Source of the DNA: a virus
Length of the DNA stretch: 24,542 nt
IMG/VR virus record: IMGVR_UViG_3300028796_000003
Location: 1 to 24,542 of that record
Strand: one strand, 5' to 3'
The translations under genes were made by a program, and so were the position numbers. Of this stretch, positions 1 through 24,542 are shown one piece after another. A model generated the notes under the pieces. That model had not been told where the DNA came from. It did not search any database and saw only the letters and a program-made list of their open reading frames with translations. Each line of letters opens with the position of its first letter. The first letter of the stretch is position 1.

Positions 1-1034
1 TTCTCGCCTAAATCCTCTACCGTCTTGTATGCACCAGAGAAGTCCATCGTACCTAAGTCGATGATGACTTTAATCAACGACACTACTGCGTTGATGACAC
101 TTTCGACAACCCTGTAGATCAATTGAAATGCAGTGATCGCACCGGCAAGACCGTGTCCGACAGCTTCAGAAAAACTGTGCGCACCTTGATTCGCGCCAAG
201 TGCATCAGCCGCATCACCCATGCCGAACATAGATGCGGTAGTCTCTTTGATAACGAGCTTGAACGCTTCTGTTGCAGGCACAGTGCCAACAAGAATAGCT
301 TGAATGTATTGCCGCGACTTCGATGTGAATTCAGCGTTAGCATCATTCAATCCATCGACAGATTGAATCATCTCATTATTGAGCCGCGTAGCGAATGCCG
401 TTTCATCGGCAAGCACTTTGATTGCCTTGCCTAGTTCACCGGCACCTCGACCCGCTATGGCTTGCAAGATTTCCGTCTTCTCGACGCCATCAGCATACTT
501 GCCCATCGCCACACCGAGCGCTGCAACACGCTCTGCCGGGTCCAGCTTTATAAAGTCTTCATAGTTGATGTTGATACGCGCTAACGCTCTCGCAGCCTTG
601 TCGCCTTCTTCATCAGTCGACTTGAGTATGCGCGTCATCGCATTCATGTGACCTGCCATGCCTTGCATGGATATACCGGCCACATCTGCCGCAGTCTGTA
701 GCTTCGCGATGTTGACCGCTGAAGCGCCCGTCATGTCGGCAAGGTCTGCGTAATCGCCTGCTTCCGCCATCAATGCATAGAGTTGCTTGACGGCATCAAT
801 TGCCATCTGCACACCCTTCTGAATAGCATCAGCAAAGAGAGCACCCTTGACCGCAGCCGCAGTCATTTGATCTTCGAAACTCTTTACATCACTCGCGCCC
901 TTCTTCGCGCCTTTGCCGACACCTTCGGCGGCATCTTCTGCCCTGCCTGCGGCACGCGTGAAGTTGTCCAGCGATTGCCGACCTTCATCGACCTGTCGTG
1001 AGTCGATGCCGATGCCGAGTGTTGTTATGTCCAT
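1..1034 (-). CDS. Tail tape-measure protein, N-terminal part (cut by window edge)
   Basis: An open minus-strand frame runs from ATG at 1034 to the window edge, giving about 344 residues with no stop. It begins MDITTLGIGIDSRQVDEGR, the typical opening of lambda-like tape-measure proteins. An Ala-rich helical stretch follows, then a central part rich in Ala, Met and Lys, and a hydrophobic helix (AITAFQLIYRVVESVINAVV) near the edge. Such proteins set tail length and are packed inside the tail tube with help from the G/GT chaperones, which lie directly upstream here. The start is 3 nt after the TAA of the T frame, with GAAGGG as ribosome-binding site. The full protein is probably much longer than seen. 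The role rests on the N-terminal signature and on the position after the chaperone pair. Confidence 0.88.
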   Translation of the reverse strand, partial: MDITTLGIGIDSRQVDEGRQSLDNFTRAAGRAEDAAEGVGKGAKKGASDVKSFEDQMTAAAVKGALFADAIQKGVQMAIDAVKQLYALMAEAGDYADLADMTGASAVNIAKLQTAADVAGISMQGMAGHMNAMTRILKSTDEEGDKAARALARININYEDFIKLDPAERVAALGVAMGKYADGVEKTEILQAIAGRGAGELGKAIKVLADETAFATRLNNEMIQSVDGLNDANAEFTSKSRQYIQAILVGTVPATEAFKLVIKETTASMFGMGDAADALGANQGAHSFSEAVGHGLAGAITAFQLIYRVVESVINAVVSLIKVIIDLGTMDFSGAYKTVEDLGE

Positions 1035-1037
1035 GAC

Positions 1038-1831
1038 TTACCCTTCGACATCGGCGTCGTCATCGCGCTCTTGCGGCTTGTCATCATCAGACGCTTCGCG
1101 CAAAGTCTTGTCCATGCGAACGAGTAGATCAAATTCCCATCGTGTAGGAACGATCTGCCGATTGCGAAAGAACGAGCACAACTCTGTCTCTGTGATAGCC
1201 GCAAGCCCGAAGCCCGGTGTGCGCGTTGAACTGAGACGAGAAAACCACTCCCAGAGATAATCAGTCCCAGGAGGCAACTCATGGCTTCGTAGTTCAACAA
1301 GTTCGTCAGGAGCAACACCCGTCATCCTTTCAACAACAGCAAGCGTCTCATACAGCGCTATGCCGTCTTTACCTCTTTTGCCACCGCGAGCACTGGCTTC
1401 GACGAACTCGCAGATTTTGTCGGCGAGCCCTTCAAAAAAGCCGCTTCATCCTCCAACGCGGCAAGGATGCGGTCTTTCCAACTTGGCTTCACCGCGAGTA
1501 TCTGCGTCACGCGTTCGCGCACGAACGGCGCAGCCTGACCGTTGACAGTGAAGCCAAACCAACCGACGACAACAGCAGCGGCAACCTCGAATTCATTTTG
1601 ACGCAACGTGGCATCGAGTTGCTCTGCACCTTCTTCGCTCTTCAAGTCGAAGCGTGTGCGCTTCACCGCCTGCCGACGAATGGCCTTCTGCCGCTGCCCC
1701 GAGATCGTGCGTTGATACTCGTCCGAGTCCTTGCCCACGATGATGAAGCCGTCTGTCGGTTCGCCATCTTCATCCCAGGCAATAGCAACACGCTGCGTGC
1801 CCGGTTCTTCCTGTACTTGATCTAGTTCCAT
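1038..1831 (-). CDS. Tail assembly chaperone GT, predicted -1 frameshift product
   Basis: The second chaperone frame ends at 1038 (TAA) and lies in the -1 frame relative to the gene at 1358-1831. That frame is open well upstream of its first ATG (1325): it reads GIALYETLAVVERMTGVAP across the G stop codon, which looks like real T-domain sequence and has no start of its own. The likely product is therefore G for about 150 codons, a slip, then about 110 T codons, near 264 residues. Candidate slip points in the G frame are GGC-AAA at 1382-1376 and GGTAAAG at 1373-1367. Neither is a canonical XXXYYYZ heptamer, although the A-site AAA or AAG re-pairs well in both. Lambda-like phages make G and GT in a fixed ratio to load the tape measure, whose gene follows at once. 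Confidence 0.75.
1358..1831 (-). CDS. Tail assembly chaperone G
   Basis: This 157-aa protein starts MELDQVQEEPGTQRVAIAWD. Its ATG overlaps the stop of the preceding gene (TAAATG) and has AGGAAAG as ribosome-binding site. It has an acidic N-terminus, a central block with KRTRFDLKSEEGAEQLDATL and a C-terminal block with WKDRILAALEDEA, the usual composition of the first tail chaperone in siphoviruses. Identification comes mainly from position: it lies after the tail tube region, immediately before the tape measure, and overlaps a -1 frame continuation. It is expected to act in the cytoplasm, binding tape-measure protein during tail assembly, and is probably absent from the virion. Confidence 0.78.
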   Translation of the reverse strand: MELDQVQEEPGTQRVAIAWDEDGEPTDGFIIVGKDSDEYQRTISGQRQKAIRRQAVKRTRFDLKSEEGAEQLDATLRQNEFEVAAAVVVGWFGFTVNGQAAPFVRERVTQILAVKPSWKDRILAALEDEAAFLKGSPTKSASSSKPVLAVAKEVKTA

Positions 1832-3316
1832 TTACTTTCCTGTGACGTTGAAGTCGTAGATAGTTAAGTCGCCGTTGCCGTACACCATCTCAACGCCAAG
1901 TTGAACATTGGTGCAGTATTCAGTGCCGCGCACGAATGGCTTGCCATCTTTGGCCTTGCGCGTCTGCATGTGCGCGAAGAACTTCGAGAAGTCCAAGTGA
2001 ATATTGCCGTCCGCGCCCTTCGGATGATCGTCGCCGTCGTGTTGAAAGATAATGAACTTCCAACCCGTGCGCTGTCCGCCTTTCTCTTCGTTCGCATACT
2101 TACCGGAGAGCGTTCCATTCATGAATGAATAGCCTTCGCCCGCGAAGTACACGTGATAGACAACACCGTCGATAGTGGTGTCGTGGCTATACCAACCGGG
2201 ATTGCGCCCGTTTGGATGCCGCCCATAGGTGCCCCAATTGCCCACGGGTATCATGATCTCGTGCGTGATCGACGTATTCGGGAAACCGTGCACTTGATCG
2301 GGTGTCTCTTGAAGCCAGATGTCAAAGGACAGATGCCCTCTGCCTGTTGCAGTGGTCTTCTTCCACTTCAAGTCGGCGACGATTGAACCGTCAGGCATGC
2401 CCAGGCGCTTAGGCAGATGATGCCCAGGTGCACAACTCGAAGGCACGCGTCGAATGACCGAGCCGCCCTTCGGTTGCCACTCGCGCACGACATCTGTCGG
2501 CGCACCGGCAGGCGGATTCGGCACCGTGACGCCATCAGCCGCACGCACAGCAACGACCCAGCCGGGATATTGATCCGGACCTTGCAGCCCAGGTGGCGGA
2601 CCGTAGATCGCGCAGGGATAGCCCTTGACTTCACCGTATGCCGGATTGTCATTGACCTTCGCGCCCGATTGATCGAACTCGGGCCACTTCCACTTGATGC
2701 GGAAAGCGATAGCGCCCGATGAAGAAGGCGTCAGCGCTCGCTCGACTTCTTGCGTGTACTGATGCGACGCGCCGCCTTCGGATAATCCACGAGAGCCCCA
2801 GCGGTTATCGTAAATCCAGAACTTGCCGACTTCGAGCATGTCGCCGGGATGTCGAGCCATGTTGGCAATGTCAGGCACGCCTTGTGATGGTGGCGGTGCC
2901 GGTGAAGGTCCAGGCGCAGGAGATGGCGACGGTGCTGCCGCACGTGGATCGGATGAATTCTCCCATTGATTCACGTTCCACCTCCACCAACCGCCCGCCT
3001 CATTCGTCTGATAGATCGCGCCGCCGAAATACAGCAACGTCTTCACGTTCGCCGATATGGTTGCCGTGCCATTGCGTTGAATGACACCGTCGAGAACCGT
3101 CCACTTGTGCCCGAAGCCGTCGACCAATAGCACATTGGGCGGTATCGTTGCGCCATTCGGACTCTCAGACGGGACCGCAGGCGGTGCCGGTGTCGGTGAT
3201 GGTGCAGGAGTGGGCGACGGCGCAGGCGACGGCGCAGGCCCAGGCGACGCAGAAGCGGTGAACGTACCTGTGAACGTCCCGACGAACGTACCTGTGAGCT
3301 TGTCGCCTTCGGCCAT
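1832..3316 (-). CDS. Modular tail-region protein with C-terminal GH12 cellulase-like domain
   Basis: This 494-aa protein has a short N-terminus with repeated GTF triplets (residues 8-19), then a Pro-rich PAPSPTP linker (24-50). A compact module (about 54-124) follows, with VVDGFG-like, RNG, LLYFGGAIYQ and GGWWRWN motifs; it resembles a small module often attached to secreted glycosidases. A second Pro linker (126-144) leads to a catalytic-type domain (about 160-494). That domain carries the landmarks of glycoside hydrolase family 12: YDNRWG near 169-174, FDIWL at 331-335, HEIMI with the presumed nucleophile E353, LDFSKFFAHM near 441-450, and VQLGVEMVYG with the presumed acid/base E476. GH12 enzymes cleave beta-1,4-glucans by a retaining mechanism. 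The gene sits between the tail tube and chaperone genes with a good AGGAG site, so a virion-borne enzyme is likely but inferred. The true substrate is unknown. Confidence 0.75.
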   Translation of the reverse strand: MAEGDKLTGTFVGTFTGTFTASASPGPAPSPAPSPTPAPSPTPAPPAVPSESPNGATIPPNVLLVDGFGHKWTVLDGVIQRNGTATISANVKTLLYFGGAIYQTNEAGGWWRWNVNQWENSSDPRAAAPSPSPAPGPSPAPPPSQGVPDIANMARHPGDMLEVGKFWIYDNRWGSRGLSEGGASHQYTQEVERALTPSSSGAIAFRIKWKWPEFDQSGAKVNDNPAYGEVKGYPCAIYGPPPGLQGPDQYPGWVVAVRAADGVTVPNPPAGAPTDVVREWQPKGGSVIRRVPSSCAPGHHLPKRLGMPDGSIVADLKWKKTTATGRGHLSFDIWLQETPDQVHGFPNTSITHEIMIPVGNWGTYGRHPNGRNPGWYSHDTTIDGVVYHVYFAGEGYSFMNGTLSGKYANEEKGGQRTGWKFIIFQHDGDDHPKGADGNIHLDFSKFFAHMQTRKAKDGKPFVRGTEYCTNVQLGVEMVYGNGDLTIYDFNVTGK

Positions 3317-3340
3317 AGCTGTTCTCCTGTGTGTTTGAAA

Positions 3341-4567
3341 TTACGAAGGAACAACCGCGCTGTCTTGAAGCTCGATTGTGGTTGCGTTCGCCACGAGTGT
3401 CGGTCCGCCGACATCGTTATACAGCGCGACGAAGTTATACGTGCGCTTGAGCCCTGTTTCAACGTCATCAGGCGTGCTCGAATTGAGCTTTACCTTGTGC
3501 AACGCGAACGTGTTGAACTCCGCTGTGTCTGCGTTGCTTGCCGCAAGTGCCGACACGATGCTCGTCTCGACTTCATCGTCGTATAGATCGGGAATTTCTG
3601 CGCTGTCATAGTAAGCCGTGAAGCTACCGCTCGCCATCAGCTTACCCGTGAACACGTCGGGCCGGATGTTGTCGCCGACGACAGGGTCAGCAACCGCGCC
3701 GCGAGCGTCGAGATTCAACGAGAGATCAGTCACCGTACCGCGTCGTGTGCCGTTCACGATCAACGCACCGCCTGCGGCAACCATGACGCCGGTTGTCGTT
3801 TCATTCACCGGAGTGGTGAAGTATCGCGTCACATCCTTCGATTGATCCAGGCCCAGGAATGACCAATCAAGACCGGCGTTGCCCGACCCAGGCAGACGCA
3901 CGTTCACCGATGCGGCCTTGCAGTCCTGATTGCGTTGACTGCGCGGCACTTCGGGAAACCATTCTTCAGCGGTGTAGTAGATGTCGGTGTGCCCCGTCTC
4001 AGGCACAAACGTGATGCCACCTGGGAACATGAACGAGCTTGCCGGGACCGCTGTTTCAGTGACAGGCGCTTTGCGATTGAGCGGTATCACTGTGAGCGTC
4101 GTTGCTGTCGGCACACCGACGATCAGCATGTTCCTGCGCGAGCCCGCAGCAAGGCCCGCAATCGGACGAATGACGCGCCCGATCTTCGCACCGTCTGTGA
4201 GCCACGAGCCCGTCGTGCGTGTGATGGTGTACGTCGGGCCGGTGCCCGAAACACTCGCCGTTATGCCGGTGATGTTCGCAATCGCGGTGAACTCGCGCAT
4301 CAGCAACGCAGCGAAGAAGTCCGCGTATGTGCCAGGAGAAAACAGCGCAGACAGCGAGCCGTTGACTGTCACTGCGCCATGACGCGACGACATCAATTGC
4401 TTGCGTGATGTTTGCTCGGACTCGGTTGTGTACGACTCTTTCGAGCGGTCGAATGTCGACGTGTCGCGACGTATGATCTGCCCACCTGTGCCAGCGACAG
4501 CGAGTGTGCCCTTCGCAGTTTGCCGCTTCATGATTAAGAGCTTATTTGCACCCTTTGCGATTGCCAT
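3341..4567 (-). CDS. Major tail tube protein
   Basis: This 408-aa protein begins MAIAKGANKLLIMKRQTAKG, the usual opening of a phage tail tube family. It contains DTSTFDRSKESYTTESEQTS near residues 35-55 and RHGAVTVNGSLSALFSPGTY near 63-82. The rest is rich in beta strand and in Thr, Ser, Val and Gly. It is longer than lambda-type tube proteins; residues about 95-190 (Thr-rich, TGPTYTITRTTGSW) look like an inserted beta domain that could be exposed on the tail surface. The start has GAGGA 7 nt upstream. It follows the tail terminator gene and precedes the GH12-like gene, in the standard order of a siphovirus tail module. Subunits would stack into the central tube around the tape measure. Confidence 0.85.
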   Translation of the reverse strand: MAIAKGANKLLIMKRQTAKGTLAVAGTGGQIIRRDTSTFDRSKESYTTESEQTSRKQLMSSRHGAVTVNGSLSALFSPGTYADFFAALLMREFTAIANITGITASVSGTGPTYTITRTTGSWLTDGAKIGRVIRPIAGLAAGSRRNMLIVGVPTATTLTVIPLNRKAPVTETAVPASSFMFPGGITFVPETGHTDIYYTAEEWFPEVPRSQRNQDCKAASVNVRLPGSGNAGLDWSFLGLDQSKDVTRYFTTPVNETTTGVMVAAGGALIVNGTRRGTVTDLSLNLDARGAVADPVVGDNIRPDVFTGKLMASGSFTAYYDSAEIPDLYDDEVETSIVSALAASNADTAEFNTFALHKVKLNSSTPDDVETGLKRTYNFVALYNDVGGPTLVANATTIELQDSAVVPS

Positions 4568-4597
4568 GATTGTGTCCTCAAAGAACGACGTTGATCT

Positions 4598-5008
4598 TTA
4601 ACTACTTACTTGCGCTTGCCAGTAAATAGTCACCGGAACTTTCCACTGTCCCTCATCGGGCACGCCACTCGCGACAGCAGGTATACGAACGATTTCCGTT
4701 ACGACACCGCCTTCGATCAGAGTTGTGCCTCGACGAAAGTGCCTACGCAATGCGTCGACTCGATTCTCAGCGTCCCTTGGACCCTTACCCTGCGGATAGC
4801 ACAACGCAACTTGAAGAAAACCTTGCTCGATATAGGTGAGCGTATCCATCATCTCGCCGTTAGGCTCATTGGGCACGAGCTTCGCCTCTTGATACACCGA
4901 GCCATCAGCCGGTGGCGAGAACCCCACGTTATCCCATGACGTAGGCAGAGCCGGTGCAAGAGCCGCAAGATGCTTCTCAAGGGCTCGACGTATTTGCGGC
5001 AAGCTCAT
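4598..5008 (-). CDS. Tail terminator (tail completion) protein
   Basis: This 136-aa protein starts MSLPQIRRALEKHLAALAPA and has WDNVGFSPP near residue 25, then VYQEAKLVPNEPNG and GFLQVALCYPQGKGP. The layout matches the DUF4128 family of phage tail terminators: an N-terminal helix, a central beta sheet and a conserved F.QV.L.YP.G.G element. The C-terminal VPVTIYWQAQ strand also fits. Such proteins cap the finished tail tube and join it to the head. The ATG overlaps the stop of the upstream gene (ATGA-type overlap at 5005-5008), which suggests coupled translation. The tail tube gene follows 31 nt downstream. Confidence 0.8.
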   Translation of the reverse strand: MSLPQIRRALEKHLAALAPALPTSWDNVGFSPPADGSVYQEAKLVPNEPNGEMMDTLTYIEQGFLQVALCYPQGKGPRDAENRVDALRRHFRRGTTLIEGGVVTEIVRIPAVASGVPDEGQWKVPVTIYWQAQVSS

Positions 5009-5424
5009 TTGAGACTCTTCACCGCTGCCGCGATGTACGCTTCATAGCGTTGCACCGTCAGGCGCACGATACCCGGTGGCGACGGTGCCTGCTTCGACCA
5101 ACCGTATTCCAGACGCCTAGCGTATGGCAATGAGTTAGTGATGTAGACGACACCGCCCGCTTGCACATCACCAACCGCAGCGGTGATACGTGGAACAGAT
5201 ACCGACCCGACCGCACCGAAGCCGTCGTTTTTATCGACCGCTTCAATCGTCGCTGTATTCGGCGAGCCGATGCCGAGCATCCAGTTTGCGCGAAACCGGC
5301 CTGTGTCCACTGGCGACATGCGAGTGATAGCAACGCTCATGTCAATGACAACTTTGCGCACGATCAAATCCATTGACAAGTTTGTCTTGCGCTGGAATGC
5401 CCTGATGTCGTCAGAAAAACTCAT
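5005..5424 (-). CDS. Neck / tail completion protein, HK97 gp10-like
   Basis: This 139-aa protein begins MSFSDDIRAFQRKTNLSMD. It contains RMSPVDTGRFRANWMLGIG near residues 35-53, the hallmark 'P.DTG..R..W' of the HK97 gp10 type, and YITNSLPYARRLEYGWSKQA near 94-113 with the conserved Y...LEYG. The C-terminus is one long helix (VRLTVQRYEAYIAAAVKSLK). Proteins of this family sit at the head-tail junction. The start overlaps the previous stop by 4 nt and the end overlaps the tail terminator start by 4 nt, so this is a tightly coupled connector block. Confidence 0.82.
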   Translation of the reverse strand: MSFSDDIRAFQRKTNLSMDLIVRKVVIDMSVAITRMSPVDTGRFRANWMLGIGSPNTATIEAVDKNDGFGAVGSVSVPRITAAVGDVQAGGVVYITNSLPYARRLEYGWSKQAPSPPGIVRLTVQRYEAYIAAAVKSLK

Positions 5425-5792
5425 GTGCCTCTCGCTTGTACTTCGTGCAGCACGACTACGCCAGCAGGTTGTAGCGGGCGTGACACCACCACTTCGAGAC
5501 GATATACGCCAAGCGTGATGACATCACCGCTCTGCGGCATCGTGCCCAAATCAGGAGCAATAAGCACGCGACGATCTCCACTCTGTATGAGAGAACCGTC
5601 GACCTCACGTTGCTGATAGTCGAATTCAACACCGCTTGCACTCCATACTTCGACAGCTTCTTCGTCAACGACGCCGCTGTCAGGGTCATAACCGCCGCCT
5701 TCACCTGGGCGAGACAGAAGCACGAGTTGCCCTAGCTCATTGAGCAAGTCAACCGCTGCTTGTGCGAGTTCGCCATACAGTGCAGACGCCAT
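5421..5792 (-). CDS. Head-tail joining / head closure-like protein
   Basis: This 123-aa protein reads MASALYGELAQAAVDLLNEL, then LVLLSRPGEGGGYDPDSGVV, DRRVLIAPDLGTMPQSGD and YRLEVVVSRPLQPAGVVVLH. An N-terminal helix followed by a small beta barrel containing a PQ.GD..tlg.Y.l.vv element is typical of phage head closure or stopper proteins. I chose ATG at 5792, which forms a TGATG stop-start overlap with the upstream gene, over a GTG one codon earlier. Order (capsid, connector, this protein, gp10-like, terminator) fits the role. No catalytic residues are visible. The family assignment is less certain than that of its neighbours. Confidence 0.7.
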   Translation of the reverse strand: MASALYGELAQAAVDLLNELGQLVLLSRPGEGGGYDPDSGVVDEEAVEVWSASGVEFDYQQREVDGSLIQSGDRRVLIAPDLGTMPQSGDVITLGVYRLEVVVSRPLQPAGVVVLHEVQARGT

Positions 5793-6244
5793 CACGCTCT
5801 CTCAAAGGTCACAGGCCCATAGCCTGCGCCGGTATACACAAGACCGAAGAGCAAGTCTTCGATCACAGGAAACTTCATTTGCCCGCCATACGAAGGCGTG
5901 CCGTACCGCAGCGTGAGCGGTCCGACAGTCTTTTGCACAACCGGCGCAGCATCGACATCGCGATACAAGCTACCGTTGATGTGGCGGATCGCTGCTTCTG
6001 CCGTCGCCGCCGCGACGTTAGGATGCACACGCTGCACATTCGGGTGCACATCAAAATCCCATAGCGCATCTGATACAAGACGGCGCGAGAACACGTATTG
6101 CGTCCCGCGCCGTAGTGCTGCTTCGCGCATGGGAACGGTTTCGTTAATCCACTGCGCGTATCCAAGACTCGCTAGGTAGACATTTGCGTCCTCTAGGCTG
6201 ATGAAGCTGTCATAGCCAGGAGCCGGATAGACGGCTACAGGCAT
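5792..6244 (-). CDS. Head-tail connector protein, DnaT-like family
   Basis: This 150-aa protein starts MPVAVYPAPGYDSFISLEDA. The motif Y.SF.SL.DAN.YLA..G...W and the following REAALRRGTQYVFSRR helix are shared by a widespread phage protein group that databases often label 'DnaT-like ssDNA-binding protein'. Its place after capsid genes and before neck genes argues for an adaptor that docks on the portal rather than a replication factor. The C-terminus (GPLTLRYG, FPVIEDLLFGL) is beta-rich then helical, as in other adaptors. The stop overlaps the next start as TGATG. A GAGG site lies upstream. Confidence 0.75.
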   Translation of the reverse strand: MPVAVYPAPGYDSFISLEDANVYLASLGYAQWINETVPMREAALRRGTQYVFSRRLVSDALWDFDVHPNVQRVHPNVAAATAEAAIRHINGSLYRDVDAAPVVQKTVGPLTLRYGTPSYGGQMKFPVIEDLLFGLVYTGAGYGPVTFERA

Positions 6245-6250
6245 GATGCT

Positions 6251-6604
6251 TCAATCCTCAACCTTCTTCCAACCCGAGCGCTCATGCATCTTCGCGTTGG
6301 CAACGCTCATCTCTGCTTCGACGCCGTCAGCACTCACCATGCGCACAGTCGCTTCAGCGTCTTCGGGAACGGTGCTGTCGATGACGGCAGTCATACCGAA
6401 TTCTTCATTCGGTCCCTGCGACGGTGCGCCGTTGGGTGCTTCGCTCGCGTATGCAGGCAATGCCTTCATGCCTTGCCGTTCAACATCGGACGACGGCTTG
6501 ATGTCGTTGGCAATCTTCTCGACGAGCGCTGCTTCATCGTCAATGATGGCATTGCTCGATTGCCCTCTCGACTTGTCCGTCGTCGCTTTCTTTGCAGTGT
6601 TCAT
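6251..6604 (-). CDS. Small structural-region protein of unknown function
   Basis: From ATG at 6604 this encodes 117 residues (MNTAKKATTDKSRGQSSNAI...). It is acidic and low in complexity in the middle (PAYASEAPNGAPSQGPNEEF) and ends ANAKMHERSGWKKVED. I recognise no catalytic motif or family. The frame is open upstream to 6667, but that extension would cross a strong terminator hairpin (6621-6646). The site AGAGGCTCAAG before ATG 6604 supports the shorter start. It lies between the capsid block and the connector block, where small head-associated or assembly proteins are common. Confidence 0.65.
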   Translation of the reverse strand: MNTAKKATTDKSRGQSSNAIIDDEAALVEKIANDIKPSSDVERQGMKALPAYASEAPNGAPSQGPNEEFGMTAVIDSTVPEDAEATVRMVSADGVEAEMSVANAKMHERSGWKKVED

Positions 6605-6620
6605 CTTGAGCCTCTCGATC

Positions 6621-6646
6621 AAAAACCTCCGGACCGAAGTCCGGAG
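6621..6646 (-). terminator. Intrinsic terminator with UUCG tetraloop inside the late operon
   Basis: Read on the minus strand, CTCCGGAC, loop TTCG, GTCCGGAG form a perfect 8-bp GC-rich stem capped by the very stable C(UUCG)G tetraloop. G and TTTTT follow at once. This is a complete Rho-independent terminator pointing along the late operon. It lies between the capsid-side genes and the connector/tail genes. It would lower tail gene expression relative to capsid unless read through or antiterminated. A weaker second inverted repeat (GACCGA / TCGGTC) lies just upstream at about 6655-6672. Confidence 0.82.
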
Positions 6647-6681
6647 TAACTTACGACCGACCAACATCGGTCACAGGAGAT

Positions 6682-6715
6682 CACTTCTTCAGCGGGTTCA
6701 CTTCTTCAGCGGGTT
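6682..6715. repeat. 17-bp tandem duplication at a stop codon
   Basis: The 17-bp unit CACTTCTTCAGCGGGTT occurs twice in exact tandem (6682-6698 and 6699-6715), followed by CACTT as the start of a third copy. On the minus strand it covers the last codons (NPLKK) and stop of the 81-aa gene. Because 17 is not a multiple of 3, the second copy is not read in frame and lies after the TGA. It looks like a recent slippage duplication. Confidence 0.9.
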
Positions 6716-6943
6716 CACTTGCGGCTCGTCGCCGCCCGGTGCCTGCGATGGGTTGCCAGGATCAAGACCTTCGTCTTCCGGTGGCTCGGGCACATCTTCA
6801 CCCTTTGCGCGACGCGCCGCACGTTCTGCCTTCGCTTCGGGCGAGTGACCGCGCCCAGGTTCGCCGCTCTTGCCGGGTGCGCCGCCGCCTTGACCGGGTG
6901 CATTGCTTCGGCCTTGCGAGCCGGGTTCGTCTGGTTTTGCCAT
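6698..6943 (-). CDS. Gly/Pro-rich low-complexity small protein
   Basis: From ATG at 6943 this encodes 81 residues, MAKPDEPGSQGRSNAPGQGG, continuing with Gly, Pro, Ala, Glu and Arg repeats and ending NPLKK. It is almost certainly disordered. AAGGAG 8 nt upstream fixes this start over one 18 codons earlier. No family is recognised. Disordered small proteins between capsid and connector genes can be minor head proteins or assembly aids, but nothing here shows a function. The 3' end carries a tandem duplication, and the operon terminator lies 52 nt downstream. Confidence 0.7.
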   Translation of the reverse strand: MAKPDEPGSQGRSNAPGQGGGAPGKSGEPGRGHSPEAKAERAARRAKGEDVPEPPEDEGLDPGNPSQAPGGDEPQVNPLKK

Positions 6944-7003
6944 GAATAAATCTCCTTGATGTTTCAGGATTCGAGTTTTAGCTCGATGCGAAGTCACGGC
7001 ACA

Positions 7004-7609
7004 TTAGCGTGCGTTGTGACGGTCGACCAATTCCGCGAGTTCTGCCTTCTTCGCATCGGGCGGGAACTGCACTCCCTTGGCCTTGAGTGCTTCTCTCATT
7101 TCGTCAGCGGTCTTGCCTTCAGAAGCACGACCACCTTGCCCGGTGTCTTCTTCTTTGGCTTGCTGGAAACCCATGCGCGGATCACCAGAGCCCGCACCCT
7201 TGCCGCTCTGCGCTTCGTCGAGGTCCAGCGAGCGACCCGATGTCGTCATCGGGCGCATTGCCGTGGGCGTCGATGCATCGGGCACCGCCTTGACAACTTG
7301 ACTGCGGCCATACTTCTCCGCTGACAAGCCGGTCTGCAACTCGGCGTCATCGCCTTGCAGTTGCGGCACGTTGACCTTGCCTTCGTCTTCAGACGAGCCA
7401 GCATCACCCGGCTTGCCGCCGAACAGACGCGGATCGAATTGCAGGCCGATCAACTTGCGCGACTCTTCGTCGATCTCGTAATCGCATCCAGGCGTCGAGA
7501 GAACTTCGCGTGCGTCGATGGGTTCGAAGTATTGAAGACCATCGGTGGCTTCTAACTTCTTCGTGAGCGATTCATCATCGCCGGTGTAGCGTAGTGCAAT
7601 TTTGGGCAT
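7004..7609 (-). CDS. Head-region protein with C-terminal HeH/SAP-like helix motif
   Basis: From ATG at 7609 (AGGGGA site upstream) this encodes 201 residues beginning MPKIALRYTGDDESLTKKLE. The N-terminal about 70 residues look folded (DGLQYFEPIDAREVLSTPG, YEIDEESRKLIGLQFD). A long hydrophilic middle, rich in Gly, Ser, Asp and Glu, looks disordered. The last about 35 residues (TADEMREALKAKGVQFPPDA then KKAELAELVDRH) fit a HeH/LEM-type two-helix motif, which in phages often binds DNA or protein. It follows the decoration gene by 10 nt. It may be a minor head or head-completion protein; function is not established. Confidence 0.72.
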   Translation of the reverse strand: MPKIALRYTGDDESLTKKLEATDGLQYFEPIDAREVLSTPGCDYEIDEESRKLIGLQFDPRLFGGKPGDAGSSEDEGKVNVPQLQGDDAELQTGLSAEKYGRSQVVKAVPDASTPTAMRPMTTSGRSLDLDEAQSGKGAGSGDPRMGFQQAKEEDTGQGGRASEGKTADEMREALKAKGVQFPPDAKKAELAELVDRHNAR

Positions 7610-7619
7610 GTGTTTCCCC

Positions 7620-8000
7620 TTACGGCTTGCCGATGAAGATCGTGCTGTTGATCGACGGTGTCGCGCCGCTCGTGTCGTTGAACGCACGAATGTAGCGATA
7701 GTAGGTGCCGCCGATGTCGTTGTTGAACGGGATTTCAGTGCGACCCGTGGCGGTGATGGCACGAGCCGCGAGTTCAACCGGCGTGCCGAAGCCAATCGTC
7801 AGCGACCCTTGGATGCGCACGGTGTACGTGTTGCCGCCAGAGGTGTCGATTGCGCTTGTGTCGATGACGGCAACACCGTCCATGTGCGCGTCGCCAACGT
7901 CGACGACGCGAGCAGAACCGCCAACTTGAGCAGCAGCGTCGACTGTCACGACGGCTGCGTCTTTCAAGAGCAGTAAATTGTCATAGGTGCGAGAAGCCAT
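7620..8000 (-). CDS. Capsid decoration/cement protein, Bbp16-like
   Basis: This 126-aa protein begins MASRTYDNLLLLKDAAVVTV. It is beta-rich, with DMDGVAVIDTSAID-like, YTVRIQGSLTIGF and YYRYIRAFNDTSGATPSINS stretches. The N-terminal YDNLLLLKD.A and the size resemble the Bbp16 decoration protein of Bordetella phage BPP-1-like capsids, also encoded just after the major capsid gene. Such proteins bind the outside of the shell at local symmetry axes and stabilise it. AAGGAA lies about 8 nt before the ATG. The match is from memory, not from a search. Confidence 0.75.
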   Translation of the reverse strand: MASRTYDNLLLLKDAAVVTVDAAAQVGGSARVVDVGDAHMDGVAVIDTSAIDTSGGNTYTVRIQGSLTIGFGTPVELAARAITATGRTEIPFNNDIGGTYYRYIRAFNDTSGATPSINSTIFIGKP

Positions 8001-8031
8001 GTCACATTTCCTTTGTGCTTGTAGCTATCGT

Positions 8032-8958
8032 TTATGCAACGATAGCGAGGTTGCCGATGTGACGAATGCGAGCGGCTGCGCGACCATGTTCGATGACGAT
8101 GCCGTTGTACCATTCGACGCGAGTGCGGAACACTGGCGCGGCTTGCAACTCGCCGAGATCGCGCACATCCATCGGGCCATTCTGAATGCCCGACACGCGA
8201 CCCGAGCCGATGCTCAAGATATACATCGACGTTGCTGTTGCTGCGCCGCTTGCTGCCGCTTCGTCATAGGGCAGGATGTCGTCGCCGCCATTCGCGCCGT
8301 ATGCAACGAGAATCGGAAGATCGTTGTAGTTCGTGATGCGCCGCCCGAATGCATCGGCGGTGTACGTCACGAAGCCCGCGACAGCCGTCGTGCGCGCCGC
8401 TGCGGTGAACTTCCGGCGCAGACCCTTCGACATCAGATAGTGCGTCGGGTTATCGACGGTGTCGGTTGCGTCGTCGATCACACCGAGCGATAACGCTGCG
8501 CCGCCCGCAGTCGCGCCCGCTGAAATGACTTGCGCGTTCACGAGACGCTTCTGCAAGCCGTCGAATTCACGCGGGTTCGTGGATGAATCACCCTTGATGA
8601 ATTTTTGCGTCCAGCCCGCCGCGAGCGATTTCACTTTCATGCGCTCGTGAGTTGCGCGCACGCCTGCGCCTTGCGTCTGGATGATGAAGCGGTCCACATC
8701 CAAATCGCCGCCCGCGATGACGAGCGATTCAGTTTGCGGATTGAGCACGCCGGACGATTCCGGAAATGCTTCGTTCACACCCCGGAAGCTGATGCCCGGT
8801 AGTGAGCCTTCGCGGTTGTACTTGAGTGCGTTGCCAGCGATGTCTTCGAACGGCAGGACTTGCAGAATATCTGATTCCTGCGCAAACATTTCGATGACAG
8901 CCGAACGCACGATGTCGCCAGAGTTCAGCTTGGCGGCTTCGACGAGGGTCAGTGCCAT
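8032..8958 (-). CDS. Major capsid protein (HK97-fold, GP7-like)
   Basis: This 308-aa protein begins MALTLVEAAKLNSGDIVRSA and contains EMFAQESDILQVLPFEDIAG, SLPGISFRGVNEAFPESSG and a long region with GDLDVDRFIIQTQG. It ends FRTRVEWYNGIVIEHGRAAA RIRHI. The pattern (an N-arm, a P-domain-like 'LP...FRGVNE', and a C-terminal 'V.W..G..I.....AARI.N' strand) matches HK97-fold major capsid proteins of the GP7 type found in several proteobacterial siphoviruses. It lies between the scaffold-like and decoration genes, as expected. AAGGTGAAAC precedes the ATG. About 400 copies would form the shell. Confidence 0.88.
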   Translation of the reverse strand: MALTLVEAAKLNSGDIVRSAVIEMFAQESDILQVLPFEDIAGNALKYNREGSLPGISFRGVNEAFPESSGVLNPQTESLVIAGGDLDVDRFIIQTQGAGVRATHERMKVKSLAAGWTQKFIKGDSSTNPREFDGLQKRLVNAQVISAGATAGGAALSLGVIDDATDTVDNPTHYLMSKGLRRKFTAAARTTAVAGFVTYTADAFGRRITNYNDLPILVAYGANGGDDILPYDEAAASGAATATSMYILSIGSGRVSGIQNGPMDVRDLGELQAAPVFRTRVEWYNGIVIEHGRAAARIRHIGNLAIVA

Positions 8959-8985
8959 TGTTTCACCTTAAAGGATGTTCACCCT

Positions 8986-9798
8986 TTAGCGTGCAGCACC
9001 GTGCGCTTGTTGGGCGCGGAACTGTGTGATGCGTGCTTCGGGCGGGAGTTTGGAAAGATCAGCACCGCCCTTAGCGTTACCGTTGGTGCCTGTTGCACCG
9101 GAACCCTGTGCCCTCGGCCAGAGATGGGGAGCGTTCTCGCGCAGAGATGCCGCCCACTCTTCGGGCGTGAGGGGCGTCTTGCCGTCTTTGCCGAAGACAA
9201 TTGTGTCGCCGCTCATGGCGATAACATTGCCGTCGTCGTCGATAGTCCAGCCCGCGCCCTTAGCGCGAAGCACGATGTCTTCTGTTGCTTCAGGCAGTGC
9301 GCCTGCCTTCTGCGATGCCTTGATGATTGATTCAGCCATCGCACGTTCTGCGAGCTTGTCGGCTTTTGCTTTCAGCTTGTCGGCGCGTGCAGTTTCAGCC
9401 TTGACCTTCTTATCCCAATCCGCCGCCATGCGCTCGGTGCGTTTGTTCAACACTTCATCGAGCTTGCCCTGTTTGATTAGCGTCGCTTCTTCATCATCCA
9501 CGAAGCGTTTGAGAATGGTGCGAACAGCTTCAGGGTCGATGCCGTCGAACTGCGCGAGATTGGCCTTGAGTTCTTTCTCTTTGCCGATCAACTCGCCGTT
9601 CTTCGCCTTCAGTCCGGCGACTTGCTCACTGACTGCGGCCTCGATCATGCCTTGCACGATGGGCTTCAGGTTCTCGGGTATCTGAGGGGGAGCAGGGGGA
9701 GCAGGGGGAGCAGGAGGGGGAGGGGGAGAACCGCCGCCGCCACCGCCTTCAGGATCAGGGTAGCGATACTTCATCAAGACATTGCGAGTCAAGAACAT
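8986..9798 (-). CDS. Capsid scaffolding-like protein
   Basis: This 270-aa protein begins MFLTRNVLMKYRYPDPE, followed by six glycines, SPPPPP and a run of APP repeats (residues 24-38). The middle is a long charged coiled coil (about 50-155, rich in Lys, Glu, Ala and Leu, e.g. AAVSEQVAGLKAKNGELIGK). A small folded part (WTIDDDGNVIAMSGDTIV) follows, then a flexible tail ending ITQFRAQQAHGAAR. This architecture and the place directly before the major capsid gene indicate a scaffold that fills the procapsid and leaves before packaging. The Pro/Gly start is encoded by the G-tract at 9686-9726. GGGAATTGACGT precedes the chosen ATG; an ATG 8 codons on has no site. Confidence 0.8.
   Translation of the reverse strand: MFLTRNVLMKYRYPDPEGGGGGGSPPPPPAPPAPPAPPQIPENLKPIVQGMIEAAVSEQVAGLKAKNGELIGKEKELKANLAQFDGIDPEAVRTILKRFVDDEEATLIKQGKLDEVLNKRTERMAADWDKKVKAETARADKLKAKADKLAERAMAESIIKASQKAGALPEATEDIVLRAKGAGWTIDDDGNVIAMSGDTIVFGKDGKTPLTPEEWAASLRENAPHLWPRAQGSGATGTNGNAKGGADLSKLPPEARITQFRAQQAHGAAR
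9686..9726 (+). repeat. G-tract repeat with quadruplex potential
   Basis: The plus strand carries five runs of exactly five Gs (9686-9690, 9695-9699, 9704-9708, 9716-9720, 9722-9726) separated by 1-7 nt. Three of them sit in 9-bp AGCAGGGGG-type repeats. This satisfies the usual G-quadruplex rule (four runs of three or more Gs with loops of 1-7). It is the template strand for the scaffold-like gene, whose mRNA therefore carries the C-rich complement and encodes the APP repeats. Confidence 0.8.
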
Positions 9799-9801
9799 AC
9801 G

Positions 9802-10077
9802 TCAATTCCCTTCGGGTGTGATTGATTGTACGTCCCAAATCATCGGCACAGTGATCCCACTCATCAAGCAGTCATAACAGATGCATGCATACACAACCGT
9901 GCCGCCAGTGGGACCGCGTCGACATTGCACGGCACCATTGACCACACGCGCATAAGTTTGCGAGCCGCATCGACGACACCGCAATTGATCTGCGCGTGCG
10001 GGCAGCGACTTCGCACGCAATAGCACAGCGACCTTCGGCGAAGGTTGCCTTGCCACTGCGAGTGAGACGCTGCACAT
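9802..10077 (-). CDS. Small zinc-ribbon-like protein
   Basis: This 91-aa protein begins MCSVSLAVARQPSPKVAVLL. It has CRRC at residues 34-37, C52, and CICYDC at 65-70, followed by LMSGITVPMIWDV. Two cysteine pairs separated by about 30 residues, with basic residues between them, suggest a zinc ribbon, broadly like the Com-type zinc proteins of phages. No enzyme motif is visible. The ribosome-binding site is weak, so translation may depend on coupling with the secreted-protein gene that ends 4 nt upstream. Position before the scaffold gene gives no clear job. Confidence 0.62.
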   Translation of the reverse strand: MCSVSLAVARQPSPKVAVLLRAKSLPARADQLRCRRCGSQTYARVVNGAVQCRRGPTGGTVVYACICYDCLMSGITVPMIWDVQSITPEGN

Positions 10078-10081
10078 TTCA

Positions 10082-10609
10082 TCAGGTAGGTGTGCAAGAG
10101 ACGAGACTCGGCGACACGGGACCGTTCTGCGTCGGCGCAGAAGTGGTGCAAGTTGTCGAGAGAACAGTGACGCCGCCTTGTTGCACCGTGAGTGTCATCG
10201 ACGTGAATTTGATGTCGGTGATGCGCTCGGTCCAATGCGAATTTGGACAGTCGGGCGCACCGGCAATGACTGCATCGGGCGGTGTCGTCGTCACGCTGAA
10301 GCCGACGTTGCCATTCTTGAATTGCTCGTCTGGAATTGCCACCGAGCCCGACAGCGTCACGGGTTGCGGGACTTGACCGGGCGGCTGATTCTGCCCGCTA
10401 GGGTTCGTGCATGTCGCGGTGATCGTGCCCGATGCAGAGAGCGTGACGGCGATGTCACCTTCGCCCAGGCCCGCGAGCGAGCCCGCTGCCGTGAGGGATA
10501 AGCCGTTGTCAATGAGCGTCGGGTTTCGGTTCTGTTTGAAGTGCACGTTCGCGGCTAGCGCCGCCGTCATCAGAGTTGCAGTGATAAGGGCGAGCGCAAT
10601 CTTCAGCAT
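10082..10609 (-). CDS. Secreted protein with signal peptide and four cysteines
   Basis: From ATG at 10609 (AGGA 8 nt upstream) this encodes 175 residues. MLKIALALITATLMTAALA is a classic signal peptide, probably cleaved near residue 19. The mature part starts ANVHFKQNRNPTLIDNGLSL and holds AAGSLAGLGEGDIAVTLSAS, TATCTNPSG, GAPDCPNSHWTERI and STTC...SC. The four cysteines could form two disulfides in the periplasm or outside. I recognise this as a widespread uncharacterised family of proteobacteria, common in genomes and prophages; the conserved parts are the NG..L...G.LAGLG.GD and DCPN..WTE segments. It stands first in the leftward block, next to the early/late divergence point. It could be a cell-envelope or lysogenic-conversion type product, but that is a guess. 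Confidence 0.78.
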   Translation of the reverse strand: MLKIALALITATLMTAALAANVHFKQNRNPTLIDNGLSLTAAGSLAGLGEGDIAVTLSASGTITATCTNPSGQNQPPGQVPQPVTLSGSVAIPDEQFKNGNVGFSVTTTPPDAVIAGAPDCPNSHWTERITDIKFTSMTLTVQQGGVTVLSTTCTTSAPTQNGPVSPSLVSCTPT

Positions 10610-10815
10610 GTTTGTTCCTAGTTGAGTTGATACAGCACGAAGCCACGAGACATTACGCCATGTCCCAGGCGAACACAAGACAAATTCCTGCCACATCGAA
10701 CGATTCTCGTCAAATACCCGATTAAAAAGCTCAGGATATGTCTCGTTACGCGTGACCCGGCTTAATTTCTCGTGCTACAATTGCGACATCAGCAACCCAC
10801 AACAGAAAGCACACC
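10610..10815. promoter_or_regulatory. Divergent intergenic region between late and early blocks
   Basis: These 206 bp separate the leftward secreted-protein gene from the first rightward early gene. On the plus side, GTGACC (10752-10757), an 18-bp spacer and TACAAT (10776-10781, preceded by TGC) form the first early promoter. Its leader ends ACAACAGAAAGCACACC before ATG 10816. A GTTACGCG half-site (10746-10752) recalls the palindrome of the downstream promoters, but the second arm is missing. On the minus side TTGACG and TTGTCT occur, yet neither has a convincing -10 at good distance. A promoter for region 3 is expected here but cannot be fixed by eye. Confidence 0.55.
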
Positions 10816-11382
10816 ATGAACAGCAATCACACCTTCACCCGAGTTCGCGTCATCGAAGACGAAGCAGCCTACGAAGCCGCCATCAAGCGTCGCATCAAAG
10901 AAGCCGCCCGCGCCAAGTTCTTTCGCGAGAACACCGACGCACAGGACGTGATCGACTGCCTCTATAGCGCCTCTAGTTGGTCCGAGTTCGCGAAGTCCTT
11001 GCACAACTCGTTCGAAGACCGTGGCTCACTGTCACCGGCTCAATTGAACGCAGCACGCGGCATGCTTGAGAAGGCCCGCGCAAAGGCACAGGCGAAGATC
11101 GACGCACGCAACGCACCGGCAAGCTCTGGACATCACGTGTCGACCGTCGGACAGCGCGAAGAGTTCACGCTCACGATCAACAAATTGATGGAACTAGACG
11201 GCATGTATGGCATGACCTACATCCACATCATGACCGATGCGAACGGCAACGCATTTGTCTACAAGGGCAGCAAGGAACTCGGCGAACAAGGCGCAACCGT
11301 CACGGTGAAAGCCACTGTGAAAGAACACGGTGCGTATAACGGTGTCGCACAAACCATCATCAACCGCCCGAAGGCTGTATGA
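10816..11382 (+). CDS. First early gene; possible OB-fold C-terminal domain
   Basis: This 188-aa protein begins MNSNHTFTRVRVIEDEAAYE. The N-terminal part is helical and charged (AIKRRIKEAARAKFFRE, then SSWSEFAKSLHNSFEDRG and SPAQLNAARGMLEKARAKAQ). The last about 60 residues are beta-rich (TYIHIMTDANGNAFVYKGSK, ATVTVKATVKEHGAYNGVAQ, TIINRPKAV). The C-terminal 'G..V..KATVKEH..Y.G..QT.I.RPK' element recurs at the end of many phage early and replication-linked proteins and resembles a small OB-like nucleic-acid-binding fold. No catalytic motif is seen. It has its own promoter, and a terminator directly follows its stop. Confidence applies to the gene; the fold is inference. Confidence 0.85.
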   Translation: MNSNHTFTRVRVIEDEAAYEAAIKRRIKEAARAKFFRENTDAQDVIDCLYSASSWSEFAKSLHNSFEDRGSLSPAQLNAARGMLEKARAKAQAKIDARNAPASSGHHVSTVGQREEFTLTINKLMELDGMYGMTYIHIMTDANGNAFVYKGSKELGEQGATVTVKATVKEHGAYNGVAQTIINRPKAV

Positions 11383-11384
11383 AT

Positions 11385-11417
11385 AAAAGAAGAAGGGCAC
11401 TTGCTCTTCTTCTTTTT
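11385..11417 (+). terminator. A/T-flanked terminator after the first early gene
   Basis: AAAAGAAGAAG (11385-11395) and CTTCTTCTTTT (11406-11416) pair perfectly over 11 bp around a 10-nt loop, and the 3' arm runs into a five-T tract. It begins 3 nt after the stop of the first early gene. The stem is AT-rich and so weaker than the UUCG one at 6621-6646. Its symmetry would allow some action in both directions, because the opposite strand also ends in a T tract. The next promoter follows immediately. Confidence 0.65.
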
Positions 11418-11431
11418 ATCTGTGCTATACT
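11400..11431 (+). promoter_or_regulatory. Early promoter 2 (no palindrome)
   Basis: TGTGC then TATACT (11426-11431) forms an extended -10. The 3' arm of the preceding terminator fills the usual spacer, and TTGCTC (11401-11406) is a poor, distant -35. The leader CACACCAACAGAAAGACAGAA leads to ATG 11458. This copy keeps the extended -10 and leader of the family but lacks the operator palindrome, so it may escape the control that acts on the others. Confidence 0.65.
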
Positions 11432-11457
11432 AGCGGCACACCAACAGAAAGACAGAA

Positions 11458-11658
11458 ATGAACAAGATCAGCAAAAACTCGCTCACGATGACTCTCGGCA
11501 CCGCCGCTGACATGGTCGCACGCGCCGACAAGTTCGAACCGCACCAACTCGCCCGCGCTCGCGTCGTCGTCGCCTATTGGGCAGCGCTGCGCGCCAAGCA
11601 ATCCCGCGCACGGGCTGCAAAAAAGAATTTTGCATCAGGTGCTTGCGTTACGCGATAA
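11458..11658 (+). CDS. Small basic early protein
   Basis: This 66-aa protein begins MNKISKNSLTMTLGTAADMV and is helical and basic (ARARVVVAYWAALRAKQSRA), ending KNFASGACVTR. No family is recognised. Its last eleven codons (from AAG AAT TTT GCA on) are spelled by what elsewhere is the non-coding start of a promoter cassette, AAAAAGAATTTTGCA. Its TAA lies in the right arm of the next palindrome. The ancestral stop, where neighbours have TAA before AAAAGAATTTGCA, seems to have become GCA, extending the protein. AGAAAG lies 6 nt before the ATG. Confidence 0.75.
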   Translation: MNKISKNSLTMTLGTAADMVARADKFEPHQLARARVVVAYWAALRAKQSRARAAKKNFASGACVTR

Positions 11659-11670
11659 CGCTGCTATAAT
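11643..11670 (+). promoter_or_regulatory. Early promoter 3 with palindrome
   Basis: TTGCGT (11643-11648), a 16-bp spacer and TATAAT (11665-11670, preceded by TGC) form the promoter. The spacer holds GCGTTA, CGCGA, TAACGC, a 6-bp-arm version of the family palindrome. The stop codon of the 66-aa gene is inside the right arm. The leader is CACACCAACCGAAAGACAG before ATG 11697. Confidence 0.78.
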
Positions 11671-11696
11671 TCATTCACACCAACCGAAAGACAGAA

Positions 11697-11993
11697 ATGA
11701 ACAACGCAGTCGCAAACACCATCCTTCAGCAACTCGGCGGCAATCGCTTCATCGCCATGACCGGCGCGAAGAACTTCGTCGGCACCGAGAACGCTCTTCA
11801 CTTCCAACTGCCGAACCGCAAGATCAACTCTGTCGTCGTGCGCCTCGACGCCACCGACACTTACACGGTGATGTTCAACAAGCGCACGAACATGGGCGTG
11901 AACATCAAGCAAGTGTCAAGCGAGTCCGGCGTCTATGCCGACAAACTGCGCGCTGTCTTCGAACAACACACGGGATTGTTCACGAGCCTGTAA
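11697..11993 (+). CDS. Conserved-looking early phage protein, unknown function
   Basis: This 98-aa protein begins MNNAVANTILQQLGGNRFIA and holds MTGAKNFVGTENALHFQLPN, INSVVVRLDATDTYTVMFNK and NIKQVSSESGVYADKLRAVF. The 'GGN.F..MTGAKNF......L.F.LP' opening is shared by many short phage and plasmid proteins of unknown function that I recall but cannot name. It looks like a small mixed alpha/beta fold. It has its own cassette promoter (11643-11670) and is followed by another palindromic promoter. Confidence 0.82.
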   Translation: MNNAVANTILQQLGGNRFIAMTGAKNFVGTENALHFQLPNRKINSVVVRLDATDTYTVMFNKRTNMGVNIKQVSSESGVYADKLRAVFEQHTGLFTSL

Positions 11994-12001
11994 GATTAAC
12001 G

Positions 12002-12026
12002 GCACCGAGTATGCTATACTCGGTGC
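12002..12026 (+). promoter_or_regulatory. Early promoter 4, palindrome shifted onto the -10 box
   Basis: GCACCGAGTA (12002-12011), TGCTA, TACTCGGTGC (12017-12026) form a 10-bp-arm palindrome with a 5-bp centre. Here the -10 TATACT (12015-12020) lies inside the palindrome, whereas in the other cassettes it follows it. The outer bases GCACCG and CGGTGC are the same as in the family, but the inner GTTA/TAAC is replaced by AGTA/TACT. The leader ACACCAACAGAAAGCAGAGA leads to ATG 12047. Confidence 0.75.
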
Positions 12027-12046
12027 ACACCAACAGAAAGCAGAGA

Positions 12047-12295
12047 ATGACAGCACGCAAATCCTGGGACGAGATCATGGAACGCAAGCACATCACGCGC
12101 ATGAATCGCGACGACAAGACCGTCGACAAGATCGAGCGGCTCGAAGCGAAGGCACTGCCGCTGATCGGCGAGCTATGCAGAGAAGGCAAGACGGTCTACT
12201 ATGTAAACTGTCACCCGCTCTATAAGGGAAAGACCCGCGAAGGCACGCAGGCCGATCTGTTAGCATTCCTGATCCGCAATAAATACGTGATCTGA
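12047..12295 (+). CDS. Small early protein, unknown function
   Basis: This 82-aa protein begins MTARKSWDEIMERKHITRMN and continues DKTVDKIERLEAKALPLIGE, TVYYVNCHPLYKGKTREGTQ and ADLLAFLIRNKYVI. It is charged, with an N-terminal helical half and a short beta-hairpin-like YYVNCHPLY stretch. No known family. ATG 12047 is preceded by AGAAAGCAGAGA and by its own promoter. Its TGA overlaps the ATG of the HNH endonuclease gene (TGATG at 12293-12297), so the two are translated together. Confidence 0.8.
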   Translation: MTARKSWDEIMERKHITRMNRDDKTVDKIERLEAKALPLIGELCREGKTVYYVNCHPLYKGKTREGTQADLLAFLIRNKYVI

Positions 12296-12780
12296 TGCTG
12301 ACCGTCGAACGCCTGCGCGAACTCCTGATCTACGAGCCCGACACCGGGCTTTTTACTCGACGCATCACCGTCAGCAACGCTAGGGGAGGTCGGGCCGGTG
12401 AAGTCGCCGGAAGCATTAACGGTGCTGGCTATGTGTACGTCAACGTCGATGGGAGCAAGCATCTCGCGCACCGCTTGGCATGGCTCTACATGACCGGCGA
12501 ATGGCCGACAACAGGCGTTGACCATAGAGATCATGACGAAGTAAATAATCGCTGGAATAATTTGCGTCTCGCAAACCAGTCGATGAACAACGGCAATGCC
12601 TCTGTGCACGCAGACAACCCATCAGGCGCAAAAGGCGTTAGTCATTCGCAGCGACTCGACAAGCCGTGGAAAGCGCGCATTCACAATCGACATCTCGGTC
12701 ACTTCGCCACAATTGAAGAAGCGAAAGCGGCCTATGACAAAGCGGCCCGCGAAATATTCGGAGAATTCTTTCGCCCGTAG
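12295..12780 (+). CDS. HNH endonuclease with AP2 domain (homing type)
   Basis: This 161-aa protein begins MLTVERLRELLIYEPDTGLF. An N-terminal phage NUMOD-like stretch (GYVYVNVDGSKHLAHRLAWL) precedes the HNH core: H59-R60 in AHRLAWLYMTGEWP, D76-H77 in VDHRDHD, and N85...N88-N89-LR in NNRWNNLRLA. The C-terminal part (about 112-158), KGVSHSQRLDKPWKARIHN through HLGHFATIEEAKAAYDKAAR, is an AP2-type DNA-binding domain. Free-standing enzymes of this kind cut phage DNA at specific sites and spread by repair. All expected HNH residues are present, so it is probably active. It is coupled to the 82-aa gene by a TGATG overlap, which suggests insertion downstream of an existing promoter cassette. Confidence 0.92.
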   Translation: MLTVERLRELLIYEPDTGLFTRRITVSNARGGRAGEVAGSINGAGYVYVNVDGSKHLAHRLAWLYMTGEWPTTGVDHRDHDEVNNRWNNLRLANQSMNNGNASVHADNPSGAKGVSHSQRLDKPWKARIHNRHLGHFATIEEAKAAYDKAAREIFGEFFRP

Positions 12781-12828
12781 TTGCGTTACGCCGAAACGCC
12801 ATGCTATAATTCGTCATCGCAACGAATT
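12781..12828 (+). promoter_or_regulatory. Early promoter 5, class II with downstream inverted repeat
   Basis: TTGCGT (12781-12786), an 18-bp spacer and TATAAT (12805-12810, preceded by TGC) make a standard promoter. The spacer carries a weak GCGTT...AACGC palindrome. AATTCGT (12808-12814) and ACGAATT (12822-12828), separated by CATCGCA, form a second inverted repeat over the start-site region. The leader ends CCTAGAAAGCAAATC before ATG 12846. Confidence 0.78.
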
Positions 12829-12845
12829 AACCTAGAAAGCAAATC

Positions 12846-13235
12846 ATGGCATACGTAGACCAACAGAAGAAAGCAAAGATCGCAACGGCACTGAAGGCAG
12901 TCATGCCCAAAGGCTGGAAATTTTCTCTTGCTGTCAACAATCATTCGACCATCGTTCTGACGATCTCGGCTGCACCTGTCAACCTGATCGCAGCGCTCGT
13001 GCCGAGTGAGTATCGCAAACCCGAGACGATGACGTATGCGCAAATCTATCACAAGCGCATCGACGAATGTTTCACCGATGCCGAGATCACCGCGACGTTT
13101 GAAAAGATCAGCGAAGCGTTGAACCTCGACAACTTCGACAAGTCCGACAGCATGACCGATTATTTCCACGTCGGACACTACGTCGACATCAACGTCGGCA
13201 AGTGGAACAAACCCTTCGCAGTGATCGCGAAATAA
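12846..13235 (+). CDS. Conserved phage protein with DYFHVGHYVDINVGKW signature
   Basis: This 129-aa protein begins MAYVDQQKKAKIATALKAVM and continues WKFSLAVNNHSTIVLTISAA, with a C-terminal SMTDYFHVGHYVDINVGKWN followed by KPF. I recall a widespread phage and plasmid family of unknown function with this plan: an N-terminal helix ending 'K.V..K...S..V..H..L...I..G..D.I', and a nearly invariant 'DYF.VG.Y.DIN.G.W.KP' near the end. The conserved aromatic and acidic residues suggest a binding surface, but no reaction is known. It has its own class II promoter. Confidence 0.85.
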   Translation: MAYVDQQKKAKIATALKAVMPKGWKFSLAVNNHSTIVLTISAAPVNLIAALVPSEYRKPETMTYAQIYHKRIDECFTDAEITATFEKISEALNLDNFDKSDSMTDYFHVGHYVDINVGKWNKPFAVIAK

Positions 13236-13247
13236 AAAAGAAAGGCG

Positions 13248-13277
13248 CACCGTTACTCGATAACGGTGTGCTATACT
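13248..13277 (+). promoter_or_regulatory. Early promoter 6 with palindrome
   Basis: CACCGTTA (13248-13255), CTCGA, TAACGGTG (13261-13268) form the palindrome. One extra T then separates it from GC and the -10 TATACT (13272-13277). No good -35 is visible. The A-rich AAATAAAAAAGAAAGG directly upstream, right after the previous stop, fits the A-tract of the family. The leader ends GAAACAGAAAGCAGACC before ATG 13313. Confidence 0.75.
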
Positions 13278-13312
13278 CTAGGCTTCAGCAACCCGGAAAC
13301 AGAAAGCAGACC

Positions 13313-13579
13313 ATGACCGCAGCAAACAAACCCGCAGGACAAATCGAATGGCGCGACGACTCTGGCCGCAAGCATTGGGCAGAGTTCTTCACCGCCGCCG
13401 CTGATTCCTGGGGCGCGCAGAACGGTTTCCCCTTCGAGATCGCTTTCAACAACACGGGCGAAAAGCGCTTCGCTCGCGTCTTGCAGACCGTCGTTCACGT
13501 CGCAATCGACGAAGACGAGAACGGCAAGCCCGTCGTCGACAAGTGGAACGCGAAGCGCACTGTTTACGCCGCCAACTAA
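13313..13579 (+). CDS. Small early protein, unknown function
   Basis: This 88-aa protein begins MTAANKPAGQIEWRDDSGRK and continues HWAEFFTAAADSWGAQNGFP, FEIAFNNTGEKRFARVLQTV and VHVAIDEDENGKPVVDKWNA. The strands FEIAF, ARVLQTVVHVAIDE and VVDKWNAKRTVYA suggest a small beta sheet. I recognise no family. ATG 13313 is preceded by AGAAAGCAGACC. The TAA is followed directly by the AAAAGAATTTGCACC start of the next cassette. Confidence 0.8.
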   Translation: MTAANKPAGQIEWRDDSGRKHWAEFFTAAADSWGAQNGFPFEIAFNNTGEKRFARVLQTVVHVAIDEDENGKPVVDKWNAKRTVYAAN

Positions 13580-13588
13580 AAAGAATTT

Positions 13589-13617
13589 GCACCGTTACCC
13601 GATAACGGTGCTATAAT
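13589..13617 (+). promoter_or_regulatory. Early promoter 7, model palindrome cassette
   Basis: GCACCGTTA (13589-13597), CCCGA, TAACGGTGC (13603-13611) form a perfect 9-bp-arm palindrome that abuts TATAAT (13612-13617); its TGC end doubles as the extended -10. TTGCAC overlaps the left edge 19 bp from the -10, too far for a good -35. The cassette starts right after the previous stop (TAA then AAAGAATT) and ends ACACCAACAGAAAGGCACAA before ATG 13645. This is the clearest copy and serves as the reference. Confidence 0.85.
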
Positions 13618-13644
13618 CTCTACACACCAACAGAAAGGCACAAA

Positions 13645-13818
13645 ATGCAAATCGGACAAACAGTCAAAGGCGCGAAAGTCGGAACCTTCTTGATCCTGGG
13701 CTTTCGCGTGATCGGCAACGAGAAGTATGCGCAACTCAAAGAAGTGTGCCCGGTGACAGGCCGCAAAATGCGCGGAGAGATCGCGCTGCCGGTGTCGGCA
13801 CTCAAATCCACAAACTGA
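13645..13818 (+). CDS. Small 57-aa early protein
   Basis: ATG 13645 to TGA 13818 encodes MQIGQTVKGAKVGTFLILGF, RVIGNEKYAQLKEVCPVTGR, then KMRGEIALPVSALKSTN. It looks like a single small beta barrel: alternating strands, glycines at turns, and an ending 'GEIALPVSAL'. This recalls SH3- or KOW-like translation or nucleic-acid-binding folds, but no family is assigned. AGAAAGGCACAAA and the reference promoter cassette stand directly upstream. The coding start and stop are both well placed, so I regard it as real despite its length. Confidence 0.78.
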   Translation: MQIGQTVKGAKVGTFLILGFRVIGNEKYAQLKEVCPVTGRKMRGEIALPVSALKSTN

Positions 13819-13831
13819 AAGAAAGACGACA

Positions 13832-14236
13832 ATGCTTTTCAAACTCGGCAAAGAACAGATCGCACAGCGCGACGCAATCGCGGTGAAGATTCAAGAGCAA
13901 CGCGAAGCGGTCGACACCGCTGTCGTTGCCTTCAATGATGCGATGACCGTCGCACGCAACGAACTGCAAGCGGCACTAGACATCTACAATGAAGCGCTCA
14001 CTGAAGCGAAGGCATTCGCCGAAGATGTCGCGCAGAATTGGGAGAATGATTTCGAAGAGAAGTCCGAGCGGTGGCAAGAAGGCGAGAAAGGCGAAGCAGT
14101 GCGCGAGATGATCGAAGCATGGCAGAGCGTCGACCTCGACGAAGCCGCAATCGACATGCCCGACGCCGAAGTCAGCTTCGACGATGTCGAGATGCACGAC
14201 GAAGTATTGAGCAACCTACCTACAGAAGCATCATGA
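13832..14236 (+). CDS. Acidic coiled-coil early protein
   Basis: This 134-aa protein begins MLFKLGKEQIAQRDAIAVKI and is almost entirely helical to about residue 95, with heptad-like spacing and many Glu, Ala and Lys residues (AVDTAVVAFNDAMTVARNEL, EALTEAKAFAEDVAQNWEND). The tail is strongly acidic (DLDEAAIDMPDAEVSFDDVE). Acidic coiled-coil proteins of this sort are often DNA mimics or scaffolds for other proteins, but nothing specific is shown. It shares the 13589 promoter with the 57-aa gene (13-nt gap). GAAAGAAAGACGAC precedes the ATG. Its TGA overlaps the next ATG by 4 nt. Confidence 0.82.
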   Translation: MLFKLGKEQIAQRDAIAVKIQEQREAVDTAVVAFNDAMTVARNELQAALDIYNEALTEAKAFAEDVAQNWENDFEEKSERWQEGEKGEAVREMIEAWQSVDLDEAAIDMPDAEVSFDDVEMHDEVLSNLPTEAS

Positions 14237-14697
14237 AATTTCGCATCAACAAAGACGCAAAGAACAACGCGAGCCGGTTGCTCGACTCGGTCAACGTGCA
14301 CCAGTACGAGAACGGGCGCGTGAGCGTCACAGGCCGCATCAGCGGCAGACAGGCACCGTGGGAGGGTAGTCTAGGCACAAGCGTCGTCTTCGACGATCTC
14401 GAAGCCGAAGCATGGTTGCTCACGCAAAACATTGATTGGATTCGATACGGTCGATGGCTCGACGCAGCACGCGCAGAGCAAGCGCAACGCGATGCCCAGG
14501 CCGAAGAAGATCGCAAGCGTCGACAGGAATCGACGCGGCAAGAGATGGCAATCGTGCGCGCAGCAGAACAGAAGTTTGCCGTCGCAGTGCGCGAAGGCGT
14601 CATGCAATTCGACCCGCTGCCGCAGATCGCGAGCGTCCCAGGTGAAGACGGGCGCAAGTGGGTGCAAGCCTGGGTGCTCGTGGAGGTGCCCGCATGA
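14233..14697 (+). CDS. Early protein with central coiled coil, unknown function
   Basis: From ATG 14233 this encodes 154 residues beginning MKFRINKDAKNNASRLLDSV. The N-terminal half is mixed alpha/beta (HQYENGRVSVTGRISGRQAP, VVFDDLEAEAWLLTQNIDWI). A charged helix follows (AARAEQAQRDAQAEEDRKRR), then a short C-terminal strand region (GRKWVQAWVLVEVPA). No family is recognised. It overlaps both neighbours by ATGA (14233-14236 and 14694-14697), so it is part of a translationally coupled group of four small genes driven from promoter 7. Confidence 0.78.
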   Translation: MKFRINKDAKNNASRLLDSVNVHQYENGRVSVTGRISGRQAPWEGSLGTSVVFDDLEAEAWLLTQNIDWIRYGRWLDAARAEQAQRDAQAEEDRKRRQESTRQEMAIVRAAEQKFAVAVREGVMQFDPLPQIASVPGEDGRKWVQAWVLVEVPA

Positions 14698-14903
14698 CAT
14701 GGCACCGCGCCAAGTACGCGCACGGGCGGTACTTCTGGGGCAATTACACATGCCAGAAGGAACATTCGCGCCTGGGTGACGTGTGGACACTGAAGTACAA
14801 CGGTGTCGAAGTCTCGCAGTCGACGACGTTTCGAGCGGCAAAAGAAGACGCCTACGAACATTTTCAGAAAGCGCTTGCGACGTTACGCAATAACGGGTTA
14901 TAA
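14694..14903 (+). CDS. Small early protein, aromatic-rich
   Basis: From ATG 14694 this encodes 69 residues: MTWHRAKYAHGRYFWGNYTC, QKEHSRLGDVWTLKYNGVEV, SQSTTFRAAKEDAYEHFQKA, LATLRNNGL. The many Trp, Tyr and His residues, with W.LKYNGVEV...TFRAAKEDA, suggest a small beta sheet plus a C-terminal helix, a plan common in small phage proteins. No known family. Its last codons and stop are built from promoter 8: TTGCGACGTTACGCAATAAC reads as LATLRNNG, and the TAA is within the -10 TATAAT. Confidence 0.78.
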   Translation: MTWHRAKYAHGRYFWGNYTCQKEHSRLGDVWTLKYNGVEVSQSTTFRAAKEDAYEHFQKALATLRNNGL

Positions 14904-14920
14904 TTCGTCATCGCAACGAA
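14875..14920 (+). promoter_or_regulatory. Early promoter 8, class II, inside the end of a gene
   Basis: TTGCGA (14875-14880), an 18-bp spacer and TATAAT (14899-14904) form the promoter. The spacer holds CGTTA, CGCAA, TAACG, a perfect 5-bp-arm palindrome. This copy lacks TGC before the -10 (GGTTATAAT). TTCGT (14904-14908) and ACGAA (14916-14920) form the class II downstream inverted repeat. The leader ends ATTCGAAAGACGCAAA before ATG 14937. The upstream gene ends inside the -10. Confidence 0.75.
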
Positions 14921-14936
14921 ATTCGAAAGACGCAAA

Positions 14937-15065
14937 ATGAACCTGATCCGAATTGTCACCTCCATTCGCACCGCCCACATCTGGGTTAACGGCTTCGAGC
15001 GTGCAGCGCTCGCCGCCTATCATCGCCAAGTCGGCGAAGTCGTTCACGCTGTTTACAAGGCGTAA
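14937..15065 (+). CDS. 42-aa early peptide
   Basis: ATG 14937 to TAA 15065 encodes MNLIRIVTSIRTAHIWVNGF, ERAALAAYHRQVGEVVHAVY, KA. It is a basic, amphipathic, probably two-helix peptide. It has a dedicated class II promoter and a good GAAAGACGCAAA leader, and its stop is followed at once by the A-rich start of the next cassette, which supports it as a real gene. No family is known. Peptides of this size in early phage regions often bind and inhibit host enzymes, but there is no direct sign of that here. Confidence 0.72.
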   Translation: MNLIRIVTSIRTAHIWVNGFERAALAAYHRQVGEVVHAVYKA

Positions 15066-15073
15066 AAATAAAT

Positions 15074-15102
15074 GCGCCGTTACCCGATAACGGTGCTATA
15101 AT
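15074..15102 (+). promoter_or_regulatory. Early promoter 9 with palindrome
   Basis: GCGCCGTTA (15074-15082), CCCGA, TAACGGTGC (15088-15096) equal the reference palindrome with one change in the left arm (A to G). TATAAT (15097-15102) follows directly. The leader is CACACCAACAGAAAGCAGCA before ATG 15129. The left part replaces GAATTTGCACC by AAATGCGCC. Confidence 0.82.
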
Positions 15103-15128
15103 TCTTCCACACCAACAGAAAGCAGCAA

Positions 15129-15455
15129 ATGACCGTGATCTACACCGCCGAACAAACCGCCTCGATCTTCTTCGCACTGACCGAAGCCGAGATGGGCAAC
15201 AACGGATACGCCAACGTGCCCACGCTCGACACCGTCGTCGTCGACGCTCTCGCAATCGCCGGTTTTCGCGTCACCGCTGCAACTGACGGCTTCGGCTGCG
15301 CATGCTCACGCGTGTTCACGCCGAAGGGATGGGCAGCAGCAGTCGCCGAGCACAACGCACGCGGTGCGGCTGTTCTCGCGAGCTTCAACCGCGCACCTTC
15401 GTTCGACTACGAAGGCGCAATCCTGGCGCGCAACGACGCGCACCTCTTCGCATGA
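15129..15455 (+). CDS. Early protein, unknown function
   Basis: This 108-aa protein begins MTVIYTAEQTASIFFALTEA and continues NNGYANVPTLDTVVVDALAI, AGFRVTAATDGFGCACSRVF and TPKGWAAAVAEHNARGAAVL. It appears alpha/beta, with a C-A-C triplet (CAC) in the middle and a helical C-terminal half; CSRVFTPKGWAA could be a helix cap. No family is recognised. AGAAAGCAGCAA precedes ATG 15129. Its TGA overlaps a possible ATG of the next gene (15452). Confidence 0.78.
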   Translation: MTVIYTAEQTASIFFALTEAEMGNNGYANVPTLDTVVVDALAIAGFRVTAATDGFGCACSRVFTPKGWAAAVAEHNARGAAVLASFNRAPSFDYEGAILARNDAHLFA

Positions 15456-15475
15456 ACCACAAAGGCACAAGCATC

Positions 15476-15661
15476 ATGAGCGCACAAACTACCGCCGAAC
15501 GTCAAGCACTCTATCGAGCCCGACGCACTGTCGAAGGCAAGACGGAAGTGCGCGGCATCTACTTGCTGCCCGAGCAACACGCACTCCTGCGCGCATACGC
15601 TCGAAGCCTGTTCGCCGCATCTCTCAACCCACGCATGCAAACCACAGAAAGCACGACATGA
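15476..15661 (+). CDS. Small RHH-like protein (AERQ.LYRARR)
   Basis: From ATG 15476 this encodes 61 residues: MSAQTTAERQALYRARRTVE, GKTEVRGIYLLPEQHALLRA, YARSLFAASLNPRMQTTEST, T. The opening 'TTAERQ..YRARR...GK.EVRGIYL.PE.H..LR.YA' matches a group of short phage and plasmid proteins with a ribbon-helix-helix plan: a basic N-terminus, one strand (EVRGIYL) and two helices. Such proteins bind DNA as dimers, so this is a candidate regulator of the early palindromes. AAAGG lies 10 nt upstream of this ATG. An in-frame ATG at 15452 would add 8 residues and overlap the previous stop. Confidence 0.75.
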   Translation: MSAQTTAERQALYRARRTVEGKTEVRGIYLLPEQHALLRAYARSLFAASLNPRMQTTESTT

Positions 15662-15957
15662 AACCCGCATCAGCTATCCAACACCCGAGCGAAAGAAACC
15701 GCAGCATGCCCGATGTCAAGGGCATGATCTTCATGCCTGCACACATGGCCTTGACGTTCGTCGACGCACCGATGATCGGCGTCAAGCTCGGTGACAAAGG
15801 CTTCTGGCCTTTGCATCATCCGGACCATGAAGAACTTAACGGACGACCCGCAAGCGATGCGGTGCTTCGCTCTGCGTTGCAGGCGTCCATGTTTGGATGG
15901 GACGCACCGTGTGCACGTGAAGCGCTTGCATGGCTCAGAGAACGCGATGGCGCGTAA
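15658..15957 (+). CDS. Early protein, unknown function
   Basis: From ATG 15658 this encodes 99 residues beginning MKPASAIQHPSERNRSMPDV. MIFMPAHMALTFVDAPMIGV and KLGDKGFWPLHHPDHEELNG follow. The C-terminal helix is DAVLRSALQASMFGWDAPCA then REALAWLREROGA-like (RERDGA). The start overlaps the previous stop (ATGA) and has the family-like ACAGAAAGCACGAC leader without a promoter. A second possible start (MPDVKGM, 15706) cannot be excluded. No family is recognised. Its last 11 nt overlap the metallopeptidase-like gene. Confidence 0.75.
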   Translation: MKPASAIQHPSERNRSMPDVKGMIFMPAHMALTFVDAPMIGVKLGDKGFWPLHHPDHEELNGRPASDAVLRSALQASMFGWDAPCAREALAWLRERDGA

Positions 15958-16588
15958 CGATGTTGCCCTACGCGGGCGCGATAACCAGAAGAGCAAAGTT
16001 TACCGATGGGAAACCCGGATCACGAAGGGCTCGCACCACTTCGGCACCCTGGCAACCCTGGACGAGTGCACCGACTACCTGCGCCCGATCTGGCGTTCTG
16101 AGCGCGGGCGCTATGGGCTCGCTAGGGTTGCCATGCCTGCCATCGAGCGGCCCGCCTGGGGGCAGCGTAGCGCGATTGCGCACGACTGCCACAAGATCAC
16201 CTTGCCACGCTGGGCGCGTAACCCGTGGGTGATCCTGCACGAAGCCGCGCACCGGCTCACGCCGGACGACGAGGGACATGGCCCGCGATTCGTCGGCGTC
16301 ATGATCGGGCTCGCCTGTAGGCACCTGGGCTACGATGCGAATGACCTGATGGCGACGGCTGATGCAATGGGCGTGAAGTACCATGTGCGCAGCATCGGCA
16401 GCGTGCCTGTGATCGCACGCGGACCATCGGCGACGGTGGCGCGAGCGATACGCGACGAAGGCCCGATGACCGAGATGGACCTTGCGTGTTGGTGTGACCT
16501 GACCTACTTGCAAGTACGCGGTGCTGCGATGCATTTGATTAAGACAGGCCGAGCCCGATGGCTCAGAAAGAAATTAATTCTGATCTGA
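15947..16588 (+). CDS. Zinc metallopeptidase-like protein with C-terminal winged-helix-like part
   Basis: From ATG 15947 this encodes 213 residues. The N-terminal half has SKVYRWETRI and a helix DECTDYLRPIWRSERG. The catalytic-type core is WVILHEAAHRL (H98-E99-x-x-H102) followed by a third ligand candidate, H111, in DEGHGPRFVGVMIGL. HExxH plus a downstream 'HGP.F' is the zinc site of SprT/Wss1-like and TIGR04338-like metallohydrolases. Residues about 160-210 (SATVARAIRDEGPMTEMDLA, then LTYLQVRGAAMHLIKTGRAR) look like a winged helix. The coding sequence is GC-richer and uses different codons from its neighbours, a sign of recent arrival. It may be an anti-repressor or DNA-protein repair enzyme; neither is shown. 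The start overlaps the previous gene by 11 nt. Confidence 0.82.
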   Translation: MARNDVALRGRDNQKSKVYRWETRITKGSHHFGTLATLDECTDYLRPIWRSERGRYGLARVAMPAIERPAWGQRSAIAHDCHKITLPRWARNPWVILHEAAHRLTPDDEGHGPRFVGVMIGLACRHLGYDANDLMATADAMGVKYHVRSIGSVPVIARGPSATVARAIRDEGPMTEMDLACWCDLTYLQVRGAAMHLIKTGRARWLRKKLILI

Positions 16589-16636
16589 TTGCGTTACGCC
16601 GAAACGTCGTGCTATAATTCGTCATCGCAACGAATT
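16589..16636 (+). promoter_or_regulatory. Early promoter 10, class II
   Basis: TTGCGT (16589-16594), an 18-bp spacer and TATAAT (16613-16618, preceded by TGC) form the promoter. Most of the spacer and downstream part is identical to promoter 5: GCGTTACGCCGAAACG at the start. AATTCGT (16616-16622) and ACGAATT (16630-16636) form the downstream inverted repeat around CATCGCA. The leader ends CTGAAAGACGCAAA before ATG 16651. Confidence 0.8.
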
Positions 16637-16650
16637 CTGAAAGACGCAAA

Positions 16651-16980
16651 ATGAACGCTCTCACCGCCGCCTGCCCTAAGTGCAATCCCCTGTATCCCGA
16701 GCTTGACGAAGACGGCATCCCTTACACGTGTTATGCATGCTGCGACACCGGCATTGTGTCGAAGGATTACGCTGACGCTTACCTGCGTGACCTCGACGAC
16801 GCTTGCGAATATCGCGTTATGCGTCCCGTCGTGAACGGCAAGCATCAGCGTCTCGACGGTGATGAATACGATAGCTGGTACGTCGCCGAGCCGCTGCTTC
16901 CCGCGTCGCTCTTCCCGAAGGCCCGCCGCGCCGCGCCGGTCTACGCTGCTGATCTCGAATTCGACGATCTGCCCTTCTAA
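16651..16980 (+). CDS. Zinc-finger-like early protein
   Basis: This 109-aa protein begins MNALTAACPKCNPLYPELDE. CPKC (residues 8-11) and CYACC (27-31), then DTGIVSKDYADAYLRDLDDA, form a two-pair cysteine site like one half of a DnaJ-type zinc finger (C..C...C..C.G). The rest is mixed, with YDSWYVAEPLLPASLFPKAR, and an acidic end DLEFDDLPF. An acidic '(D)DLPF' tail is common in phage single-strand-binding and replication proteins, where it contacts partners; that is only suggestive here. It has its own class II promoter, and the TAA leads straight into the next cassette. Confidence 0.78.
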   Translation: MNALTAACPKCNPLYPELDEDGIPYTCYACCDTGIVSKDYADAYLRDLDDACEYRVMRPVVNGKHQRLDGDEYDSWYVAEPLLPASLFPKARRAAPVYAADLEFDDLPF

Positions 16981-16989
16981 AAAGAATTT

Positions 16990-17028
16990 GCACCGTTACG
17001 CGATAACCGCGCATAACGGTGCTATAAT
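16990..17028 (+). promoter_or_regulatory. Early promoter 11, palindrome with 10-bp longer centre
   Basis: The arms GCACCGTTA (16990-16998) and TAACGGTGC (17014-17022) are perfect, but the centre is 15 bp (CGCGATAACCGCGCA) instead of 5. TATAAT (17023-17028) follows directly. The inner CCGTTACGCGATAACCG retains a standard-length palindrome with 4-bp arms, so the right half appears twice. The leader is CTCACCAACAGAAAGACGCA before ATG 17056. Confidence 0.8.
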
Positions 17029-17055
17029 TCAGACTCACCAACAGAAAGACGCAAA

Positions 17056-17301
17056 ATGTTTGACCTCAACCGATTCGCCTACAACAAGAATTCCCGCCTG
17101 CTGACCGCGAGCCTTCGCGACCTGGGCATGCGCACGCTGCCGCAAGAAGTCGAGATTCGCTCGCACCTCACCGGCCACATCGTCAAGTTCGTGTACGACA
17201 ACGAAGCCGCCGAGCGTCATGAGTTCTGGGATGGCGAGATGGCTGAATACAAGCCTGTCGGCGAGTGCCGCGTCGCGAAGCTCGCAATCATCGCCAACTA
17301 A
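17056..17301 (+). CDS. Small early protein, unknown function
   Basis: This 81-aa protein begins MFDLNRFAYNKNSRLLTASL and continues RDLGMRTLPQEVEIRSHLTG, HIVKFVYDNEAAERHEFWDG and EMAEYKPVGECRVAKLAIIA. The series of short strands (EVEIRS, IVKFVYD, EFWDGEMAEYKP, CRVAKLAII) suggests a compact beta fold. No family is known. AGAAAGACGCAAA precedes the ATG. The TAA is followed by AAAGATTTTGCACC, the start of the next cassette. Confidence 0.78.
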   Translation: MFDLNRFAYNKNSRLLTASLRDLGMRTLPQEVEIRSHLTGHIVKFVYDNEAAERHEFWDGEMAEYKPVGECRVAKLAIIAN

Positions 17302-17310
17302 AAAGATTTT

Positions 17311-17339
17311 GCACCGTTACTCGATAACGGTGCTATAAT
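17311..17339 (+). promoter_or_regulatory. Early promoter 12 with palindrome
   Basis: GCACCGTTA (17311-17319), CTCGA, TAACGGTGC (17325-17333) abut TATAAT (17334-17339). This matches the reference cassette except for one centre base (C to T). The leader is shortened: CCTCACACAGAAAGCAGCAA before ATG 17364. It is the last such promoter before a run of six coupled genes ending at 18788. Confidence 0.84.
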
Positions 17340-17363
17340 CAAGCCTCACACAGAAAGCAGCAA

Positions 17364-17654
17364 ATGAAAACCGCGAAAATCAATCAAGTCTTCGAGACGC
17401 TCAGTGGCGACACCGTCGAAGTCGTCATGTACGTCAACGGCGAGTACGCTGACCGCGCAGTCTCCGACAGCAACACGGGCGCGAAGCTCGCTGCCGAATG
17501 GGTTCGCGAAGATCATGCTGCGCTCGTCAAAGAAGTCGCCCGCTGCACACGCTACATCGCGCATCTGCGCGCATTCAACGATCCGATGCTTCACGCCTAC
17601 GAAGATCGTCGCGCCGAAGCTCGCGCCGCCATCATGAACCTCATCACCGCCTAA
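17364..17654 (+). CDS. Early protein, unknown function
   Basis: This 96-aa protein begins MKTAKINQVFETLSGDTVEV, with VMYVNGEYADRAVSDSNTGA next and then a helical C-terminal part (WVREDHAALVKEVARCTRYI, YEDRRAEARAAIMNLITA). No family is recognised. It is the first gene behind promoter 12 and has AGAAAGCAGCAA before the ATG. TAA lies 2 nt before the next ATG (TAATCATG), so the downstream genes are probably read on the same mRNA. Confidence 0.78.
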   Translation: MKTAKINQVFETLSGDTVEVVMYVNGEYADRAVSDSNTGAKLAAEWVREDHAALVKEVARCTRYIAHLRAFNDPMLHAYEDRRAEARAAIMNLITA

Positions 17655-17656
17655 TC

Positions 17657-17947
17657 ATGTCGATCCCTTTCAACGCAGGCTTGCTGCGCAAAGAAGCCAA
17701 ACAAGCCGAGATCGAATCTCGCGTCAATGCGCTCTTGAACCTCAAGACCCTTGCACGGGTCGAGGGGCTCGCAGACGAAGCCGCAAAGCCGCACCGCGCA
17801 AGCCTACAGGCACAAGTGCTGTGCAGCATCGAACTCGGTGCCGTGGCGCAATGGCTGTCCGATCAGGACGAGAGCATTGACCCGGCTCGCATCACTGCAA
17901 TCGCTCGTCAAGCTGTCATCAACATTCACAGGAAATACGCATCATGA
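17657..17947 (+). CDS. Helical early protein, unknown function
   Basis: This 96-aa protein begins MSIPFNAGLLRKEAKQAEIE and appears all-helical: SRVNALLNLKTLARVEGLAD, PHRASLQAQVLCSIELGAVA, QWLSDQDESIDPARITAIAR, QAVINIHRKYAS. No motif or family is recognised. It starts 2 nt after the previous stop without a clear SD site, so coupling is likely. Its TGA overlaps the next ATG (ATGA at 17944-17947). Confidence 0.75.
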   Translation: MSIPFNAGLLRKEAKQAEIESRVNALLNLKTLARVEGLADEAAKPHRASLQAQVLCSIELGAVAQWLSDQDESIDPARITAIARQAVINIHRKYAS

Positions 17948-18207
17948 GCGAGTTCGCAAACATCAAAGTCGCCGGACGCGCAACCATCGAAGACTGCGGT
18001 CATTTCCAAATCGAAGAGAGCGCCGTTCGCGTGTTCGCCAACACACCATTTCAATGCGCAGTGCAAATCCGCCATCACGGCGGCATCACGCACGGCGGAC
18101 GTGGCGGCGTGAAGCGCAACATGCTCGCGACGGTGCAACTTGATCGCGCAGGACTCACAGAACTACGCGACGCGATTAACGCTTACTTGGAGACGAACAA
18201 TGGCTGA
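17944..18207 (+). CDS. Small beta-rich early protein, unknown function
   Basis: This 87-aa protein begins MSEFANIKVAGRATIEDCGH, followed by FQIEESAVRVFANTPFQCAV, QIRHHGGITHGGRGGVKRNM and LATVQLDRAGLTELRDAINA. The middle HHGGITHGGRGGV is unusually rich in Gly and His and may be a loop or a metal or nucleic-acid contact. The C-terminal 'ATVQLDRAGLTELRDAINAYLE' resembles the last helix of many small phage proteins. No family is assigned. It overlaps both neighbours by a few bases. Confidence 0.75.
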   Translation: MSEFANIKVAGRATIEDCGHFQIEESAVRVFANTPFQCAVQIRHHGGITHGGRGGVKRNMLATVQLDRAGLTELRDAINAYLETNNG

Positions 18208-18433
18208 TTACGCAGGATGGCCCGAAGACATGCTAGGCAACATCTTCGATGGCATGATGAAGAACATCGCCGAGCGTCCCTATTGGGTCGGTATGGGCGA
18301 GAAGCAAGCATACGACGCAGTACGCAACGGGCGCATGTCGTTCGAAGACTTCGCAGCATGGCAGGTGTACCGCTTCGAAGAGATCGAACAAGCGAAGGCA
18401 TTCGTCCACACTGGCAGGAGCAATCGAACATGA
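18200..18433 (+). CDS. Small early protein, unknown function
   Basis: From ATG 18200 this encodes 77 residues: MADYAGWPEDMLGNIFDGMM, KNIAERPYWVGMGEKQAYDA, VRNGRMSFEDFAAWQVYRFE, EIEQAKAFVHTGRSNRT. It looks helical, with aromatic residues in the middle (RPYWVG, FEDFAAW). The start lies inside the end of the previous gene (8-nt overlap); GGAGACGAACA before the ATG provides a GGAG site. No family is recognised. Confidence 0.75.
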   Translation: MADYAGWPEDMLGNIFDGMMKNIAERPYWVGMGEKQAYDAVRNGRMSFEDFAAWQVYRFEEIEQAKAFVHTGRSNRT

Positions 18434-18609
18434 GCATCGTCGTCACCCACATCGCTGATATTCAGGTGATTTTAGTGGCAAGGACCCCACTGATCGGCGA
18501 ATTAGTAGAGCAATGTGCTCTAGGGCAGATAAGCTTCGACGAACTTTGCAAGCGAGTTGCCGCTATGGGCTACAAGACCACATCACTGTACGAAATGGTA
18601 GCTCGATGA
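18430..18609 (+). CDS. 59-aa early protein
   Basis: From ATG 18430 this encodes MSIVVTHIADIQVILVARTP, LIGELVEQCALGQISFDELC, KRVAAMGYKTTSLYEMVAR. The first strand pair (VVTHI, IQVILVA) is followed by two helices. The part 'L...C..G.ISF.EL..RVA..GY.T.SLYEMV' resembles short domains found at the ends of phage regulators, but no family is assigned. It is coupled to both neighbours by ATGA overlaps (18430-18433 and 18606-18609). GGAGCAATCGAAC lies upstream as a possible SD site. Confidence 0.72.
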   Translation: MSIVVTHIADIQVILVARTPLIGELVEQCALGQISFDELCKRVAAMGYKTTSLYEMVAR

Positions 18610-18788
18610 CTGACGATCAAATCAAGCGCATCGTCATCCTGTTGCCTGTTTACAGTGACGATGCGAATTATGCCTATGAGATCAGGCTCGCACGCGCAGT
18701 GCTCGCCGCTGCGCACAAGACAGAAGTGCGCAGGCGACGCGACGATGACGAGACTAGCGCTTGCGCTTCGCCGCCGCCTTGCGTTTGA
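18606..18788 (+). CDS. 60-aa protein at the convergent end of the early block
   Basis: From ATG 18606 this encodes MTDDQIKRIVILLPVYSDDA, NYAYEIRLARAVLAAAHKTE, VRRRRDDDETSACASPPPCV. The first two thirds form a plausible strand-helix protein. The tail past residue 49 lies on the opposite strand of the 46-aa late gene (overlap 18754-18788) and is low in quality, so the ancestral stop may have been lost. The start overlaps the previous stop (ATGA). No family is known. No terminator is visible between the converging blocks. Confidence 0.62.
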   Translation: MTDDQIKRIVILLPVYSDDANYAYEIRLARAVLAAAHKTEVRRRRDDDETSACASPPPCV

Positions 18789-18894
18789 CCGCGTAGGCAA
18801 TGGCGACGGCTTGCTTCACCGGCTTGCCCGCCTTGATCTCGCTCTTGATGTTCTTCGTGAATGCCTTCTTCGATGTGGACTTCTTCAGCGGCAT
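18754..18894 (-). CDS. 46-aa lysine-rich conserved phage peptide
   Basis: ATG 18894 to TAG 18754 encodes MPLKKSTSKKAFTKNIKSEI, KAGKPVKQAVAIAYAVKRKA, AAKRKR. GGAGG lies 6 nt upstream; an ATG one codon earlier overlaps the previous stop. The plan 'MPLKK..SKK....NI..E...GKP.KQAVAIA...KR' is shared by many tiny phage proteins of unknown function, usually in head gene clusters. I recall the pattern but no function. The lysine-rich ends suggest nucleic-acid binding. It is the last gene of the terminase-side late block and converges on the early genes. Confidence 0.85.
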   Translation of the reverse strand: MPLKKSTSKKAFTKNIKSEIKAGKPVKQAVAIAYAVKRKAAAKRKR

Positions 18895-19097
18895 CATGAA
18901 CCTCCATAGACACGACTGCGATACTTCACACGGTTCTCGCCTGGGCGCTTCACCGGCCTTGCGTGCGCCGCTTCGAGTTGGTCAACCTGTTCGCGCAGTG
19001 TCTTCGCGAGATGACCATCAGAGGCACGCTGTTCTAGCTTCGTCAGCATGTCGCTGAAGTCCGCCGCATCTTCGATTGCACGATTCATCATTTCCAT
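18894..19097 (-). CDS. Small helical late-block protein
   Basis: From ATG 19097 this encodes 67 residues: MEMMNRAIEDAADFSDMLTK, LEQRASDGHLAKTLREQVDQ, LEAAHARPVKRPGENRVKYR, SRVYGGS. Two charged helices are followed by a basic tail with PGENRVKYRSRVYGG. GAGGA overlapping the preceding stop supports this ATG over a TTG 8 codons upstream. No family is recognised. The stop overlaps the start of the 46-aa gene. Confidence 0.72.
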   Translation of the reverse strand: MEMMNRAIEDAADFSDMLTKLEQRASDGHLAKTLREQVDQLEAAHARPVKRPGENRVKYRSRVYGGS

Positions 19098-19098
19098 A

Positions 19099-19416
19099 TC
19101 ATTCCTCGATAACCGGCTCAAGTTCGCCGATCAAATACCATTTGTCTTCCATGACGAACACTTGATAGTGAACGCCACAAAGTAGCTTCGTGAGTTCGTG
19201 CCACAGCATAGTCCCACCTGACAAAACACCTACGACCCTGAATTCTCCGAACTCGTTGACAAGCACCACGTTCTTTCGTGTCTTGCCTTGTATGCTTGCG
19301 AACCGTCGCCCTGTTCCATCGCCATACCGCAGCGTATTCCATTCGTCTTCATCTGGAATGACCTCCTGCAACTTAGCGAGAACATCGGCAACAGCCTTGT
19401 CGAGTGTGTCGCTCAT
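19099..19416 (-). CDS. Late-block protein, unknown function
   Basis: This 105-aa protein begins MSDTLDKAVADVLAKLQEVI and continues PDEDEWNTLRYGDGTGRRFA, SIQGKTRKNVVLVNEFGEFR, VVGVLSGGTMLWHELTKLLC and GVHYQVFVMEDKWYLIGELE. A helix is followed by a long beta sheet, with a repeated strand-turn-strand feel (NVVLVNEFGEFRVVGVL; VHYQVFVMEDKWYLIGEL). No family is recognised. The ATG overlaps the stop of the 47-aa membrane peptide (ATGA at 19413-19416). Confidence 0.75.
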   Translation of the reverse strand: MSDTLDKAVADVLAKLQEVIPDEDEWNTLRYGDGTGRRFASIQGKTRKNVVLVNEFGEFRVVGVLSGGTMLWHELTKLLCGVHYQVFVMEDKWYLIGELEPVIEE

Positions 19417-19556
19417 ATACTGCGCGATGCCAACAGCGACGCCATCCAGCAGGCAAGGCCCGCCGCCATCAGGTTGATGCGTCCTGTCGTCACGCCGAGT
19501 GCGGCAACAACAAACAGCACGAGCGCTGCGATTAAAAAGATAAGGCCAATCGTCAT
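19413..19556 (-). CDS. 47-aa membrane peptide with two hydrophobic segments
   Basis: ATG 19556 to TGA 19413 encodes MTIGLIFLIAALVLFVVAAL, GVTTGRINLMAAGLACWMAS, LLASRSI. Residues 3-22 and about 27-43 are hydrophobic and separated by a short turn (TTGRIN), so a membrane hairpin is likely. AGGAGATACATC is a strong ribosome-binding site. It is coupled to the 105-aa gene. Small two-helix membrane peptides in phages include holin-like proteins, but this one lies among head genes with no lysis gene nearby, so I leave the role open. Confidence 0.8.
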   Translation of the reverse strand: MTIGLIFLIAALVLFVVAALGVTTGRINLMAAGLACWMASLLASRSI

Positions 19557-19572
19557 GATGTATCTCCTTCTA

Positions 19573-20676
19573 CTACAAACCGGCTTTTTTGAACGCTTCG
19601 CTATGCTTCTTACGGAGATCGTTCAATGTCACCTCTTCACCTCTTGCGTTGCGGAGTTCATCGAAGGTCAAGCCCCCTTCGTTGAACAGTTTGGCCCGCT
19701 TCTCACCGAGCACTTGTATTTGTCTTTTCTCTGATTGATTGCCGAGCCATGTCTCATAGTCGGTCTTCGCAGGCACGCTGCCGTCCATACTCGCACGCTC
19801 ACCCGGTTCGAACTCTTCGATGTCGACGCCTAACTCTTTCCATGATTTCGTGAGCATGACATAGGTCGAACGACATTGCCAGTGTAGCCGCCCAGGCCCA
19901 GCACCCCACGGGTATTCATGATCGACCGGCTTGTGATCGAGCGTGTAGAGCTTGTTGTCTCGCACCTGACACTCTGGCGTTGTGCGTGCGTCGAGCGTCG
20001 ACAGCCATTGCAGGTTTCCGAGTATGTCTTCATTCGCTTTCGTCACACGATCTTTCGCGAATTGTGCGGTGTGAGAGAGTGCCGTGCGCGTGATCGCTGC
20101 GACCTCACGCCGTGAGCCTTCGAGCACACCGTCACGATACTTGTTCTCGCGTGTGCCGCGCAAGTCGCGCACGATCTGATCTGTCGTGCGGTTCTGTACG
20201 TAGCCGTCTGCGATGGTCCTGCGAATCAGCCGCGCCTTCGACTCTTCCTGATCCGCCATGAACTCAGAAAGCAATGCACCCTGGAACGGTCGAGACATCG
20301 CGCCCGCATACACCTGATTGATGTCGACGCGTGCGATGTCGATTGACGGCGGCATGTTCTTCGCGAGCATGCCCTCTTGAAATTGCAATTCAACAGCAGT
20401 GAGCCCCTTGATCTCACCGCGCAACACTTCATCGACCGATGCAAAGGCTTCGTGATTCATCACGCGCACACTCTCAAGCATCACCTCTAATCGCTTGATC
20501 GTGAAACGCTCTGGCGTCATGTATTCGAGCTTCTGCACAAGCTCAGAGAACAAGCCCGCATCGGCTCGATTGAGCATGCTGATAAGCCGCCGCACGACGT
20601 TGTCAGAGTACGCACGCAAGTCCACTGCGTGATCTATTTGCGCATCACGTAACGCGGTGTTAACCTTCTGTGCCAC
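19573..20676 (-). CDS. MuF-like minor head (head morphogenesis) protein
   Basis: This 367-aa protein starts with GTG: MAQKVNTALRDAQIDHAVDL. The first half is helical (portal-binding type). The SPP1 gp7/Mu F core is clear: AAITRTALSHTAQFAKDRVT (about 193-212), WLSTLDARTTPECQVRD with TLDARTTPEC at 227-236, and GPGRLHWQCRSTYVML with HWQC at 265-268. These are the standard 'LD.RTC..C' and 'P.H..CR' elements, here with Thr-Thr-Pro and Trp-Gln variants. Such proteins bind the portal and enter the procapsid; some carry C-terminal toxins, but the remaining about 90 residues look like an ordinary helical tail. It follows the portal by 3 nt. Confidence 0.9.
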   Translation of the reverse strand: MAQKVNTALRDAQIDHAVDLRAYSDNVVRRLISMLNRADAGLFSELVQKLEYMTPERFTIKRLEVMLESVRVMNHEAFASVDEVLRGEIKGLTAVELQFQEGMLAKNMPPSIDIARVDINQVYAGAMSRPFQGALLSEFMADQEESKARLIRRTIADGYVQNRTTDQIVRDLRGTRENKYRDGVLEGSRREVAAITRTALSHTAQFAKDRVTKANEDILGNLQWLSTLDARTTPECQVRDNKLYTLDHKPVDHEYPWGAGPGRLHWQCRSTYVMLTKSWKELGVDIEEFEPGERASMDGSVPAKTDYETWLGNQSEKRQIQVLGEKRAKLFNEGGLTFDELRNARGEEVTLNDLRKKHSEAFKKAGL

Positions 20677-20679
20677 GGC

Positions 20680-22341
20680 TTACCGCGCCCGAGCCTTCGC
20701 CCGCCGCTCGTCCTGGGGCTTGATCTGGATCGGCACCGCTGGGGCCTTGCCTGGGGCCGCAGGCGCACCGTTCGCCGCCGACGCTGCCGCCGCCGCTGCT
20801 AGGGCCGGTGGCGTCACGCCTGGGGCACCTGGGACCGCTGGCAGGCCCATCGTCCCGAGCGGTTCTTCTTCTTCAACATCCTTGTCGATGTCTTCGTTAC
20901 TGCGCTCAGTAGCAATAAGGCCAAGACGACGGAAGAAATCGCGCACATCGTTCTTCGCCAGAAGACCGCTTTGCCATGCCTTCGTGAGTTCTGCCATGAG
21001 TTGCGGGTTCGCCTGTAGTCGGACGAAGTCTTGCTGTATCTTAAACGCGTCATCATAGCCTTCTGCCTTCTCTGGCATGTCCATGAACATCGCGCAAAAG
21101 CCTATGGCCCGCTGATATGCTTCGGACACGTTCGACACACACAAGGCCAACACCGATGTCGTCGCCTCTCGATCATTGTCTTCACCTGTCGCGGTCTTGT
21201 TGCCCTTCGTCGCCTCGATCATGCGCGCACCGGCTGCAACCATCTGCGCTTCTTTGTGCTCCATCGCTTCTTTCGCGAGCATGTTGGGCTCAGCCTGTGC
21301 GATGCCGAATTGTGCGCCTTGCGGCAGTAGGATCGGGCTGCGTGAGCCGATATACATCTTCTGTCCGGTGTAGCGTCGCTCGCCGTTGGAGTCGAGCACA
21401 TAAGGGTTCTGCATGAAGTCGCGCCATTGCTCGGTTAGTCCGCTGATCCACGGTTGCACTTGCCCGCAGAAGAAAACGCTGTCTTCGTAATCCGCACTAT
21501 TACGAAAATGGGCCAAGTTAAGCTGCGCCAATCCATAAAGAGGTGACGGATCAATGCTCGCATCATTGTTGTTGCTGCCTATGAACGTGAAGGGAATTTC
21601 AGTGAGCACCTTGCCACGGCTGCGCAATTCGACTGCCTCGATCTGCGTTTCATCACCCGTCGCCATATTCTTGACGACACCCAGCGACACGAGACGCTTC
21701 GTCTTCGCCGCGCCTGTGTCTTCGCGCCATAGGCGCACTTGCACGTTGCCCGCATCGTTGAGCGTGATCTCGCGCCACTGCTTCACGAGCAAGATGCCCC
21801 ACTCGCCATCTTCTTCTTCGGCTTCTTCTTCGAGCACCACCATGCACAACGTCGCCTTGCCATCGACGATGTCGTATCGCCAATTGATGATGCTCTCTGC
21901 GTGATATGCCTTGATGACCGGATGCCCCGATGCCTCTGACCAATCGACAAACAAACCGTGTCGACCGACTGCGAGATTGTTGTTCAATGTCGCTTGCGAC
22001 TGCTGATAGAGTGACACGCCCATCCCATCGCAATCCTTGAGCAAATACTCAAGTTGTGTCGGTAGCTTCGTCACAGGGTCACGATGAAAGGCTAAGCCGA
22101 CAAGCCCTTCGAGCGTGAATTGCGTTGCGGGATACCACACCGCACGCACGCGATAGGCGGCATTGCGCGCTATGTTCTCTACGCTCGCATCAGTGGCATT
22201 GAGTTGCGGCAAATATGTGCCGCTGCGTAATTCATTGTCGCCGGACACGACATCACGCACGACAGACCAACGCTCTTTGATTGCTTCGGGAACGCGATTG
22301 AATGAGACATCAGCAACGATGCCGGTTGTGAGTGATGCCAT
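20680..22341 (-). CDS. Portal protein (DUF4055 type)
   Basis: From ATG 22341 this encodes 553 residues: MASLTTGIVADVSFNRVPEA. The N-terminal RWSVVRDVVSGDNELRSGTY, LPQLNATDAS and RAVWYPATQFTLEGLVGLAF stretches, then LLKDCDGMGVSLYQQSQATL and NNNLAVGRHGLFVDWSEASG, are the recognisable DUF4055 portal pattern. LNLAHFRNSADYEDSVFFCG and QPWISGLTEQW follow. A Pro/Ala-rich disordered C-terminus (after about 505) is GC-richer than the rest. The portal forms the 12-subunit ring at one vertex through which DNA is pumped. I rejected a start 14 codons upstream because it lies inside the preceding gene and lacks a site. Confidence 0.9.
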   Translation of the reverse strand: MASLTTGIVADVSFNRVPEAIKERWSVVRDVVSGDNELRSGTYLPQLNATDASVENIARNAAYRVRAVWYPATQFTLEGLVGLAFHRDPVTKLPTQLEYLLKDCDGMGVSLYQQSQATLNNNLAVGRHGLFVDWSEASGHPVIKAYHAESIINWRYDIVDGKATLCMVVLEEEAEEEDGEWGILLVKQWREITLNDAGNVQVRLWREDTGAAKTKRLVSLGVVKNMATGDETQIEAVELRSRGKVLTEIPFTFIGSNNNDASIDPSPLYGLAQLNLAHFRNSADYEDSVFFCGQVQPWISGLTEQWRDFMQNPYVLDSNGERRYTGQKMYIGSRSPILLPQGAQFGIAQAEPNMLAKEAMEHKEAQMVAAGARMIEATKGNKTATGEDNDREATTSVLALCVSNVSEAYQRAIGFCAMFMDMPEKAEGYDDAFKIQQDFVRLQANPQLMAELTKAWQSGLLAKNDVRDFFRRLGLIATERSNEDIDKDVEEEEPLGTMGLPAVPGAPGVTPPALAAAAAASAANGAPAAPGKAPAVPIQIKPQDERRAKARAR

Positions 22342-22345
22342 GATG

Positions 22346-22555
22346 TCAGCCCTTGCTCTTCGACAGCCAACGTGTGAGCGCACCGCGCAGCCCGCCGATC
22401 ATCTCTTGCTGCTGATCGTCCGCTGTGAGCGTGCCTGTGATGCGCTGCGTGAGCACATCGCGCCACTCAGGACGCCCGCCCCACTCGCCCGCGTGTACGC
22501 TCTCCATGAACTCTTTGCACTCGGACAATAACGCTCGTTGATCGGCTGATAGCAT
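22346..22555 (-). CDS. Small protein between terminase and portal
   Basis: This 69-aa protein begins MLSADQRALLSECKEFMESV, followed by HAGEWGGRPEWRDVLTQRIT, GTLTADDQQQEMIGGLRGAL, TRWLSKSKG. It is charged and helical, with a Trp-rich GEWGGRPEW turn. AAGGAGAAAGCT before ATG 22555 is a strong site. No family is recognised. Its TGA ends 4 nt before the portal ATG, so it is part of the packaging/portal operon. Confidence 0.75.
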   Translation of the reverse strand: MLSADQRALLSECKEFMESVHAGEWGGRPEWRDVLTQRITGTLTADDQQQEMIGGLRGALTRWLSKSKG

Positions 22556-22566
22556 AGCTTTCTCCT

Positions 22567-24024
22567 TTAACCGTTGGTGCTGAATCCCATGTTGATCGTC
22601 ATCGCGTCGCTCGCTGTCTTCAACAGGCGATAGCCCGCTTCGTCTGCGACGTGATCTTCTGCATCAGTGTCGATGTCGTCCGGATCACGCTCAAGACGCG
22701 GCAACACAGGTATCGTTCGTGCGAAATGCGGGCACGTGTTGAAAATGAACAAGCCTGCGTCTTCCATGCGCGGCTTGAGTGACGCTGCGAGTCGACCGCG
22801 CATCAGTGCCCATCGACGTTTGCGCGAGCCCGGTGTCTTGTCGGCCTTCGTCCAATACACGCCGAGCGCTGCCTGTTGCTTCGCAGGACTGTCGCCGTTG
22901 ATCTCGTCGAAGATGCTGCTGTCCGCAGGCCCAGGCGCACACCGCATGTGCATGCCCCACTCTTTCTGTCGTTCGATGATGCCTTGCCCGATGGTCCGAT
23001 CTGACAGCCGCATGCCCTGATTAGGCTTGCCGTTCCACCCGTACCATTCATGCACGCGAAACAGTGTGCCACGCGGGAATGACCAACGCTTGCCCGTTGC
23101 GAGATAGCACTCGGTGCCGTCGCTCTCTGCCCACCATCCAACAGAGAAGGGCTTACTCGATCCCCAATCGAATGCACGATCAATCATCCATGATGGCGGA
23201 ATAGCGAAGGGCTCGATGATGTGAATGTCACGACGCCACACATCATCGAACATGCCACCGGCAACGATGTCCCAATCGCCTTCGAGCATCGCACGCACGA
23301 GCGCAGGCGAGCCCAGGCCCGCGAGCCTTGCCCTATACATCGGATCGGCCTTGAGAAGAGCGGGATTGTCTGCGAGCTTCGCCGGTATGAATGCGCGCCG
23401 CATGCCCCCATCTTCTTCTTCCATCTGCCTGATTGCGAACGGTGCGACGTTGTCTATGAAAGAAGCCTTGACCCAATTGTGACCGATGCCGCCTGGGTTG
23501 CCACTGACCACAACACGCGGGAACAACTCTGCATACTCAGGCGGGACAACGATGCCCACCATGCGCACGCGTCCGCGTAGATAGGTATACATCGGCTCGG
23601 TCCAGTGTGTAATCTCGTCGATTAATAGAACGTGTATCTCTGCGCCTTGATAGTTATAGACGTTGTGCTCGTATTGGCAGTGACACAGATGAATAACCGA
23701 GCCGTTATAGAAACGTATCAAGCCCTCTTGATAGTTGATCTTCACCCATCGAAAAAGAATCCACCCAGCAAGCAAAAGAGGGAACGATGTCGGTCCCTCC
23801 ATGTGGTTTTTGTGCAAGTCTGGAAACGTGCGACGGAATATGTAGACCTGAAGCCCAGGTATCAACACACACCACGCAATCGCCGCGACGCGTAACAAGT
23901 AACTCTTGCCGCCGCCCGCCGCACCGCCATAGAGAAGCTCAGTCGCCTTCGATAAGAACGCGAGCCCTTGCTTGTACTGCAATCGCAGAATCGAGCCGAG
24001 ATCAGGACTCGGGTTCTGACTCAC
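22567..24024 (-). CDS. terL: Large terminase subunit (packaging ATPase/nuclease)
   Basis: This 485-aa protein starts with GTG at 24024 (GAGGG site); no ATG lies before the ATPase core. YGGAAGGGKSY (residues 32-42) is Walker A and IHVLLIDEITHW (130-141) is Walker B with the catalytic Glu. VVSGNPGG is motif III, the coupling motif. The C-terminal nuclease has MIDRAFDWGSSKPFSVGWW (first Asp), DSSIFDEI and a late acidic DPDDIDTDAEDHVADEAGYR stretch. All expected elements are present, so it should be active. It drives DNA into the procapsid and cuts the concatemer. It overlaps the small subunit gene by 23 nt. Confidence 0.96.
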   Translation of the reverse strand: MSQNPSPDLGSILRLQYKQGLAFLSKATELLYGGAAGGGKSYLLRVAAIAWCVLIPGLQVYIFRRTFPDLHKNHMEGPTSFPLLLAGWILFRWVKINYQEGLIRFYNGSVIHLCHCQYEHNVYNYQGAEIHVLLIDEITHWTEPMYTYLRGRVRMVGIVVPPEYAELFPRVVVSGNPGGIGHNWVKASFIDNVAPFAIRQMEEEDGGMRRAFIPAKLADNPALLKADPMYRARLAGLGSPALVRAMLEGDWDIVAGGMFDDVWRRDIHIIEPFAIPPSWMIDRAFDWGSSKPFSVGWWAESDGTECYLATGKRWSFPRGTLFRVHEWYGWNGKPNQGMRLSDRTIGQGIIERQKEWGMHMRCAPGPADSSIFDEINGDSPAKQQAALGVYWTKADKTPGSRKRRWALMRGRLAASLKPRMEDAGLFIFNTCPHFARTIPVLPRLERDPDDIDTDAEDHVADEAGYRLLKTASDAMTINMGFSTNG

Positions 24025-24427
24025 CGGGCTTGCCCTCGATGGTCACGCGCAACACCGGAGGGGCAAGAGGCTGTCCGCCTGGGCCTGTGACCTCTGTTCG
24101 CGTGAGTTTGGGGGCAACGTACTCGGCGAGCCTGCCCAGGAGGTCTACAGCCCGCGCAGGGTCCGCCGCGATAGGGTGCCGCACGACATCGCGCCCGCCT
24201 TCGGGTCGATCCAGATATTCACCCGGCACACCGTGAGCGACACGATCAAGCCACACCTTCACGTTGTCGGCGTTTTCGTCGATCAAGTCTTGAACAATGC
24301 TCTTGAACTCGCGAGTCACTTTGTTTTGCACACCCTTCTTCCGGCCCGAGTTCTCGGGTTTGTGTCCGCGAAAGTTCCACCCTTGCGAGCGGTCTTCGTC
24401 TTCGGGTTGTTCTGTTTCATCACTCAT
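24002..24427 (-). CDS. Small terminase subunit-like protein (DUF5681 type)
   Basis: This 141-aa protein begins MSDETEQPEDEDRSQGWNFR. GHKPENSGRKKGVQNKVTRE (residues 21-40) is the usual 'G.KP..SGRKKG..NK.T.E' opening of DUF5681-like proteins encoded before large terminases. A helix FKSIVQDLIDENADNVKVWL and an oligomer-type helix PARAVDLLGRLAEYVAPKLT follow, with a flexible tail TGPGGQPLAPPVL. Such proteins recognise the packaging site and feed DNA to the motor. The ATG has no strong SD. A promoter lies 45 nt upstream. Confidence 0.85.
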   Translation of the reverse strand: MSDETEQPEDEDRSQGWNFRGHKPENSGRKKGVQNKVTREFKSIVQDLIDENADNVKVWLDRVAHGVPGEYLDRPEGGRDVVRHPIAADPARAVDLLGRLAEYVAPKLTRTEVTGPGGQPLAPPVLRVTIEGKPGESEPES

Positions 24428-24498
24428 GATTCGCTGTAAGTCGCTGTTTCAGCGTAGGCAACACCGACAGAAGTATACGACGCATCGACGATTGTCAA
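24428..24498 (-). promoter_or_regulatory. Putative late promoter and hairpin leader of the packaging genes
   Basis: On the minus strand TTGACA (24498-24493), a 15-bp spacer and TATACT (24477-24472) form a strong but short-spaced sigma-70-type promoter. Between it and the terminase start lie CGCTG, AAA, CAGCG (24442-24454), an inverted repeat, and a further CAGCG copy at about 24433-24437. The repeated CAGCG boxes ahead of the small terminase could be a binding site for the terminase or a regulator. The control style differs from the early cassettes. Confidence 0.65.
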
Positions 24499-24542
24499 GC
24501 GAGCAACACCGGAGATCGACACAACTCAGCCCATCCTTAAAG

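Follow-up and report, generated by a model that had tools for sequence, protein, structure and literature searches.

What does a terminator hairpin do in the middle of a phage late operon, with capsid genes before it and connector and tail genes beyond it? The phage is a soil phage, and the window, by which we mean the whole stretch of DNA that was analysed, comes from IMG/VR, where its record is 24,542 bases long; a 59,217-base record covers all of it except a dozen bases, in two pieces, at 99.99% and 100%. An earlier note on this DNA had described, at 6621-6646, a perfect 8-bp stem closed by a C(UUCG)G loop and followed by TTTTT, pointing in the direction of late transcription between head genes and connector/tail genes. 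Reading the sequence again bears out every part of that description, and the gene context drawn from PHROG and Pfam confirms the strand and the place, at the boundary between the capsid genes and the connector/tail genes. One refinement is needed, a single G between the stem and the T-run. Read on the minus strand from 6646 to 6627, the hairpin is CTCCGGAC-TTCG-GTCCGGAG, followed by the G at 6626; 3' of the U-tract come GATCGAGAGG, with the Shine-Dalgarno sequence (SD) of the next gene, and then the ATG at 6604. The features discussed here are collected in Table 1.

Table 1. Features at and around the head-to-tail boundary of the window, in the order of late transcription
Feature	Positions	Strand	Remarks
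Head scaffolding protein	8986..9798	-	PHROG 206
Major capsid protein	8032..8958	-	PHROG 212, Pfam GP7
Gene without assigned function	7620-8000	-	Between the major capsid protein gene and the HeH/LEM-like gene
Protein with HeH/LEM-like end	7004..7609	-	Pfam HeH, 27.2 bits, just below the cut-off of 28.9
SD of the small gene, AGGAGAT	6950..6956	-	Putative partner of the conserved motif
Small gene, 81 aa	6698..6943	-	Charged, probably disordered; enclosed by the putative SD:anti-SD pairing
Conserved motif ATCTCCTGTG	6672..6681	-	ATCTCCT at 6681-6675 complementary to the SD of gene 6698-6943
Hairpin H1	6655..6672	-	GACCGA/TCGGTC, 6-nt loop; between anti-SD motif and terminator
Terminator hairpin H2	6627..6646	-	8-bp stem, C(UUCG)G loop
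T5 run (U-tract)	6621..6625	-	One G after the H2 stem
SD of the first gene past the terminator, GAGAGG	6611..6616	-
First gene past the terminator, 117 aa	6251..6604	-	Poorly conserved, function unassigned; ATG begins 16 nt after the U-tract
Head-tail adaptor Ad1	5792..6244	-	PHROG 477
Head closure Hc1	5421..5792	-	PHROG 161
Tail tube protein	3341..4567	-	Pfam Phage_tube_2; little upstream intergenic space for a promoter

Is the hairpin a terminator? It has the architecture of an intrinsic one, a GC-rich hairpin closely 5' of a T-run in the direction of transcription. Under strict criteria (8 perfect pairs, at least 4 G/C, a loop of 3-8, and 5 T after no more than 2 nt) the window has one such hairpin against a mean of 0.01 per dinucleotide shuffle, and it is unlikely to have arisen by chance, because only 3 of 300 shuffles contained one. 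A lax terminator scan of this half of the window showed no enrichment, with 9 sites found and 12.6 expected. A computed terminator score is positive but moderate (10.6) for the window's hairpin and negative for that of the relative L021; the U-tract is short. An Rfam scan of the window with E up to 5 gave two matches, both away from the hairpin and far under the gathering score. In our judgement the hairpin is very probably an intrinsic terminator that ends the capsid transcription unit. Somewhat laxer criteria pick out one other site, at 11389-11412 on the plus strand, the sole other strong terminator-like hairpin of the window.

How, then, are the genes beyond the terminator expressed? The minus-strand order is scaffold, major capsid protein, the gene at 7620-8000, the HeH/LEM-like gene, the 81-aa gene, the hairpin, the gene at 6251-6604, Ad1, Hc1, Neck1, tail terminator and tail tube. 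The terminator lies between the capsid gene and the connector/tail genes of the late region, as a T7-type terminator does, and not immediately after the major capsid gene, from which it is separated by 1389 nt and three genes. From the gene that begins at 6604 to the tail tube gene, the gaps in the ORF list are 6, -4, -4, -4 and 30 nt. A scan for sigma-70-like promoters, with other promoter types outside its scope, found one match only on the minus strand of positions 1-12500, at 8005-7977, upstream of the terminator. Because the genes after 6604 are so tightly packed and the lone match is upstream, we infer that read-through supplies the neck and tail genes, barring a promoter within a gene or one of another type. 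The earlier note had stated as a necessity that the downstream genes be expressed past the terminator; the claim stands as far as gene packing and the promoter scan carry it. Leakiness and antitermination, the two routes that it offered, are candidates. No phage RNA polymerase or antiterminator was recognised among the 30 proteins, part of the gene set, that were scanned against PHROGs. By analogy with T7-like phages, it is plausible that the terminator keeps capsid protein in excess, but the gene for the tail tube protein, which is usually also made in many copies, lies downstream.

Two further observations concern the arrangement of the window. A block of plus-strand ORFs (10816-18433) lies between the packaging/portal and the scaffold/capsid parts of the minus-strand late genes; in the relative G004 the matching late parts are about 3 kb apart. 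In a region of plus-strand genes, the palindrome ACCGTTAC(C/T)CGATAACGGT is repeated at 13249-13267, 13591-13609 and 17313-17331, with variants at 15074-15096 and 16990-17022, and GCTATAATC follows two of the three exact copies. These repeats have the look of a promoter and operator present in several copies; the records of two relatives, G004 and G005, lack the strict pattern.

Do relatives keep the hairpin? The phage collection holds no close relative, the capsid relatives there being less than 60% identical. From IMG/VR, 41 loci were gathered by capsid protein and further ones by Ad1, Hc1 and capsid alignment, and bacterial genomes contributed 47 loci, mostly from cyanobacteria. The earlier note had proposed looking for the hairpin at the same gene boundary in relatives, and it is there: all 25 IMG/VR clade contigs that cover the boundary have a hairpin and T5, with the position kept and the stem pairing preserved. 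The window's CTCCGG-type stem is found in 24 of them, and L021, whose capsid protein is 80% identical to the window's, has an unrelated hairpin. Six identical L012-type contigs carry a two-sided compensatory stem change, A-U to C-G, and L040 has the same stem type with a different loop. When the viral collection was searched for the stem pattern with T5, 18 contigs gave one match each, all of them within the 25. The window's own leader occurs in four contigs (L002, L003, L004 and L044), which are perhaps the same phage. Over 6644-6605 conservation is 96-98% in 14 sequences, where flanking coding DNA is typically at 70-85%. So high a value is not peculiar to the hairpin: Ad1 attains 96-98% over its first 60 nt, and the small gene 85-94% in its middle part. 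A terminator scan of the whole 59,217-base record found no other site on the hairpin strand, and in each of the other two records scanned that strand has four further sites, most of them weaker. Left out of the boundary counts were L017 and L022, which end before the boundary, L076 and L083, which begin after it, and L085-L088, whose Ad1 is 31-40% identical.

Outside the clade, 9 of 89 loci had an ORF recognisable by the HeH-gene motif together with 150 nt beyond it, and seven of the nine have an unrelated hairpin with a T-rich tail within 150 nt of the HeH-type gene's stop. As controls, the antisense strand and the ORF end gave 2 of 18, and the stretch past the capsid gene gave 7 of 84. Among the seven positives, L030 and L032 share one sequence and five fall in one group. 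The HeH/LEM-like gene is the final head-module gene ahead of the hairpin in several distant relatives. By inspection, L026, L027 and L042 have a hairpin past the last head gene, and in L023 a small gene of opposite orientation occupies the boundary, with a hairpin before it. That L023 ORF (7576-7935) is Q/G-rich, and the hairpin at this head/connector boundary could stop transcription from both sides. In a survey of 104 non-redundant loci, the clade included, 41 sense and 11 antisense sites were found in 275 kb downstream, against 14 and 22 in 263 kb upstream; hairpins noted by other means in L021, L023 and L033 escape the criteria of this survey. The terminator is a trait of part of the family and not of the whole, because L201 and L202 have the HeH-type gene without a hairpin and in most of the cyanobacterial loci whose capsid protein is related the 3 kb past the capsid gene contain no strong terminator.

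Does the boundary hold anything besides the terminator? Two elements absent from the earlier description of the site lie just before it, an anti-SD motif and the hairpin H1. The motif, ATCTCCT or TTCTCCT, stands 28 nt before the terminator stem, and the SD of the small gene is 242-276 nt upstream (about 275). Searches of Pfam and PHROG with the small gene gave no match. TCTCCTGTG is invariant in all 11 aligned simple-form leaders, which run from the small-gene stop to the terminator, and its exact form occurs at this place in eight of the nine whole records scanned; the L011 record has a diverged motif here and a copy elsewhere, and that of L003 carries an additional copy on the opposite strand. 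In H1 one pair is changed on both sides in three sequences, with 93.1% of cells paired, and a different, longer hairpin replaces it in L011, L018 and L019.

The motif of the 3' UTR and the small-gene SD offer 6-8 consecutive Watson-Crick pairs in 13 of 13 sequences. Most phages have ATCTCCT/AGGAGAT as partners, L007 and L040 have GTTCTCCT/AGGAGAAC, and L012 has TTCTCCTG/CAGGAGAA. Duplexes with a sequence's own SD are computed at -10.74 kcal/mol versus -9.99 kcal/mol with the SDs of others (permutation p 0.008; 13 sequences, 12 of them distinct, L018 and L019 being nearly alike), and the same test with the SDs of the major capsid protein gene and of genes 7620, 7004, 6251 and 5792 gave p 0.28-0.82. 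L044, L048 and L050, in which the SD end is missing, were left out, as were L003, L004, L013-L016, L051 and L067, which are repeats there. Pairing is kept through changes in both partners, with one two-sided pair: the seventh pair as aligned is U-A in eight sequences and A-U in three, with L006 as the exception that breaks it. Trees of the small gene and of the HeH gene, which carry no support values, place the three A-U phages away from one another, and this makes the double change look repeated; recombination of both ends is also possible.

RNAalifold, given the 13 aligned whole gene regions, returns the SD:anti-SD helix unprompted at a probability of 0.75-1.0, along with H1 and the terminator. 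Folded singly, 10 of the 13 sequences pair the SD core with a probability of at least 0.74; the exceptions are L011 (0.40) and L018 and L019 (near 0), in which the motif is placed in a hairpin loop and pairing could take the form of a pseudoknot. Pair counting on alignment A5, in which L011 is misaligned at the motif and was left so, finds 95.6% of the helix cells paired, with three two-sided-change cells, all at one pair; slid versions of the helix have 47-69% of cells paired. Shuffles that match the helix on cells paired, two-sided cells and covariation score number 5 of 500, while 344 of 500 reach its count of pairs with a two-sided change, which is one of seven. At 6-8 bp the helix is short, and conservation of the SD as such accounts in part for the keeping of five of its pairs. 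The whole gene region is no more stable than its shuffles (z -0.5). In a rough comparison of SDs with 3' flanks in three genomes, a match of at least 7 occurred in 3 of 96 SD-bearing genes, none of the three at the SD core; the crude gene picking behind these numbers omitted many genes, the small gene included.

Some neighbouring structures deserve mention on their own account. In most of the 13 sequences the small gene has hairpins, of differing sequence, in its 5' UTR, and at z -0.62 in the window they are not claimed. A third hairpin, formed by the U-tract with bases before the next ATG, is strong in L018 and was rejected, its pairs breaking, by eye, in the window, L007 and L020. In L021 the CTCCT of the motif pairs best with the SD of that phage's last head gene, at a probability of about 0.1, and this is not counted as support. 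In L042 (7769-7839) the gene past the terminator has an SD region (GGAGATT) to which an AATCTC ahead of the terminator is complementary, so that pairing there would mask the downstream gene instead, in this one sequence. A 17-bp tandem duplication at 6681-6714 of the window (minus strand) repeats the end of the small gene with its stop codon; in the clade it is found only in the window's own leader type, and it puts 17 nt between the small-gene stop and the anti-SD motif.

How might these elements work together? We think it fairly probable that the terminator ends the capsid transcription unit and that the anti-SD closes the small-gene message. Many of the polymerases arriving from the capsid genes would stop at 6621-6625, and a fraction would continue into the connector/tail genes; it is from architecture, position and conservation that we infer termination, its efficiency and read-through. 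The RNA just 5' of the terminator would be the 3' UTR of the small gene, so placed that the anti-SD would become available only after the small gene had been transcribed. ATCTCCT would then pair with its own SD some 275 nt upstream, closing the message into a loop and excluding new ribosomes; translating ribosomes would hold the loop open, and an idle message would close. Because the motif changes in step with the small-gene SD, the comparison suggests a message that folds back and limits its own translation, with repression and ribosome masking as the predicted steps. Read by eye, 7 of the 14 clade leaders have their stop codon within 3 nt of the motif (TCTCC), so that a terminating ribosome would cover the motif there. 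The terminator itself is ordinary in kind and very probably real, and that its position is conserved is informative; what is new is the covarying SD/anti-SD closure.

Might the hairpin act on the message with polymerase running on? Hairpins of the CUUCGG type between cistrons have been discussed as stability or processing elements for T4, and an intercistronic element here would, after cleavage, shield the capsid message at its 3' end and the next message at its 5' end, giving differential mRNA levels without a stop in transcription. The CUUCGG loop is very stable, H1 and H2 stand in tandem, the next SD follows close behind the U-tract, and hairpins precede the small gene in most of the 13 sequences, all of which suits such an element. 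T5, however, is kept in all 25 contigs, even beside the wholly different stem of L021, and several distant relatives have a hairpin with T at the same place; both facts point to termination, and we regard a role mainly in stability or processing as unlikely. Less likely still is an extension of our preferred reading, in which SD, anti-SD, H1 and terminator would form one RNA device, the state of the loop also setting read-through into the tail genes. Translation of the small gene would mask the anti-SD, and idle messages would lock shut; were this so, translation of the capsid operon would be the signal by which the phage tunes its head-to-tail ratio.

Could a strong terminator instead be overcome by phage antitermination? 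The λ nutR-tR1 region has a linear motif, a hairpin and a terminator in that order, and the same succession between genes here would make TCTCCTGTG and H1 a nut-like boxA/boxB site. Here, however, the motif lies in late genes, is complementary to the upstream SD and covaries with it, and no antiterminator was recognised among the 30 proteins scanned against PHROGs. The motif is at this one place, and hardly elsewhere, in eight of nine records, and no 16-mer of the leader is repeated above shuffle level in three genomes; on these two counts the nut site was rejected, and we consider it very improbable. An attenuator switch, in which the TCTCC motif would pair with GGAGA of the terminator 3' arm and its occupancy would regulate read-through, can point to CTCC/GGAG complementarity in all 11 aligned simple-form leaders, with six pairs in several. 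It was nevertheless rejected, the covariation with a sequence's own 3' arm being not significant (p 0.19 for 13 sequences; -8.35 versus -8.23 kcal/mol); the window, L007 and L012 pair more weakly, the 3' arm of L021 does not fit, and the 8-bp UUCG stem is far more stable, all of which leaves the switch very improbable. A DNA element that serves the downstream genes as promoter or operator, the terminator acting as its insulator, would suit the high conservation up to the SD and, if a promoter, would make read-through unnecessary, but it earns scant credence, as the strand has no nearby match in a scan confined to sigma-70-like promoters (the sole one in 1-12500 being at 8005-7977), none of the block's 16-mers recurs in three phage genomes more than shuffles would give, and changes in the stem preserve pairing.

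With which known systems should the terminator and the proposed message closure be compared? For T7 the relevant terminator is T-phi. For LUZ100, a terminator right after the capsid gene is called 'similar to T7' (PMC10134795). What is shared with our case is a terminator within the late structural genes that splits capsid from tail, so that the capsid message can differ from that of the tail. The present terminator differs in lying 1.4 kb and three genes past the capsid gene, in its unrelated sequence, and in a phage with no RNA polymerase of its own recognised among the scanned proteins.

For the closure, the hok mRNA is a case of fold-back inhibition of translation, and as there, the 3' end of the full-length message would pair back to the translation start region; unlike hok, the small gene has no toxin-antitoxin features that we noticed and no known 3' processing. 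The icaR mRNA of Staphylococcus aureus is closer. Its 3' UTR motif UCCCCUG pairs with the SD, with experimental support and cleavage by RNase III, and hok is named there as an analogy (PMC3868564); the 5'-3' UTR interaction is also summarised in a review (PMC5502269). Our locus likewise has, in the 3' UTR, a short anti-SD motif that could pair with its own message's SD. It differs in that the gene is a phage gene within a polycistronic late operon, that the 3' UTR is short (about 70 nt or less from stop to terminator stem), and that the putative pairing shows covariation across relatives. A narrow open-access literature search, which does not show absence in print, recognised no phage example of 5'-3' UTR pairing at an SD. 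The present case is T7-like and icaR-like in its predicted design and is counted as a member of neither class, because the terminator is not immediately after the capsid gene and the closure is a prediction from sequence.

What does the boundary tell us about these phages? A head/tail terminator that is held in place despite turnover of its sequence may be a genomic signature of the setting of structural-protein ratios, and the covarying SD/anti-SD closure would extend 5'-3' UTR control of the icaR kind to a phage operon, with comparative evidence.

Follow-up and report, generated by a model that had tools for sequence, protein, structure and literature searches.

A putative operator at phage early promoters lies in two registers about one helical turn apart

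Introduction

At one early promoter of an uncultured phage, here called promoter 11, two perfect palindrome arms are separated by a centre of 15 bp, whereas the sister palindromes at 13589 and 17311 carry the same arms around a centre of 5 bp. The original prediction took this for a palindrome centre expanded by one helical turn through duplication of the right half-site, so that a dimer would still read both outer arms in phase. Is the centre really the part that varies, where does the site lie at related promoters, and what might act there?

The DNA analyzed is a stretch of 24,542 nucleotides (the window; IMG/VR record IMGVR_UViG_3300028796_000003, positions 1 to 24,542), which matches part of a 59.2-kb relative, G014, almost perfectly (99.99% and 100% in two alignments). 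Short plus-strand genes lie at ~10.8-18.3 kb, many with their own extended -10 promoter, and minus-strand late genes flank this region on both sides. We infer from their size and layout that the short genes are early. The extended -10 motif TGNTATAMT has 10 matches in the window, all at early-gene starts, compared to 0.19 expected.

Results

Promoter 11 contains a complete operator and a third half-site

Read directly, promoter 11 runs AAAAGAATTT-GCACCGTTA-CGCGATAACCGCGCA-TAACGGTGC-TATAAT, with the left arm at 16990-16998, the 15-bp centre at 16999-17013 and the right arm at 17014-17022 (Table 1). A palindrome scan agreed with the predicted arms and long centre, returning 9-bp arms with a gap of 15 at promoter 11, 9-bp arms with a gap of 5 at 13589-13611 and 17311-17333, and 8-bp arms with a gap of 5 at 13248-13268. 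Gapped palindromes of such size number 11 in the window, about fourfold the mean of shuffled sequences (mean, 2.7; maximum, 8). Since TAACGGTGCTATAAT (13603, 15088, 17014, and 17325) and GCACCGTTA (13247, 13589, 16990, and 17311) each occur exactly four times in the window and every copy is at a promoter, the promoter 11 site is not a chance occurrence.

The GTTA...TAAC core that had been noticed inside the palindrome is present at 16995-17007, and it is a complete operator with an ordinary 5-bp centre whose TAAC lies 15 bp from the -10 hexamer. What had been described as an expanded centre is therefore an intact operator that merely sits farther from the -10, and it aligns with the distal operators of relatives G004 and G011 at the same intergenic site. 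The third half-site, TAACGG, starts 10 bp from the start of the core TAAC; at this intergenic site it is kept in relative G012 and absent in G004 and G011. The right arm together with TATAAT equals the right half and the -10 of a canonical promoter. These comparisons show that promoter 11 is a composite in which a complete distal operator is joined to the -10 of a canonical promoter and its right half-site. It is better described as an intact operator shifted 10 bp away from the -10, with a spare half-site in the usual place, than as an expanded centre.

Table 1. Features of promoter 11 and of the other early-region operators in the window
Feature	Position	Strand	Basis
A-rich tract AAAAGAATTT, left of palindrome	16980..16989	+	Tracks the operator, not the -10
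Gapped palindrome GCACCGTTA - 15 bp - TAACGGTGC	16990..17022		Direct read and palindrome scan
Complete core operator GTTACGCGATAAC, GTTA-CGCGA-TAAC, 5-bp centre, distal register	16995..17007		Distance counts; alignment with G004/G011
Third (extra) half-site TAACGG, canonical proximal position	17014..17019		Direct read; comparison with G012
Extended -10 TGCTATAAT, promoter 11	17020..17028	+	TGNTATAMT motif count
81-aa gene served by promoter 11, no recognised family	17056..17301	+	Family scan; orthologues in five relatives, 75-82% identical
Upstream 109-aa gene, Cys-rich, anchors the intergenic site in relatives	16651..16980	+	
Canonical operator, 5 bp from -10	11647..11659		
Degenerate operator GTTACGCCGAAAC, 7 bp from -10, with TTG -35 and TG	12785..12797		
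Canonical operator, 7 bp from -10	13252..13264		
Canonical operator, 5 bp from -10	13594..13606		
Canonical operator GTTACGCAATAAC, 4 bp from -10, no TG, TTGCGA -35, 18-bp spacer	14882..14894		
Canonical operator, 5 bp from -10	15079..15091		
Degenerate operator GTTACGCCGAAAC, 7 bp from -10	16593..16605		
Canonical operator, 5 bp from -10	17316..17328		

The operator-to--10 distance falls into two classes

Pattern and terminase searches of viral contigs in IMG/VR gave about ten contigs with the operator, whose records were scanned for exact cores that have a -10 and a GAAAG ribosome site downstream; distance was counted as the bases that separate TAAC from the -10 hexamer. Exact cores were counted because divergent distal sites and sites with a 6-bp centre escaped a weight matrix whose core was fixed at 13 bp. 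A core GTTAC-NNR-TAAC-like site is shown by these scans at most early promoters, proximal or distal to the -10: all 7 exact cores of G014 (59 kb) are at early promoters, as are nearly all of those in G012, G002, G004, and G011.

We found that the 82 exact-core sites lie 4 bp (14 sites), 5 bp (31), 6 bp (3), 7 bp (19), 14 bp (12), or 15 bp (3) from the -10, with none at 8-13 bp. Removal of near-duplicates left 43 proximal sites (4-7 bp, centre near -23 to -26), 8 distal sites (14-15 bp, centre near -33) that come from only four promoter loci and may in part have a common origin, and a lone mismatched site at 19 bp. The centre of the operator, on the other hand, is 5 bp, rarely 6, at every exact site, so the variable part is the distance to the -10; an expanded centre was found at no other site among the 52 non-redundant ones. 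At the other distal promoters, which stand in the same 14-15 bp register, the centre is an ordinary one of 5 or 6 bp and there is no third half-site. The expected clustering at +0 and +10 but not +5 thus holds for the operator-to--10 distance and fails for centre length.

These counts bear on the dimer that was proposed to read the outer arms across the 15-bp centre, kept in phase by an insert of one helical turn. The arms are perfect and the insert is exactly 10 bp in both lineages that carry it, as this proposal would have it, but the palindrome encloses a normal core, has no second case among the non-redundant sites, and owes its right arm to a half-site that other distal promoters do without. 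Since the proximal class includes distances of 4, 5, 6, and 7 bp, it does not depend on strict helical phase, and a dimer spanning two outer arms and a 15-bp centre is unlikely. We consider this reading very improbable and reject the outer-arm dyad because the inner core is complete.

The +10 element is conserved in a second phage

Relative G012 has the same +10 element, GCACCGTTACGCGATAACCTCGAATAACGGTGC, after the same 109-aa gene. In that gene 16 of 52 fourfold sites differ between the two phages (31%), while the +10 element has two changes, both within the 6 bp of filler that separate its second half-site from the third; this filler varies in sequence but not in length. The 27 positions of the arms and half-sites are unchanged (P about 5e-5 if sites change at the fourfold rate and 0.06 if they change at a rate of 10%), in what is a single comparison of one phage pair for an element known in only two lineages. 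The promoter unit may have been exchanged recently between the lineages of the window phage and G012.

The extra half resembles a right half repeated in tandem at a distance of 10 bp, and it persists in G012, so this part of the predicted half-site duplication stands, although the centre is not what varies. Such a duplication could be a neutral accident of slippage or template switching that left the promoter working and gave the third half-site no selected effect; the insert is indeed much like CGCGATAAC copied in tandem with one base added, and the orthologous 81-aa gene has a canonical promoter in relatives. Retention of the length and of all half-sites in G012 at such divergence nearby, with changes in the filler only, makes this improbable in our estimate, though the case against neutrality comes from one phage pair and TAACGGTGC is under some constraint anyway, since it supplies the TG of the extended -10.

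Promoter units have been shuffled between genes

The promoter of the 81-aa gene has a distance of 15 bp in the window, 5 bp in G012, G002, and G004, and 4 bp in G011 and G006; these five canonical promoters represent four distinct sequences, those of G011 and G006 being identical. For the 129-aa gene, the distance is 7 bp in the window, 15 bp in G012, and 14 bp in G002, G007, G004, G011, and G006, and for the 108-aa gene it is 5 bp in the window, G012, and G011 and 14 bp in G004. The gene behind the degenerate operator at 12785-12797 has distal operators, at 14-15 bp, in the relatives' copies. In G014, G012, G004, G011, and G006, the site immediately behind the 109-aa gene is distal, with arms that differ between relatives (GCACC/GGTGC versus CGCC/GGCG). 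Since distances switch between orthologous genes and the distal site persists with other arms, promoter units have been shuffled between genes, and both registers recur across these shuffled units.

The palindrome also has features of an RNA hairpin

The A-rich tract to the left of the palindrome could be UP-element-like or, alternatively, the U-tract of a minus-strand terminator. If the tract and the palindrome act together as RNA, they could form a minus-strand intrinsic terminator, which would stop late-strand antisense transcription entering the early region from the flanking late genes, or an insulating hairpin that ends the upstream gene; the +10 version would then be a hairpin with a longer stem. 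This is the main rival to a protein operator, the two are not mutually exclusive, and we regard it as possible if doubtful.

In a terminator scan, five window operators, including promoter 11, scored as minus-strand terminators with T-rich tails, and the region as a whole gave 19 matches compared to 11.6 expected. Tails with at least 5 T in 8 follow 27 of 56 proximal sites on the minus strand and 5 of 56 on the plus strand, and the position of the A-tract follows the palindrome rather than the -10. On the minus strand the C...A of the centre turns into U.G, so that the stem reaches 10 bp; at promoter 11 the minus-strand stem is 13 bp (-20.9 kcal/mol), and the G012 version retains an inner helix. 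Some operator-less promoters have unrelated hairpins at the same place. Arm positions also covary within genomes, with 130 Watson-Crick cells over all sites compared to 82 +/- 7 in shuffles, and the covariation is individually significant in G012, G004, and G011. On the other hand, shared module ancestry can mimic arm covariation, and A.C arm cells, which would be tolerated as G.U on the minus strand, are depleted (5 versus 15 expected). Within the stem, the core is rich in AU and its sequence is conserved. Type II sites (TTGCGTTACGC...) retain this core and fail as terminators, having neither complementary outer arms nor a U-tract, and Rfam gave no match. Among distal sites, 5 of 10 minus-strand tails have at least 5 T in 8. 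A plus-strand RNA hairpin as the sole explanation was rejected, since G.T cells (45 versus 49 in shuffles) are not enriched.

Other elements of the early region

Several further elements were observed. At 12002-12026, a perfect palindrome with 11-bp arms, GCACCGAGTA-TGC-TATACTCGGTGC, encloses the promoter -10 box of the 82-aa gene. In G012 the palindrome reads GCGCCGAGTTATGCTACACTCGGCGC, a paired A-T to G-C change; it is a regulatory or structural element distinct from the promoter 11-type operator. At 11385-11431, a textbook intrinsic terminator (11-bp stem, then TTTTTAT) abuts an extended -10 promoter in the position that the operator takes elsewhere, and it is retained in G011 and G002 with a different stem sequence. 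In L107, L112, and L115, which are operator-less relatives or parts of them, several promoters have a GGGGCTTCGGCCCC hairpin (TATAATGGGGCTTCGGCCCC) immediately behind them, and the mRNA would start with this hairpin. Within the 98-aa gene, 75 bp (11709-11783) are 81-84% DNA-identical to phages of Sinorhizobium, Rhizobium, and Agrobacterium, which have no other detectable DNA in common with the region. The window's 61-aa and 99-aa genes (15476-15957) are one fused 148-aa open frame in G033 and G018 (L110 and L136).

Search for a regulator

Among the 30-odd proteins scanned against Pfam and PHROGs, we recognised no DNA-binding regulator, and the same set gave no MotA or AsiA homologue, no other activator-like protein, no MerR protein, and no repressor or lysogeny module. 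The 61-aa (15476-15661) and 82-aa (12047-12295) proteins are present with the operator and absent without it. We do not claim either as the regulator: their AlphaFold2 models have pTM values of 0.47 and 0.32, and the 61-aa protein gave no fold match. The 59-kb relative encodes a DUF3567 protein (L104:1126-1419, minus strand; E 6.5e-13), a family that we take to belong to the Burkholderiales and that presumably hints at a possible Burkholderiales host and a possible host-derived gene.

Terminase identity above 60% was found in none of the isolated phages searched, and promoter BLAST against isolated phages and plasmids returned nothing convincing. Among the matches listed, the operator with an extended -10 in bacterial genomes was scattered over unrelated phyla, which we took as chance. 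Among the papers searched, none mentions the core sequence.

Discussion

Within single genomes the core is found at many promoters and rarely elsewhere, a pattern that suggests that one protein controls the early genes. A protein operator for one putative regulator, probably a repressor, is the best-supported mechanism, and we hold it with roughly even confidence. Under this model, the repeated palindrome would be bound by a regulator encoded by phage or host at single-gene early promoters, which would be read by the host sigma70 polymerase. Host sigma70 polymerase is the likely reader because 41 of the 43 proximal promoters have an extended -10 TG or a TTG -35 (spacer, 16-19 bp). A dimer on the core would overlap sigma region 4 or the -35 region and repress whichever register it occupies; one turn away, the third half-site might provide a weaker or cooperative extra contact. 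Promoter 11 itself may have arisen by fusion, or a canonical promoter may have gained 10 bp through an insertion or a tandem duplication. Several points speak against the operator model: the protein scan recognised no regulator, the +10 element comes from two lineages and the distal sites from four loci, the outer arms covary within single genomes, which a hairpin requires and independent half-sites do not, and 6 of 8 distal promoters lack both TG and TTG -35, compared to 2 of 43 proximal ones, which plain repression leaves unexplained.

That shortage of promoter elements would be accounted for if one putative regulator acts as a repressor in the proximal register and as an activator in the distal one, where it would replace the -35 in the manner of T4 MotA; promoter 11-like promoters would then be intermediates carrying both registers. 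The distal centre, at about -33, falls where MotA boxes sit (PMC2988021), and given this precedent at the place of the -35, an activator at the distal register is conceivable. The distance of 14-15 bp also stays constant while the operator sequence turns over. However, the 129-aa gene would be repressed in the window phage yet activated in relatives, promoter 11 and the G004/G011 type retain TG, the distal loci are only four, and the protein scan found no candidate activator. We give a switch of sign little credence, and the role of promoter 11 as an intermediate equally little.

How does the proposed operator compare with known systems? Phage repressors of the lambda CI/Cro type are dimers whose operators lie over early promoters and are clustered at one switch. 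The operator here resembles theirs in its ~13-bp palindromic core, in half-site centres ~9 bp apart and in overlapping the -35/-10 region of sigma70 promoters, but it occurs as one site at each of many single-gene promoters and in two discrete registers. MerR-type operators sit in promoter spacers of 19-20 bp, and several proximal sites are likewise placed between TTGnnn and TATAAT, in spacers of 18-19 bp. Unlike MerR operators, many proximal sites have no -35 (TTG is missing in about half of the proximal and in all distal sites), and the distal register cannot use spacer twisting.

In T4 middle promoters, a MotA box centred at -30 replaces the -35 at 12 +/- 1 bp from the -10, and about half of them have TGn (PMC2988021). 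Distal promoters are similar in having an element near -30 in the place of the -35, at a fixed distance from a good -10 and with TGn in some: all 8 distal sites lie at 14-15 bp, and none has a TTG -35. However, the MotA box is non-palindromic and MotA binds as a monomer (PMC2988021), whereas the distal sites are palindromes 14-15 bp from the -10. The stoperators of Cluster A mycobacteriophages are 13-bp asymmetric sites that lie mostly away from promoters (PMC6550527); they share with our operator one short motif repeated through a phage genome and thought to serve one repressor (PMC6550527), but our exact sites are palindromic and at promoters, which sets them apart from stoperators. The sites of phage 186 Apl and of recombination directionality factors have half-sites one helix turn (10-11 bp) apart that are bound cooperatively, a precedent for the third half-site of promoter 11, although Apl sites are long direct-repeat runs and here one extra half-site is added to an inverted repeat (PMC7498355).

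The operator does lie in two registers about one helical turn apart; binding, its sign, and a regulator we infer. One odd palindrome has become a comparative set of about 50 non-redundant natural promoters in which one operator takes either of two positions separated by about one DNA turn. Should a protein act through this operator, the set would test how far an operator can shift before control is lost or reversed in sign, and how early promoters may be rewired by the shuffling of modules between phage genes.
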